This document shows positions 1-64,000 of a stretch of DNA of 64,000 nucleotides, in pieces. Made by a program: the position numbers and the translations under genes. Each line of letters starts with the position of its first letter. The first letter of the stretch is position 1. The DNA comes from Diplonema papillatum (Eukaryota > Euglenozoa > Diplonemea > Diplonemida > Diplonemidae), in the NCBI GenBank assembly GCA_030068145.1, contig JAPJBO010000048.1, positions 248,001-312,000 on the forward strand. The letters run 5' to 3'. The notes beneath the pieces were generated by a model. The model was given only the letters and a program-made list of their open reading frames with translations, ran no database searches and was not told where the DNA came from.

Positions 1-245
1 TACGATTGTGTCACCTGGGACATGCATGGTGGCAAGCCTCAACGCGACACCACCCCCAGAGTACCTGCGTTCAGGTGTCGCGGAATGGCCACGCACTCCT
101 TCGACGATCCGCAGCATCGTCCGCACTACACCTGACAAAAACACCTAGTACCAGTTCCGGATTCTGTTCTTCCTTGCGTCCTCTGCGGTTTGAAGTTTGT
201 CGAACGCTCAGCGAGCGGGATAGCTAGCGCGATCCGTAGCTATTC

Positions 246-305
246 TGAGAGTTAAAGTTCGGTTGAGAATCCGGAATTTTAGAGTCTCCGGGTGACCTTC
301 GTCGA
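246..305 (+). repeat. Dispersed ~60-bp rRNA-like element
   Basis: A core of the form AAAGTTCGCTTGAG, then AGTCTCCGGGTGACCTTCG about 25 bases on. The same core recurs near 4746, 5172, 5598, 6024, 6424, 6812, 8055, 10752, 19857, 46089-46205 and 47354-47455, and inverted near 11505. The first half resembles the conserved LSU rRNA domain V stretch AAAAGCTCGCTTGA. The rest of 1-900 holds T-rich tracts and no gene that I can support. Confidence 0.6.
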
Positions 306-904
306 ATGTCGAATGGGTTCTTTTAAAAGCTAATACGTACCGGGGGGGCATGCATGGCTTCATTCGTGTACCCTTGATTTGCTTGTTTTGGCAAGTTTAG
401 TAACGTATTTAGGGAGTTCGTGTGGGTATGAGTGTGCGGTGGGTGTGGGTGCGTGTGTTGAACTCAATGGTAGGCAACCCCGGGCTTCTAGAAAGTTCGT
501 TCGAGATTCCGGGGATCTAGTTAAGGGGGGGAGCTTTGTGCTGTTCTTTTTTTTTTCCCCCGACGACAACTAGTGTCAGACTAGCCTACCCGAAGGCAGT
601 TGATTTCTTTAGGCAAGGTTTCTCCACCGGCGGAAGTTGTTGGGTTAGCTTTTTTGTTTCCTGTTGACAACTCTGCGTCAGACTAGCCCACCCGGGGGTG
701 GTTGGTTCCTTCAGGCAGGGTCTCCCCCGTCCAGAGATTGCTTGGGTCCAAGGTGATGGGCGCGCCCTTCGGCTATTTATTTTCTCTTTCGCTCTCTTTT
801 TTCCCCTTTCATTTTTATTGAAACGCGTTTTCTATTTATTTATTTTCCATAATTCCAAAAGGACTATTTGTTTTTTTTTTCCCCCTTTCGTTTTTCCTCC
901 GTCC

Positions 905-1190
905 GAAGTACCAGTGAAAGCCTGCTACACGGGAGCCAAGCTTCACGTGTTCGGCGGTACTGCAGAGCCACGGGCCTACAGGTCAAGTGGCTACCGATTC
1001 CCCAAACAAAAGCATCAAGGCGTGACGCACCTTGGGGCTTGCGCTGAACACAAGCTCGTCGAGACGGTCAGCCACAGGACGGGGTTGTGGCACTGAGCTG
1101 CCTCCGACTCAAGCTTTGCAAGCTGTGGCTGACCGTCACGTTCCTGGACCAGGAGCGGCCTTTTTCTTTTTCTTTTTCTTTTTCTTTCTT
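905..1190 (+). repeat. SINE-like repeat with (CTTTTT)n tail, copy 1
   Basis: About 285 bases that recur inverted at 10165-10465 with high similarity. Both copies end in a pyrimidine-rich tail made of CTTTTT units, here at 1162-1195. Short length, two unlinked copies and a simple-sequence 3' tail are what a SINE shows. I found no convincing pol III A and B boxes, so the origin is unknown. Confidence 0.55.
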
Positions 1191-1569
1191 CTTGCTTCTC
1201 CGTCCGAGGTCTCCCTTGGGCCACGAAACCCTCGTACGGGCTGCCTTCGGCAGTGTGCGCGTTCCGTTTGGCCGTGCAGGCCTACCTGGCTTTCTTAACG
1301 TCGGCGCGGTGAAAAGCCCAAGTCAGTCTTGGGACCAGCCTTTGGCGAACGTTTGTTACCGTTATTTGTGGAATAGAACGGTCGGTATTGTAAAGTCTCC
1401 GGTTGACCGTAGAGGCTTGGGTAAGGAGGGGGGGTTGAGAGGGTCGCGAGAAAAGTGAGAGGGCGCTGCTCGCTTCGGGTGATGTGTCACTCCGTTGTGA
1501 AACCTTGTGAAGTCCCCTAACGCGTTTAGGGGGTGTTTGGGATTGGGTAGGGTGTGGTCGTTCTGCTAC

Positions 1570-1630
1570 GGTTTGTTCGCTTACACCGCTGTGTGTTGTT
1601 CTCACTCGGGACCTTTGACCTGTTGTGTTT
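1570..1630 (+). repeat. Fragment of a dispersed repeat
   Basis: A stretch containing GTGTGTTGTTCTCACTC and GACCTGTTGTGTTTGTG. It matches part of the longer repeats at 19370-19590 and 30556-31200. Only this short piece is present here. Confidence 0.5.
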
Positions 1631-1710
1631 GTGCTATCAGAAGGGGTTGGACCGGCCTAATATGCACTAGCAGAATGCGTAGGTGTATGCTGGTTTGGGC
1701 GCATTCGCGT

Positions 1711-2010
1711 ATGCAGCCGTCTGCAGCCGCATGCAGCCGCATGCAGCCGCATGCAGCCGCATGCAGCCGCATGCAGCCGCATGCAGCAGTATGCAGCCGT
1801 ATGCAGCCGCATGCAGCCGCATGCAGCCGCATGCAGCAGTATGCAGCCGTATGCAGCCGCATGCAGCCGCATGCAGCAGTATGCAGCCGTATGCAGCCGC
1901 ATGCAGCCGCATGCAGCCGCATGCAGCCGCATGCAGCCGCATGCAGCAGTATGCAGCCGTATGCAGCCGCATGCAGCCGCATGCAGCCGTATGCAGCCGT
2001 ATGCAGCCAA
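1711..2010 (+). repeat. 10-bp minisatellite, ~29 units
   Basis: Tandem ATGCAGCCGC units with variants ATGCAGCAGT and ATGCAGCCGT, arranged in a partly higher-order pattern. The array reads open in several frames on both strands because of its composition. I do not regard those frames as genes. Confidence 0.95.
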
Positions 2011-2459
2011 CGTGGGACTGGTGGCGTGACGTACTCCCGGCGGCAGTCGGTCGGTGTTCTTCCCCTTCGTCTGTTTGTAGGTATCCGCTTTGGTTTCACC
2101 TTTTGTTTTGATGGATATGCACGAGCCGTACCGGGGGAAGGGGTCACAACAAAAGCCCCACAGAGCCAGCAGTGCGTGAGGCCAGAAGACGCCAGCTCCA
2201 ACTCGCCTGGCCCGGGGGCAACTTGACGGTGGAGGCCTGCACACTTGACTTGTGTTGATGGGGTTATTTTCGCAGGTGTAGTGCCATTGATTTCTTCCTT
2301 TTCCCCGCCGGCTTTTCCAAATTTGGACTGACAGTCCAAATGTGGATGTAGAAGCTAATCCCCTGGCTGGAGTGCCGCAAGCTTCGAGGAAGGTAGACAG
2401 TGAATGAGTGTCACCGTCATCCCTTTTGCAGGTCGCGGAGAGGCGGCGCTCGCACCAAG

Positions 2460-4140
2460 TCGGCGATTTGAACATGACTTTTGACTAGTGCCCTGAATGT
2501 CAATGCTGAGAGATCAGGTCAGGTACGGGTAAACGACGGACTGTCTTCAGGTAGGCAACTTCTTGCCTCGCATGCACGTTGTATGCTAGCATCAAACATG
2601 TCTGCGAAGCAGAACCCACGGGAGATGCTGGGGCCCTGCTCGGCAAGCTACGGTCAACGCGGGAAGGGCAAAGCGTCGTCTTTGCACGGACTACGAAGCT
2701 TGGGTCTTGCTTGTCGCGCCTCATCGGTTGATTTTGTGTGCCACGTGGCTCTCTTCGCGCGGAGAAGGGTAGCCAGCAACTTCGCGTCGCCCCGCATCCT
2801 CCTCGACGAGACGCACGCGATGCCGCAGGAGCACTCGTCCGGCAGGAAGAGGGCGGAGCTCGCGGTCAAGACGAAGTTCGTGCGCTACACCGTCAAGCGC
2901 AACTGGCCCGAGGGCCGCAACGAGCGCCTCCTCAAGGCCACCCCTTCAGACCCTTTGCACGACCCCCATTCCGAACCGTTCTTCACCGACCTCATGCTCA
3001 GCGGGTTCAACCCGCAAATCCTGAAGAAAACCCCGGACGGGACGCTCTTGTACAACGAATTCAACTTCGCCGGAGTCCAGCAAGACGGCAAGTCGTTCGC
3101 ACCGAACACTACGGCGTTCTGGGACCCGGTGACGCTGAAGCCGGTTTCGCTGTCGTACTCCTGCAGGTCGACGGCAGCCGCGAACACTTCGAACGGGATG
3201 ACGTTGGACAGCGGCTCGCGGGTACACGTGCTCGCAGTGGGGCGGCGCGCACAGCGACCTGCGGTGGTGGCACGGGCACTGGTGCGTGGTTTGCGTGTTG
3301 TCGCTGGTCGACTGCGGCGCGCTGGCGGCGGCGGGCGGCGTGTTGCCGGCGCTGCTCGGCCTGGCGACGGTCTTGCTGCTGCGGGTGGACGCGGCCACGT
3401 CGGGCAGTTAGAGTGGCGGTAAAGAACTCCGTCGTCTGTGGTCCATGGAGGTGCGCCGTGTCTTTGGAGACGCTCGAGGGGTACCAGGGCGGCGATTTAG
3501 ATATGACTTTTGACGAGTCCCCTGAATGTCAAAGCAGAGAGATCAGGCCAAGCACGCGGGTAAATCGCGGACTGTCTTCAGGTAGGCAACTCTTGCATCG
3601 CACGTTTCATGCTAGAATCAAACATGTCTGCGAGCAGAACCCACGACAGCTGGGGTCACCTCAGGTGGGTGAATCGTTGTGTTCGCACGGTTTACGAAGC
3701 TTGAGCCTTGCTTGTGCGATCTCCTCCCGGCCTCATCGGTTGAGCTTATGTGCTACGCTTCGCACGGGCAGACTTCGGTGGCTCTCTTCGCGCGGAGAAG
3801 GGTGGTCGTACTCCTGCAGGTCGACGGCAGCCGCGAACACTTCGAACGGGATGACGTTGGACAGCGGCTCATGAGGGTACACATGCTCGCAGTGGGGCGG
3901 CGCGCACAACGACCGGCGGTGGTGGCACGGGCACTGGTGCGTGGTTTGCGTGCTGTCGCTGGTCGACTGCGGCGCGCTGGCGGCGGCGGGCGGCGCGTTG
4001 CCGGCACCGCTCGGCCTGACGATGGTCTTGTTGCTGCGGGTGGACGCGGCCAAGTCGGGTAGTTGGAGTGGCGGTGAAGAACTCCGTCGTCTGTGGTCCA
4101 TGGAGGTGCGCCGTGTCTTTGGAGACGCCCGAGGGGTACC
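2460..4140. repeat. Duplicated ~1-kb block
   Basis: Sequence at 2490-2640 recurs at 3515-3660, and 3156-3480 recurs at 3803-4125. The second pair is the 3' part of the minus-strand gene at 3733-4497, so the left copy is a partial 3' duplicate. The left copy carries about 370 extra bases (2790-3155) absent from the right copy. Confidence 0.7.
2790..3158 (+). pseudogene. Orphan exon fragment, possibly lipoxygenase-like
   Basis: An open plus-strand stretch with strong C/G preference at third codon positions, unlike the opposite strand. It encodes a segment containing EPFFTDLMLSGFNPQILKK. That pattern of aromatic residues followed by L-x-L-x-G-x-NP is reminiscent of the lipoxygenase catalytic domain, but I cannot confirm this without a profile search. 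It runs into the duplicated block at 3156, where the reading frame stops making sense. No start codon, neighbouring exon or clear splice site accompanies it. It is best read as a gene piece carried into the duplicated block, and could be one exon of a broken gene. Confidence 0.4.
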
Positions 4141-4497
4141 ATGGGACAGCGGCGGCGACATGCTGTAGATGGGGTGGTCGAACGAGCAATCCTGCGACAT
4201 ATCCGCGTCGAAGGCAGACAGTCTCCGGGGTGGCACTGCCACAAAAGGCGGGATCCCGTTGGCCAGCTGACCGCTCCGCTGCCGCTGGGCCACTGGTGGT
4301 ACTGGCTCTACCCAGGCCCCCGTCCTGCCAAGCCACCGCAGGTTGACCTCGCGGAACGGCAGCCGCCCGGCGCCGGGGACGTCGACGAGGAGCCGCCCGT
4401 TCTCGCACGGGCGCAGCAGCGTGCCGCGGGCGCCGTTGAGCTCCTGCCACTCGGGCACCAGCAGGCCGCAGATCTCGACCGCGGCGCCGGGGCCCAT
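3733..4497 (-). CDS. Unrecognised protein with a conserved N-terminal module
   Basis: The ATG at 4497 opens a 254-codon frame ending at 3733. Residues 1-55 look like a compact domain: VEICGLLVPEWQELNGARG followed by a basic stretch and FREVNLRWL. I recognise this general LNGARG-type module from predicted algal and protist proteins, but not its function. The remainder is rich in Pro, Ser and Arg and ends with a segment containing FEVFAAAVDLQEYD. I chose this start because every truncated upstream copy keeps this ATG and the codons after it. Coding sequence beyond about residue 55 is less certain, and a further exon after the DLQEYD segment is possible. The 5' end is copied about six times upstream (4746-7135). 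Confidence 0.45.
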   Translation of the reverse strand: MGPGAAVEICGLLVPEWQELNGARGTLLRPCENGRLLVDVPGAGRLPFREVNLRWLGRTGAWVEPVPPVAQRQRSGQLANGIPPFVAVPPRRLSAFDADMSQDCSFDHPIYSMSPPLSHGTPRASPKTRRTSMDHRRRSSSPPLQLPDLAASTRSNKTIVRPSGAGNAPPAAASAPQSTSDSTQTTHQCPCHHRRSLCAPPHCEHVYPHEPLSNVIPFEVFAAAVDLQEYDHPSPREESHRSLPVRSVAHKLNR

Positions 4498-7135
4498 CCT
4501 CTCCCCGCCCCCGGCCGCCACCTCGCCCGGCGGGCGGCGCGACGCCCCCTCCCAGCAGCCTACTCGGGAGGCGGTTTGTTTTGTTGTTGCGTTCGATGGC
4601 GTCAGGATGTTCCTTTTCCCCAGCCTTTCTAGAGTGTTTCTGAGGTGTGTTGTTGCGATTTGCTGGGTTTGTGTCAGGTACTTTCCAAGTACCGGGTTCA
4701 TGCCGGTTCTATGAAAAGGTGCGGATGACACCATTCATTAGACTGCAAGATCGCTTGAGGATCTGGGGTTTCAAAGTCTCCGGGTGACGATCGTCGAAAC
4801 AATTCCTGTTTATGAGCCGCCCGTTCCCGCACGGGCGCAGCAGCGTGCCGCGGGCGCCGTTGAGCTCCTGCCACTCGGGCACCAGCAGGCCGCAGATCTC
4901 GACCGCGGCGCCGGGGCGCCCATCCTCTCCCCGCCCCCGGCCGCCACCTCGCCCGGCGGGCGGCGCGACGCCCCCTCCCAGCAGCCTACTCGGGAGGCGT
5001 TTTGTTTTGTTGTTGCGTTCGATGGCGTCAGGATGTTCCTTTTCCCCAGCCTTTCTAGAGTGTTTCTGAGGTGTGTTGTTGCGATTTGCTGGGTTTGTGT
5101 CAGGTACTTTCCAAGTACCGGGTTCATGCCGGTTCTATGAAAAGGTGCGGATGACACCATTCATTAGACTGCAAGATCGCTTGAGGATCTGGGGTTTCAA
5201 AGTCTCCGGGTGACAATCGTCGAAACAATTCCTGTTTATGAGCCGCCCGTTCCCGCACGGGCGCAGCAGCGTGCCGCGGGCGCCGTTGAGCTCCTGCCAC
5301 TCGGGCACCAGCAGGCCGCAGATCTCGACCGCGGCGCCGGGGCGCCCATCCTCTCCCCGCCCCCGGCCGCCACCTCGCCCGGCGGGCGGCGCGACGCCCC
5401 CTCCCAGCAGCCTACTCGGGAGGCGTTTTGTGTTGTTGTTGCGTTCGATGGCGTCAGGATGTTCCTTTTCCCCAGCCTTTATAGAGTGTTTCTGAGGTGT
5501 GTTGTTGCGATTTGCTGGGTTTGTGTCAGGTACTTTCCAAGTACCGGGTTCATGCCGGTTCTATGAAAAGGTGCGGATGACACCATTCATTAGACTGCAA
5601 GATCGCTTGAGGATCTGGGGTTTCAAAGTCTCCGGGTGACGATCGTCGAAACAATTCCTGTTTATGAGCCGCCCGTTCCCGCACGGGCGCAGCAGCGTGC
5701 CGCGGGCGCCGTTGAGCTCCTGCCACTCGGGCACCAGCAGGCCGCAGATCTCGACCGCGGCGCCGGGGCGCCCATCCTCTCCCCGCCCCCGGCCGCCACC
5801 TCGCCCGGCGGGCGGCGCGACGCCCCCTCCCAGCAGCCTACTCGGGAGGCGTTTTGTGTTGTTGTTGCGTTCGATGGCGTCAGGATGTTCCTTTTCCCCA
5901 GCCTTTATAGAGTGTTTCTGAGGTGTGTTGTTGCGATTTGCTGGGTTTGTGTCAGGTACTTTCCAAGTACCGGGTTCATGCCGGTTCTATGAAAAGGTGC
6001 GGATGACACCATTCATTAGACTGCAAGATCGCTTGAGGATCTGGGGTTTCAAAGTCTCCGGGTGACGATCGTCGAAACAATTCCTGTTTATGAGCCGCCC
6101 GTTCCCGCACGGGCGCAGCAGCGTGCCGCGGGCGCCGTTGAGCTCCTGCCACTCACGGCACCAGCAGGCCGCAGATCTCGACCGCGGCGCCGGGGCCCAT
6201 CCTCTCCCCGCCCCCGGCCGCCACCCCTCCCGGCGGCCTACTCGGGAGGCGGTTTGTTTTGTTGTTGCGTTCGATGGCGTCAGGATGTTCCTTTTCCCCA
6301 GCCTTTCGAGAGTGTTTCTGAGGTGTGTTGTTGCGATTTGCTGGGTTTGTGTCAGGTACTTTCTAAGTACCGGGTTCATGCCGGTTCTATGAAAAGGTGC
6401 GGATGACACCATTCATTAGACTGCAAGATCGCTTGAGGATCTGGGGTTTCAAAGTCTCCGGGTGACGATCGTCGAAACAATTCCTGTTTATGAGCCGCCC
6501 GTTCCCGCACGGGCGCAGCAGCGTGCCGCGGGCCCCGTTGAGCTCCTGCCACTCAGGCACCAGCAGGCCGCAGATCTCGACCGCGGCGCCGGGGCTCATC
6601 CTCTCCCCGCCCCCGGCCGCCACCCCTCCCGGCGGCCTACTCGGGAGGCGTTTTGTTTTGTTGTTGCGTTCGATGGCGTCAGGATGTTCCTTTTCCCCAG
6701 CCTTTCGAGAGTGTTTCTGAGGTGTGTTGTTGCGATTTGCTGGGTTTGTGTCAGGTACTTTCCAAGTACCGGTTCTATGAAAAGGTGCGGATGACACCAT
6801 TCATTAGACTGCAAGATCGCTTGAGGATCTGGGGTTTCAAAGTCTCCGGGTGACGATCGTCGAAACAATTCCTGTTTATGAGCCGCCCGTTCCCGCACGG
6901 GCGCAGCAGCGTGCCGCGGGCCCCGTTGAGCTCCTGCCACTCAGGCACCAGCAGGCCGCAGATCTCGACCGCGGCGCCGGGGCGCCCATCCTCTCCCCGC
7001 CCCCGGCCGCCACCTCGCCCGGCGGGCGGCGCGACGCCCCCTCCCAGCAGACTACTCGGGAGGCGTTTTGTTTTGTTGTTGCGTTCGATGGCGTCGGGCT
7101 GTTCCTTTTCCCCAGCCTTTCGAGAGTGTTTCTGA
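4498..7135 (-). pseudogene. Tandem array of 5' fragments of the 3733-4497 gene
   Basis: About six head-to-tail copies with spacings of 426, 426, 426, 400 and 388 bases. Each holds the leader, the ATG and roughly the first 40 codons of the adjacent gene, then switches to an rRNA-like segment (starts near 4746, 5172, 5598, 6024, 6424 and 6812). The units are nearly identical; the last two or three carry small deletions. No unit can encode the complete protein. Confidence 0.85.
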
Positions 7136-7368
7136 GGTTTGGTGTGTGTTGCCAGTCCGTACTAGTTGCTGTTAGAGTCAGTCCGAAGCCGGTGGTGTTA
7201 GGACACTGCGCCTCCAGAGTAAAGACACGTTAACAAGTCGTAAGGTATTTCAGAGATCTGTTGGGTTCGTGTCAGGTACTCTCCAGGTCTGTGCCGGGTT
7301 CTTGCCGGTTCTATGAAAAGGTGCGGATGGCACTTCAGGCCGTATTTTGGAGTGAAAGTTCGCTTGAG

Positions 7369-7862
7369 TTGAGGTTAGAATGCATAATATCTGTAGCGAT
7401 GGCCTGCACTAGTCACTAGGTTGATAAACTGTATAGACTGTGATAAACAGCAGGCAGTTGAGGTTAGAATGCAGAATATCTGTAGCGATGGCCTTAATTA
7501 GTCACTAGGTTGATAAACTGCACAGACTGCGATAGACAGCAGGCAGTTGAGGTTTGACTGCAGAATATCTGTAGCGACGGCCTGCATTAGTCACTAGGTT
7601 GATAAACTGTATAGACCGTGATAAACAGCAGGCAGTTGAGGTTAGAATGCAGAATATCTGTAGCGATGGCCTGCAGTAGTCACTAGGTTGATAAACTGTA
7701 TAGACTGTGATAAACAGCAGGCAGTTGAGGTTAGAATGCAGAATATCTGTAGCGATGGCCTGCATTAGTCACTAGGTTGATAAACTGTATAGACTGTGAT
7801 AAACAGCAGGCAGTTGAGGTTAGAATGCAGAATATCGGTAGCGATGGCCTGCATTAGCCACT
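7369..7862 (+). repeat. 89-bp tandem repeat, 5.5 copies
   Basis: Units start at 7369, 7458, 7547, 7636, 7725 and 7814, an exact 89-base period with few substitutions. Each unit begins TTGAGGTTAGAATGC. The array is joined to an rRNA-like core at 7354 and diverges at about 7862. There are no unique spacers and this is a eukaryotic context, so it is not a CRISPR array. Confidence 0.95.
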
Positions 7863-8054
7863 GGATGACTACCTCTTCGATCGTACCGTGTCGTACTTCT
7901 GGCATTTGCACTCATTCGAGAGCCATCGTCCTCGCGCGGTCGCTTTGCGACTCTTCCCTTCCTTGCCGGTTTGCATGCTTCTGCGGCCCTTGCCTTCGCT
8001 TTCACGGGCGGCGCTGATTCCTTGATGATGACGGCGCAACTGGCGGGGGCCGGA

Positions 8055-8187
8055 AAAAGTTCGCTTGAGCGTCCGGGGTTGCAAAGTCTCCGGGGAACCA
8101 TCGAAAGGATTCCTTTTTACGAGCCTCCCGTTCTCGCACGGGCTTCACTGTATGAGGGCTTGGCAGCCAAGCGTTCATAGCGACGTT

Positions 8188-8219
<32 letters not shown>

Positions 8220-8267
8220 ACCTAGACAAGCAGAATTGTCTAAGGGTTGGATTGTTCACCCACTAAC

Positions 8268-8311
<44 letters not shown>

Positions 8312-8385
8312 TTACCCTACTGATGGAGAGAGAGCAGCGCATTCCGACAGCAATACGGGGTAGTACGAGAGGAACTTGGCGAATG
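8055..8385 (+). rRNA. LSU (28S) rRNA fragment, probably non-functional
   Basis: From about 8163 the sequence follows eukaryotic 28S domains V-VI: AAGCGTTCATAGCGACG, TTTTTGATCCTTCGATGTCG, GGATTGTTCACCCACTAA, GGTTTAGACCGTCGTGAGAC and AGTACGAGAGGAAC (the sarcin-ricin loop). Upstream, 8055-8160 is only weakly rRNA-like, and the universally conserved GGGATAACTGGC segment is absent. After 8375 the match stops. The very high identity of the core but the missing peptidyl-transferase segment suggest a displaced fragment. A naturally fragmented rRNA is the alternative. Confidence 0.75.
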
Positions 8386-9440
8386 AGCGCAGACCGTACA
8401 CACAGGCTGGTGGCAAATCGTGTGCCAGCAGCCAGGCTACGGTCCAAGTCAGTATTCCCAGCGGAGCCGGCGTACCGTTTCTTCACGAGCAAACGTCTTC
8501 TTGTTGCGTTAGTGGTATGGTCCTTTGACAGAGTGAGCCGATGCCTCTCATCTCACCTTTAAAACACGGCTGAGTCACGCATGCTCTTGACAGACGCTAG
8601 CGTCCGACATTTCGCACGCGCGTCGCAGTCGTTGGGTGATATTGACAAGGGGTTTCATCGGACACTCGGATGAGCTTCGTTACTTCACCGCCGCAGGTTC
8701 CCCCCTGCCCTGGGAGGTCTGCTTGTCTGCCTTCGGTTTGCATCTCCGTGTTGGTGCTGTTGCTTCGCCGTTGGACTCCTTCTTCGGCTTGGCACGGTCC
8801 CAATCTGCCCTTGGTGCACGTCTTGCGCTCATTCTGCGCTGCTCGTTTCTCCTGCTTGACTTCGTGTTTCCATCGGGCCTGCTTGCGTTCCCATCCCGAC
8901 GGGTAATGCATCTGGGGACGAAAGCTGCCGTTCAGCGTCGCAGCTTTGCGGAGTCCTGCTTGCGGTACGGCTCGCGCGTTAGTGGGAGTCATTTTGCATG
9001 CAAAAATGAGTACCACACTATGCGAGCAAACAAAACCACTCGTCCACACACCTACGGAACACTAAACCGCGAGACACCGAAGGCATGGTGGGACGACCTC
9101 ACGTACCATGAGGTACACAACATGGTCACGGGGCGGTGAACGAACAGAGACCCTTTTTCGTATCGTCGGGCACCACCACAACCACACACTCAAGACAGTA
9201 CCCTTGACCACGGGGTATTGAATGAACAGCGAACACCGCTACGTTTTACAAGATACGTTTTACGTATCTTGAGGCACATCACACGCTGAGGCTGCACGTT
9301 CTAAACGCCGATTCATCATAGCAGACGGACGAACGGAAGAATTGCATGAACGCAGGTTGTACAGCTTGTTTTCTCCGTAGAAGAAGGGAAGGGGAGGCGG
9401 GTAACGTATCTAAACTTGACACCAGGAAGCAAGGGCGGTG
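8386..9440. other. No gene recognised
   Basis: I see no conserved coding sequence. There is a short inverted repeat around 9240-9275 (ATACGTTTTACGTAT region). Confidence 0.5.
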
Positions 9441-9860
9441 GAAAAGAGAGAGAGAGAGAGACGAGTTAGAGTGCAGGGACCATCTCTCCGGGGAGTTTCC
9501 GGTCTCCTCACTTCTCTTCGCACTGCTACGGCGGGCGTAAGTCGCTCCGGAGGCGCGCTGCAGGTTGCGGCTCTGCTACAGTGAGTGGCGGCACCGGAGT
9601 TGGTACTGCAGCGGGCGCTCTGGCCGGCGGGCGAGCTCGTCTCGCGGGGGAAAATAAAATAACTGGAGGCGCCGCCCGAAGAGACGGAGCGCGGCAACTG
9701 TACTTCTAGAGGAGGTTGCGGTCTCGGTAACGAAAGCCGCCGCTTCTAACTCTTCGGGCGCATTGCCGACCGCGGCTCTCGCAGGGTGGGAGATGGCGCC
9801 GATGAGAGACACACACTGCCAGGCAGACGAGAACGCGGTCTTCCACACGTTCACGACTCA
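9440..9860 (-). mobile_element. Diverged LINE 3' end
   Basis: A (GA)n tract at 9447-9460 is followed by ACGAGTTAGAGTGCAGGGAC, the same junction seen at 24796 and 58380. The next ~90 bases match the 3' end of the 24.7-27.0 kb LINE with many substitutions; beyond that only composition is shared. This is an older, 5'-truncated copy of the same or a sister family. Confidence 0.6.
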
Positions 9861-10148
9861 GTTGGAGGGGACATCACAAGTGACTCGTGACTCGTGACTC
9901 GTACGAGGCGATGCCAAAAGGGAGGGGGTTTGGGCAGAAAGTCCTGGCAAAGTACGATGCTGTGCACATGGAGGATGTCCTACAGTGTTCCGTTGTTGAT
10001 AACGCGCGACGATGCTACCGCGGTCGTCATTATCAAAAAGTGACGGTTGGCAGCTTACTGTGGAAATCCCCGAAACATGTGATAGCACATACGCACAAAC
10101 AACCCAACTGTATTTGACCGCCTCCTCGAGTATTTCCGACAAAAGCAA

Positions 10149-10465
10149 GTGCGTATACAGAAGAAGAAGAAAAAGAAAAGAAAAAGGCCGCTCCGGGTCC
10201 AGGAACGTGACGGTCACCCACAGCTTGCAAAGCTTGAGTCGGAGGCAGCACAGTGCCACAACCCCGTCCGCTCTGCCCTGCGGCTGACCGTCTCGACGAG
10301 CTTGTGTTCAGCGCGAGCGCCAAGCCCCAAGGTGCGCCAAGCCTTGATGCTTTAGTTTGGGAAATCGGTAGCCACTTGACCCGTAGGCCCGTGGCTCTGC
10401 AGTACCGCCGAACACGTGAAGCTTGGCTCCCGTGTAGCAGGCTTTCCCTGGTTCCGATAAAGCAA
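10149..10465 (-). repeat. SINE-like repeat with (CTTTTT)n tail, copy 2
   Basis: Inverted relative to the copy at 905-1190. It has the same body and an A-rich tract here (the complement of the pyrimidine tail) at 10155-10187. The two copies differ by scattered substitutions and short indels, including an extra segment near 10268-10275. Confidence 0.55.
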
Positions 10466-11790
10466 GTGCGTATACAAAGAAAAGGAAAGAACCCCTCCGA
10501 TCCCGGCAAGAAAAAAAGAGGGCACTAGTGCTGGGAACACCGGGCTTGGGTGTAATATTGAGACGCCGCAGCAGCGCCGGGATGAGAACAGCGGGATTCG
10601 TGCTGTTCATGCGAAAGTGTTTACTGAGGGAAGAGGTATTCTACTTGGCAAGGGAGGAGCAAGGAAACGGGGCTGAGCTAAAAGTCTAATGCTTGTTCTG
10701 CCGACCAGGGAACTTGGCCTTAAGTCCGTATTGCCACGAGGTCGGTTTTTTTAGAGTTAAAGTTCGCTTGAGAGAGACTGGCGGGATTTTAGGGTCTCCG
10801 GGTGACCTTTGTTCAATGGGTTCTCTTAAAGCACATCCTAGGGGCTGGGTTGGCGCTGGAACGGGTTACCGGTGGGACACCTGGGTATGTAGGACCAGCT
10901 AGCAGCACATCCTATAGTCAGTGCCGCTGTCGTAGGACGCAGGACCATCACTCGTAGATACGATGGCACATCTTCTTGGGTGGCATCTAGGGTTGAACTG
11001 AGTGTTGAGTAGGCGAACGTCGCCTAAGGCGCGGGCAAACACCAAGGCAAGTGTTCTCCGCCGGTTCGGCTGTTCTTGGCTTTCATCCTTGCTGTCGCTT
11101 TGACTTGCACACTTCGGTGGTGTAGTCCGCACCCTTTCATAGAACCGGTATCAACCCGGCGCCGCGAGAATCCGCAGAAAAGCCGGCAAACCCCCAGCAC
11201 ATAGCCGGATTTCACGCGATGCGCCGCTTATGTCTCAGCTCGGATATATAGAGGTCGTGTGCGCAGATCCTTCCACGTAGCATATCGACTCCTGCTGCTG
11301 TACCTCAGGATGGCGGTCGCCCCACGTAGCGTACCGTCACAGTTTACTTCGGCTTGCCAAGGTTGGTAAAACGAACGCGACCGACGTTACTGCGTGGACA
11401 ATGCAAACACGTTCTATGGTAGCCTTCGTGCTACCAACCAAAACAGACACGCGCACCGTTTTCATCGGGGGAGACGCCAGCGGCGCAAGACCTTCCCTAC
11501 AGAACCCCGGATTCTCAAGCGAACTTTACCTCTAAAAAGAGACAGAGCAGAGGGCGGCTTCCTCCAGGCCTGTCAAAAAAGCTAGCCAGAGTTCGAAGGT
11601 ACCCTCACCGTCCCCGGCTCGGTAAAAGTGCGCCCGGACGTGGAAACAGGGCTGCAGTCGTAAAAGAAAAAGTGGGGGCTTCCTATGTTTATCTAATCTA
11701 GTTCTTGTTGGGGGGGGGTCGATTGAGAATAAGGGATCTAAGACTGAGAAGAAAGATATGGGAGGGAGAAAGAAAGAGACGAGGCATTTG
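10466..11790. other. Repeat remnants, no gene
   Basis: Contains an rRNA-like 60-bp core at 10752-10815 and another, inverted, at 11503-11541. At 11130-11150 the GAACCGG/CTTTTCATAG motif of the 4.7-7.3 kb array appears inverted. I see no coding sequence. Confidence 0.5.
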
Positions 11791-11794
11791 GCTA

Positions 11795-12710
11795 CCTTAA
11801 CCCCTTACCGACCAGGCACCCTCGACTTATTTCCGGGGGTTCGGGTCTAAATCCTGGTCATGTCAGGTAGGCACCTTGTCGACTGGGAGCGGGATTTCCG
11901 AGGTTCAAAGGCGGGAATAAAGAGATACGCCACTTATCTTTTCATTCCCGCCCTTGAAAGCTGTTTTCGACTCACCTATTCCAACTTTCCGGCATATCTA
12001 AGAAATGGGCTATTTAACGTTCCCTGTGGATGTCGCTGAAATACCGGAATCTCAAGCTCATAGTGAAAGTGTATACCAAAGAAACGAGCTGCACCCACTT
12101 AGCCCTTACTTGCTCAAGGAGAACCCATTTAACCCCTTACCGACCGGGCTCCCTCGACTTTCTTCTCGGGGTTTGGGTCTAAATCCTGGTCATGTCAGGT
12201 AGGCACCTTGTCGACTCCTCGAGGGGGGAGCGGGATTTCCGAGGTTCAAAGGCGGGAATAAAGAGATACGCCACTTATCTTTTCATTCCCGCCCTTGAAA
12301 GCTGTTTTCGACTCACCTATTCCAACTTTCCGGCATATCTAAGAAATGGGCTATTTAACGTTCCCTGTGGAGGTCGCTGAAATACCGGAATCTCAAGCTC
12401 ATAGTGAAAGTGTATACCAAAGAAACGAGCTGCACCCACTTAGCCCTTACTTGCTCAAGGAGAACCCATTTAACCCCTTACCGACCGGGCTCCCTCGACT
12501 TTCTTCTCGGGGTTTGGGTCTAAATCCTGGTCATGTCAGGTAGGCACCTCGTCGACTCCTCGAGGGGGATGGGGGAGCGGAATTTCCGAGGTGCAAGGGC
12601 GGAAATAAAAAGATACGCCACATATATTTTTCATTCCCGCCCTTGAAAGCTGTCCGACACGCCTATCCCAACCTTCCGGCATAATATATTATCTAAGAAA
12701 AGAGGCTATT
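11795..12710 (+). repeat. 341-bp tandem repeat, ~2.6 copies
   Basis: The marker GGGTCTAAATCCTGGTCATG starts at 11843, 12175 and 12516. Each unit contains GAGCGGGATTTCCGAGG and a pair of complementary GGCGGGAATAAA / TTTTCATTCCCGCC arms, giving a potential hairpin. The last unit is diverged. Confidence 0.9.
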
Positions 12711-13299
12711 TAACGACCCCTGTGGAGGTAGCGCATGACCTGATCTCTCCACGTTGACATTCAGGGCACGAGCAAACGTCACATTCCACTGTGAAGTAGC
12801 GAAATGCTGTGGCTTAATTAGCCAGTCGGAATAGTGTTGTTCGTAACAGTTCCAAGCTGACCCTGCATTGCAGGCACAACATGCAAGAAGGCCCGGAGAA
12901 GCACCCGAGAGCGCCACTCCAAAAGAGACGTTAAAGTGTCCCCGTACTGCGAGGGTGGATCTGTGTCGTTCCGGACGCGAAAAACATTCCAAAGAATGTA
13001 AGGGGTAAGGTGGCACTGAACAGCAGCTCTAGCAAAGGAAAAAAAAAACAGAAACGAAAATCAGAAAGAAACTTCAGATTCAAGAGACAAAAAAAGGGGA
13101 AAACAGCAGTTGAATCGCGGCTCTCCTGACAGATAGAAAGAAAAGACTGTGGATTCACTCTTCGCCTTTTTTCACAAAATGAAGGGTAAGTCGGTCCTGC
13201 TTTTGAATACGTCAGGTTCTTCGGACTCCACAATCGTGAGCACAGACTCATGAGTTCTACTCAAGTATCCCCTGCAGGAATTGTTCACCCGGTCGGGTT

Positions 13300-13475
13300 G
13301 ATAAAACGCCCGCAAAATGTGTCGCCAAACCGCCGGTACCCTAAAAAGGACCCTGAAAAGGACCCTGAAAGGACCCTGAAAGACCCCTGTTTTGCCGAAA
13401 AAAGGGGGGCCCCCAGCAGCCCAAACTAGAAACCAACCACTCGGGTGGTCCTAAAATGCTCGGGAAATCCAGAAA
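13300..13475 (+). mobile_element. CCCTAAAAGGA-type element, short copy
   Basis: The head contains AAAATGTGTCGCCAAACCGC, followed by about four degenerate GGACCCTGAAA units. The tail contains GGGGGGCCCCCAGCAGCCC and ends in ATGCTCGGGAAATCC. Head and tail match the large copy at 56606-57470. The tail is truncated here. Confidence 0.75.
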
Positions 13476-13912
13476 GTGCTGCGGTTGAAGGACGCAAAGC
13501 CGCAAAGTCCAGCTCCGAGGAAGATCTTAGGTTGCAAGAATGTGGAGTTGATGCCCCACAGAAAGTCGAGAGAAGTTCACAGGCCTTCAGGGTGTGGTTG
13601 GCTAAAGAAAAGCAAGGCTTGCCGACCATCCCTAACCCCCGGTGACATCGCCCAAGCTCGTTTCCCGAGTCAATGCAGTCACTCGGCATTTCGCTGGTGG
13701 CATAAGGAGCTACTTCTTTCGCAAATTCTCGGCAGACAACCACGAAGAGCGGACACTCCCACACAACAGCCCCGCAGCCGACTCAAGGGCACTGGCTGCA
13801 TGACATGTCCAGGACATCGTCCAACCGCTCTGGACCATTGGCAAGTTAATTCTCGTCAGACAACACAAAAAGCAGACACTCCCACACAACAGCCCCGCAG
13901 CCCGGAGCCGAC

Positions 13913-16900
13913 TCATGGGCATTGGATGGTGTCACTTTGCTTGTGGGCCGGCGTGCCTGGAGGGGCCCGCGGAGTCGTCGCCCTGTGGCTGGGCATGCTG
14001 GTGGACCGCCGCGGCGTGGCCGGCAGTGAAGGGGGCGGCATCGCGGTGCCGAACCGGCTGCGGCCGCGGGACTTGCGGGAGTCGGCGAGGGTGGAGAGGA
14101 TGTCCTTCCGCAGCTGCTCGTCCGGGACGTACGACGACACCTCGGCTTCGTAGTCCTGCATGACGTAAGCGGCGTAGTGCACCAGCTCCTTCTGCAGCGG
14201 CGACCGCTGCTTGCGCAGATGCACGCTGACGGACGAGAGCAGGGGACACACCATGTCACGGACCCTCGTCTTCACCACACCAGCCCAAAGCGCTTTCCGC
14301 ATCGCCGCCTCGGCTTCTTCGTCTTCAACGTCGGCTGCCGCCTCCTCCCCCTTCTGCTTCGCGGCCGACGACGCGGTTTGCGTGGCGTCAAGCGTCCGGT
14401 TGATCAGGTTGAGCTCCGGCGACAGCAGCACGTGAATTGCGTCTCGGAACAACGACATCCCCTCGCTGCACGACACGTTCAGCGTCACGCCGTCGCTCCC
14501 GTCGGCTGAGCACATGTCGAGGACATCGTGCAGCTGTTCGTGGATCCTCAGGATCTCTTTTTCCGTCACGACATGCCCAGCGATGAACCGGAGGAGCTGG
14601 ACTCGCAGCGAACGCTTGTCCTCACCAATCAGCTTCACCACCGGGGCCGTCTGCTTGTTGAACTTCGGGTGGTACACGTAGTTGTTGAGGACGAAGAGGA
14701 CCTCCTGGAAGTGGTTGGTCATCAGGTACGGGTCCTTCGGCGCCATGACCTTGAGGATCGTGTGGCGGGCGAACGACGACAGCGCGGCGCTGACGTCGGC
14801 GACGAGGGACAGCATCTCGAAGAAGAGGAACGGCCGCATTTTGAGGAACGACTCGCCGAGCAGCTGCGCGATCAGCGTCGCAGCCGTGAATCGGACGACC
14901 ACTTCGGGGTCGCTGAGGAGGGCCGACATGTTCGGGAGGAACTTGTCGATCATCCCCGGGTACTTCACGGACAGGTCCGCCAGCCCGTTCGCGCAGGTTG
15001 TGCGCACGGCGAGGGACCCGGCCCGCAGCCCGCGCAGCAGCAGCGGCACACCTTTCCGGCACGCACTTTTCGCGTGGAGGCACAACCGGGCCTGGCACAG
15101 GAACACGTGACGCACAACAGGCTCCGGCAGGTCTTTGCACTTCTGCACTCGGTCGACCTCTCGCTGGAGATCGCCGACGGAGTCCGTAGAGAGCCTCCCG
15201 GATGCCCCGTCCTTCGACTTCACGCACGCCGCGTTGCACACGGCTGCGATCAACTCCGCGAGAGTGCACAGGTCGGGTTTGGCTTCGAGCTTGCTCCGCC
15301 CTGAAACGCACACCGCCTCGAGCTGGTTGGTCGCGTCGATGTTCGCGTCCGTTTCGTGGTCGGGTTTGTGCGTGGTGGGGCTGTCGTTAGCCAGCAGGCA
15401 CCCCGCGATGCAGATTACGACTGGCAGTTCGGACAGCGAGACCTGCGTGATCCCGGAGGCCTGCGCGAGCGCGGGGACCGGCTTCGCGGTGCTCTCGGTC
15501 AGCAGGTTGTACAGCATCGACTCGCCGAGGCCGACGAACACGTGGCAGAGCCGGTTGTACCGTTTCCGGGTCGACAGCGCCGCCAGGCACGCTACCAGCG
15601 CCGCCGACACGTTCGGGTGGCACGTCAGCGCCAGCAGCATCGCCTCAATTTCCCCCCGCACCCGGGCCGCGACCTCCTCCGGCAGCTCGAGGATGGGCAG
15701 GAGCGACAGCACGTGCTGCAGGACGGTGTGGTCAGTTATGCTCCCGCGGTCTACCCGCTGCTTCATCAGGTCGAAGCACTTCACGATGACGTCGACGTTC
15801 ACCTTCTTCCGGTACTTCCGGGCAATGACGGGAAAAATCGCCCACGCGTCGCGACTGTCCGGGAGCTGATCGACCCGTTTTACGAGGGTTTTGACGATCG
15901 ACGCCGAGATTTCCCCGGTTTCGACGAGCTTGCAGCAGATTTTCCCGAGGGACGCGAGTTGTGCGTCGGTGAGCGACGCGGTTAGCTGCCAGACGTCGTC
16001 TTCCTTCAAGTCGCTTTGCGCGCCGGTGAGGGGCGCGATGATGAGGATTTCGACGGCGTTGAGCATCGCTTTGAGCACGAAATCCTCGGTTTCGACGGGG
16101 TACCTCTGCAGGATGGACCCCATGACCTTGCTCCGGATGGTGATGTCCGGGTACGTTAGCACGATCGTCCAGGCGCAGAGCACCGCCTGCCGCCGCACGA
16201 GCACCGACGGCTCCATCTTCACGTCCATCAGCTCGAAGATGGTCGACAGCAGCGGCGCCGCCTCGATGACCTTGTGCTCGAAGAACTGCAGGAGCAGGTC
16301 GATCGCGGCCTTCCGGACGAGCGCTTTTTCCTCACGAGTCCGTGCGACGACGGACGCCACCAAGTAGTTCATCTTCGTGGCCGGGATCGCCGCGTGCGCC
16401 GGGGAGGTCGATATGTTGCTGACCCGCGGCGTTTGCTCCGGCGACGCCGCCGATGACGCAGCAGCCGGAGTATCCGGCTCGGTGTTGCCCCCACGGACCG
16501 TCGACTTCTGCCCGTCAGACTCTGTGAGCTCCTTCGGCAGCGTTTCGGTGCGGAGGTTCGTCAGGAACGCGGAGACTGCCGGGCGCGCGATGCTTTCGGT
16601 CGAGCCGATGGCTTGGAACGTCTTCGAGAGGTTCCCCAAGGCGCGGGTCCGCACAATCGCGGCCGTGTCGTTGATCCCGTCGAAGAAGTACTTCACAACC
16701 GGCTGCACCGCATCCACTCCCAGCTCCCGCATAACGGCGCTGTTCTGCAGCACCGCAAACGCGAACTCAGCGGCGAACAGCCGGTGGTGCACTCGGTCGG
16801 AGTTCGCGACGCTTTCGGCGTATTCGAGGACCGCCGATTTCCCTGCGGCGTCGAGCTCTTCCAGCAGGCGGACCGCCGCCCTTGCAGCGGCGACGAGGGG

Positions 16901-18079
16901 CTCGGCTCGCGGTCGCTTCTCGCCGTTGCTGAGCACGAGCTTGAGGAAGAGCGCCGAGTTCTGGGGCAGCACGGCGGCGCCCCGGATGAGGGCGAGGGCT
17001 TCGTTCTGCAGGGCAAGGGCCTCCGGCAGCTTGACCGCGGTGTGCGCGTAGAACGCGGCAAGGTGGACGTACGGGATGAGGAGCGGCAGCACCACCTCCT
17101 GCACGCTCGCAGACCGGACGGACCCTTCTTCGTCGTCGCCGGCTGCGTCGCCGGCCGCCGTGTGCAGCTCGTAGATCTCGACCTCCGCGTTGTCCGCCAG
17201 GAGTTTTTGCAGCGCCGAAAAGCACTTCTTCTGCAGCGGCGAGCCCCCTGCCTTCCCCGTCCCGTGCGCCAGGTGCAGCCAGCCGCCGACCTCCTTCAGC
17301 GGCAGCGCCGCCAGCGCCTCGGCGACGGCTCCGGAGAGGTCCCGGGGGAGGACGCGCAGGAGCCCGGGGTTCTCGAACAGCCCGAGCAGGTCTACCAGCG
17401 CGGCGTAGGTCGTCTGCCAGTGGTCATCCGGTGCGTCCTTCTTCGCGGGGCCCTTCGCGGTTTTCCGCCGCTTCGCCGGCTTCTGCGACGCCGGTACGTG
17501 CGGGTACTGCGACGCGGTTACGTCCGGCGTCATGCGGATGCTAGCCTGGCTGCACTCGGCGGCAGCGGGGTCCTCCTCCTTCGCGGACGCGGCTTTCGAC
17601 GAGAGGAACTGCGAGCCCAGGGAGAGCAGCCGCCGGGCGAAGAACCCGTTGAACACGCGGCTGGCGTTCGACCCGAAGCAGAGGAGCAGCGTGAAGTAGA
17701 CCAACCCGGACTTAAACGTGACCGGTGTGACGTCACCCTGGAGCAGGCCGTACAGCAGCGCCGCGAAGCGCGGCGCGTTGGGACTGCCCTGCAGGTCTGC
17801 CTTCTCCTCCTTGTCCAGGGACGTCAGCGAGTGGAACAATGCGTCGAGAGTCGTCTCGTCGAGGGTGACGTTGGTTTGGCTGTCAAGCGCGACTGCCAAG
17901 GCGTGGAGCTTGTCCTCCTGCAGGCTCAGGTCCGCGCCGCTCTTGAACGCGAGCACGGCCGCGTTGAAGTCCAGGTCCTCCGTGTCGAGCTCGCTGACCA
18001 CCTGCAACGCGTACGAGTCGGCCCCGCGCTTCGCGGCTTTCTTCCCGCCGTCAGCTTTCGTTCGCTTGCGGCCGCTCAT
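13913..18079 (-). CDS. NCAPD3: Condensin II complex subunit D3-like HEAT-repeat protein
   Basis: A single 1388-codon open frame without introns. Condensin II D3 is a HEAT-repeat regulatory subunit that loads the complex on chromosomes and aids axial compaction in the nucleus. The N-terminus is basic (SGRKRTKADGGKK). The middle is alpha-helical HEAT-like. The C-terminal third holds a Cnd1-type region (GLADLSVKYPGMIDKFLPNM through FLFFEMLSLVADVS) and then segments parallel to animal D3, including VLNNYVYHPKFNK and YVMQDYEAEVSSYV. The tail is Pro/Thr rich with several S/T-P sites, as expected for CDK-regulated condensin tails. Human D3 is about 1500 residues. I chose the ATG at 18079 over the in-frame ATG at 18181 because the basic N-terminus starts there and strong codon bias begins there. 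I prefer D3 over D2 from the C-terminal pattern, but this is by eye. Confidence 0.8.
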   Translation of the reverse strand: MSGRKRTKADGGKKAAKRGADSYALQVVSELDTEDLDFNAAVLAFKSGADLSLQEDKLHALAVALDSQTNVTLDETTLDALFHSLTSLDKEEKADLQGSPNAPRFAALLYGLLQGDVTPVTFKSGLVYFTLLLCFGSNASRVFNGFFARRLLSLGSQFLSSKAASAKEEDPAAAECSQASIRMTPDVTASQYPHVPASQKPAKRRKTAKGPAKKDAPDDHWQTTYAALVDLLGLFENPGLLRVLPRDLSGAVAEALAALPLKEVGGWLHLAHGTGKAGGSPLQKKCFSALQKLLADNAEVEIYELHTAAGDAAGDDEEGSVRSASVQEVVLPLLIPYVHLAAFYAHTAVKLPEALALQNEALALIRGAAVLPQNSALFLKLVLSNGEKRPRAEPLVAAARAAVRLLEELDAAGKSAVLEYAESVANSDRVHHRLFAAEFAFAVLQNSAVMRELGVDAVQPVVKYFFDGINDTAAIVRTRALGNLSKTFQAIGSTESIARPAVSAFLTNLRTETLPKELTESDGQKSTVRGGNTEPDTPAAASSAASPEQTPRVSNISTSPAHAAIPATKMNYLVASVVARTREEKALVRKAAIDLLLQFFEHKVIEAAPLLSTIFELMDVKMEPSVLVRRQAVLCAWTIVLTYPDITIRSKVMGSILQRYPVETEDFVLKAMLNAVEILIIAPLTGAQSDLKEDDVWQLTASLTDAQLASLGKICCKLVETGEISASIVKTLVKRVDQLPDSRDAWAIFPVIARKYRKKVNVDVIVKCFDLMKQRVDRGSITDHTVLQHVLSLLPILELPEEVAARVRGEIEAMLLALTCHPNVSAALVACLAALSTRKRYNRLCHVFVGLGESMLYNLLTESTAKPVPALAQASGITQVSLSELPVVICIAGCLLANDSPTTHKPDHETDANIDATNQLEAVCVSGRSKLEAKPDLCTLAELIAAVCNAACVKSKDGASGRLSTDSVGDLQREVDRVQKCKDLPEPVVRHVFLCQARLCLHAKSACRKGVPLLLRGLRAGSLAVRTTCANGLADLSVKYPGMIDKFLPNMSALLSDPEVVVRFTAATLIAQLLGESFLKMRPFLFFEMLSLVADVSAALSSFARHTILKVMAPKDPYLMTNHFQEVLFVLNNYVYHPKFNKQTAPVVKLIGEDKRSLRVQLLRFIAGHVVTEKEILRIHEQLHDVLDMCSADGSDGVTLNVSCSEGMSLFRDAIHVLLSPELNLINRTLDATQTASSAAKQKGEEAAADVEDEEAEAAMRKALWAGVVKTRVRDMVCPLLSSVSVHLRKQRSPLQKELVHYAAYVMQDYEAEVSSYVPDEQLRKDILSTLADSRKSRGRSRFGTAMPPPSLPATPRRSTSMPSHRATTPRAPPGTPAHKQSDTIQCP

Positions 18080-18183
18080 TGCGTTGATTTGCTTCTTCGC
18101 TTTCACTTCTTGGGGTTTCCTGGTTGTTCGGTAGAATAGAATAGAGTGTAGGATACCACTTGGGGTGAAAATATTGATCATCG
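18080..18183 (-). promoter_or_regulatory. Leader/promoter-proximal region of the condensin gene
   Basis: AT-richer sequence directly before the ATG, including TTGATCATCGA at its upstream edge. The same stretch (GGTTCCTGGTTGTTCGGT... to ...TTGATCATCGA) is repeated at 19080-19160, so the leader itself was duplicated. No TATA box is obvious. Confidence 0.4.
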
Positions 18184-18252
18184 AAATCGGGGCTTTCTTT
18201 CAATTCTTGTGTTGTACGGTAGTAAGGAGTGTAGAAGCACAATGCTGCTCCG

Positions 18253-18601
18253 TTGGTTATTTTTCCCCCGAAGCAGAGGAGCAGCGTGAAGTAGACCAAC
18301 CCGGACTTAAACGTGACCGGTGTTACGTCAGCGAGTGGAACAACGCGTCGAGAGTCGTCTCGTCGAGGGTGACGTTGGTTTGGCTGTCAAGCGCGACTGC
18401 CAAGGCGTGGAGCTTGTCCTCCTGCAGGCTCAGGTCCGCGCCGCTCTTGAACGCGAGCACGGCCGCGTTGAAGTCCAGGTCCTCCGTGTCGAGCTCGCTG
18501 ACCACCTGCAACGCGTACAAGTCGGCCCCGCGCTTCGCGGTTTTCTTCCCGCCGTCAGCTTTCGTTCGCTTGCGACCGCTTCTTGCATTCTGTGCCCGCA
18601 T
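18253..18601 (-). pseudogene. Truncated copy of condensin D3 5' end
   Basis: Matches the condensin codons for the basic N-terminus through ALFHSLT almost perfectly, then jumps across about 100 missing bases to sequence equal to 17672-17731. It lacks the original ATG: the codon is changed within TCTTGCATTC. It cannot encode more than a fragment. Confidence 0.85.
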
Positions 18602-19160
18602 TGAAGTGTGTTCAGCTTGGAGCTCTAACGAACGAAGTTCTAACGAGCAAGAAGGGATTAACCAGTTAGTTAAACCACCGCTTTTCGGGTGTGTCTCGGG
18701 CGCATGCGACCGCTTCTTGCATACTGTGCCCGCATTGAAGCACCGTGTCGAACTCGCTGACCGTACAAGTCGGCCCCGCGCTTCGCGGTTTTCTTCCCGC
18801 CGTCAGCTTTCGTTCGCTTGCGACCGCTTCTTGCATATTGTGCCCGCATTGAAGTGTGTTCAGCTTGGAGCTCTAACGAACGAACTTCTAACGAGCAAGA
18901 AGGGATTAACCGGTTAGTTAAACCACCGCTTTTCGGGTGTGTCTCGGGCGCATCATTACGAATTATCTGCTGCAGGCTGGCCACGCTTCCGGGCCTTCTT
19001 GCGTGGTGTCATTGCGCTGCTTTGCTTTCCCTTTGAACTTCTAGCGTCTATTGTGGTTTAAAGTTCGAAGCTTCTCTTCTCTTTCGCTTCTTGGGGGTTC
19101 CTGGTTGTTCGGTGGTAGAGTGTAGAACTCCCATTGAGGTGAAAAGATTGATCATCGACC
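18583..19160 (-). repeat. Further condensin 5'-end echoes in a tandem repeat
   Basis: A ~245-bp unit occurs about twice (18583-18715 and 18828-18955 share GTGCCCGCATTGAAGTGTG). Between them, at 18765-18845, is a second, 80-base copy of the condensin N-terminal codons. At 19080-19160 the gene's leader is copied again. Confidence 0.75.
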
Positions 19161-19369
19161 CCTGTTTTTCAGAGTTATAGTTCGCGTGACCTCGCGAGGG
19201 CAAGAAGCGAATGAGAAAGCGTCGCATCTGAGACAGACGGTGATGTAAGGGAGACGAAAAGACCACCAGAAGCAGAGAACAGAAAAAAAAACGAAAAATA
19301 CTCGACGTAGCTGCTTCGACTCCGAATGGAAGGGGGGAAATATAGAGGTAAGGGGCAAATACAATACAA

Positions 19370-19595
19370 ACACAATCTGATTTGTTCTTCGCTTACACCA
19401 CCGTGTGTTGTTTTCTCACTCAGGACTTTTGACCTGTTGTGTTTGTGTGATTTGCCGTGTAGGGGTAGACCCGCATGACCTCACGTCCGTTCAACACGTG
19501 GTTCGGTAGTTACAGCACTTGGGATCCCTTCTGTTCTTTGTCGGGCAGCATCGTCGAGCATTTCCTTTCAAGCTGGCGCTTATGTAAAGAAAACA
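19370..19595 (+). repeat. Dispersed repeat, uninterrupted copy
   Basis: Parallels 30556-31192 inside eIF5B intron 2, sharing CAAACACAATCTGATTTG, GACTTTTGACCTGTTGTG and GGCAGCATCGTCGAGCATTT. It contains the single GTTGTGTT octamer that is duplicated around the MITE at 30788-31047. It therefore serves as the empty site for that insertion. Confidence 0.8.
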
Positions 19596-22500
19596 GCTGC
19601 GTCGCAGCTCTCGGCAGATAGAAAACGAAGGTGTGAGGGGGGCGTGTTGTATTCTTCGCTTTCGCCCCTTGGCATAACACGCGAACACACGTCATGTGAA
19701 GTCGCTCGGTCAAGTTGAGCAGGGGTTGCCTTGTAGCCCGTACCGGTCTGTTGTCCGCGTTTATATGTATTTTCTCGCAGTGTGGTGCTTGGATTTCACG
19801 GCACTTGCGGTGCTTCACGTGGTGCGGGTTGTTTCCGTCCTAAAATAAGGATTTTTTTTAGTTAAAATTCGCTTGAGATTCCGGGGGGTTTAGGGTCTCC
19901 GGGGTGACCTTCGTTAAAAAGGGGTCTCTTAGAGCAAGTAAGGGCTGTGTGGGCACGGGTTGTTTCTTTGGTGTACGCTATCGTTATGAGTAATGGCAGG
20001 CTAGTCATGTCCGGGACTGTTTGTGACCACCGGCACCAACCAGTTTGTGATGTTCTCTTGCGTGTTCGCTGTCGACAACATAGTATGGTGAAGTGTCGAT
20101 GAGATGTAGTTCTAGAGCCACCCAGAAAAACGCAACACGGTCAGCCAGCCTCCGGAAAATGTTAGTTGTTGCAGGGAAGCGTTGACTCCATCATCATTTT
20201 GTGCGTGAGGTCACCAATCCCAGGGCCTGCGTTGTGTGTGGGCTGCAGAGCATTTCCTATTCTGTGGTTGCGCATCTGGCGGCCTCCTCGACTGGGGGGC
20301 TTCCTACAAGGCAGGCGCTTATTCTCTAAAACGAAAAAGAAGATAACAGGGGAACCATACGTAAAGCAGCGCCGCGGCATTCAAAGGGAGAGGCTTTTTG
20401 TGGTTGCACGGCGTGTCTGCCTGTTGCAACACAGCGGGGCCAGCTTCAGAAGCTGGAGCCGAGGCTGGAGTTCAAGAAAGCGGGTGTCACCCGCTTTTCG
20501 GGCGTGCGTTTATACACGCGTTTTGGCTGTAGCACGCCCGCTTCACCAAGATTTTCGTTTTCTTTTTGGGGTGTGACGCAGACACACCCTCTTCAACTCC
20601 AGCATCTGCTGGGGCCGAACACCACCTGTACGCATTTACCTTTTTCTTAGTACTAACAATCTTGTGGGTTGCCCTTCAATGTATTATGCAGGCTAAAAAG
20701 ACGTAGGCAGCGTGTTTTGGTGGTTGATCAGAATTCCTTACCTGAATACGCACAGGGTAAATGCAAGTGGGAAAACGATCAACCGGCACGCACAAAACTG
20801 CATGTAAACACGAAAGAGAACGCTGGCAGCGTGCTTGGGAGAAGATTAGCCTATACGATCATATTCACTCAGGCACGTACGAACAAACTCACGCCTGCTC
20901 TTTTTTCCTCTTTTTCAGGGTCAAGGTTTCGCTTGGAAACTCCGGGGGTCGAGGTGACTTTCAGGTGGCTGTTTATCTTTTTTGTGTGGCGAAGCATGGG
21001 TGAAGGGGGCTGGATGCGAACTGAGGCCGCTGTGATGAAGCGGAAATGCTGCGGTTTGAATAGCCAGAAATGCTTGCGATGCATCGAAGGAATTCCACTA
21101 GGTGTCACGAACGACCCAATAGGCGGGGGGGGCATGTGTACGGTGTAGCTCCAAGCTGCAGCTGACACTTCGTCGCTAGGCACAAACGCGCAAGAAGGCC
21201 CGGAAGAAATCGGGAGCCGCGGGGTAGCACCCCCAGACCGCCACCTCTCTCCAGCACCTTCAGTCTGCACCTGCAATGACGCTCTGCATGCACGTCCCCT
21301 CGAGCCAATCCTTTCCACAAGTAACGGATCCACTTTTTCCGACATACGTATCCTTACATACGGTTAGGCCCTTTCAAACATGGAACCGCGGCAGGTGGTA
21401 ATCTTTTCGAGAGTATGCCAATACATCCGTTCCGTCTCACTTCCCCCGCTAGAAGATGATCAAAAATACCCTGGGGCCCCGCCAGATGCTTACTTTCGAC
21501 GGGAGGAGGGAAGAGGGAATGCATTCACCCCAACAGCATATCCATCCCTGCTGTGTAGTGCTTCAGCACGGTGTGGTAGACCACTACGCGGTGCATACGT
21601 ACTAACCGATGAGTAACACACTATGCCACCACAGCCTTTCTTGGGGTAGCTCCAGAAGGGTCATCCGTTTGGACTTAGCAACTGGCGGCCTCGAGTATTT
21701 CTTACTTAAGCAGGTGCTTGTTAAAAATTGAAGAAGAAGAAGAAGAAGAAGAAAGTTCGGTGGAAAGGCAGCAAAGGGCCGTCCTCGAAAATCTGTATGA
21801 TGCTAGCAAACAGGGAGAGTCCTTCCCGATTGTTCTGTTGCAGCAGAAGAAAGAAGAACGTTTCCGGAGTCGGGGCGTGCACTGACCAACGAAGTAACGG
21901 ACGATCCGCACCAACTGACCAAAGATGATGAAATTGGTAAGACAAAGGTTTCTTGTTCTTCGCATGGATGCACCTCTTTGCGGGGGGTTTTCCGAAGTAG
22001 CTTTTTAGAGTGAAAGTTCGCTTTTTTGTCAGCTCCGTTTTCTCGTTCATGTGCAACCGTTGTTCCGGAAATGTTCCCTTCAATACGAATGTACGATTAA
22101 AAAAGCCCAATGTACGATGAAGACAAAAATACTCGAGGGGCTGCCTTGTGCTTATTTTTCGGCGCGGTTTGAGGGGAGAACCGATACCCCCTTCAAAGTG
22201 GGTCTTGTTTATTGAACACGTACGCCCGCCACTAAGCCCAGATTGCCTGTGTTTCGTGTGAGCTACTTCACATTCCTCCTGTGAGATTTTTGCAACCGGC
22301 AGCCTCAAGTATTTCCTGCAAAGCAGGTGTTTAGACAAAAAAAAAAAAAAAAAAAAAAAAAAAGCAAAGCGAGACGAGCGTTGCGGCAACACAGGCCGTT
22401 GCCCGGACGCAATAGATGGAGACACCACGACGCGGTGCCAGTGCGCCGAAAACTCCACGCCCCACGTGCGCCAGCGTGGTAAGAACTGGCGCCTCTGATA

Positions 22501-22724
22501 CGCAGCTCTGCTCAACAAGCTCAAAGCACTCGCAGACCACAAGCTCCAACGCTGCAAGATGGCGAGTCCTCACGCTTCGGGATGAAGCGTGAGTCACACC
22601 GGCCTCCCATCTTCCTCCCTCGCAAGGTAGCTCGGTTGCGGCTCCCTCCGCCTTTCACGGACCCGTCGTGCACGGTGAGCTCTGACAGCGGAAGCTGGAG
22701 TTGAAGTGGGTTTGTACCTACCCG
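19596..22724. other. Gene-poor repeat region
   Basis: Contains an rRNA-like core at 19857-19920, a hairpin-rich GGGTGTCACCCGC segment near 20480-20600 (related to 23400-23500 and 57490-57610), an (AAG)n tract at 21731-21752 and an A-run of about 30 at 22336-22366. No reading frame here has convincing coding features. Confidence 0.5.
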
Positions 22725-22726
22725 CC

Positions 22727-23070
22727 CCCGTGTTAGTGTCGCCACCGTTTAGCCCTTGTCAGTGTCGCCTTTTGCCTGAAAACGCGAGGCGACACTAACA
22801 CGGGAAGACGGTTCTCAATAGGGTTCCCTGCATTTGCATGAAGAATGTCTCATCCTCTCCAACGGCTTCCCGTGTTAGTGTCGCTTCCGTTTAGCCCTTG
22901 TCAGTGTCGCCTTTTTGTCTGAAAACGCGAGGCGCACTAACACGGGAAGACGGTTCTCAATAGGGTTCCCTGTATTTGCATGAAGAATGTCTCATCCTCA
23001 CCAACGGCTTCCCCGTGTTAGTGTCGCCTTTTAGGAAAAGGTGCCTTTAGGTAGGCGACACTAACACGGG
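22727..23070 (+). repeat. Three foldback units with CCCGTGTTAGTGTCGCC arms
   Basis: Inverted repeats at 22727-22804, 22869-22946 and 23012-23070. Each starts CCCGTGTTAGTGTCG and ends with its complement; the arms of the first are 17 bases. The interiors differ, and the first two units share a ~65-base spacer. They resemble a short MITE amplified locally. Confidence 0.8.
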
Positions 23071-24730
23071 AAATGTTTTCTTGGGTTTGAAGAGCGCGTG
23101 GTGCTTGCACCACTGAGGCCAGCTTTATTTAACCGCGGATAGTGAAGGATTGTTCAGGAAACGGTCCTGAGCGAAACCCGACCAGGTAACGACCATTTCA
23201 CTGTCTTCTTTGTTTTGTGATGCAAACATCACGAGGTGCTGTCCGAAGACACCACCCACGTGAGCACTGTTAAGCATTGAGTTCTTTTAAGTACATGAAC
23301 CACATGGAAGATAGCATGCACTGCTAAGCAGCGGTTGCCAGATACTCCCGTAGCACCTATTCACGGGTTTGCAGGGGTAAAAAGGATGGGGGGGTGGGGT
23401 AGGTACACCCGAAAAGCGGGTGTGTTTACACGTAGAAAACGCGCGTAAACATACACCGAAAAAGCGTAAACTCCAGCTATAGCTCCAGCTTCCGAGGCAC
23501 CGCCGCGTACGGCTAGCCTTATCCGCTGAGGCGGCGTAGCAGTAGGTCTGGTCTTGGTGCTGGAGTTCTTCGACGCGTCTCTTCGTACGTGGGCTTTGAA
23601 AGGGGGGGGGGGGGGGGTGGGGGGGTGCTATTTGTACGGATTCCGTTGAATCGGTGGTGATGAGGCTAGGGGGGGATGAGGGAAGAGGGGGACGCAAACG
23701 GATCACCGGCTAATGTTGCGGTTGCGCCACGGGCGGGCCGATGTGATAGATGATGCCCGCTATGACAGTCCGGTGTGGTGAGAGCGACAGGCCTGTGTGT
23801 GGGTGTGGAACTCAACGATGTAACATCTGGCGCGGAATATAGCCCAGTGTGTGTGGAGAGCTCGGAGCAGGATTTCTGCCCGACGAAGGACGCATTTCAA
23901 AGATTTGTGTCAGATCTTTCCAATAAAGCAAACGGCGACCACTTTCGACCATTATTTGGCCTCTCAACCGCGAAGTTGACACCCGCGAACTTTCTCGAAT
24001 TAGCTACCCCTATAGTGGTAGTTCGTATTTCTAACCTTTCCTTATCCCTCAAAACCAGCACCAATAACAACCGCCCCACCCACCGTGCAGAGAGGAGTCA
24101 CAGCACCCAGAAGCAGCGTGCCGGAAACTCAAAGCCGACTGGTGAAAGTGACACGCGGGCTCTACTTTGATTCAGCCTTTATTCACTTAACCACTTAAGA
24201 ATATGTTGCGGTGGTCTCCGCTGGTTTCCGGTAGTTTGTGCGCTTCGTCTACTCATGTATACCCGTTCACTCTTTTTAGAGTTATAGTGCTTTGTGTTAA
24301 CAATGCATTGTTGGTACTAAAAATTAGTAGTTGGCAGCGTACTACATGAAACTTACCGAAGCAGGTGAGTTCCGCTAGTGCGCACAAACAAAGCTGGCTA
24401 GCCAAAAAAGACTCCTGCCCGACACCACGAACACATTCGCAATGAATGTGGCCCGAAGGGCAGGTGGGGCGGGATCTTTCGGGACGGATAGAGCGTGGAA
24501 GGTTGCCAGCTTCTCCATCCGGCACTCGGCTCAAGAACTCTGCTTTCATCTTGCGGTCTTGCGTTTATTTAGACGCAGGCTAGAGGGGGAGAAAACAAAA
24601 CAAGTGCAAAGTGGGTCGTTTTTAGAGTTAAGGTACGCTTACGTCCGCCACTCAACCCAAATGTACCTGTGTTTCGTGCGGGCTACAGCGCATTCACCTC
24701 CTTTGAGATTTCGCAACTGGCAGTCTCCTC
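23071..24730. other. No gene recognised
   Basis: Holds a foldback-like ACACCCGAAAAGCGGGTGTG segment at 23405, a G-run of about 17 near 23600 that could form a G-quadruplex, and rRNA-like partial cores near 24275 and 24620. A plus-strand frame at 23775-24170 has no ATG and no recognisable domain. Confidence 0.45.
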
Positions 24731-24760
24731 ATGTATTTCCTACTAAGCAGGTGCTTGCAC

Positions 24761-24800
<40 letters not shown>

Positions 24801-24864
24801 GAGTTAGAGTGCAGGGACCATCTCTCCGAGGAGTATCCGGTCGCCCCACTACTATCCCGTACTA

Positions 24865-26320
24865 CTACGGCGGGCGCAAGTCGTTGCGCCGTGGGCGCGG
24901 AGCGAGCCGTGGCCCTGTCAAAGATGATTGTTGCACCGATGGTGGCGCAGCCGGGGACGTTCTGACTGGCGGACGAGACCGCCTGGCAGGCGTGTGTTGA
25001 CACGTTGTTTCGCGGGCTCTCCTCCTTTTGGCAATAGCCCGCCCTATGGCGGCGGCTAGCATCTTGACAGAGAATCTCAACTCCCACTGAACATAGGGTA
25101 CGTCGTGCGGATATTCAGGCACGGCATCGTTCCAGCTGTTACGGGCGCAAATTGTTTCCAGCTTGCCCAACATCCACTCGGTCTTCCGTCCAGCCGCAAA
25201 GCGTGGGCGGTGGGTACAACCCGGCATAGCCGGCGCACCAAAACAGCGGAGGGAACAGACCCCCTGCCGCCACTTCCCAGGGAAGGAGGCGACTCCTGAG
25301 TCGGCGCAGCACAGGTCGTTGATAGCTCGCATAAGGTACCCAATTTGCAGCCCCTTCTCGGCGAAGGTTCTCCCTGGGAGCTTCGAACGCGTAAATGCCT
25401 CAAAATCAAGCGCGAGTTCCACGCCTGTCGTCGGGAGAGGGTTGGAGCTGACCCACGATAGACTCCGCAGCCAGAAGACCAACGTCGCTGCGAAGCGGGT
25501 TCCGATGTTGGTCGTTAGCAACTTACGACTGTCCGTTGCTAAGTGTACGTCGTATTTCGTCGACGCACCTGAGGCGAGTTCCCAAGGGCGTGTTGCCGCA
25601 AGGCTCCGCTGCGCCTGCGCCATCTCGATTGAGATCGTACCGATCAGCCTCTGGATCTTCTCCAGGAGGTCAGGAGGGGTCCCGTAGGGGGGTATCCCTC
25701 TAATGCACAAGCACTGGGGCATGTCCCGGACCATCGCCTCAGCAATGCAAAACCGGGATCGCAGCTCGTTCCATCTACAACCTGGGCCCGGACATTGCCA
25801 GTAGTAATGCCACAGGGTCCCCGTCGCACCGCTGTCGCAGAACTCGCAGTCGCCGCTCCCCGAACCCCACTTCCTGCGGCACCATTCCCGTGAGTACACC
25901 GCTCCCCCAATACATCGACTGATCGCGGAACTCAATTTGTGGTCCGTCGCGCGGTTCAGCCAAAGCCGATTCATGGCACGTACGTCCACCCCTCCTTCGA
26001 TTCCGTCAAATCCTTGTCTCTGTGTGGTCAAGTAACGCCACGCGCGCAGACGCAGGCCCTCACGAAAGAGGTGTGGGGCTTCTTTACCGAGTAGCGACAC
26101 GGGAGTCCCGTCGAAAGACAGGGACTGGAAGCTGTGCTGCGTAGCCCGCAGGAATCTTATCTCCCGCAGAAGATTAGCCATAAGACCTACGGGACCCTTG
26201 ATAGACGAGTCGGCTCCCACGCGAAGGAGAGCGTCCATCCTCACCCGAAACCTCTCTTTCCCGTATTGTTTCACGAACGTGCGGAATAAGCTGAAACCTG
26301 AGGCGCATGCCGGATCACAC
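24865..26320 (-). pseudogene. LINE ORF2 C-terminal part, out of frame with RT
   Basis: Continues the LINE protein: an Arg-rich thumb/linker region, WLNRATDHKLSSAISRC, then the zinc-knuckle-like CEFCDSGATGTLWHYYWQC segment and a long C-terminal extension. No ATG begins it, consistent with a frameshift rather than a separate gene. Confidence 0.7.
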
Positions 26321-26371
26321 AGGTGTGCTTTTGCAACCAGGGAGAGAACCGCAAGAGGGCTCTTCGCCCGG

Positions 26372-26995
26372 TTAGATCGGGATCACGCAAGCGGAGAGTG
26401 CCGTTCGGAGCGTTGAGCTGTTGACGAAGCCACCTGTTGTATTCGTGCAGTAGGCCGCCCCGTAATACGCGGAGGCTGCGATCGTCTGCATTATGCGGAA
26501 CTTCGTGCGATGCATGAGCGGCGCCGCCTCAAGTCTGGCCGCGGCCTCGACCGTGGCGTTGGCCCTGCGGTTGTCAACGGGTCCCTCTGTGCCCAGGGGG
26601 ACACCCAAAACCTTCACTATTTTGCTCGATCGAATTATTTTGCGACCGATCACGAGGCGAGGAGGCTCTGGGGACGTCGAGAAGGAGACCGACTTGTCCT
26701 CGTTGAGGGCAAAGCCCGTCAGGCTGTCGAACACCTCTGTGGTTCGAATTCCCTCTTGGAGTAGCCTCGCAAGTTGCGACAGCAGGTACAGATCGTCGGC
26801 GAACGACTTCGGACTCACCCGAGCTCGGCTGACCAAGGCCTTCGAGAGAACAGAGAGGAGCGCGTTGATCAGGACCACTGATATCGGGCAGCCCTGGAGA
26901 ATTCCGTTGGTGACAGTGAACATCTCGCCGACTCCCAAGGGGTACCGGAAGCGACGCCTCAGGTGCTTGTATATGTGGCGTAAGGGTGCCAGCAC
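26372..26995 (-). pseudogene. LINE reverse transcriptase, partial
   Basis: Encodes RT motifs B (GILQGCPIS) and C (FADD) followed by the start of the thumb region. The frame ends at 26372 where a frameshift separates it from the downstream part. There is no endonuclease domain upstream because the element is 5'-truncated. Confidence 0.8.
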
Positions 26996-27198
26996 ACGCT
27001 CGTCGAAAAAGAAAGAGAGAGAGAGAGAGAGAGTTTGAATAGAGCATCTATTTGGTATCGGAAAGTAGGTGCGAGATCAGGCAAACCTTGTGCGCTAGCT
27101 TCGTTTAACCGTGAATCTAATAATCAGGGCTTACCCCACATTCTCGCTTTCATTTTATTTCCATTCTCCTCCTAATCATACACTACCCTCCGGGAAAA

Positions 27199-29306
27199 AT
27201 GCCGGTACACACGGGTAGCACGCGCCGCCGGGCCGCACGGACCAGCCGTCGGCTGATGGATCCTGACTGGGCGGCGGCTGAGGAAGCTGCCGACAAGGCC
27301 AACCGGGAGTGGCGGGTATGGAACCCTTGCGAGCCCGGGGAGTCGGCGGCCCCCCGTTCGCCGGCGGGAAAGGGGGAGAAAGCCGGTCGGAGCTGAAGAC
27401 CGGCATGGAACGGTCGTCTGGGGACTGGTCCCCCCTGGCCGACTGCAGACTTGAAGGACCTGGCGGGAGTACGACGGAGGCTCTACTCCCGCCTCCGGCT
27501 GGCAACGCCGCACAACGCGAAGACCCGGGAAGCGCTTCCACGAATGCACCCGGGCACTCGGAATTAGCTCATCCTACCCTTTGCGACAGCCGTTTCCCGA
27601 CACGACAGAAACAACCCTTGCCCGACGCCGGCTTCTCGCCTCGGCAGGTCAGGGGGTTGAAGTCGCGAAGGTCCAGGTTGCTCAGGGGGAGGAGGCTTTT
27701 CCTCCGGCTCCACCCCCATTTCTACGACCCTCCTACCGCAGTTCCTCTCGGGTACCTCCCACCAGAAACGAGAGGTCTCATTCCGGGCATCGGTGCCCCG
27801 AGATCTGCGAGGCCGCTAGACGTCACGGCAGTGCCGCCGATCGATCTCCGCAAGCTCCGGAGCCTCGCCGGCCCCGGGGCCCGCTTGCACGGCTTGCTTG
27901 ACCTCCTAACGGACGGGCACTCCTTCCGACGGAAGTTGTTGGGCACTCCTCTCGTGCCGGGTCGGAAGAGCGACGCGTTTGCCCGCCATGCGCAGACGCT
28001 GGAAAGCGTTGGGTTTGTGGAGCGCGTCCCCCGTTCGGAGCCGCTGAAGTGCGTCCTTCCGGCTTTTGCTGTTGAAAAGGGCGAACAGCACTCGCGGGCC
28101 ATCGTTGACGGCCGCCCGCTGAACGAGCTGATGGAGCCCCCGCCGAAGTTCAGCCTCTTGCGTGTCGACGAGGTCATCGCCAAGATGATGTCGAAGTCGT
28201 ACGCAGTCGTCGTTGACCTGAAGTCCTACTTCTTCCAGTTCCCAGTAGGACGGTCGACGTCAGCTTTCTTCGGGCTCCGCACAAGGAAGCTCGACGGGGG
28301 CGTGGCTCTGTATAGGTGGCGCCGGCTGACGATGGGCTGGTCTTTCTCGCCCGTGATTGCGCAGGACTCGGCGCTTGTCATCACGGAGCCTGCCGGGGAC
28401 GATAAGATAGTCTGGTACGACGACTGGGCCCTCGTTGAAGACTGTCCGGATGCGCTTCGCGCCGTGCGCGACCGAGTTTTGCGGCGTGCCCGCAAGGTGC
28501 GCATGACAGTCAACGACGAGAAGTCCGTCCTCGAGCCCAGCTCGAAACCAGTCGTCCTCGGGGTAGAATTCGACCTCGCGGCGAAGACGTACAGGCTGAA
28601 ACAGGAGTGGGCGAGAAAAGCGCACCTGCTGTTTTGCTCAGCTGAGTCGGCACAGATGACCGTGCGCGGGATCTGGAAGGTCGTCGGGACCGCCATCTGG
28701 GCGTGGACGGTGTGGGGCACGCCGCTTTGCAGAGTGAGCCCGGTGCTTGCGTGGATGGGGACACTGGCGCATCAGGTCCTAACAGGCACCCTGGGCTGGG
28801 AGTCGCTGGTTCGAGTGAGCGACGACGTCCTTCCTTTCCTTGCTGGGGTGAGGCGGCGTCTGTCGGGGAACCGGTGGGTCACGTTCGACATGCAGCAGCG
28901 GGATACCCTCGTCGAGGCATGGTCCGACGCCAGCATGCAGGGATGGGCCTGGCTAGTGGATTCCATGGCAATGTGGGGACCGTGGAGAGATATCCCGCAG
29001 CATATCTTCTTTGCCGAATTAACGGCGGCAAAGTTTGCTATTGCGTACGCGGCTTCGCGCTCTCCGCTATCGACAATAAGAATCTTTGTCGACAACTTGC
29101 CCGCCGTGAACTGTCTGAGGAATTGGAAGTCGAAGACCCAACTCGGGAACTTCATCCTCTGCCAGGTCCGCGACGTGTTGGAAGAACACCAATGTGTTCT
29201 CGAGACTGTGTGGGTTCCGACCGCTGAGCAATTAGCGGACGTATGGACACGAGACCCATACAGGCAAGGCATTCCGCCTCCTCGCGTCCCTTTCTGCATT
29301 GCGTGA
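27199..29306 (+). CDS. Retrotransposon RT-RNase H, expressed by -1 frameshift
   Basis: A short frame from the ATG at 27199 (65 codons, basic N-terminus, no recognised domain) overlaps a long frame in the -1 phase that runs to 29306. The long frame encodes reverse transcriptase: VVVDLKSYFFQFPV (motif A), RRLTMGWSFSPVIAQ (motif B) and WYDDW (catalytic YxDD variant). An RNase H follows, with SDAS, AELTAAK, VDN and LADVWTR carrying the acidic residues. No integrase, tyrosine recombinase or LTR is visible in the ~200 flanking bases, so the family (LTR or DIRS-like) is open. The frame is intact. It sits just upstream of the LINE and 190 bases from the 3' end of eIF5B, on the opposite strand to both. 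Confidence 0.8.
27366..27404 (+). promoter_or_regulatory. -1 ribosomal frameshift signal
   Basis: Slippery heptamer G GGA AAG at 27366-27372, in the correct phase for the upstream frame, then a 9-base spacer. A perfect 7-bp GC-rich hairpin follows (GCCGGTC at 27382-27388, GACCGGC at 27398-27404) with a 9-base loop. The stop codon of the upstream frame (27394-27396) lies in the loop. Slippage gives GGG AAA and enters the RT frame. Confidence 0.75.
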
Positions 29307-29499
29307 TGTCGGCCTATTTCTATTTTCTCACGTCTGAGGACGTTGCTAGAGGATTACGGGAAGTGCGTCCAGCCACCCTGTCGTCCAGTTGTCTAGCAGC
29401 TTTCGCTGAGCATTCCTTCCGACAGCTGGCGCTTATGTAAAAGAAAATACTAACAAACCTTTTGAATCGGGCCGCGCAAAGCCGGTATTCCGGAGACGA

Positions 29500-29975
29500 T
29501 CACAAGATGTTAAGCTGCTTCTTCAGCTTGAGGATGATGGCCCAGTCCTCCTTCTCCATCTCGCCCCTGAAGCTCTCCTTGAGCGCGTCGATCGAGTCAC
29601 GGGTGATCTCGCTCCAAAGGTGGTCGGTCTCGTCGATTTGCCGCCCGAAGGTCACTGTCTCCGTCTTGATCTTCACGGCCACCTGCTGACCCTTCCGCGA
29701 AACCTTCTGCGGCTTGTGCTCCTTCTCGACAGCCTCGACTTTGCCCACGTGGAACGGTACGGTTTTGCCGTTCTCGTTCTTCTTCCAAGCGAACAGCGGA
29801 GTGCCAACCCGCAGCTGGCCTTGCACGACCTCCATGCCGAGGAGGATCGGGTTCTTCTTGTTGAACGCCTTCCCTGGCAGCGTGATCAGCTCGCATGGGA
29901 ACACAGCACTCACCTTGTTCTTGTCCTGGATCGTGTTCGTGTAGTCCTCCAGGTACTTGTTAAACTTGTCTTGAA
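29500..29975 (-). CDS. EIF5B: eIF5B exon 3 (C-terminus)
   Basis: Encodes the last 158 residues of translation initiation factor eIF5B, domain IV, which contacts Met-tRNAi and eIF1A. The acceptor CCCACAG is followed by TTCAAG. The first two bases complete the codon begun in exon 2, giving IIYH-LQDKFNKYLEDY across the junction. Diagnostic segments are VFPCELITLP, GMEVVQGQLRVGTP, FGRQIDETD and SIDALKESFRGEM, all in the order seen in human and yeast eIF5B. The stop is TGA at 29500-29502. Confidence 0.95.
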
Positions 29976-30207
29976 CTGTGGGTTTGTGTTTAAGTCCGTG
30001 GCTTTAAGTTGGTAACGGCTGAATCGAAGTATCGCCCACTTGTCATTTCCACCAGTTTTCTTGTATCCCACCACAAGGCAGCACAGACCTTTCCCTCAGC
30101 GGGCCACCTGCCCACTGACTTCGCAGAATGAAAAGGTGGGTCCCCCAGACCCTCCCCCTTGTAGTCGAAAGTCTGGATTGTGTGAAACTTTCTCCGCCAC
30201 GGCATCG

Positions 30208-30283
30208 AACGGTGGCTCAGTTGACGGGGCGACGGACTTCTGTCCCGAGCGCCCGGGTTCAAACCCCGCCGGTGACACTTTTT
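30208..30283 (+). tRNA. tRNA-like sequence (Arg-TCT-like), pseudogene or SINE head
   Basis: The A-box-like TGGCTCAGTTGACGGGG and B-box-like GGGTTCAAACCCC are spaced as in a tRNA. The loop CTTCTGT would read TCT, and a TTTTT run follows at 30279. The D stem and most of the T stem pair, but the acceptor stem does not. This is therefore a tRNA relic or the head of a tRNA-derived SINE rather than a working tRNA. Confidence 0.4.
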
Positions 30284-30787
30284 CACCAGACTTCCTTTAC
30301 CAGTTTCTGCACTCTTCAAACCATCGCGCCGGACGTCGAGGGTCGCCCTTTTTACAACCCTCAAACGGTCGCTTTGGTCCAAAAAATGAGGACAACCCTC
30401 AGACGTCAGTTTTGGCTGGTGGAGTGGTCTAGCTGTAGATGTCTAAGTGGGAAACACCAACAGGATTTGTTGACATGGTGTTGAAACGTCAATTGGTAAA
30501 CCCGTACCGTTCGGGCAATCTCTTTCGTGTTTACAATGCTTTGTTACTACGAAAACACCCGACGTAGCTGCTTCGACTCCCAATGGAAGGGACTCCCCGT
30601 GTAGGTAGAGGGGAAAATACAATACAAACACAATCTGATTTGTTCTTCGCTTGCACCACCGTGTGTTGTTCTCTTACTCAGGACTTTTGACCTTTACACC
30701 ACTGTGTGTTGTTCTCACACTCAGGACTTTTGACCTTTACACCACTGTGTGTTGTTCTCTCACTCAGGACTTTTGACCTGTTGTGTT

Positions 30788-31047
30788 CAGTGTGCGCGCG
30801 ATCAGCCGGCTTATCGGCTGATTAAATTTCGAGATATTTTTTTTACCGGCAGACTCGCACAAAATCAGCCGATTTTCAGTGTAAGATTTGGCTATGCCGC
30901 CCATGGAGCGGGGCTTGATGCACCAGCATGATGTTGTCGTAAAACCCTTCTGATCGGCAGACCTTCCAAAAATCAGCCGGCTGGATTTTTTCAAGAACTT
31001 TTTTTTCCGGCTGAAATCAGCCGCTTTTTTCCTCAGCGCGAACACTG
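30788..31047. mobile_element. hAT-like MITE, 260 bp, with 8-bp target duplication
   Basis: Ends are CAGTGTGCGCGCG on the left and CGCGAACACTG on the right, imperfect terminal inverted repeats starting CAGTGT. The octamer GTTGTGTT flanks both sides (30780-30787 and 31048-31055) and occurs once in the uninterrupted paralogue at 19430. The interior holds repeated ATCAGCCGG motifs in both orientations. There is no coding capacity. Confidence 0.85.
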
Positions 31048-31206
31048 GTTGTGTTTGTGTGATTTGTCGTGTCGCATGACCTCACGTCCGTTCAGCACGT
31101 GGTTCGGTAGTTTCAGCACTTGGGATCCCTTCGGTTCTTTGTCGGGCAGCATCGTCGAGCATTTCCTTTCAAGCTGGCGCGTATGTAAAATAAAAGGACG
31201 GCATAC

Positions 31207-32314
31207 GGTGGTAGATGATGTCGGCGGTGAAGATGGTGATCTCCTCCTTGTCGGCGAACTCCTGCGCCTCCTTCGTGACGGCCACGTCGAAGCAGAGGAT
31301 AACCGCGTATTTCGGGTGCTTCTCCTTCATCCCGACGACGCGCATGATCGTCTTTTTGTGCAGGTCGCCGACGCCGACGGTGGAGACCGGGATTTTGCTG
31401 TCCTGCAAGAACACGAGCAGCGCCTCGAGGGCGCCAAGGGTGGACGCCTGGACAGCCACGCCGAAGTCGCCTTGGGTGCGCTTGATGACGGTGCCGAGCT
31501 CCCGCATGACTTCTTCCTGCAGCTCTTCGATGTCGTCGCCGTCCTTCACGACGAGCATGGGCGTGCCGGGAACGGCGTCTTCGAGGCCCGTGGCGGCTAT
31601 TTTGATCCCCTGGGCGGCCTTGATGGCCTTGTGGTGGATGTATTCCCCCTTCACCCGGATTTCCTTCATCGGGTGCGGCGTCAGCAACGCGCGGACCTGC
31701 GTGACGATCGGCCCATTCAACCCGCAGATGAGGATCGTGTCGCCCTCGCGGAGCGTTCCGTTGACGAGGATGACGTCGATGGTCACCCCATGACCCTCGA
31801 TTTTTTTGACCTCCAAAACGGTGCATTTCAGCTCATCCGTATACATGAGCTGCGCGTTCATATGCCGCTGCGTCAGCTGCACCATCAGCATGAGCAAGTC
31901 GGGGATCCCCTCGCCGGTGTGGGCTGACGTCGGCACCAGCGACACGTTCTTCAAGAAGTTCTTGTTTTCGGTGTACAGGCACGAGTTCAGCCCTTGCTCG
32001 GAAAGCTCCGCCGCGACGCCGTCCATCCGCGAGCGGAACTCCTGCTTGACGTAGTCCTTCTGCTTCTTGAGGGTCAGCGGGAACGGCATGTCCTTGTGTG
32101 GCACCCACTCGAAGAGTCGGTCGATCTTGTTCAGCGCCACGACGAACGGGCACTTTCGCTTCTTCAGGAGCTGGATAGACTCCTTGGTCTGGGCCTCGAG
32201 CCCGTGCATGATGTCAACGACCAGAATGGCGATGTCACACAGCGCAGACCCTCGGCCTCGCAGGTTGGCAAAGGACTCGTGCCCTGGAGTATCGATCACA
32301 AGCAGGCCCGGTAC
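31207..32314 (-). CDS. EIF5B: eIF5B exon 2 (GTPase and domains II-III)
   Basis: 1108 bases encoding 369 residues and one extra base. The acceptor CGCTCAG precedes GTACCGGGC. The exon starts [15 protein letters not shown], which carries GTPase motif G3 (DTPGH), and continues with NKID (G4, about residues 364-367 of the joined protein). It then covers domains II and [59 protein letters not shown] and IFTADIIYH. It reads in one open frame with strong codon bias. It joins exon 1 in phase 0 and exon 3 in phase 1, and both joins restore conserved family sequence. Confidence 0.96.
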
Positions 32315-32459
32315 CTGAGCGGTGATGGTGGGAGGGGGTTAGGCTAGCACACTGTTGATGCATACAAGATAAGAGTTTTGGGTTAGAATGCAAAAAGAAT
32401 CTGTAGCGAGAACTTCGCACAGCCTTCAGGGGTGTGGTTGGTTCAAAAGAAATCTCGCT

Positions 32460-32760
32460 CGGAGAATCCCGTGGGAGATTTCCTCGTTTGATCCAAGAAG
32501 CCATCGATGGTCGGTACTTCTGAATGCACCTGTGGCTACTGCCTTGTCGTGTTATAATTGCATCGAGCCATGTTCTTGCTTTAACTCTCATCCTCTGAAC
32601 CCAGGTAAATTCCATGGCTGGTGTTGCCATCCATCAAACAGTCGTGGGAGAACCCGTGGGAGATATCCCAAGAGAACGTCGGCGACGGTCCGTACTTCCC
32701 AATGTAGCAGTTATCACTGCCTTAGCCAGTGTTCTCGTTGCATCGCTCTAAATTGTCACG
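32460..32760 (-). repeat. Dispersed repeat related to 58.9-59.35 kb
   Basis: Contains AAATTCCATGGCTGGTGTTG and GGGAGAACCCGTGGGAGATA. The complements occur in three tandem units at 58930-59345. Two diverged units are recognisable here (32460-32600 and 32600-32760). Confidence 0.7.
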
Positions 32761-32805
32761 CAATTGGGTGATCCTCTTCCCGCCCAAGCCTATACGGGGG
32801 TATAT

Positions 32806-33008
32806 GGGACCCTGTATACCACCAGTGTATGTGTATGTGTATGTATAGCACAGCCCGTATACACCACCACGCCACGTAGGTACTGTATACACCCATCATA
32901 CCGGTATAGTGTAGTGTATATACGTACTGCACAGCGAGTGCATATACACAACCTCAGACCACCAGATCGGGACCTGTGGGACCCAATATGGGCACATACG
33001 GGACCCTG
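32806..33008 (+). repeat. Single diverged 189-bp satellite monomer
   Basis: Same landmarks as the array at 41326-42649 (GACCCTGTATACCACCAGTG, CACCACGTAGGTACTG, CCTCAGACCACCAGATCGGG) but with substitutions and small insertions. It lies on the other side of the DIRS element from the array. Confidence 0.85.
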
Positions 33009-33204
33009 TCAGCGCTCTTGTTAAGGATCAGCCACTTTGGCCGGATGGCCGGATAAACCAGACCCCCCCCCCCCTTCTACAGTGCAGTTGCCTTCGAGGC
33101 TGGGTGGTCAAATTCTCTAAGGTGAAATGGTCAAATTTCCCTGCCAAAAGTGGGCCCACAAAAATTTTCCAAAGTGTGGTATTTGGGGTATTTGGGGCAA
33201 AAAA

Positions 33205-33388
33205 TAACTATTTATTACTAGGACTAAAAAAAAGCCTTTTAGTCCCGAGGAAGGGTTTATTGTCCCGAGGAAGTTTTTTTTGCCCGAGGGGCCCCCGAAG
33301 GGGGACCCGAGGGCAAAAAAAACTTCCGAGGGACAATAAACCCTTCCGAGGGCCTGTAAAAGGCTTTTTTACCTAGTAATACGTAATT
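33205..33388. repeat. Long foldback (MITE-like)
   Basis: Near-palindrome with ~70-base arms. TATTACTAGG, AGCCTTTTAG, GGAAGGGTTTATTGTCCC and TTTTTTTTGCCC on the left are mirrored by GGGCAAAAAAAA, GGGACAATAAACCCTTCC, AAAAGGCTTTTTT and CCTAGTAATA on the right. It can fold into one long hairpin. Confidence 0.8.
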
Positions 33389-33589
33389 TTATTTCTGGAC
33401 GGCGCCGAGCCCCGAGGCGCAGCCGAGGGACGAGGCAAAAACACACCGTGAACCGAAGTGAGAGGGAAATTAGACCTTTTTGCACTTCTGAGCACAAACT
33501 TCCAAGGTATAATCTAGGAAAGGGGTCAGATTCACAAGCTAACGTGCAGAATGGGTATTTTTTCTACTCCATCTTGATGTTGACGTAGC

Positions 33590-33870
33590 GTGGTGCGTGA
33601 CTGGTGTGCAACAGCTGCCTGAGCTGCATGGTAGGCGACTGGTGCAGCAAATGTCTGTGTTGCACAGGGTACAACTTACCCAGTAACTCCTGAGTTGCAG
33701 AGGATGCGACCAGTGCAGCAACTGTGTGTTGCACAAGGTGTATCCGGCAAAGCAACTGTCTGAGTGCAGAGAATGTGACCGGTGCAGCAAATGGTTGGGT
33801 TGCATAGGGTGCTGCCGGCACAGCTACTGTCTGAGTTGCAGCGGATGCGACCAGAGCAGCAACTGTCGGT
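33590..33870. repeat. Degenerate ~60-bp tandem repeat
   Basis: Recurring GTGCAGCAA(C/A)TGT and GAGTTGCAG..GATGCGACC motifs at about 60- and 120-base spacing. It is too diverged to define a clean unit. Confidence 0.55.
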
Positions 33871-34132
33871 GTGGGCGGCGGTGGTGACTTTGCAATGAGG
33901 CCGGTTTGATAGTCTCTGCAACCTGGTAACGTGTTTGATTTTTGTCGACGTTTTTGAGGAGTTTTACAGCAAATGCAAGCCATTGAGGTGTTTCCGACGA
34001 ATTTTGAGTAGCGCAACGGCCTCAAAACATGTTTTTGTAGGGGTCCAGTACCATCATGGGTGCACTGGGTGTATCACCTTTGCCAGTTTAGTGCATTAGA
34101 ATGTCCAGGAAATAAATTTTTTTATTCCTAGG

Positions 34133-34472
34133 TTAAAATACCTCCCTCGAGTGGGTCACTCTGAGCCGTGGTTCCCCAACTCATTCCGCTATTTTAACGT
34201 ATGTTTAATTCGCCTTCCGACAAACAGGTCTCTTGCGGTTACGGCCCTTAGCTGGCCCGCTAAGCTATGGGACAGAGTGCCGACCGGCGAAGTCGCCCCG
34301 CGAGGCTACAGAGAGCCGTGGCCAGCGGCAGCCTGCACGACGGCAACAGCGACGATGGCGCTGGTGCACAACCGCGGCAGTTGATGCGACGCTCGAAGCT
34401 CTGGCGGGCTCGCGAGCTTGTGCTTGCTGGCCGTCGGCGTCTTTCACCTCGCATGTCCAGAGGGATTGTCCC
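34133..34472 (-). repeat. DIRS split repeat A1
   Basis: 340 bases matching A2 at 35959-36298, with one visible difference (GAGTGCCG here, GAGAGCCG there). It forms the 3' end of the element in coding orientation. Confidence 0.95.
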
Positions 34473-34517
34473 TTCGCCGAGTCAGCCCCCAAGCAGGCCA
34501 GGGGCCGCAACCAAAAC

Positions 34518-35948
34518 CTATGTCGCAGGTGGCGGAAAGGGAACCGTGGGTAAAAGCCCGCTCACTGCCTGGTTCCTTGCAGTGTACATGTGGGCTAGAG
34601 AGGTCGGGTTGTAGAAACGCACCGCCTCTACACAGTCCGGGTCCCTCAGGACCTTTTCTCCATAGTGCGTGACCATGTCCCCAGATGCCCAGTCACCCAT
34701 CTTCTGGACTTGTATGGGGTCCATGCCCGCCTTCAACAGGGTGCAGCAGCCCCCTATCCTGGCGCTGTGAGTCAGGAATGGCACCCTGGAGCGTGCAGGG
34801 GCATGGCCTCGATTGAGGGGCTGCAGGATTCCTCGAGTCCTCGAGTTCCCTAGGAGGGCATCTCTGAACGAGGCGTAGATGGGGAAAGGGCACAGGAGCC
34901 TCTTCCCCTGCGCCATGCGTTTCAGCAAGGTGAATACTTCGACAGGGCAGTACCGGATCGCTTGCGGAGCGCCATCGGGCGCTTCGGGCAGTAGCAACGG
35001 CGGAGCCAGCTCTATCTTCTCAAAAGTGAGGTGCCTGCTGCACGTGCCCTTCGACTTCGACATACCCCACTCCACCCTCACTTTGTCCTTGCTGACTTGG
35101 ACCATGTCAGTCAGAATCGACTGCATGCTCGAGGACCTCAGGAGGGTGAAGTGCTCGCCCAGCAACTGCAGGGCAGCGCCGTACTCGCCTACCGTCCGCA
35201 CGAAACCGAAGACCTTCCGAAACTGAGCGGCGCCTAGGGGCTCGCCGCTTTCTGGATCAGGAGACGCCTTCTTCAGCGCCCTGATCATCCTGCGGACGTC
35301 GCCAGCGGGATCGTCGAGTACCCAGCCGCCTGCGATGTTCTCGGCTACAATGGCATTGATGACATTGTGCGGAGCCCTGTATCCATCGCCTTCCATACTC
35401 GACAGGTATCCTCCAAAGATTTCCAACCTCCTCACCGTCGTAGGGTATGGCTGGACACCCTCGCCCTCACACCACTCCCTGTACGTGCCCGTGTTGGAAC
35501 GGTACACCCTCTTCGAGCTCGCCGCTGTATACAGGCCTCTCATGCGGGAGCGGGCGTCATCCGGAGCAACATCTTCGATAGCGCGCTTAAGCGCCTGCCG
35601 CCGTGACGTTGACCTTCCCCCCGTTGCTGATGCCGGCATGCATGGCACGGAGGGGGCCTGTTTCCGATCCCGCAACGAGTCCTGCAAGCGCTCGTACAGT
35701 TCCGGGCGAGCCAAAGGCGCTGGAAGTGCCCACAGCGGTAGCATCTCCAGGGCCTGAAGGGACATACCATCCGGAAGGCTCTGCAAACTCCTGCTCACCT
35801 CACTCCACTCATCCCCCGTGAACAAGCTCCTTAGGGAAGCACACTGATCCATCATCTTTTCAGGGGCAGGGCGGGCGGGAAGAAAAGATCGAGCTCCTGT
35901 TTGGTAATTTCGTTCCCTGCCGGGGCTTTGCACGAAATTAGCTGACAT
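34518..35948 (-). CDS. DIRS tyrosine recombinase (YR)
   Basis: A 476-residue protein from the ATG at 35948, expected to integrate circular DIRS cDNA by site-specific recombination. The catalytic set is visible: first Arg in FTLLRSSSM, the H-x-x-R box in THSARIGG, Trp in GDWAS at the second-histidine position, and the nucleophile Tyr in THYGEKV. The first ~24 residues (MSANFVQSPGRERNYQTG...) are encoded by repeat B1 and are identical to the start encoded by B2. Length and motif spacing fit DIRS recombinases. The stop lies just outside A1. Confidence 0.92.
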   Translation of the reverse strand: MSANFVQSPGRERNYQTGARSFLPARPAPEKMMDQCASLRSLFTGDEWSEVSRSLQSLPDGMSLQALEMLPLWALPAPLARPELYERLQDSLRDRKQAPSVPCMPASATGGRSTSRRQALKRAIEDVAPDDARSRMRGLYTAASSKRVYRSNTGTYREWCEGEGVQPYPTTVRRLEIFGGYLSSMEGDGYRAPHNVINAIVAENIAGGWVLDDPAGDVRRMIRALKKASPDPESGEPLGAAQFRKVFGFVRTVGEYGAALQLLGEHFTLLRSSSMQSILTDMVQVSKDKVRVEWGMSKSKGTCSRHLTFEKIELAPPLLLPEAPDGAPQAIRYCPVEVFTLLKRMAQGKRLLCPFPIYASFRDALLGNSRTRGILQPLNRGHAPARSRVPFLTHSARIGGCCTLLKAGMDPIQVQKMGDWASGDMVTHYGEKVLRDPDCVEAVRFYNPTSLAHMYTARNQAVSGLLPTVPFPPPAT

Positions 35949-35958
35949 TAAACTCTCA
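35877..35958 (-). repeat. DIRS split repeat B1
   Basis: 82 bases identical to B2. It supplies the ATG and first codons of the recombinase and directly abuts A2. Confidence 0.95.
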
Positions 35959-36298
35959 TTAAAATACCTCCCTCGAGTGGGTCACTCTGAGCCGTGGTTC
36001 CCCAACTCATTCCGCTATTTTAACGTATGTTTAATTCGCCTTCCGACAAACAGGTCTCTTGCGGTTACGGCCCTTAGCTGGCCCGCTAAGCTATGGGACA
36101 GAGAGCCGACCGGCGAAGTCGCCCCGCGAGGCTACAGAGAGCCGTGGCCAGCGGCAGCCTGCACGACGGCAACAGCGACGATGGCGCTGGTGCACAACCG
36201 CGGCAGTTGATGCGACGCTCGAAGCTCTGGCGGGCTCGCGAGCTTGTGCTTGCTGGCCGTCGGCGTCTTTCACCTCGCATGTCCAGAGGGATTGTCCC
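35959..36298 (-). repeat. DIRS split repeat A2
   Basis: 340 bases, second copy of A1. The B1-A2 junction is the internal complementary region expected to template circle formation in PAT-like elements. Confidence 0.95.
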
Positions 36299-36388
36299 AA
36301 TGGCCCTTATCCCAATGGACCTTGGCGCTGGAAAAACTAGGGGGGAACGGAAGTCAAGGGAGTTTGTAGTGTTTCGGTCTTTCCTTCC

Positions 36389-38368
36389 TTACGGCTCTGA
36401 GGACGCGGAAGCGCCACCGAGAACTTCCGCAATTGCCTCGTCGACAACCCGCTGCTCCACCCGCCGCCTCTCTGGCAAAAGGCCCCGGATGGGCAGCTCT
36501 GCCCAGGCGTGGCCGAGACGGCTGGGAAGGTCTGAGAGGTTGTCCTCCCCCGGTACCCTTTCGAACCATGCGCTGGCCCTCGATCTCGCTAGCCTCTCCC
36601 AGAAAGCGTGGACAGGGACCAGCAATTCCTTAGCCTTCGTCCGACCTTGAATAAGACTACCCAGCACAACGCTATTGTCGACCCACACTGAGACTGCAAA
36701 ATCGACCCGGTGGCCAAACCAGATCGCGAAAGCAACCGCGACGGCTACAAACTCAAAGTGATGGATTTTGAGAGTGGAACCCGAAGGGGGTACGGGGTGC
36801 GAGTAGTACTCTATTCTAGTAGGTACTCCGTCTACAATCGTGGCCAGAACCGCGCCCAGACCAAAAAGGCATGCATCGGTGAGCAGGACGTACCTGGTTC
36901 CTATGCCAGGCTGCGTTCTTCGGAGAGGCACCGTCCTTCCAAAGCACCGCTCTCCGGCGAACAAAGTCCTCACCCACCACGATAAGGAAGCCCGAAGATC
37001 CCTTCCTAGCTTAAAACCAGCAAACGTAGACGACGCATTGGCCCTCCTGAAGATCGCCTGAAGGGGAACACGGCCTACTCTCCCGAAGAGCGCCGACGTA
37101 GCGAAAGCAAGTTTCCCCGCCAGAGATGCTGCTTCACCTGGAGATAAGGAGTCGCGCCTCAGAACGCACTCAAGCATGTGTATCAGCCCCTTTCTTCTAG
37201 GATCCGAGAGCCTGACCTCGATTCCTCCCGATGTGATCGTGAAAATGAGACCGAGATGACGAAAACGGTTCCCCTGGGACGTCTTTTCTGCGTTGAAAGA
37301 TGTGAGCAGTATATCCTGGAGCAGTTCGAGGGTATCGGCCAGGGCTCTGCTATCTGCGGCAAGCGTCGGAGATGCAAAGTCATCGTAATACTGACATAGG
37401 GGCAGCCGCAGACCACGTCTCACCACCCTCGCCAGGACCTTGGCGAAGGCATTATAATGCACCACCGCAGCTGTCTCTCCGAAGGACAAACGTTCCATCC
37501 GAAAAGACTTTATCTCCCCGTCCTCTGGGCTCTCAGCGATAACACACCTGCAGACAATGTCGTTCCTAGCGCGAAGCTGGCGATACGCGTCCTTGTGGTC
37601 GAGCCCTATGGACTGGAAAGTGGCATCAGGATTACACTCCAGCGCCCCGACAGCTACTTGCCGGGCCACTTCCACGAACACGTCGGCCGTGTCCAGCTTC
37701 ACCGGGGTCGACATCTGCACAGCTTTGTTTACTAAGGCCATTCGCCCATCATCGCACGCCCGCTCCTTCACCCGGGAACCTTCCTCGTCAAACTTCGTCT
37801 GACGAATGACGAACCTTCGAAGGTACACAGCATTCGCTGGCGGACAAACTTCGACCATGAAGCCTGCGGCGAGCTCCTTTCGCACCGAGCGCCAGATCGC
37901 CACCTTGTCCGTGCTGCCGGTTGACCTGATAGCCCGCACTGACCGCGCGAGGACCTCCGGTTGACGTCGAATCAGCTCCTCCACGGAAATCTCAGGGGCG
38001 ACTCGAGGCGCCGGGGCGTACAGCCCCTCGTAACCCACCGAGCCTGACATCGGGCAACCCGTCCTCAGGTGATGCAGCAGGTCATCTACGCCCACAATGC
38101 CCAAATCGCAGAGCATCTCGCAAAGGAGCTCCACGTGACACGGCTTTCCGTCGTAGATAGGGAGCTCCGCAGCCCTCCTCCTCCAGTGAGCCAAGAACCG
38201 CAAGCGCATGCGCTGTGCTTCCGCAACTGGCGTGGTAGCCGCGTAGCTGATGGCCGCGGCCATCTCCTCGTCCAGCTGAGGCATCTCCTTTATCGCCGGC
38301 ATCGAGTCAAACGCTTCCTCAGCGAACTTGTGCCTCCTCAGCACATCTTGAATCTCGTCCTGTGACAT
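36389..38368 (-). CDS. DIRS reverse transcriptase-RNase H
   Basis: A 659-residue protein from the ATG at 38368. It should copy element RNA to DNA and remove the RNA strand. The RT part shows GLDHKDAYRQL (motif A), RLSFGETAAVVHYN (motif B position) and QYYDDFA (catalytic YxDD). RNase H follows with TDACLFGLGAVL, EFVAVAVAFAI, WVDNSVVL and GEDNLSDLPSR, supplying the four acidic residues. No methyltransferase domain of the DIRS1 type is evident, though the ~170 N-terminal residues before RT are unassigned. The frame is intact. It ends 90 bases before A2. Confidence 0.92.
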   Translation of the reverse strand: MSQDEIQDVLRRHKFAEEAFDSMPAIKEMPQLDEEMAAAISYAATTPVAEAQRMRLRFLAHWRRRAAELPIYDGKPCHVELLCEMLCDLGIVGVDDLLHHLRTGCPMSGSVGYEGLYAPAPRVAPEISVEELIRRQPEVLARSVRAIRSTGSTDKVAIWRSVRKELAAGFMVEVCPPANAVYLRRFVIRQTKFDEEGSRVKERACDDGRMALVNKAVQMSTPVKLDTADVFVEVARQVAVGALECNPDATFQSIGLDHKDAYRQLRARNDIVCRCVIAESPEDGEIKSFRMERLSFGETAAVVHYNAFAKVLARVVRRGLRLPLCQYYDDFASPTLAADSRALADTLELLQDILLTSFNAEKTSQGNRFRHLGLIFTITSGGIEVRLSDPRRKGLIHMLECVLRRDSLSPGEAASLAGKLAFATSALFGRVGRVPLQAIFRRANASSTFAGFKLGRDLRASLSWWVRTLFAGERCFGRTVPLRRTQPGIGTRYVLLTDACLFGLGAVLATIVDGVPTRIEYYSHPVPPSGSTLKIHHFEFVAVAVAFAIWFGHRVDFAVSVWVDNSVVLGSLIQGRTKAKELLVPVHAFWERLARSRASAWFERVPGEDNLSDLPSRLGHAWAELPIRGLLPERRRVEQRVVDEAIAEVLGGASASSEP

Positions 38369-38454
38369 CCGTCTAGACGATGGGGTAGCGTCAGCGACGC
38401 ATCCCCGTAGGGAAGAAGACAGCGCAGAGCACTGTCTGGGATCGTGCCGATGAG

Positions 38455-38492
38455 ACGGCTGATGATGATGATAATGATGATAATGATGATAG
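38455..38492. repeat. (ATG/ATA)n microsatellite
   Basis: A GATGATGATAATGATGATAA tract just after the Gag-like stop region, between the Gag-like and RT frames of the DIRS element. Confidence 0.85.
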
Positions 38493-38575
38493 TGCTGAAG
38501 AGAAGGTAGAACTTCGGCTGCCAGCCGATTGACGGGGAAGGGAACAGAGAGGGTCGCTTCCGAGACATCCGGAAG

Positions 38576-39760
38576 TCAAATACCTGGCTTAGACCTCTTT
38601 GCCGGAGGCTCGTCGTCAGGCTGAGAGCGGTTCCGTCCACGGCCAACTGCGCGCGTCGGGACCCTTGGCTGACGCTCATGAAGTGCCCGGGCCTGACGAG
38701 AGACTGGCAACCTGACCTCCCGCTGGATCGGAGGAGGGGCCTGAGGAGGAAGAATCTGAAGTTGGTGTTCTCGCCGTTCTCTCACACCTAGTGTGCCTGC
38801 ATTCATGTTGAGGCTCAGGACAGTAGCGGTATCTAGGCAGAGCAGGCGTTCGGAGGCTGCAGTGAGGATGATGGTCCCCGGAACCGCCCTCCTCTCGCTC
38901 GCAAAGCGTCTCCTGGCTTGCTCGTCGTACTCGCGAGCCAAGGAGCACCCGAATCTGGCCGCGAGATCGCACACCAACGCCGGGTAGCCGAAGACAACAG
39001 GGAGGGGGTTCCTCCCGAACGCCCCTGTTAGGCCGGCGATGACCAGGTACCGTTGAAGGGCGCAAACAGTCTGCACGAAGGGGCGATGGCTGGCCGTAAT
39101 CCACCCCGCCGTGACTGGTGTGTACGGCTCCTTGTGGATGTCCACGTATGGCAGTGCGACATCCGGCTCCCTCTCTACCTTCCTCTGAAACGCGTTCAGC
39201 TCGGTGTGGCTGGGAGTGAGCTCCCTGGGGAGATGCATAAGACCATGGATGGCGATCTGCTCGGCTACATCCAGGACGGTCAGCGGCTGGTCCTTTGAGC
39301 GGGCTGCCCTCTGGTCGTCGCGCCTGGCGTCGCTGTCCTTTTCCCGCTGCTCGTTGCAACGGAACCACTTCTTGGCAACCGAGCGGAACTTGGGCGGAAG
39401 GTCAGACGGCAAACTGTCGATGCCATCCACTGAGGAGCACTCCAAGAGGGAGCGATATGCAAGTCCATCGAGGGTCGTTGCGGCTACCACGAAGCCCGCG
39501 GGATCCTCCTGATAGAGGCCTGCCGCCCATGACTCGAAGATGACCGCGTGAAGCACGCGATGCCTCCTGGTCACCGTTGCGCGGCTTGCCCCCTTCCATT
39601 CCTCATTGGCCGCCTCCCGTATCTTCCTATACTGCACATCCGCGACCATCTGCAGCCACCCTTCGAGCACCGACAGCTCTTCAAAGACGTTGCTGGCTGA
39701 CTCAATTGGAACGCTTCGTAGCGCCGCGACTCTACCATCCCAGAACTGGCCAAGCGACAT
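38576..39760 (-). CDS. DIRS Gag-like protein
   Basis: A 394-residue protein from the ATG at 39760, first in the coding order of the element. No zinc knuckle is visible. The body is helical and mixed in charge (SLGQFWDGRVAAL, VADVQYRKIREAANEEW). The C-terminus is Pro/Arg rich and ends in a basic tail (DEPPAKRSKPGI) suited to nucleic-acid binding or nuclear import. The Gag role is inferred from position and tail only. Confidence 0.6.
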   Translation of the reverse strand: MSLGQFWDGRVAALRSVPIESASNVFEELSVLEGWLQMVADVQYRKIREAANEEWKGASRATVTRRHRVLHAVIFESWAAGLYQEDPAGFVVAATTLDGLAYRSLLECSSVDGIDSLPSDLPPKFRSVAKKWFRCNEQREKDSDARRDDQRAARSKDQPLTVLDVAEQIAIHGLMHLPRELTPSHTELNAFQRKVEREPDVALPYVDIHKEPYTPVTAGWITASHRPFVQTVCALQRYLVIAGLTGAFGRNPLPVVFGYPALVCDLAARFGCSLAREYDEQARRRFASERRAVPGTIILTAASERLLCLDTATVLSLNMNAGTLGVRERREHQLQILPPQAPPPIQREVRLPVSRQARALHERQPRVPTRAVGRGRNRSQPDDEPPAKRSKPGI

Positions 39761-40026
39761 GTCGGATTACCTGCCTCCTTTGTTCCTAACAGCAAGCAGA
39801 TCACCGAGAGCACGGTTGCCGAATACCAAAGAGAAACAACCTCCTCCAGCTGAGACAGCAAGTAGATCACCGTGAGAACGGTAGCACGCGAATACCAGAG
39901 CGAAACAACCGTTTCAAGCCGAAACAAAGAAGAGTCACAATACCTGGGCTACCATACCCAAAAAAAACCGTCCCGGCTAAGATCGTGGATCTCTTCGGGT
40001 GGCTGGCCACTCAACCGGGAAGATCC

Positions 40027-40915
40027 TCTCGGACCTCTTCAGGAGCAGGCTGGTTGGCCGCTTTCGCCTGGGTAGACCTGGTTGGGCCTCTTCAGGGGCA
40101 GGCTGGTTGGCCGCTCTCGCCTGGGTAGATCTGGTTGGACCTCTTCAGGGGCAGGCTGGTTGGCCGCTCTCGCCTGGGTAGATCTGGTTGGACCTCTTCA
40201 GGGGCAGACCCGGTGGTCGCTCTCGCCTGGGTAGATCCGGTTGGACCTCTTCAGGGGCAGGCCCGGTGGCCGCTCTCGCCTGGGTAGATCTGGTTGGATC
40301 TCTTCAGGGGCAGGCTGGTTGGCCGCTCTCGCCTGGGTAGATCTGGTTGGACCTCTTCAGGGGCAGACCCGGTGGTCGCTCTCGCCTGGGTAGATCCGGT
40401 TGGACCTCTTCAGGGGCAGGCCCGGTGGCCGCTCTCGCCTGGGTAGATCTGGTTGGATCTCTTCAGGGGCAGGCTGGTTGGCCGCTCTCGCCTGGGAAGA
40501 TCTGGTTGGACCTCTTCAGGGGCAGGCTGGTTGGCCGCTCTCGCCTGGGTAGATCTGATTGGACCTCTTCAGGGGCAGGCTGGTTGGCCGCTCTCGCCTG
40601 GGAAGATCTGGTTGGACCTCTTCAGGGGCAGGCTGGTTGGCCGCTCTCGCCTGGGTAGATCTGGTTGGACCTCTTCAGGGGCAGGCTGGTTGGCCGCTCT
40701 CGCCTGGGTAGATCTGGTTGGACCTCTTCAGGGGCAGGCTGGTTGGCCGCTCTCGCCTGGGTAGATCTGGTTGGACCTCTTCAGGGGCAGGCTTGTTGGC
40801 CGCTCTTGCCTGGGTAGATCTGGTTGGACCTCTTCAGGGGCAGGCTGGTTGGCCGCTCTCGCCTGGGTAGATCTGGTTGGACCTCTTCAGGAGCAGGCCC
40901 GGTGGCCACTTTCAA
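40027..40915 (-). repeat. 53-bp tandem repeat in the DIRS 5' region, ~16 copies
   Basis: Unit landmarks are GACCTCTTCAGGGGCAGGC and CGCTCTCGCCTGGGTAGAT. Units differ mainly in GGCTGGTTGG versus GCCCGGTGG, and variant blocks recur, showing higher-order duplication. It lies between B2 and the Gag-like ATG. Since 53 is not a multiple of three, it is not a coding repeat. Confidence 0.95.
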
Positions 40916-41005
40916 CCTGGCAAGGGGGGAGGGATTGCCCAGGGGGCTGCCCCCCCTGAAGAATATCAGTTCCGGAAAGCGACAGGGCCCGCAATACATC
41001 CAACA

Positions 41006-41087
41006 GGGAAGAAAAGATCGAGCTCCTGTTTGGTAATTTCGTTCCCTGCCGGGGCTTTGCACGAAATTAGCTGACATTAAACTCTCA
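41006..41087 (-). repeat. DIRS split repeat B2
   Basis: 82 bases identical to B1, forming the 5' end of the element in coding orientation. It carries the same ATG and codons as the recombinase start. Here they run on into the leader and 53-bp repeats for about 98 codons. Confidence 0.95.
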
Positions 41088-41325
41088 AATAAAAAAATTT
41101 ATAGTCCTGGCAGGAAATAAAGGCTTTTTTATAGAACGGATTTTTGCTTGCGAGGCCAGTATGAAAAGTGCCGTCCAGAAATAAAAAAAAAAAAATTCTG
41201 ACCGCCCACCGTGGTGACCACCTTAGAGCGTGACAGGTAGCGTCTCCCCCCTCCACAGTGAAAATAGCCTGGGGGGGGGGTCAGCCGGCTGATGGATGGA
41301 TGGATGGTTCTTAACAAGATGCCTG
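41088..41325. repeat. Flank with inverted counterparts at 33.0-33.4 kb
   Basis: CCGTCCAGAAATAAAA at 41169 is the complement of TTTTATTTCTGGACGG at 33389. The C/G run plus CAGCC and TTCTTAACAAG here mirror CTTGTTAAGGATCAGCC and the C-run at 33018-33080. The two flanks could be ends of an older element into which the DIRS element inserted. Confidence 0.5.
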
Positions 41326-42649
41326 GACCCTGTATACCACCAGTGTGTGTATGTGCATGTATAGCACACCCCGTATACACCACCACACCACGTAGGTACT
41401 GCATACCGGTATGATGGGTGTATAGTGTAGTGTAAAAACGTACTCCACAGCGAGTGCATATACACAACCTCAGACCACCAGATCGGGACTGGGACCCAAT
41501 ATGGGCGCATATGGGACCCTGTATACCACCAGTGTGTGTATGTGCATGTATAGCACACCCCGTATACACCACCACACCACGTAGGTACTGCATACCGGTA
41601 TGATGGGTGTATAGTGTAGTGTAAAAACGTACTCCACAGCGAGTGCATATACACAACCTCAGACCACCAGATCGGGACTGGGACCCAATATGGGCACATA
41701 TGGGACCCTGTATACCACCAGTGTGTGTATGTGCATGTATAGCACACCCCGTATACACCACCACACCACGTAGGTACTGCATACCGGTATGATGGGTGTA
41801 TAGTGTAGTGTAAAAACGTACTCCACAGCGAGTGCATATACACAACCTCAGACCACCAGATCGGGACTGGGACCCAATATGGGCACATATGGGACCCTGT
41901 ATACCACCAGTGTGTGTATGTGCATGTATAGCACACCCCGTATACACCACCACACCACGTAGGTACTGCATACCGGTATGATGGGTGTATAGTGTAGTGT
42001 AAAAACGTACTCCACAGCGAGTGCATATACACAACCTCAGACCACCAGATCGGGACTGGGACCCAATATGGGCGCATATGGGACCCTGTATACCACCAGT
42101 GTGTGTATGTGCATGTATAGCACACCCCGTATACACCACCACACCACGTAGGTACTGCATACCGGTATGATGGGTGTATAGTGTAGTGTAAAAACGTACT
42201 CCACAGCGAGTGCATATACACAACCTCAGACCACCAGATCGGGACTGGGACCCAATATGGGCACATATGGGACCCTGTATACCACCAGTGTGTGTATGTG
42301 CATGTATAGCACACCCCGTATACACCACCACACCACGTAGGTACTGCATACCGGTATGATGGGTGTATAGTGTAGTGTAAAAACGTACTCCACAGCGAGT
42401 GCATATACACAACCTCAGACCACCAGATCGGGACTGGGACCCAATATGGGCGCATATGGGACCCTGTATACCACCAGTGTGTGTATGTGCATGTATAGCA
42501 CACCCCGTATACACCACCACACCACGTAGGTACTGCATACCGGTATGATGGGTGTATAGTGTAGTGTAAAAACGTACTCCACAGCGAGTGCATATACACA
42601 ACCTCAGACCACCAGATCGGGACTGGGACCCAATATGGGCGCATATGGG
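41326..42649 (+). repeat. 189-bp satellite, 7 copies
   Basis: Units start at 41326, 41515, 41704, 41893, 42082, 42271 and 42460 and are almost identical; the main variant is GGGCGCATATGG versus GGGCACATATGG. Because 189 is 3 x 63, reading frames stay open across all copies. They have no coding character. Confidence 0.97.
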
Positions 42650-43910
42650 ACCCATATATACTGCACGGTATTGCATCGGTGTATGCACGGTGGTATACAC
42701 ACCACATACTATACCTGCTTCCCCCCGAGTTAAGGCAGTCACTCAGCATTCCGTTGCGCTTGTGACATCAAGGCGGGTTCTTACTTCTCCCTTTCTTCAA
42801 GGCCCCAGTTCATGGGATCGGCGGTGTTCGGCTTCTGGGCGCGGGGTCCCTCGTTACTCGCAAGTGCATGCTGATCCACGTGGTTCATGCACTCAAAGAA
42901 CTCAATGCTGGGTGCCGTGTGAAAGCCGCAAAGAAAACGACAACAGCAACGTCATCATCGCCAACACTGGGGAATATCATCCCCTCCAAAACAACCCAAC
43001 CTTGCGCATCGACCTGCGGGCCCCGAACACCTCCGCAGAAGACCCCGAAGCAAGCATCCCCGACAGGGAAGACGCGAAATGCGAAGCGAACGAGGAAGCC
43101 CGCCCTATCAAAGCGAGCAGACTTGACACGAGACCCAGGGATCCCCAGCCTGACTCCTTCCCCCCCATTCCGCCCCAGCAACAGCCAAAACGGCCCAAAA
43201 AGGTCCGCCCGGCGAAAGCGAGCGGATACTAAACTTTACCCGGAAATGGTCGGTTTGACCTCATCCTCATCATCGTTGACTCACGACGTCTTAAAGTAAC
43301 ACTAGCCCGTGAACAGCGCTCGCTTGCCTTGATGACACTTGCACTAATTAAAGAACTCAATGCTTGGTGCCGTATGCTGTGGGCGCCGCCCGCTGCACAC
43401 GGGGATTCGTTTGCGACAATAAAACCCCGGAGGGAAAAAGACTGTGCACATTTCATCCCTCTCGTAGTAGGAGTAGTTTGAACTTGTTTATGCAGCAACA
43501 ATCTGTGACGATAGACTGCACCGTAGTAGTATGCGTCGTCTGCCGAAGCAGCCGGAGACAGCAGGCGCAGGGGGCAGGTCTTGCTTTACTTTTCTCTTCT
43601 TCATGGAGACCCGCCCCCCGGCAATCCCGACTGTCCAATCACGGTCGCGAAAGGTTCGTGCCTATAGTGATGGGGTGGGTTACCAGGCCCCCACGAAGCC
43701 TTGTACACAACACGGCTACAACACGAGGATGCAGCCGTGCTTAGGTGTGCACTCAGCCATCACAGGCCATTGGCTGCTAAGCAGCACTTCGCTCCGCGTC
43801 GCGTCAAGTACATGATGCTGGCGGTTGGGGGATCGGCGACCGCAACTTAATTAAGGTGCAGTCAACAGTGTCGCTGCGGGAAGGCCCCCCCGTGACACCA
43901 ATGTATCCCC
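42650..43910. other. eIF5B intron 1, proximal part
   Basis: No gene recognised. A Lys/Pro/Thr-rich frame at 42868-43299 lacks any domain. The stretch 43490-43690 (AGCAACAATCTGTGACGATA, GTCTGCCGAAGCAGCCGGAG) is a dispersed repeat. Its second copy at 59740-60150 carries about 230 additional bases. Confidence 0.55.
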
Positions 43911-43940
43911 TCAAAAGAAGTAAAGGAAGAGGAAGTAAAC

Positions 43941-44846
43941 CTCGATAGCCAGCTTCTGCTTGAGGTGATCGTTGAGCGATTTGGTCTTCTCGAGCAAGCT
44001 TTTCACCGGGAAGAACGACGCGCCGATCTGCTGCGTGATACCACCTGCTTCGCCGTGCTGGACGTTGGTCCTTCGTATGCAGTCGAGTAGCTTCGTCTTG
44101 CCAGTGTCGACGTGGCCGAGGACGCAGCAGATGGGTGACCGCAGGTCCTTCGGCTTTTGCGGCTCTTCCTTCTCCTTTTCTTTGACGGGCGCCTTGTCCT
44201 CCTCCGGGGTCGCATCGGCGGCGGGTTCAGCGTTGGGGTCCTCGTGCACTGCCGCCGCCGGGGCCGGCTCGTCCTTCTTCTCGGCTTCCTCCTCCCAGTC
44301 GGCGGCCTCTTCCCAGTCTTCAGCCTCCTTCTGCTCGTCCGCCGCCTGTTCTTCGGCGGCCTTGGCGGTCGTGCCGGCCGCTTCCTTCTCGGCTTTTTCT
44401 TTTTCGAGCCGCTTCTTCTTCTGCGCGAGAGTTTCCGTCTTGACCTTCGGTTTCTTCGCTTTTTCGGCGTCGCCGTCGGCGGCTGGCTCTGCCCCGTCGT
44501 CGCCTTGCAGCTTTTTGAGCATGGCGTCGGGGATCTTCATGCCGGAAGCCTGCATCTGTTCGAGCTTCTTGCGGTTTTCCTCCTTCTGGCGCTTCTGCGC
44601 GGCAGAGAGGCCCGGGGGCAGTTTTTCGGCGGTGGTCTTGTGCTCCTTGATCCTCTCGAGGCGGAGCTTCTCAGCCTCGGCGGCCTGCTTCTCCTCATCT
44701 TCCTGCTTCTGGCGCTCGGCCTCCTCTTCCTCCTTCCGCTTGCGCTCCTCCTCGAGCTCCTTCTCTCGCTTCAACTTCAGCGCGGCGATGGCGGAGGACG
44801 GGCCCTTCTTGGCCCCCGCCTTCGCTGCTGCCTTCTTCGGCGGCAT
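43941..44846 (-). CDS. EIF5B: eIF5B exon 1 (N-terminal extension and start of GTPase)
   Basis: 302 codons from the ATG at 44846. eIF5B is the GTPase that joins ribosomal subunits at the end of translation initiation. Residues 1-235 are the lysine/glutamate-rich extension found in eukaryotic eIF5B ([40 protein letters not shown]). Then come [18 protein letters not shown] (G1 P-loop, residues 244-251) and GGITQQIGA (G2, 268-276). The exon ends at IE before GTTTAC, and exon 2 resumes with [11 protein letters not shown]. The joined protein is 829 residues, shorter than yeast (about 1000), mostly through a shorter extension. Confidence 0.96.
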
Positions 44847-44995
44847 CGCGTGACCTTCAAAAAAAGGACGGCGGGGGGGGGGGCAGGGGGCTGGGGTGGT
44901 GCGGGAGCCGGGCGGGGCTTCCTCTTCTTCCTTTCTCCTCTTTCGTGAGTGCCTGGTTTTGGAGGGTCAAAGCCAACTTCTTTTTGGAAATTGTG
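44847..44995 (-). promoter_or_regulatory. eIF5B 5' leader / promoter-proximal sequence
   Basis: G-rich on the plus strand (C-rich leader) with an A-run next to the ATG. The sequence is duplicated with the coding fragment at 46506-46655, so it moved as one unit with the first codons. No TATA box seen. Confidence 0.45.
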
Positions 44996-46082
44996 ACACT
45001 CGCCCCACACTCGCCGTAGGTCGCCTTTTGACTCGCCCACTCGCCCCACACTCGCCCCACACTCGCCGTAGGTCGCCTTTTGACTCGCCCACTCGCCCCA
45101 CACTCGCCCCACACTCGCCGTAGGTCGCCTTTTGACTCGCCCACTCGCCCCACACTCGCCCTAGGTCGCCTTTTGACTCGCCCACTCGCCCCACACTCGC
45201 CCCACACTCGCCCCACACTCGCCGTAGGTCGCCTTTTGACTCGCCCACTCGCCCCACACTCGCCCTAGGTCGCCTTTTGACTCGCCCACTCGCCCCACAC
45301 TCGCCGTAGGTCGCCTTTTGACTCGCCCACTCGCCCCACACTCGCCCCACACTCGCCGTAGGTCGCCTTTTGACTCGCCCACTCGCCCCACACTCGCCCC
45401 ACACTCGCCGTAGGTCGCCTTTTGACTCGCCCACTCGCCCCACACTCGCCCCACACTCGCCGTAGGTCGCCTTTTGACTCGCCCACTCGCCCCACACTCG
45501 CCCCACACTCGCCCTAGGTCGCCTTTTGACTCGCCCACTCGCCCCACACTCGCCCCACACTCGCCGTAGGTCGCCTTTTGACTCGCCCACTCGCCCCACA
45601 CTCGCCCCACACTCGCCCTAGGTCGCCTTTTGACTCGCCCACTCGCCCCACACTCGCCCCACACTCGCCGTAGGTCGCCTTTTGACTCGCCCACTCGCCC
45701 CACACTCGCCCCACACTCGCCCTAGGTCGCCTTTTGACTCGCCCACTCGCCCCACACTCGCCCTAGGTCGCCTTTTGACTCGCCCACTCGCCCCACACTC
45801 GCCGTAGGTCGCCTTTTGACTCGCCCACTCGCCCCACACTCGCCCCACACTCGCCGTAGGTCGCCTTTTGACTCGCCCACTCGCCCCACACTCGCCCCAC
45901 ACTCGCCCTAGGTCGCCTTTTGACTCGCCCACTCGCCCCACACTCGCCCTAGGTCGCCTTTTGACTCGCCCACTCGCCCCACACTCGCCCCACACTCGCC
46001 CTAGGTCGCCTTTTGACTCGCCCACTCGCCCCACACTCGCCGTACGTCGCCTTTTGACTCGCCCACTCGCCCCACACTCGCG
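44996..46082 (-). repeat. Compound minisatellite upstream of eIF5B
   Basis: Units of about 41 or 52 bases built from GTAGGTCGCCTTTTGACTCG plus one to three CCCACACTCGC 11-mers. About 22 units, with CGTAGG/CCTAGG variants. It separates the eIF5B leader from the first truncated copy. Confidence 0.95.
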
Positions 46083-46317
46083 CTTTTTTAGAGGTAAAAT
46101 TCTTGCTTGAGAGTTCGGAATTTTAGGTCTCCGGGTGTGTTTTTTAGAGTGAAAGTTCGCTTGAAACTCCGGGGGTTTAAAGTCTCCGGGTGACCTTCGT
46201 CAATATGGAAGTAGTAGTATCCTTTGTGCTCTGAGTGTTCTTAAGAGTGGTAGTTACAGGAGGTAAGAGAATCAGTGGGTGTCTTCGTTGTTGGTCATTG
46301 GTGGTTGCTGTGCGCGT

Positions 46318-46655
46318 TTCGTGAAGCTCGGCCTCGGCGGCCTGCTTGTCCTCATCTTCCTGCTTCTGGCGCTCCGCCTCCTCTTCCTCCTTCCGCTTGC
46401 GCTCCTCCTCGAGCTCCTTCTCTCGCTTCAACTTCAGCGCGGCGATGGCGGACGACGGGCCCTTCTTGGCCCCCGCCTCCGCTGCTGCCTTCTTCGGCGG
46501 CATCGCGTGACCTTCAAAAAAAGGACGGCGGGGGGGGGCGGGGGGGCTGGGGTGGTGCGGGAGCCGGGCGGGGCTCCCTCTTCTTCCTTTCTCCTCTTTC
46601 GTGAGTAGTGCCTGGTTTTGGAGGGTCAAAGACCAACTTCTTTTTGGAAATTGTG
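46318..46655 (-). pseudogene. Truncated eIF5B 5' copy 1
   Basis: Contains the leader, ATG and about the first 59 codons of eIF5B with few changes (GCGGAG for GCGAAG and similar). It then breaks off inside the Lys/Glu-rich extension at GAGGCCGAGCTTCACGAAAC. Two rRNA-like cores (46089-46205) lie beyond the break. Confidence 0.9.
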
Positions 46656-47350
46656 CCTTTCGGCTTTTTTTCTTTTTTTTTTTTAGAGGTAAAGTTCAGG
46701 CTATTAGCTTCATTTTTCCTCAGTTTTCCAAACTCCGTCTCAATAGCCAATTTGCTTTTTCCGCTCTGAAATCGAGAAGCCTCCGTCCAGACCACCCGAA
46801 CCTTCCAAAAGGGGGGGTCCGGGGGGCTCCGCCCCCCGGCAAACGGTACGGTACATTCAGGTGGAGAAATTAAACATATCGACCAACGTACTGGTGGCAC
46901 TGTTTGCCATCTGTGTGACCCTCGCCTGCCCCTGGTGCACACTCCTGAAGCCAACAGCCCATTTCAAATTCATCCACCACTCAGATAGTGTGTGCTGGTA
47001 AATCATTGGCATGAGTAGATGCAGACCGGAGATCACACGGAACAAGGCACTTGTGTCAACTCGGAGAGAATCTGTCAAGAATTCTGGGCTGCTTCTGAGC
47101 TTCGACTCTCTCACTCGGCACCCACAGCAGCCCCAAACTTCTGCCAGCCAGCCCACCATGCCCAGCGGCGACCCACCGATGGCCAGCCCCTGATCGCCAG
47201 CCAGCTGGCACAGCTGGCCTAACCCACGCCTCCACCGGACCCCCACGACTTTTTTCATCGAAGGTCGTTTTTGCACTTTTTTTATTTTTTGAGCCGCCCG
47301 GATTTCCAAATTCCGTCAGCTGACGGAATTTGGAATGGGAAGCTAATGCC
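46656..47350. other. No gene recognised
   Basis: Contains GGGGGGCTCCGCCCCCC at 46815, a strong hairpin. A minus-strand frame to 46857 has no ATG-supported domain. Confidence 0.45.
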
Positions 47351-47537
47351 CTGGTAAAGTTCTTGCTCGAGAGTTCGGAATTTTAGGTCTCCGTGTGTGT
47401 TTTTTAGAGTGAAAGTTCGCTTGAAACTCCGGAATTTTAAAGTCACCGGGTGCTGTGTTCTTAAGAGTGGTGGTTACACGAGGTAAGAGAATCGGTGGGT
47501 GCCTTCGTTGTTAGTCATTGGTGGTTGCTGTGTGCGT

Positions 47538-47760
47538 TTCGTGAAGCTCGGCCTCAGTGGCCTGCTTCTCTTCATCTTCCTGCTTCTGGCGCTCGGCCTC
47601 CTCTTCTTCCTTCTTGCGCTCCTCCTCGAGCTCCTTCCTTCAACGTCAGCGCGGCGATGGCAGAGGACGGACCCTTCTTGGTCCCCGCCTGGCGGTGGTG
47701 CGGGAGCCGGCGGGGCTTCCTCTTCTTCCTTTCTCCTCTTTCGTGAGTGCCTGGCGTTGG
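47538..47760 (-). pseudogene. Truncated eIF5B 5' copy 2
   Basis: More diverged copy with internal deletions and no ATG. It breaks at exactly the same eIF5B position as copy 1 and again has two rRNA-like cores on the same side (47354-47455). The two copies therefore share one origin event. Confidence 0.85.
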
Positions 47761-49180
47761 ACTGATCGGGTGTTGTCGTGGCTGAGTGAAACCTAACTGT
47801 TCCGTGCGTCCTTCGACTTTTTAGACTGTTTCAAGTTTCAACCACATACGGACGGAGGGTGGGTGCTAATCCTTCTTCTTGGGAAAATGGACTTTTCAAG
47901 GCAACCCTTGGGTCATACTCAAAAGGGGTTCGTAGGTCAAAAATGGGAACCGATGGGCGCGTTTGAAAGATATCGCGGCAGATCTTTCTAATGCGCACCT
48001 CGACGCTGAATGAATACACATGGAGGTGACCCGGGACGGGCACCCGTGGCGTCTTGCAGATACCCGCGAATTAATGGACTATTCGTATGGCGTAGTTCGT
48101 CTGTATGTGGTTAAGGATCCGTGTTTTTTGGCTACGGTCGACACCAGGACGAGCTTTTAGGTCAAAGGTCAAACAGTGGTGTCACCTGAGTGGGGTAGTC
48201 TCAGGGCCGCCCATGTGATAAAGCCGTTAAGCACTGGGAACTTTTAAGTACATGGACCACATGGATCAGCATGCGCTAGATAAAGCCGTTAAGCAGCGGC
48301 CTGCCGGCTTGTCCCGTGACATATTTTGCGTTTATTAGCGTTATTTGTGTTATTATTAGCTTTTATAAGTACTTGATTTTGTCGGTTAACTACGTGTGGA
48401 AAACGTTGTTGTCCCTCTTTCTGAGCTTTTAGCAAGAACGATGAACTACTTCGCAGCACTGCCGCCTGGAAGGCAACCGGAATCCTTAAAAAACGGGAAG
48501 AAACTCGGCAAAGAAGGGCTGTGTCGAAGACGTCGGATTGGGCTGGGTCTGTCTGCATTGGGAACCTTCCCTCCTCCGGGAAGCAAGACAGTCGAGACAA
48601 AAAGGACCAGAAACGACGCCAGGAATGGTAAGGTCGGTTGGGGGGGGTGACAAGTACACATGTCACTGTGTACAGTAATGAGACAAGTCTCTTCGGTATG
48701 CCGTGTGTATACACGGCAACGTTTGAAATTGTCACCCCCCTCCAGGGGTGACAATTTCACACGTCATCTGGGGGGTGACAACTACCCGTTTAATGTTTCG
48801 TAGGAACAATGCCCGCTGCGTTGCATAGGAACACTGTCCACTGCCTCATGCATTCGCTGGTCTTGCTGGTTTACCAGGGTGGAGAAGGTTTCCGTGTCAA
48901 CAGCAATTGGACATGGGTCAGTCGTCCTAAGGCAAGGTGTAATTGCTCGCCTCAAAGCTGCCACTGACGAGCTTGCTCGGACGTGCAGGATTGCCGAACG
49001 GGAATGCGTGAACATTCCGCAACCCGGATGCAGAGATCTGAAGTGGTGACAGATTGACGATCCTGTTGGCACAGGCCCCGGACGATGCAGTCGTCTCCTT
49101 TTGAAGGAAGGGTTGACCCTTGAAACGCTTCACGCGGGGACAGGGGTAACTACCCTGGAAAGCTGCAGTTTCTTCGTGTA
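47761..49180. other. No gene recognised; hairpins
   Basis: Includes a perfect 15-bp hairpin near 48727-48759 (TGAAATTGTCACCCC with its complement) within a set of GGGGTGACAA motifs. Otherwise unassigned. Confidence 0.45.
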
Positions 49181-50760
49181 GTAGGTGGATGGATGTCAGA
49201 CTGTTTCGGCGATTTGGGGTCTTCCCACCCAGCGAAGGCGGCTCGGGTGGCCGCTTTGCAGGGCTTGTCGAAGATGAAGGGGAGCGCCGGTTGGAATGCG
49301 CCGCCTTTTCAATGCGACCAACGACCGTGGCGGGGGGGAAATCGTAGGTAAGTGTTTCATAGGAACACTGTCCACTGCCTCTCATGCAGGGACTCGCTGG
49401 TCTTGCTGGTTTGCCAGGTGGATGGATATCAGACTGTTTTCGGCGATTTGGGGTCTTTCCACCCAGCGAAGGCGGCGCGGGTACTGCCACTGCGACACAA
49501 CTGCACTTTCAATGCGACCATAGCTTCCCGAGTTATTAAGCCGTAGTTTAATGTTTCGTAGGAAGACACTGCCGACTGCCTCTCATGCATGGTCTTGCTG
49601 GTTTAGCACTGCTCTTTCAATGCGACCAACGACCATATCTTCCCGAGTTATTAAGCCAGGAAATCGTAGTTTAATGTTTCGTAGGAACACACTGCCGACT
49701 GCCTCTCATGCATGGTCTGGATATCAGACTGTTTTCGGCGTTTTAGGGTCTTCCCACCAAGCGAAGGCGGCTCGGGTGCCCGCTTTTTGCACGGCTTGTC
49801 GAAGATGAAGGGGAGTGCCGGCAGGACTGCGATGCCGAGCACGGGGGGCACCCAGGCCGCCTGCTGGAAGTGGGGCCGGGCGGCGCCGACGATGGACCGG
49901 ACCGTGAAGAAGGGCAGCACGATCGCCTGCCGCTGCTGCCGCACGACGGCGGTGCCGGTGGTCCTGGAGAAGCTGGGCTCTGCCCTTGTACGTTTCAAGC
50001 CCAATGTCGGTAGAGGCGTACTGCCCAAGACACCACAATACAAGCTTTACGCTACCCCTGGAAGCGCCATGTACCTACAGCAACCGCCGCACTTCTCCGC
50101 CACGCAGTACTTCCACTGCGACATAACTTCTCTTGCAATGCGACCAACGACCGATAGCTTCCCGAGTTATTAAGCCGGGAAATCGTAGTTTAATGTTTCG
50201 TAGGGACTGCCTCTCATGCATGGTCTTCCTGGTTTAGCAGGGTGGATGGATATCAGACTGTTTTCGGCGTTTTAGGGTCTTCCCACCAAGCGAAGGCGGC
50301 TCGGGTGCCCGCTTTTTGCACGGCTTGTCGAAGATGAAGGGGAGTGCCGGCAGGACTGCGATGCCGAGCACGGGGGGCACCCAGGCCGCCTGCTGGAAGT
50401 GGGGCCGGGCGGCGCCGACGATGGACCGGACCGTGAAGAAGGGCAGCACGATCGCCTGCCGCTGCTGCCGCACGACGGCGGTGCCGGTGGTCATGGAGAA
50501 GCTGGGCTCTGCCCTTGTACGTTTCAAGCCCAATGTCGGTAGAGGCGTACTGCCCAAGACACCACAATACAAGCTTTACGCTACCCCTGGAAGCGCCATG
50601 TACCTACAGCAACCCGCCGCACATAACCGCCGCGCAGCTGTGCAAATACTGCCACTGCGACAACTGCTTTTTCAATGCGACCAACGACCATAGCTTCCCG
50701 AGTTAGGAAACCGTAGTATAATGTTTCGTAGGAACACTGCCCACTGCCTCTCATGCACGC
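49181..50760 (-). pseudogene. Partial copies of the 3' end of the MTFP1-like gene
   Basis: Two long copies (49716-50060 and 50248-50592) and several shorter ones (near 49190, 49415). All match the last ~100 codons of the gene at 50806-51504 plus its downstream flank (AATGTTTCGTAGGAACAC). Both long copies lack the same 36 bases and carry a frame change near the C-terminus. Confidence 0.85.
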
Positions 50761-50805
50761 AGGGATTCGCTGGTCGTGCTAGTGGTTTACCAGGATGGAT
50801 GGATA

Positions 50806-51504
50806 TCAGACTGTTTTCGGCGTTTTAGGGTCTTCCCACCAAGCGAAGGCGGCTCGGGTGGCCGCTTGGCACGGCTTGTCGAAGATGAAGGGGAGTGCCG
50901 GCAGGACTGCGATGCCAAGCACGGGGGGCACCCAGGCCGCCTGCTGGAAGTGGGGCCGGGCGGCGCCGACGATGGACCGGACCGTGAAGAAGGGCAGCAC
51001 GATCGACGAGAGCGACTGGAAGGTGAACCGCTCGATTGCCGCCTGCCGCTGCTGCCGCACGAGGGCGGTGCCTGTGGTCCCGGAGAAGCTGGGCTCCGCC
51101 TTGTACGTTTCAAGCCCCACGTCGGCCGCCACGTATCCCCAGGACACCACGAAGGAGCTTCGCAGCACCGCTGGGTGGGCCAGGGGCCCGAATGCGACTC
51201 GGCCGTATTTAACGGCCTTGGCAGCGCACGTGGCGTAACCCATGTACCGCCACGGGGTGTCCAGGGTGTCAACGTCCTGCACCAGCCGGCGGAGCTCTCC
51301 GTCGTCGAGTTTGCCATCACCGTCGTGGTCGTACCGCAGCCGCAGCGCCTTCAGCGCCGCCGCGTGCAGCACGTTCCCGGACTCGTAGTCCCGCGTCACG
51401 GCCGCAAGCTCGGCTTCGTCGAGCTTCCCGTCGCGGTTCACATCATACGCCTCCAGCACGGCGAGCGCCTGCAGCTCTTCCGGAGTGGGCCCCGCCTCGG
51501 CCAT
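50806..51504 (-). CDS. EF-hand plus MTFP1-like (mitochondrial fission process) protein
   Basis: 232 residues from the ATG at 51504. Two EF-hand loops come first (DVNRDGKLDEAE and DHDGDGKLDDGE, with Asp/Asn/Glu at the calcium-binding positions). A domain resembling mitochondrial fission process protein 1 (MTP18), an inner-membrane protein, follows: RYMGYATCAAKAVK, SFVVSWGYVAADVGLETYK, SIVLPFFTVRSIVGAA and VPPVLGIAVLPALPFIFD. The last three are likely membrane segments. Animal MTFP1 lacks EF-hands, so the fusion suggests calcium control. The frame has strong codon bias and no introns. It is surrounded by partial copies of itself. Confidence 0.8.
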   Translation of the reverse strand: MAEAGPTPEELQALAVLEAYDVNRDGKLDEAELAAVTRDYESGNVLHAAALKALRLRYDHDGDGKLDDGELRRLVQDVDTLDTPWRYMGYATCAAKAVKYGRVAFGPLAHPAVLRSSFVVSWGYVAADVGLETYKAEPSFSGTTGTALVRQQRQAAIERFTFQSLSSIVLPFFTVRSIVGAARPHFQQAAWVPPVLGIAVLPALPFIFDKPCQAATRAAFAWWEDPKTPKTV

Positions 51505-51539
51505 GCCGGCGGCTTTCCCTCGCAAATCGTGTTGCTAGG

Positions 51540-53640
51540 ATGTACCCCACCTCAGGTGCTGCCTGCCTCCTTACCTTTTTGGCACCTGGAACTGGTTTCG
51601 GTTTTCTTCTGGAAGGGCAGTATATATAGTTTGGTGCTTGGACAGAATGCTGCCTCTCACGCATGTTCGATGTTGTAAGTTGGTTCTGGTTTTATTTTTG
51701 GGGGGGAAAATGCAGTGTTAGTATTTTGCGCGAAAATATTGGGGCAGAAGGTTGACTCTTATGGATGGTCGATGCTAGTATCGAGTCTTCTTTTTGTGGT
51801 CCGTACTTCTTCTGCGGGCGAAGTGTGAGACCGGTGGATTCCTGACAAGAGGACATCACAAGCACCGCTGGCCCAGGACACCACGAACGAGCTGCGCAGC
51901 ACTGCCGGTCGGCCTCGTCGAGCTTCCCGTCGCGGTTCGCATCGTACGCCTCCAGCACGGCGAGCGCCTGCAGCTCTTCCGGAGTGGGCCCGCCTCGGCC
52001 ATGCCGGCGGCTTTCCCTCGCAAATCGTGTTGCTAGGATGTACCCACCCCAGGTGCTGCCTGCCTCCTTACCTTTTTGGCACCTGGAACTGGTTTCGGTT
52101 TTCTTCTGGAAGGAGTAGATTTAGTTTGGTGCTTGGACAGAATGCTGCCTCTCACGCATGTTCGATGTTGTAAGTTGGTTCTGGTTTTTTTTTGGGGGGG
52201 GAAATGCAGTTTAGTATTTTGCGCGAAAATGTTGGGGCAGAAGGTTGACTCTCATGGATGGTCGATGCTAGTATTGAGTCTTCTTCGGGTGTTTGTGGTC
52301 CGTACTTCTTCTGCGGGCGAAGTGTGGTGCTTGGATAGAATGCTGCCTCTCACGCATGTTCGATGTTGTAAGTTGGTTCTGGTTTTTTTTTGGGGGGGGA
52401 AATGCAGTTTAGTATTTTGCGCGAAAATGTTGGGGCAGAAGGTTGACTCTCATGGATGGTTGATGCTAGTATTGAGTCTTCTTCGGGTGTTTGTGGTCCG
52501 TACTTCTTCTGCGGGCGAAGTGTGGTGCTTGGATAGAATGCTGCCTCTCACGCATGTTCGATGTTGTAAGTTGGTTCTGGTTTTATTTTTGGGGGGGAAA
52601 ATGCAGTGTTAGTATTTTGCGCGAAAATATTGGGGCAGAAGGTTGACTCTTATGGATGGTCGATGCTAGTATCGAGTCTTCTTTTTGTGGTCCGTACTTC
52701 TTCTGCGGGCGAAGTGTGAGACCGGTGGATTCCTGACAAGAGGACATCACAAGCACCGCTGGCCCAGGACACCACGAACGAGCTGCGCAGCACTGCCGGT
52801 CGGCCTCGTCGAGCTTCCCGTCGCGGTTCGCATCGTACGCCTCCAGCACGGCGAGCGCCTGCAGCTCTTCCGGAGTGGGCCCGCCTCGGCCATGCCGGCG
52901 GCTTTCCCTCGCAAATCGTGTTGCTAGGATGTACCCCACCTCAGGTGCTGCCTGCCTCCTTACCTTTTTGGCACCTGGAACTGGTTTCGGTTTTCTTCTG
53001 GAAGGGCAGTATATAGTTTGGTGCTTGGACAGAATGCTGCCTCTCACGCATGTTCGATGTTGTAAGTTGGTTCTGGTTTTTTTTTGGGGGGGGAAATGCA
53101 GTTTAGTATTTTGCGCGAAAATGTTGGGGCAGAAGGTTGACTCTCATGGATGGTCGATGCTAGTATTGAGTCTTCTTCGGGTGTTTGTGGTCCGTACTTC
53201 TTCTGCGGGCGAAGTGTGGTGCTTGGACAGAATGCTGCCTCTCACGCATGTTCGATGTTGTAAGTTGGTTCTGGTTTTATTTTTAAGGGGGAAAATGCAG
53301 TGTTAGTATTTTGCGCGAAAATATTGGGGCAGAAGGTTGACTCTTATGGATGGTTGATGGCAGTATCGAGTCTTCTTCGGGTGTTTGCGGTCCGTACTTC
53401 TTCTGCGGGCGAAGTGTGAGACCGGTGGATTCCTGACAAGAGGACATCACAAGCACCGCTGGCCCAGGACACCACGAACGAGCTGCGCAGCACTGCTAGT
53501 CGGCCTCGTCGAGCTTCCCGTCGCGGTTCGCATCGTACGCCTCCAGCACGGCGAGCGCCTGCAACTCTTCCGGAGTGGGCCCGCCTCGGCCATGCCGGCG
53601 GCTTTACCTTGCAAATCGTTGTCGCTTGGACGTGCAGGTG
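51540..53640 (-). pseudogene. Tandem fragments of the MTFP1-like gene's leader and first EF-hand
   Basis: Leader-derived blocks start near 51629, 52128, 52327, 52524, 53019 and 53218 (shared GAATGCTGCCTCTCACGCAT). Fragments of the first EF-hand lie at 51905-52010, 52798-52900 and 53500-53605, joined directly to a piece of the later coding region. The internal codons between are deleted identically in all three. Confidence 0.85.
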
Positions 53641-53954
53641 CTTTTTGCCTCCTTTAAAAGGGCACCTGGAATGGGTTGCGGGTTTCTAGACTGCGTCTTG
53701 AATTATTTGTATTGGGTTTCTTTTAGGAGAGGGAAGATTTCGGTTGGGCAGAGTATTGCCTCGCATGTATGTTCGATGCATAGCTGGTTCTGGTTTTCTT
53801 TTCAGGGGGGGAAACTTTAGTTGGTGGTGTTAGGGCTCTCATGGATGCTTGATGCTAGCTTCGAGTCTTCTTCGGGCGTTTCAGGTCCGTACTTCTTCTG
53901 CGGGCGAAGTGTGAATGAAAACCGGTGTATTCCTGATAAGAGGACATCGTAGGC

Positions 53955-54350
53955 ACCGTCGGCCCAGGACACCACGAAGGAGCTGCGCAGCACCGCTGGG
54001 TGGGCCAGGGGCCCGAAGGTGACTCGGCTGGATTTAACGGCCTTGGCAGCGCACGTGGCGTAACCCATGTACCGCCACGGGGTGTCCAGGGTCGACGTCC
54101 TGCACCAGCCGGCGGAGCTCTCCGTCATCGTGTTTTTTTCGAAAAAAAGGGGGGCCCCCAGCAGCCCAAAACCAGAAACCTACCACTTGGGTGGTCCTAA
54201 AAATGCTCGGGAAATTCGAAATAACTGGTCGGATGCTCGTTTAGGCTGAAATATTGGCTGCAGAATGTAAAAACAAGACAGAATCACCTCCCACAAGTTT
54301 GCCGTTCGTCTACCGCAGCCGCAGCGCCTTCCATCGCCGCCGTGTGCAAC
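53955..54350 (-). pseudogene. MTFP1-like gene fragment split by a mobile element
   Basis: 53955-54129 matches gene positions 51133-51307. After the inserted element (54130-54295) the match resumes at AGTTTGCC and TACCGCAGCCGCAGCGCCTT (gene 51310-51345). Confidence 0.8.
54130..54296 (+). mobile_element. CCCTAAAAGGA-type element, copy without array
   Basis: Contains GGGGGGCCCCCAGCAGCCC and the full tail through GCAGAATGTAAAAACAAGAC, but no head and no CCCTAAAAGGA units. It interrupts an MTFP1-like gene fragment, which shows that it moved. No clear target duplication. Confidence 0.75.
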
Positions 54351-54384
54351 ATGTACTTTCTGCAGAAGGGGATGTGACCTGGAG

Positions 54385-54700
54385 ACGGCTCTTCCTAACC
54401 TAGACAAGCAGAATTGTCTAAGGGTTGGATTGTTCACCCACTCACAGGTAACGTGAGCTGGGTTTAGACCGGAGTGAGACAGGTTGGTTTTACCCTACTG
54501 ATAGCATACGGAGAGAGAGCCCATCGGGCCAGCGCATTCCGACAGCAAAACGGGGTAGTACGAGAGGGACTCCCGTTTCTAGTCCCTGGTATCTACGGTT
54601 GTTCGATCGGACAGTGCCGTGATGCTACCACTGGATGGATTATGGCGGAACACCTCTTGGAACTGGTGGGTGAAGGACCCCACCAATAAGGGCACAAAGC
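54385..54700 (+). rRNA. LSU (28S) rRNA fragment 2, probable pseudogene
   Basis: Follows 28S from CGGCTCTTCC through GGATTGTTCACCCACT, GTGAGCTGGGTTTAGACC and AGTACGAGAGG to GATGCTACCACTGGATGGAT. It extends further 3' than the copy at 8.2 kb. It has changes at universally conserved positions (ACCGGAGTGAG for ACCGTCGTGAG, AGGTAACG for AGGGAACG), so it is unlikely to be functional. Confidence 0.75.
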
Positions 54701-55095
54701 CCAATTGGGCAGAATGCAACACCGACGGCTGTTCGGTTTGGCTCTCAACAACTGCGAAACGGGTCTGCATGTCAACCTCAATCTCGCCAGGAGGGGGCCG
54801 CAATGCCCGTCTTGTTAGGGGACTGCCTTAATCGAATGTGCGTTGTGTGTCGGCAGAGAGAGTGAGCAAAACGGCGTGCAGTTGCTTTTGAGAAGATTCT
54901 AACTTGTTCTACTTTTCCTTTTTTGGTTGAGCGCAGGTATGGCCCCGTCTTGTTTGCTTGCTTTTACTGCCGAGTTGGCGGAGGCTAGACAACAAAACAG
55001 AAACTGAGGATGCAAAGGAACATTCCCGGAGTTCGGGTCTTGCACTACATGAGGAAGGCGATAACGGCCATCAGCATCAACTGAGCAGGACCAGT

Positions 55096-55392
55096 GCAAC
55101 GCACACCGCTCCATGCGAGGTGACTGGCTGGCTACAGGCTTTCCTGCAGCTGCCTCGTTGGGGCGGCTTCAGCCTTTCAGCGAGGCGAGGCCCCTTCGCA
55201 GCTGCTCCCGCTCCTGGTGGAGCCCGTGGATCTCCGCGTCGCGCGCAGCGAGCAGGTCTTTGAGGTACCGCACGTACTCCGTCCTCTCCTGCGTCAGCAC
55301 GCGCCGGTGGCTGAAGCTGACGGAGCAGGCCGGGTTCAGCAGCTGCTGCTGGGTGGTCGCCGCGGGCATCATCTCCGACGCGATGAGGAGAC
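55096..55392 (-). pseudogene. Copy of the 3' part of the coiled-coil gene
   Basis: Matches 55564-55862 with about 97% identity, including the stop codon and 3' flank. It begins abruptly at 55392, so it lacks a 5' end. Confidence 0.8.
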
Positions 55393-55638
55393 GATTCCAC
55401 GATTTCGTTGTCAACTAACTTCTTTGAAGGGGAACAGCACTTTGGCACGATTGACGTGCTCTCGAAAAGTACAGAGTTGAAGCATCTCGATAACGTTAAA
55501 GCCCTGCAAACGCAGCCACGATGTGTACGATTGCGCAGTGCTGCGATGCAGCCAGCGCCGCTGGTGCAACGCACACCGCTCCATGCGAGGTGACTGGCTG
55601 TCTACAGGCTTTCCTGCAGCTGCCTCGTTGGGGCGGCT

Positions 55639-55995
55639 TCAGCCTTTCAGCGAGGCGAGGCCCCTTCGCAGCTGCTCCCGCTCCTGGTGGAGCCCGTGGA
55701 TCTCCGCGTCACGCGCGGCCAGCAGGTCTTTGAGGTACCGCACGTACTCCGTCCTCTCCTGCGTCAGCACGCGCCGGTGGCTGAAGCTGCCGGAGCAGGC
55801 CGGGTTCAGCAGCTGCTGCTGGGTGGTCGCCGCGGGCATCATCTCCGCCGCGATGAGGGGCTCGGTGCCCACTGGCATCGTCAGGCGCCGCGGCGGCGGA
55901 GACGCTGGAGGGGACGCGGGGGGTGACGCCACCAGGACCTGAGCGTGCCTCGTCGAGCTGTGTGCGGACGTTTTCTTCTTCGTCGCGTACAAGAC
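55639..55995 (-). CDS. Small coiled-coil protein (3' exon or short gene)
   Basis: The frame ends at the TGA at 55639. The last 45 residues form a clear charged coiled coil (TEYVRYLKDLLAARDAEIHG, LHQEREQLRRGLASLKG), preceded by MMPAATTQQQLLNPAC and a Pro/Ala/Ser-rich stretch. Codon bias is strong back to about 55995 and fades upstream. An ATG at 55878 would give 79 residues, but the open frame continues above it, so an upstream exon is likely. Function not recognised. A copy of its 3' half lies just downstream. Confidence 0.5.
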   Translation of the reverse strand, partial: VLYATKKKTSAHSSTRHAQVLVASPPASPPASPPPRRLTMPVGTEPLIAAEMMPAATTQQQLLNPACSGSFSHRRVLTQERTEYVRYLKDLLAARDAEIHGLHQEREQLRRGLASLKG

Positions 55996-56054
55996 GCCAG
56001 TCGAAGATTCGCCATGGTAGGTTAACCCTTTACGGACGGGGGACATGTATTTAC

Positions 56055-56120
56055 ATAGATGCCCGGGTATACCGGGTATACCCGGGCACGTGATACCGGG
56101 TATATACCGGGTATAACGGC
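56055..56120. repeat. TATACCGGG/CCCGGTATA palindromic repeat
   Basis: Several overlapping CCCGGGTATACCGGGTATAC motifs that can fold on themselves, directly upstream of the coiled-coil segment. Confidence 0.7.
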
Positions 56121-56605
56121 GGGGAATTGTCATGAACTCTCCTTGTCTTTTGCTCGGTTGGTCAGATTTCACCAAATCCTGAGGCACAACACGCATGACA
56201 TCAAAGGGAAAGTGTGAAGCCAATTCAACCTAACAACTAACGAACTTGCGACCGGGATCTCGCCACGGCAGCAAACATTGTTTTGGGAAGATCCTAGTTT
56301 AAAGTTTAGGCAGGACACTACCTCCCATGCATTGATGCTAGCATCAATCAGGAGGATTGTGAGGGAGTTGCAACAAGCATGAATAACGAGCAGTTTGCTG
56401 GAGTGGAGACGGTGCTACTGCGGCGGGCTCAGTCGATTCGTCGGCGAAGAGAAAGATAGCACGGCAGAGACTTTCGAAATGCGGGGCATACCGAGGGCTG
56501 CCGCTGTCGGGTTTCTTCGACACCATCGAGAGCGAAGAGCGCCTGATGAAGGCGTCTCGTAGCCGCCTGTGTGTATATGTTGTTGTTGGTATTGCACGGT
56601 GTTCA

Positions 56606-57475
56606 TAAAACGCCTGCAAAATGTGTCGCCAAACCGCCGGGACCCTAAAAGGACCCTGAAAGGACCCTAAAAGGACCCTGAAAGGACCCTAAAAGGACCC
56701 TAAAAGTACCCTAAAAGGACCCTAAAAGGACCCTAAAAGGACCCTAAAAGGACCCTAAAAGGACCCTAAAAGGACCCTAAAAGGACCCTAAAAGGACCCT
56801 AAAAGGACCCTAAAAGGACCCTAAAAGGACCCTAAAAGGACCCTAAAAGGACCCTAAAAGGACCCTAAAAGGACCCTAAAAGGACCCTAAAAGGACCCTA
56901 AAAGGACCCTAAAAGGACCCTAAAAGGACCCTAAAAGGACCCTAAAAGGACCCTAAAAGGACCCTAAAAGGACCCTAAAAGGACCCTAAAAGGACCCTAA
57001 AAGGACCCTAAAAGGACCCTAAAAGGACCCTAAAAGGACCCTAAAAGGACCCTAAAAGGACCCTAAAAGGACCCTAAAAGGACCCTAAAAGGACCCTAAA
57101 AGGACCCTAAAAGGACCCTAAAAGGACCCTAAAAGGACCCTAAAAGGACCCTAAAAGGACCCTAAAAGGGCCCTAAAAGGACCCTAAAAGGACCCTAAAA
57201 GGACCCTAAAAGGACCCTAAAAGGACCCTAAAAGGACCCTAAAAGGACCCTAAAAGGACCCTAAAAGGACCCTAAAAGGACCCTAAAAGGACCCTAAAAG
57301 GACCCTAAAAGGACCCCTACTTTTCCAAAAAAAGGGGGGCCCCCAGCAGCCCAAAACTAGAAACCTACCACTTGGGTGGCCCTAGAATGCTCGGGAAATC
57401 CAAAATAACTGGTCGGATGCTCGTTTAGGCTGAAATAATGACTGCAGAATGCAAAAACAAGACGTGAGGTCCAGC
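56606..57475 (+). mobile_element. CCCTAAAAGGA-type element, full copy with expanded array
   Basis: Head with AAAATGTGTCGCCAAACCGC, array, then tail with GGGGGGCCCCCAGCAGCCC through ATGCAAAAACAAGAC. The head matches 13300-13340. The tail matches 13395-13475 and 54145-54290. Copies differ mainly in array length. Confidence 0.85.
56640..57316 (+). repeat. 11-bp array (CCCTAAAAGGA)n, ~61 units
   Basis: Reads TTTTAGGGTCC on the minus strand, i.e. a Chlamydomonas-type telomere octamer plus TCC. The first few units are variable (CCCTGAAA, AGTACCC); the rest are nearly perfect, with one GGGCCC variant at 57168. Confidence 0.98.
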
Positions 57476-57489
57476 CTAGGAGGCTAGAG

Positions 57490-57610
57490 GTAAAGAGGGT
57501 GTGCCCGTGTCACACCCGAAAGCGGGTGTGCCACAACCAAAAACGCGTGTAAATCCACACCCGAAAAGAGGGTGTGACACCCGCTTTTTAACTCCAGCTT
57601 CAACTCTTAC
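57490..57610 (+). repeat. GGGTGTG hairpin repeat
   Basis: CACACCCGAAAGCGGGTGTG and related arms. The same family occurs near 20480-20600 and 23400-23500, each followed by an AACTCCAGCTTC-type motif. Confidence 0.6.
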
Positions 57611-58357
57611 AGTATCACTGCGGGAATGTCGTCAAGCCACCCAAGAACCAGGTGGTTGGGGGTGTCGTTGGACGGGAAGAAAAAGTCCCCTGGACGGGTA
57701 TTTTCATCTTGCCGCTACGCAATGTAAGTGATAGGTTTACCCTGGATGGTTTGATTCCTCTTCGTTCTTTTTTGCAGTCATGTCACCAAGATGTATCCCG
57801 CAGACCTTTACGTCTGCGAACACAGAAGGCGCAGACAGACCAGTAAGCAGAATTCCAGCTTCTGAGGCTGGACTTCACCCGTGTGTGACTTGGCCAGTCG
57901 GTTCTGAGTCGCCGACACACTGCTTCCGGGTGCTGTGACTCCTCTCAAAAGTGGGGGTTGCGTTGCGTGAAGTTCGCGTGACCCGCCAGGAAATCTGTGG
58001 AAGTCTGCCGCTGCAGCACCGGTACTACTGAGCTCGCAAACGCTCGAACGCAGCGAGGAACCGAGCCAGTGACCATTTTTTGTTGGTTCGTGCGAAATGA
58101 AGAGAAAAATATTTTTCGGATTTTTGGCACAAATAGCATAGCCGTCAATGCACTCACCAATGACTTTTTTGGTCGCGCGAGGAACCACCACGCGCTTGAC
58201 TACAGGTCACGGCAGTGAAGACAGTGCTCGGGAAAGCTTAGACCCAGACAGGAGTACTGCAGTGCCGCACGTTAAGGCCGCACGATGAAACAGACGTCTT
58301 GAGCCAAACGCCGGATGGTGAAGCCGATAGCCTCCTTGCGTTTCCCGAAGGCCCCCC
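57611..58357. other. No gene recognised
   Basis: Short frames only, without domains or codon bias. Confidence 0.45.
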
Positions 58358-58367
58358 TGAAAAATGA

Positions 58368-58741
58368 GAGAGAGAGAGAGACGAGTTAGAGTGCAGGGAC
58401 CATCTCTCCGAGGAGTATCCGGTCGCCCCACTACTATCCCGTACTACTACGGCGGGCGCAAGTCGTTGCGCCGTGGGCGCGGAGCGAGCCGTGGCCCTGT
58501 CAAAGATGATTGTTGCACCGATGGTGGCGCAGCCGGGGGCGTTCTGACTGGCGGCGAGACCGCCTGGCAGGCGTGTGTTGACACGTTGTTTCGCGGGCTC
58601 TCCTCCTTTTGGCAATAGCCCGCCCTATGGCGGCGGCTAGCATCTTGACAGAGAATCTCAACTCCCACTGAACATAGGGTACGTCGTGCGGATATTCAGG
58701 CACGGCATCGTTCCAGCTGTTACGGGCGCAAATTGTTTCCA
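58368..58741 (-). mobile_element. Recent 5'-truncated LINE insertion
   Basis: 374 bases nearly identical to the 3' end of the 24.7-27.0 kb LINE (24780-25160), including the (TC)n tail. It is flanked by the direct repeat TGAAAAATGA (58358-58367 and 58742-58751). Only two or three differences from the larger copy are visible. Confidence 0.92.
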
Positions 58742-58929
58742 TGAAAAATGATTTGCTGCAATGCCCCTCCTTCGGAACCACTGCATTTCCAGATTGGTCT
58801 TGACGACACTTCTGCATCGCTGCCGCTATTGCTGCTGCCCTTCTCGTTTGTCTTTTACGCGCATATACCGCGGGTCGGTAATTCCTTTGACAAACACGGG
58901 CATCGACAACCTTCTCTCGACACGTATCT

Positions 58930-59345
58930 CCCAAGGGTTCTCCCATGAGTGTTTGATGGGTAGCAACACCAGCCATGGAATTTACCCGTGGTTCCAGGGG
59001 ATGAGAGCAAATGCAATAAAACACTGGCTAAGGCAGTGATAACCGCTACTTTCGGAAGCACTGACCATCGATGACGTTCTCTGGAGCAAAGGACGATATC
59101 TCCCACGGGTTCTCCCATGGGGTAGCAACACCAGCCATGGAATTTACCCGTGGCTTCAGAGGATGAGAGCTAACGTCAGAAGAATGATGCAATTAGAAGA
59201 CGCCAAGGCAGTAGCCCAGCTGCATGCAGAGGTACTGACCATCGACGGCTTCTCTTTATTCAAACGAGGATATCTCCCACAGGTTCTCCCATGAGTGTTT
59301 GATGGGAAGCAACACCAGCCATGGAATTTACCCGTGGTTGGAGAG
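58930..59345 (+). repeat. ~175-bp tandem repeat, 2.5 units
   Basis: AGCAACACCAGCCATGGAAT starts near 58961, 59126 and 59308. Each is followed by TTTACCCGTGG and preceded by GGTTCTCCCATG. Related inverted units lie at 32460-32760. Confidence 0.85.
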
Positions 59346-59739
59346 GATAAGAGGGGCACCACCCAAGAAAGGCTTGGCACAAAAAGCAAAGACAGGAAGT
59401 GGCATACTTCGGATCGAAGGATCCCTGCGGAAGACCCATCGAGGCCGTAGGTGACGCGTCGGCTGACAAAGAGCTACGCCGGTAGGGGTTGTGAGATTCC
59501 TCCGTGCGGCTTCGCGATCTGCAGGTGGGGAAATGTGTGAGTTTCTCACACGGGGGGCCCGTTCTTGTCTTATGCATACCAGTCTCTTTCATTTGCCACT
59601 CTTTGCTTTAGTTCATGCGTGGTTGACCATCATATTACCAACAGGGGGGGTAGTGATCCTCTAGAGGTTCCAGGAGGGGAGGGCTCCCTTTCCTATATTG
59701 GGCATGACCCCTTTTCCCGATAGTAGTTTTGAACTTGAT

Positions 59740-60150
59740 ATGCAGCAACAATCTGTGACGATAGACTGCACACGTCGCTACAGACTACCTCTTTGCACGC
59801 GTCGTGTCCTGCTTCGGTCGCTTCTTGTCCCTGTTGTCACTGTTTGTCTCCGGTGCGCGCTTCACGTCCACCGTGGTGTCTGACGAGCTCGAGGAATCGC
59901 CAGACGATTCGGCGCATTCCTTTTCTCCCTCGCAGGTTGTCTCCGCGGCCGAAATCTCGACTCCTCTACGTTCCTTGCCTTAGCCTTCTCGTCTTCGCGG
60001 TAGTAGTATGTGTCGTCTGCCGAAGCAGCCGGAGACAGCAGGCCCAGGGGGCAAGTCTTGCTTTACTTTTCTCGTCTTCATGGAGACCCGCCCCCAGGCA
60101 ATCCCGACGGTCCAATCAAGGTCGCGAAAGGGTTGTGCCCTATAGTAGTG
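59740..60150 (+). repeat. Dispersed repeat with 230-base internal insertion
   Basis: The ends match 43490-43690 (AGCAACAATCTGTGACGATA; GTCTGCCGAAGCAGCCGGAG). The middle (59772-59998) is absent from that copy. The insertion starts CACGTCGC and ends near GCGG, with no clear inverted repeats. Confidence 0.65.
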
Positions 60151-60544
60151 ATGGCCACATGGGGGACCAAAAAAAAACGAACGAGGAAGGTGGGACTGAC
60201 ATTCTTCGATCCTGCTGGGTTCGGGAACGAGAGAGGAACTTACGAGTGGGGCGTTGCGTCGCTTGCAAGTTTGCAGCGACCGTCAGCCACCACCCCATCG
60301 CCAGTTAAAAAGGCCCTGATTGCTTGTGCGACCTCCTGTACCAGTGCAGGGGAAACTAGTTGTGACGGGATCGCACGTGATGGGGGATCAGCTGGGTTCT
60401 CCCCAGACTTCACCCAGCTTATCGACCGCGAACGAGTTTGGCTGAAGCCCCGCCTCATCCCAAACTCTCCGGGTGTTGGTTCGAAGCCTTCTTCTGAGCA
60501 TAGAACCCCGTTTCTTGATCTCGGGGTCCCTGTTGCGGTACAGA

Positions 60545-60640
60545 GGCATAATCCAGTTTGTCGCGACAAAGTGGATTACAGGTGGGATGATAATCCACTA
60601 ATAATCCACTTTGTCGCATTTGATAATCCACTTTAACGGG
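60545..60640. repeat. AATCCACTTTGTCGC palindrome
   Basis: AATCCAGTTTGTCGCGACAA and several complementary GATAATCCACTTTGTCGC arms form a short foldback, possibly one end of a DNA element extending right. Confidence 0.55.
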
Positions 60641-63250
60641 CACGAAAGGTGTAAGTCCCTACAAAGAAGATTCTCCACAGGGAAAGTGACTATTTTGCGC
60701 TGCTTAGGCTCGTTGAAACCATCAACAGCATCGTACAGCACGCTGCCATCCGATACTTTTTGATGTAGACAAGCAAGCTTGGTATCATGAAAGAAACAGA
60801 CCGCCAACCGTGCTTGGCGGACCCACACGGCGTGGGTGTGCAGAGCAACACTTGGCGGTGTGCCTGAGGGACAGCAGTGTCTACATTGTGGTTGCTGCCC
60901 CGGGGGCCATAGGCTGCTCCGCCCGGTTTTCAAAAGCTGACCAAAGCGCTGAGAGCTCGACCTGACGTACGAGGAATCGTCGAAGGACAGTCGAAACGGC
61001 TGTCGACGCCGTACTAAGAGAAGCCCAGCTCTTTCTGGTATGCCGCTCATTCTCACGCTCGTCGTCACTTCGCTCTCATCCCCAAGAGTTCGAGCCTACA
61101 CTCGACAGTGGACCGCCCCGAAGATCCAACCACAAGCTGTGAAAAATTAGTGTGGTACTCATTTGCATGCAATTGACTCCGCACTAACGTAACAAGAAGA
61201 CGAAATTCTGTGATTTTCTTTTGAGCTAGAATGCTATCAAAATATTTTTTCGTGGCTATAAGTCCTGGATTTACAAAGATCTTTGCATGTTTCCACATGT
61301 TTCTTTTCAAAATTAACTACTTTTTTACTGGTGTGGTCCATATGGTATAGGCGAAATAAATTGCGCATTCTTTTTGTGCAATATTTTATTCGAAAATATT
61401 CCTGGTCACCATCTGGACCGAGAGTCGTGCAGAAACGCGCTGTTTTGTGCGGATTTCGTACGCAAACCCGATGATCCGGTAGCCAACGAGCTGAAAGTGC
61501 CAATAACGACATGTTAGGGTTGGCTGACCGGAAGAATTTGGTCGTAGACCCGGCGGATAAACCGGGCAAACCTTAATCTTGCCCCGTCTGTGGAGTTGCC
61601 GTAGGCCGCTACAGCCGCAAGTCGCACACTTCGCTCTTTGCGGAGAAGAAGTCATTCACTTCGGCCGTGTGTGTCTCCGCTGGCTTTTGTGTCCTTTCGT
61701 CTTTGCACGCTGCTGCTGTTGTAATCCGCTGAAGTCGGCTCTGGGTGGTAAGGAGGCGCACCACTCGTCGTAAACCACCGTATCGCTCGGCAGTCAGCCC
61801 CGTTTCTCACACCAGTTTCTCAAAATCGGGCGAGGGCAACTGCTGCACTGCCAGGTAGACCGATGCAGTGGCGGCCACTCCAACGTGCTTGATGGCATGT
61901 CAGCCGCGTGAGTCGTGCTTCTTACCTGGCGGCGTTTTTGACTGTCGTCGTCGGCTTGTCGTTTGTCGGGTTTGCGTCTACGCCGGGCTGCAGGCAAGGT
62001 CAGCGCGAAAGCATTGCCTTTCGGCTTGTGTTTGCTGCCCTTCGGGCGACCTCGTTTGCGCTTTGGCGCTGGCTTCTTTTCGGACGATTTTCTGTCTTCG
62101 CTGGTCTCTCGGCTTCGGGCTCTTCGTTGTCAGACTCGGTCGTTGTTGCGACCGAGTCAGACGACTCAGACGAGGCGTCAGAATCGACCAGCTTTCTCTT
62201 GACCAACATTTTCCCGTTCTGGAAGAATCCGCAAATAACGCTAATAAGAAGGAACCCAGCATGTGGATAAGTGTTGGCAGTCGTGTTTTCACACTCATGC
62301 AAACTAGACCGCCATCGACCAACCTCTTGTCGACCACACTCGGTGCGAAGATGCCCTGTTCTTGGTGAACGTGCTCTAAACGCGGACAATTGCTGTTTCT
62401 ACGGCATGGCACAGCCTTTGTTGTGCACGAAGGCGAAGCAAACATGGACCCAGCTATGCGTACATTCTCCAACCTGTGACAGCCTACAAGCAAAAGCACT
62501 TAGTCAAAGTCGAACCTAACTACGTGACCTTGGCCCAAACGCTTGTCACTAAGGGCGTTGCGACGGTGAAAGCAGACCCCGCACGCTCCTGGCGGGCAGG
62601 AATCACCATTTGCCAAAGCCACTCTTTGCATGCGGGACACTCTTCGTACTGATCCGGACATGTTGATCCAACTCTGCCTCGTCCTGTGCCTTGGCCCAGG
62701 CGCACATTTCAAGAATTCATTGAACCTGTTGCAGAGCGTCAGCAGCGACTTGATCAGCTTAGCTTGAGAAGCTTGAGAGGGTGGAGGACAGCAGTAGCCT
62801 GACACGGCTACGTCGTGAAGGGAAAGGAAAAAAAGATGCTTGACGCCCGCGGCTAGTCAACACGGGCCTGTCACGGGGCGGAGTCTGGGGAAGTCGTTTC
62901 TGCAGGCGCCTCCGGTGGGGCCGGGGTTGAAGCCGTTGCTGCTGGTGGTGTGGTGCCTGGGGGAGTGGTTGCTGGCGCTTCCCTTCGCGGTATTTTTTAA
63001 ATGCCTCGGAGGCGAGCAAGGCGGTCAACTTGCTTTGTCGGTCGTCCTGCACGGGTGCCTTGCGTTTTGTCTTGTTTTTGGACTTGAGTCCCGCAAGGAC
63101 TTCGTCGAACTTTGATTTTACCGACTGAGGCACGTTCTGCCTCAGAGTCGGGCACTTGACGAAATGAGGGACAAAGTTCTGTGACCTTGTCAGCTTCCCT
63201 GCGTGCGGCTTGATGGAAAGCCGGCAAAGACACCTGACATTTTATTTTTT
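60641..63250 (-). pseudogene. Unresolved region with scattered minus-strand coding-like pieces
   Basis: Several short minus-strand stretches look protein-like but lie in different frames. Examples are LVDSDASSESSDSVATTTES followed by a Lys/Arg-rich segment (near 62060-62215), CPDQYEECPACKEWLWQM (a possible zinc site, near 62660), VKSKFDEVLAGLKSKNKTKR (near 63080) and VSDGSVLYDAVDGFNEPKQR (near 60730). They could be exons of one gene, or a decayed transposase with an acidic N-terminus and Cys motifs. I could not join them with convincing splice sites. Confidence 0.3.
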
Positions 63251-64000
63251 AGTCGTATAAGATCGAAGATCTTAGAAGATTAATACTATTCCGACGAGAA
63301 CTAACACTTGTACAAAGGTTATTACCCCGACGCTCCCGAGAAAAACACCGTAATTTTACCCCTCGCGTCGGAAGAAGTTCGTGGCATACACACGAGAATC
63401 TCTGCATGACCTTTCTACGTTTGTTACGCACCATCAATCTGGCATCACGCAGCAGCAAGGACGAGAGCAGCGAGTACGGAGCAGCGAGACGGGCGAGGAG
63501 GAGAGTATTAAGTCGTATAAGATCGAAGATCTTAGAAGATTTATACTATTCCGACGAGAACTAATACTTGTACAAAGGTTATTACTCCGTCGCTCCCGAG
63601 AAAAACACCGTAATTTTACCCTTCGCGTCGGAAGAAGTTCGTGGCATAGACACGAGAATCTCTGCATGACCTTTCTACGTTTGTTACGCACCATCAATCT
63701 GGCATCACGCAGCAGCAAGGACGAGAGCAGCGAGTACGGAGCAGCGAGAAGGGCGAGGAGGAGAGTATTAAGTCGTATAAGATCGAAGATCTTAGAAGAT
63801 TTATACTATTCCGACGAGAACTAATACTTGTACAAAGGTTATTACTCCGTCGCTCCCGAGAAAAACACCGTAATTTTACCCTTCGCGTCGGAAGAAGTTC
63901 GTGGCATAGACACGAGAATCTCTGCATGACCTTTCTACGTTTGTTACGCACCATCAATCTGGCATCACGCAGCAGCAAGGACGAGAGCAGCGAGTACGGA
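63251..64000 (+). repeat. 260-bp tandem repeat running off the window
   Basis: Units start at 63251, 63511 and 63771, each with AGTCGTATAAGATCGAAGAT. The last is cut by the window edge. Units 2 and 3 are almost identical; unit 1 is slightly diverged. Reading frames in it follow the repeat and are not supported as genes. Confidence 0.95.

Follow-up and report, generated by a model that had tools for sequence, protein, structure and literature searches.

Eukaryotic −1 slip sites are described, in the part of a review that bears on them, as avoiding G at the final position of the heptamer, and the spacer between heptamer and structure is given there as usually 5–9 nt (PMC7618472). The G-ending heptamer G_GGA_AAG is documented, in the portions of two sources drawn on here, for phage lambda, for constructs in E. 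coli, and for a haloarchaeal virus (PMC7618472; PMC5009743), and the latter source states in the same portion that E. coli has one tRNA-Lys for both AAA and AAG (PMC5009743). A different solution, viz., stop-start coupling with a required structure that lies downstream, is reported for the non-LTR element SART1 in the relevant excerpt of PMC5972666. Long ORF overlaps can occur in DIRS1-like elements and usually do not in Ngaro and Viper, according to the sections of two papers that deal with them (PMC6681497; PMC3266345). The letters GGGAAAG also occur in an excerpt of PMC8951182, where they are part of a primer and irrelevant here.

The window, i.e., the whole stretch of DNA that was analysed (64,000 nucleotides of Diplonema papillatum; contig JAPJBO010000048.1, positions 248,001–312,000), comes from a eukaryote and includes at 27199–29306 one copy of a eukaryotic reverse transcriptase (RT) element, whose features all lie on the forward strand. 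The original prediction saw in this element a complete programmed −1 frameshift module placed ahead of an RT-RNase H frame. We favor, with a probability of roughly 45%, the reading that the RT starts at ATGs of its own and that the slip motif is coincidental or of minor effect.

Frames, domains and 3′ tail of the element

The zero frame of the claimed shift is a leader ORF of 65 codons at 27199–27396, with A at −3 of its ATG and a second in-frame ATG at 27256; it matches no Pfam family up to E 10. In this frame, with 56 codons ahead of GGA, the heptamer GGGAAAG (27366–27372) is read as G GGA AAG, and is followed by a 9-nt spacer of purines (27373–27381) and a perfect 7-bp hairpin (27382–27404; arms 27382–27388 and 27398–27404), whose 9-nt loop contains the leader TGA (27394–27396). 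From 27372, the −1 frame runs for 644 codons to a stop at 29304. The phase of the heptamer, the spacer, the stem, the stop in the loop, and a −1 frame of more than 640 codons had all been predicted, and each of them is present in the sequence as described. The prediction had left out that the open stretch of the RT frame begins at 27282, 84 nt upstream of the heptamer, with an ATG on either side of the slip site. Thus, both frames are open over 27282–27396, an overlap delimited by stops in each frame. The RT ORF (27309–29306) comprises 665 codons from GTG 27309, 662 from the first ATG (27318–27320), which sits 48 nt 5′ of the heptamer, and 633 from the second (27405–27407), which lies immediately after the stem and 8 nt past the leader stop. 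Both ATGs have G at −3 and +4, which are favorable start contexts. With these two ATGs in its own frame, the RT protein can therefore start without a shift.

The predicted RT was recovered by the Pfam family RVT_1, with an E-value of 1.8e-9 for the ORF and 3.1e-10 for the piece 27999–28850; among PDB chains, the best match is listed as a POL protein (E 1.1e-5), followed by the HIV-2 and HIV-1 RTs. The predicted RNase H found no such backing: in 28851–29303, no RNase H was detected, with Pfam searched to E 10 yielding two unrelated weak families and PDB searched to E 10 yielding nothing. By eye alone, there are acidic motifs downstream of the RT that look RNase-H-like. A single-sequence AlphaFold model of 27801–29303 is too poor for use (mean pLDDT 34.3). 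A recombinase, an integrase, or a Gag-like protein was not recognized by Pfam in the leader and RT ORFs, the two that were scanned. LTRs or other terminal repeats were likewise not found, as no 9-mer is common to 27000–27330 and 29300–29560, and none of the nine direct-repeat families in 26300–31200 flanks the ORFs with one copy on each side. No tRNA genes were found.

Relatives of this RT were sought within the window by tblastn, which found none (the best other match has E 0.70), and in collections of contigs, where three queries confirmed none among viral contigs and the first query found none among genome contigs. The second query of the genome contigs retrieved a Lachnospiraceae MAG (L001) with only 33 matched residues, which we read as chance. 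These contig scans reach close relatives only, because they rely on short peptide patterns derived from a single sequence, and the collections may not include the window's own genome. A relationship to the window's second RT was not accepted, given a BLASTP E-value of 0.60, nothing in phmmer, and an hhalign alignment that is colinear over 503 columns at an E-value of 0.44.

Just behind the ORF, a stretch at 29390–29447 (forward strand) resembles the SINE-like tails of the window with E 2.3e-5, as measured with a profile of six such tails that was built without it, two of the six aligning with it. LINE and SINE partners share 3′ ends. This tail may accordingly be read in one of two ways: it would belong either to an RT element that shares its 3′ end with SINEs or to a shortened SINE lying just behind the ORF. 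The tail family, which by eye carries a small AAGCAGGTGCTT-like inverted repeat and an A-rich end, is found on the forward strand at 10110–10162, 19534–19595, 20268–20333, 21675–21732, 22289–22344, 24709–24768, and 31135–31196 in addition to 29390–29447; a ninth piece, also forward, lies at 10452–10484 (E 0.007), and the sole minus-strand match has E 0.23.

Rarity of the module, its fold and the coding signal

In shuffles of the 160-nt region, a heptamer with a stem of at least 7 bp at 4–10 nt arose in 22 of 20,000 (0.11%), an in-phase heptamer (Y = A or T) within the overlap in 12%, and any perfect hairpin of at least 7 bp in 20.5% of the same number. The whole window holds, on both strands, 515 such heptamers, 11 of which have a stem of at least 7 bp; by our grouping, six of these belong to one tandem array, three represent one A-run, and the remaining two are TTTTTTA at about 63245 and GGGAAAG at 27366. 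Comparable ORF overlaps, defined as an ATG ORF of at least 40 codons with a −1 frame open for 150 codons past its stop, number 17 in the window (3332 nt in total) and contain two in-phase heptamers and a single module, the GGGAAAG one. If the 0.11% is scaled by overlap length, by our own arithmetic and with composition ignored, some 0.03 modules would be expected across the window. Because the limits on stem and spacer were fixed after the case had been seen, these figures are suggestive, not conclusive, of a module rarer than chance readily gives. The leader, in turn, needs no explanation, since an ATG ORF of at least 65 codons arose in 730 of 2000 dinucleotide shuffles of a 460-nt region.

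The stability of the hairpin depends on how much sequence is folded with it. A 45-nt piece folds at −14.4 kcal/mol (z −2.88), with none of 200 shuffles equally stable; for a 68-nt piece, z is −1.06, with 26 of 200 shuffles equally stable, and for a 171-nt piece it is +1.11, with 174 of 200. The advantage thus vanishes with longer sequence, and competing folds with downstream sequence exist. Over eight stretches, the pair probability of the stem is about 0.93, 1.0, 0.97, 0.0, 0.9, 0.36, 0.58, and 0.13, i.e., at least 0.9 in four and 0.0 to 0.58 in the other four. A ribosome unwinding the upstream part would favor the short fold.

Codon usage was scored with tables from the RT (27750–29303), from host exons (two of eIF5B, plus a condensin-like ORF of 1422 codons), or from both. 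Over 27199–27366, the leader frame is the top of the three frames by each table, its lead being matched by 28 of 2000 shuffles with the RT table (lead 14.4 bits), by 161 with the host table, and by 65 with both; in sliding windows, the preferred frame switches from leader to RT near 27340–27370. Codon usage hence gives mild support to a coding leader. As a counter-sign, the leader frame is also favored in most windows centered on 27130–27190, largely upstream of its ATG. Farther downstream, the RT frame shows no clear preference by either table in sliding windows from about 27490 to 27580, and no clear lead under any of the three tables over 27405–27740 in a 56-codon test. No site stands out clearly as the place where the frame changes: depending on the table, positions from 27343 to 27391 come to within 3 bits of the top score, as does 27310 when host codons are used, and the slip position itself falls short of the top score by 2.0 (RT), 5.8 (host), and 4.9 bits (both). 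Codon usage therefore does not separate a slip, an indel, and a separate start, and the trace of a slip would look no different from that of a one-base indel.

Proposed initiation at RT-frame ATGs and the competing readings

In the reading that we favor, the RT would be made by ordinary initiation at AUG 27318, and perhaps also at 27405, which scanning ribosomes might reach after passing over the 65-codon leader ORF, or which might come first in transcripts that start inside the leader. The leader would then be at most an overlapping upstream ORF damping RT output, and the slip site and hairpin would be a coincidence in G+C-rich and purine-rich sequence or have a minor effect. Both the start that serves and the dispensability of the leader are what we infer here. 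For initiation of this kind, we count the RT-frame ATGs on both sides of the slip with their favorable context, the final G of the heptamer, the bacterial and archaeal settings in which G_GGA_AAG is documented, the eukaryotic host, the unremarkable length of the leader, and a leader that is, in our judgement, short for a Gag and matches nothing in Pfam. Counted against it are the position of ATG 27199, which precedes both RT-frame ATGs unless transcription begins after it, the leader-frame codon bias with the frame change near 27340–27370, and a module that only 22 of 20,000 shuffles reproduced. Those last two counts speak for programmed −1 frameshifting, in which the hairpin would stimulate a share of the ribosomes from ATG 27199 to slip at G GGA AAG, fusing about 58 leader residues to the RT, while the rest would stop at TGA 27394. 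All its elements are in register, the spacer falls within the usual 5–9 nt as the consulted part of the review gives it (PMC7618472), and the module is the sole one among the 17 overlaps, with their two in-phase heptamers in 3332 nt. However, the same part of that review has eukaryotic slip sites avoiding the final G seen here (PMC7618472), the RT product would not require the shift, given ATG 27318 (whose use is predicted) opening the RT frame before the heptamer, and a leader of 65 codons was matched in 730 of 2000 shuffles; we hold frameshifting to be somewhat unlikely on balance. Of the original prediction, the anatomy of the module stands, and the epithet complete does not, in view of the final G, the ATG that the RT frame has before the slip site, and a leader length common in shuffles.

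The leader-frame codon bias followed by the RT frame is equally the trace expected of a one-base indel, by which a leader and RT that once formed a continuous ORF would have gone out of frame through mutation or assembly error in the A/G run. The junction does lie in such a run, which is probably of a slippage-prone kind, but an indel leaves a perfect hairpin at the right spacing unexplained, and it sits poorly with an RT frame that lacks a clear lead over 27405–27740, so that we regard it as improbable. More doubtful again is coupled termination-reinitiation in the manner of SART1, with the leader ending at TGA 27394 and translation resuming at ATG 27405 with the aid of the hairpin around the stop. 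The 8-nt distance between stop and restart and the G at −3 and +4 of the latter would suit it, and the coupled type with a nearby stop and start is used by non-LTR SART1, as the excerpt has it (PMC5972666); yet the hairpin here covers the stop rather than following it, an in-frame ATG so near a stop is not rare by our uncomputed estimate, and ATG 27318 is also at hand in the RT frame. A composite scheme, which we would call a long shot, has a lambda-type slip on G_GGA_AAG, with the zero-frame stop within the stimulatory loop, adding the leader of about 58 residues to the RT of a eukaryotic retroelement, such that one RNA would yield fused and unfused (27318/27405) RT; this RT, with which no LTR, integrase, or recombinase was seen, would also mobilize the neighboring SINE-like repeats, which would have their 3′ tail in common with it.

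Were the slip real, a eukaryotic ribosome would be shifting on a G-ending heptamer, contrary to the rule that known sites suggest, and frameshifting would operate without a Gag-sized upstream protein. If, as we judge likelier, the RT starts at its own ATGs, the locus is a caution that heptamer, stem, and overlap can align in G+C-rich sequence, and the lesson would be to check first for in-frame ATGs upstream of the slip.

Neighboring features and comparison with known systems

A further RT element at about 24784–27004 (minus strand) looks 5′-truncated, with RVT_1 matching from profile position 112, and has (GA)n runs on both sides; its 377-bp end recurs at 58366–58741 with 99.5% identity, again next to a (GA)n run, a pattern suggestive of (GA)n microsatellites as insertion sites. 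A tyrosine-recombinase retroelement occupies 34133–39760 on the minus strand, apparently within an eIF5B intron. It has an RT-RNase H at 36392–38368 (RT_RNaseH_2, E 1e-4, below the Pfam cut-off), an ORF at 38579–39760 with no Pfam family, and a recombinase ORF at 34521–35948 (minus strand; Phage_integrase, E 8.3e-5, below the Pfam cut-off) that belongs with this other RT and is flanked by 340-bp direct repeats, 99.7% alike, at 34133–34472 and 35959–36298. The eIF5B gene itself is in pieces over 29503–44846 (minus strand): a likely N-terminal one at 43914–44846 (GTP_EFTU, E 6.4e-4, below the cut-off), one at 31172–32299, and a C-terminal one at 29503–29913; the first and second pieces are more than 11 kb apart, a gap that would be a repeat-filled intron. 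Fragments of eukaryotic LSU rRNA, the second made of two matched pieces, lie at 8157–8307 and 54386–54677 and cover overlapping regions of the molecule. Large tandem-repeat arrays occur at 4390–7145, 41325–42661, 44996–46081, and 51410–53999, with some copies more than 99% alike (41325–42661); the 508-residue ORF at 41223–42749 over the array 41325–42661 is probably repeat-derived.

Set beside the tyrosine-recombinase element of the window, the RT discussed here shows no significant match to its RT. The DIRS-order elements (DIRS, PAT, Ngaro, VIPER/TATE) have an RT followed by an RNase-H-like tail, an order that is seen here by eye, but no tyrosine recombinase, Gag-like ORF, or split repeats were found with this RT in the sequence scanned. 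SART1 has an upstream stop near a downstream ATG together with local structure, as here; its stop and start overlap, whereas an 8-nt gap separates them here, and the present RT matches retroviral RT chains in PDB. The retroviral and totiviral gag-pol −1 signals combine, like this locus, a heptamer, a spacer of 5–9 nt, a downstream stem-loop, and an overlapping −1 pol frame; the points of departure are the final G, an upstream ORF that is not Gag-sized, and an RT frame with an upstream ATG of its own. The −1 site of phage lambda gpG/gpGT works on bacterial ribosomes and in other genes, in contrast to the eukaryotic host here, and presents the identical heptamer in the same phase as at 27366–27372.
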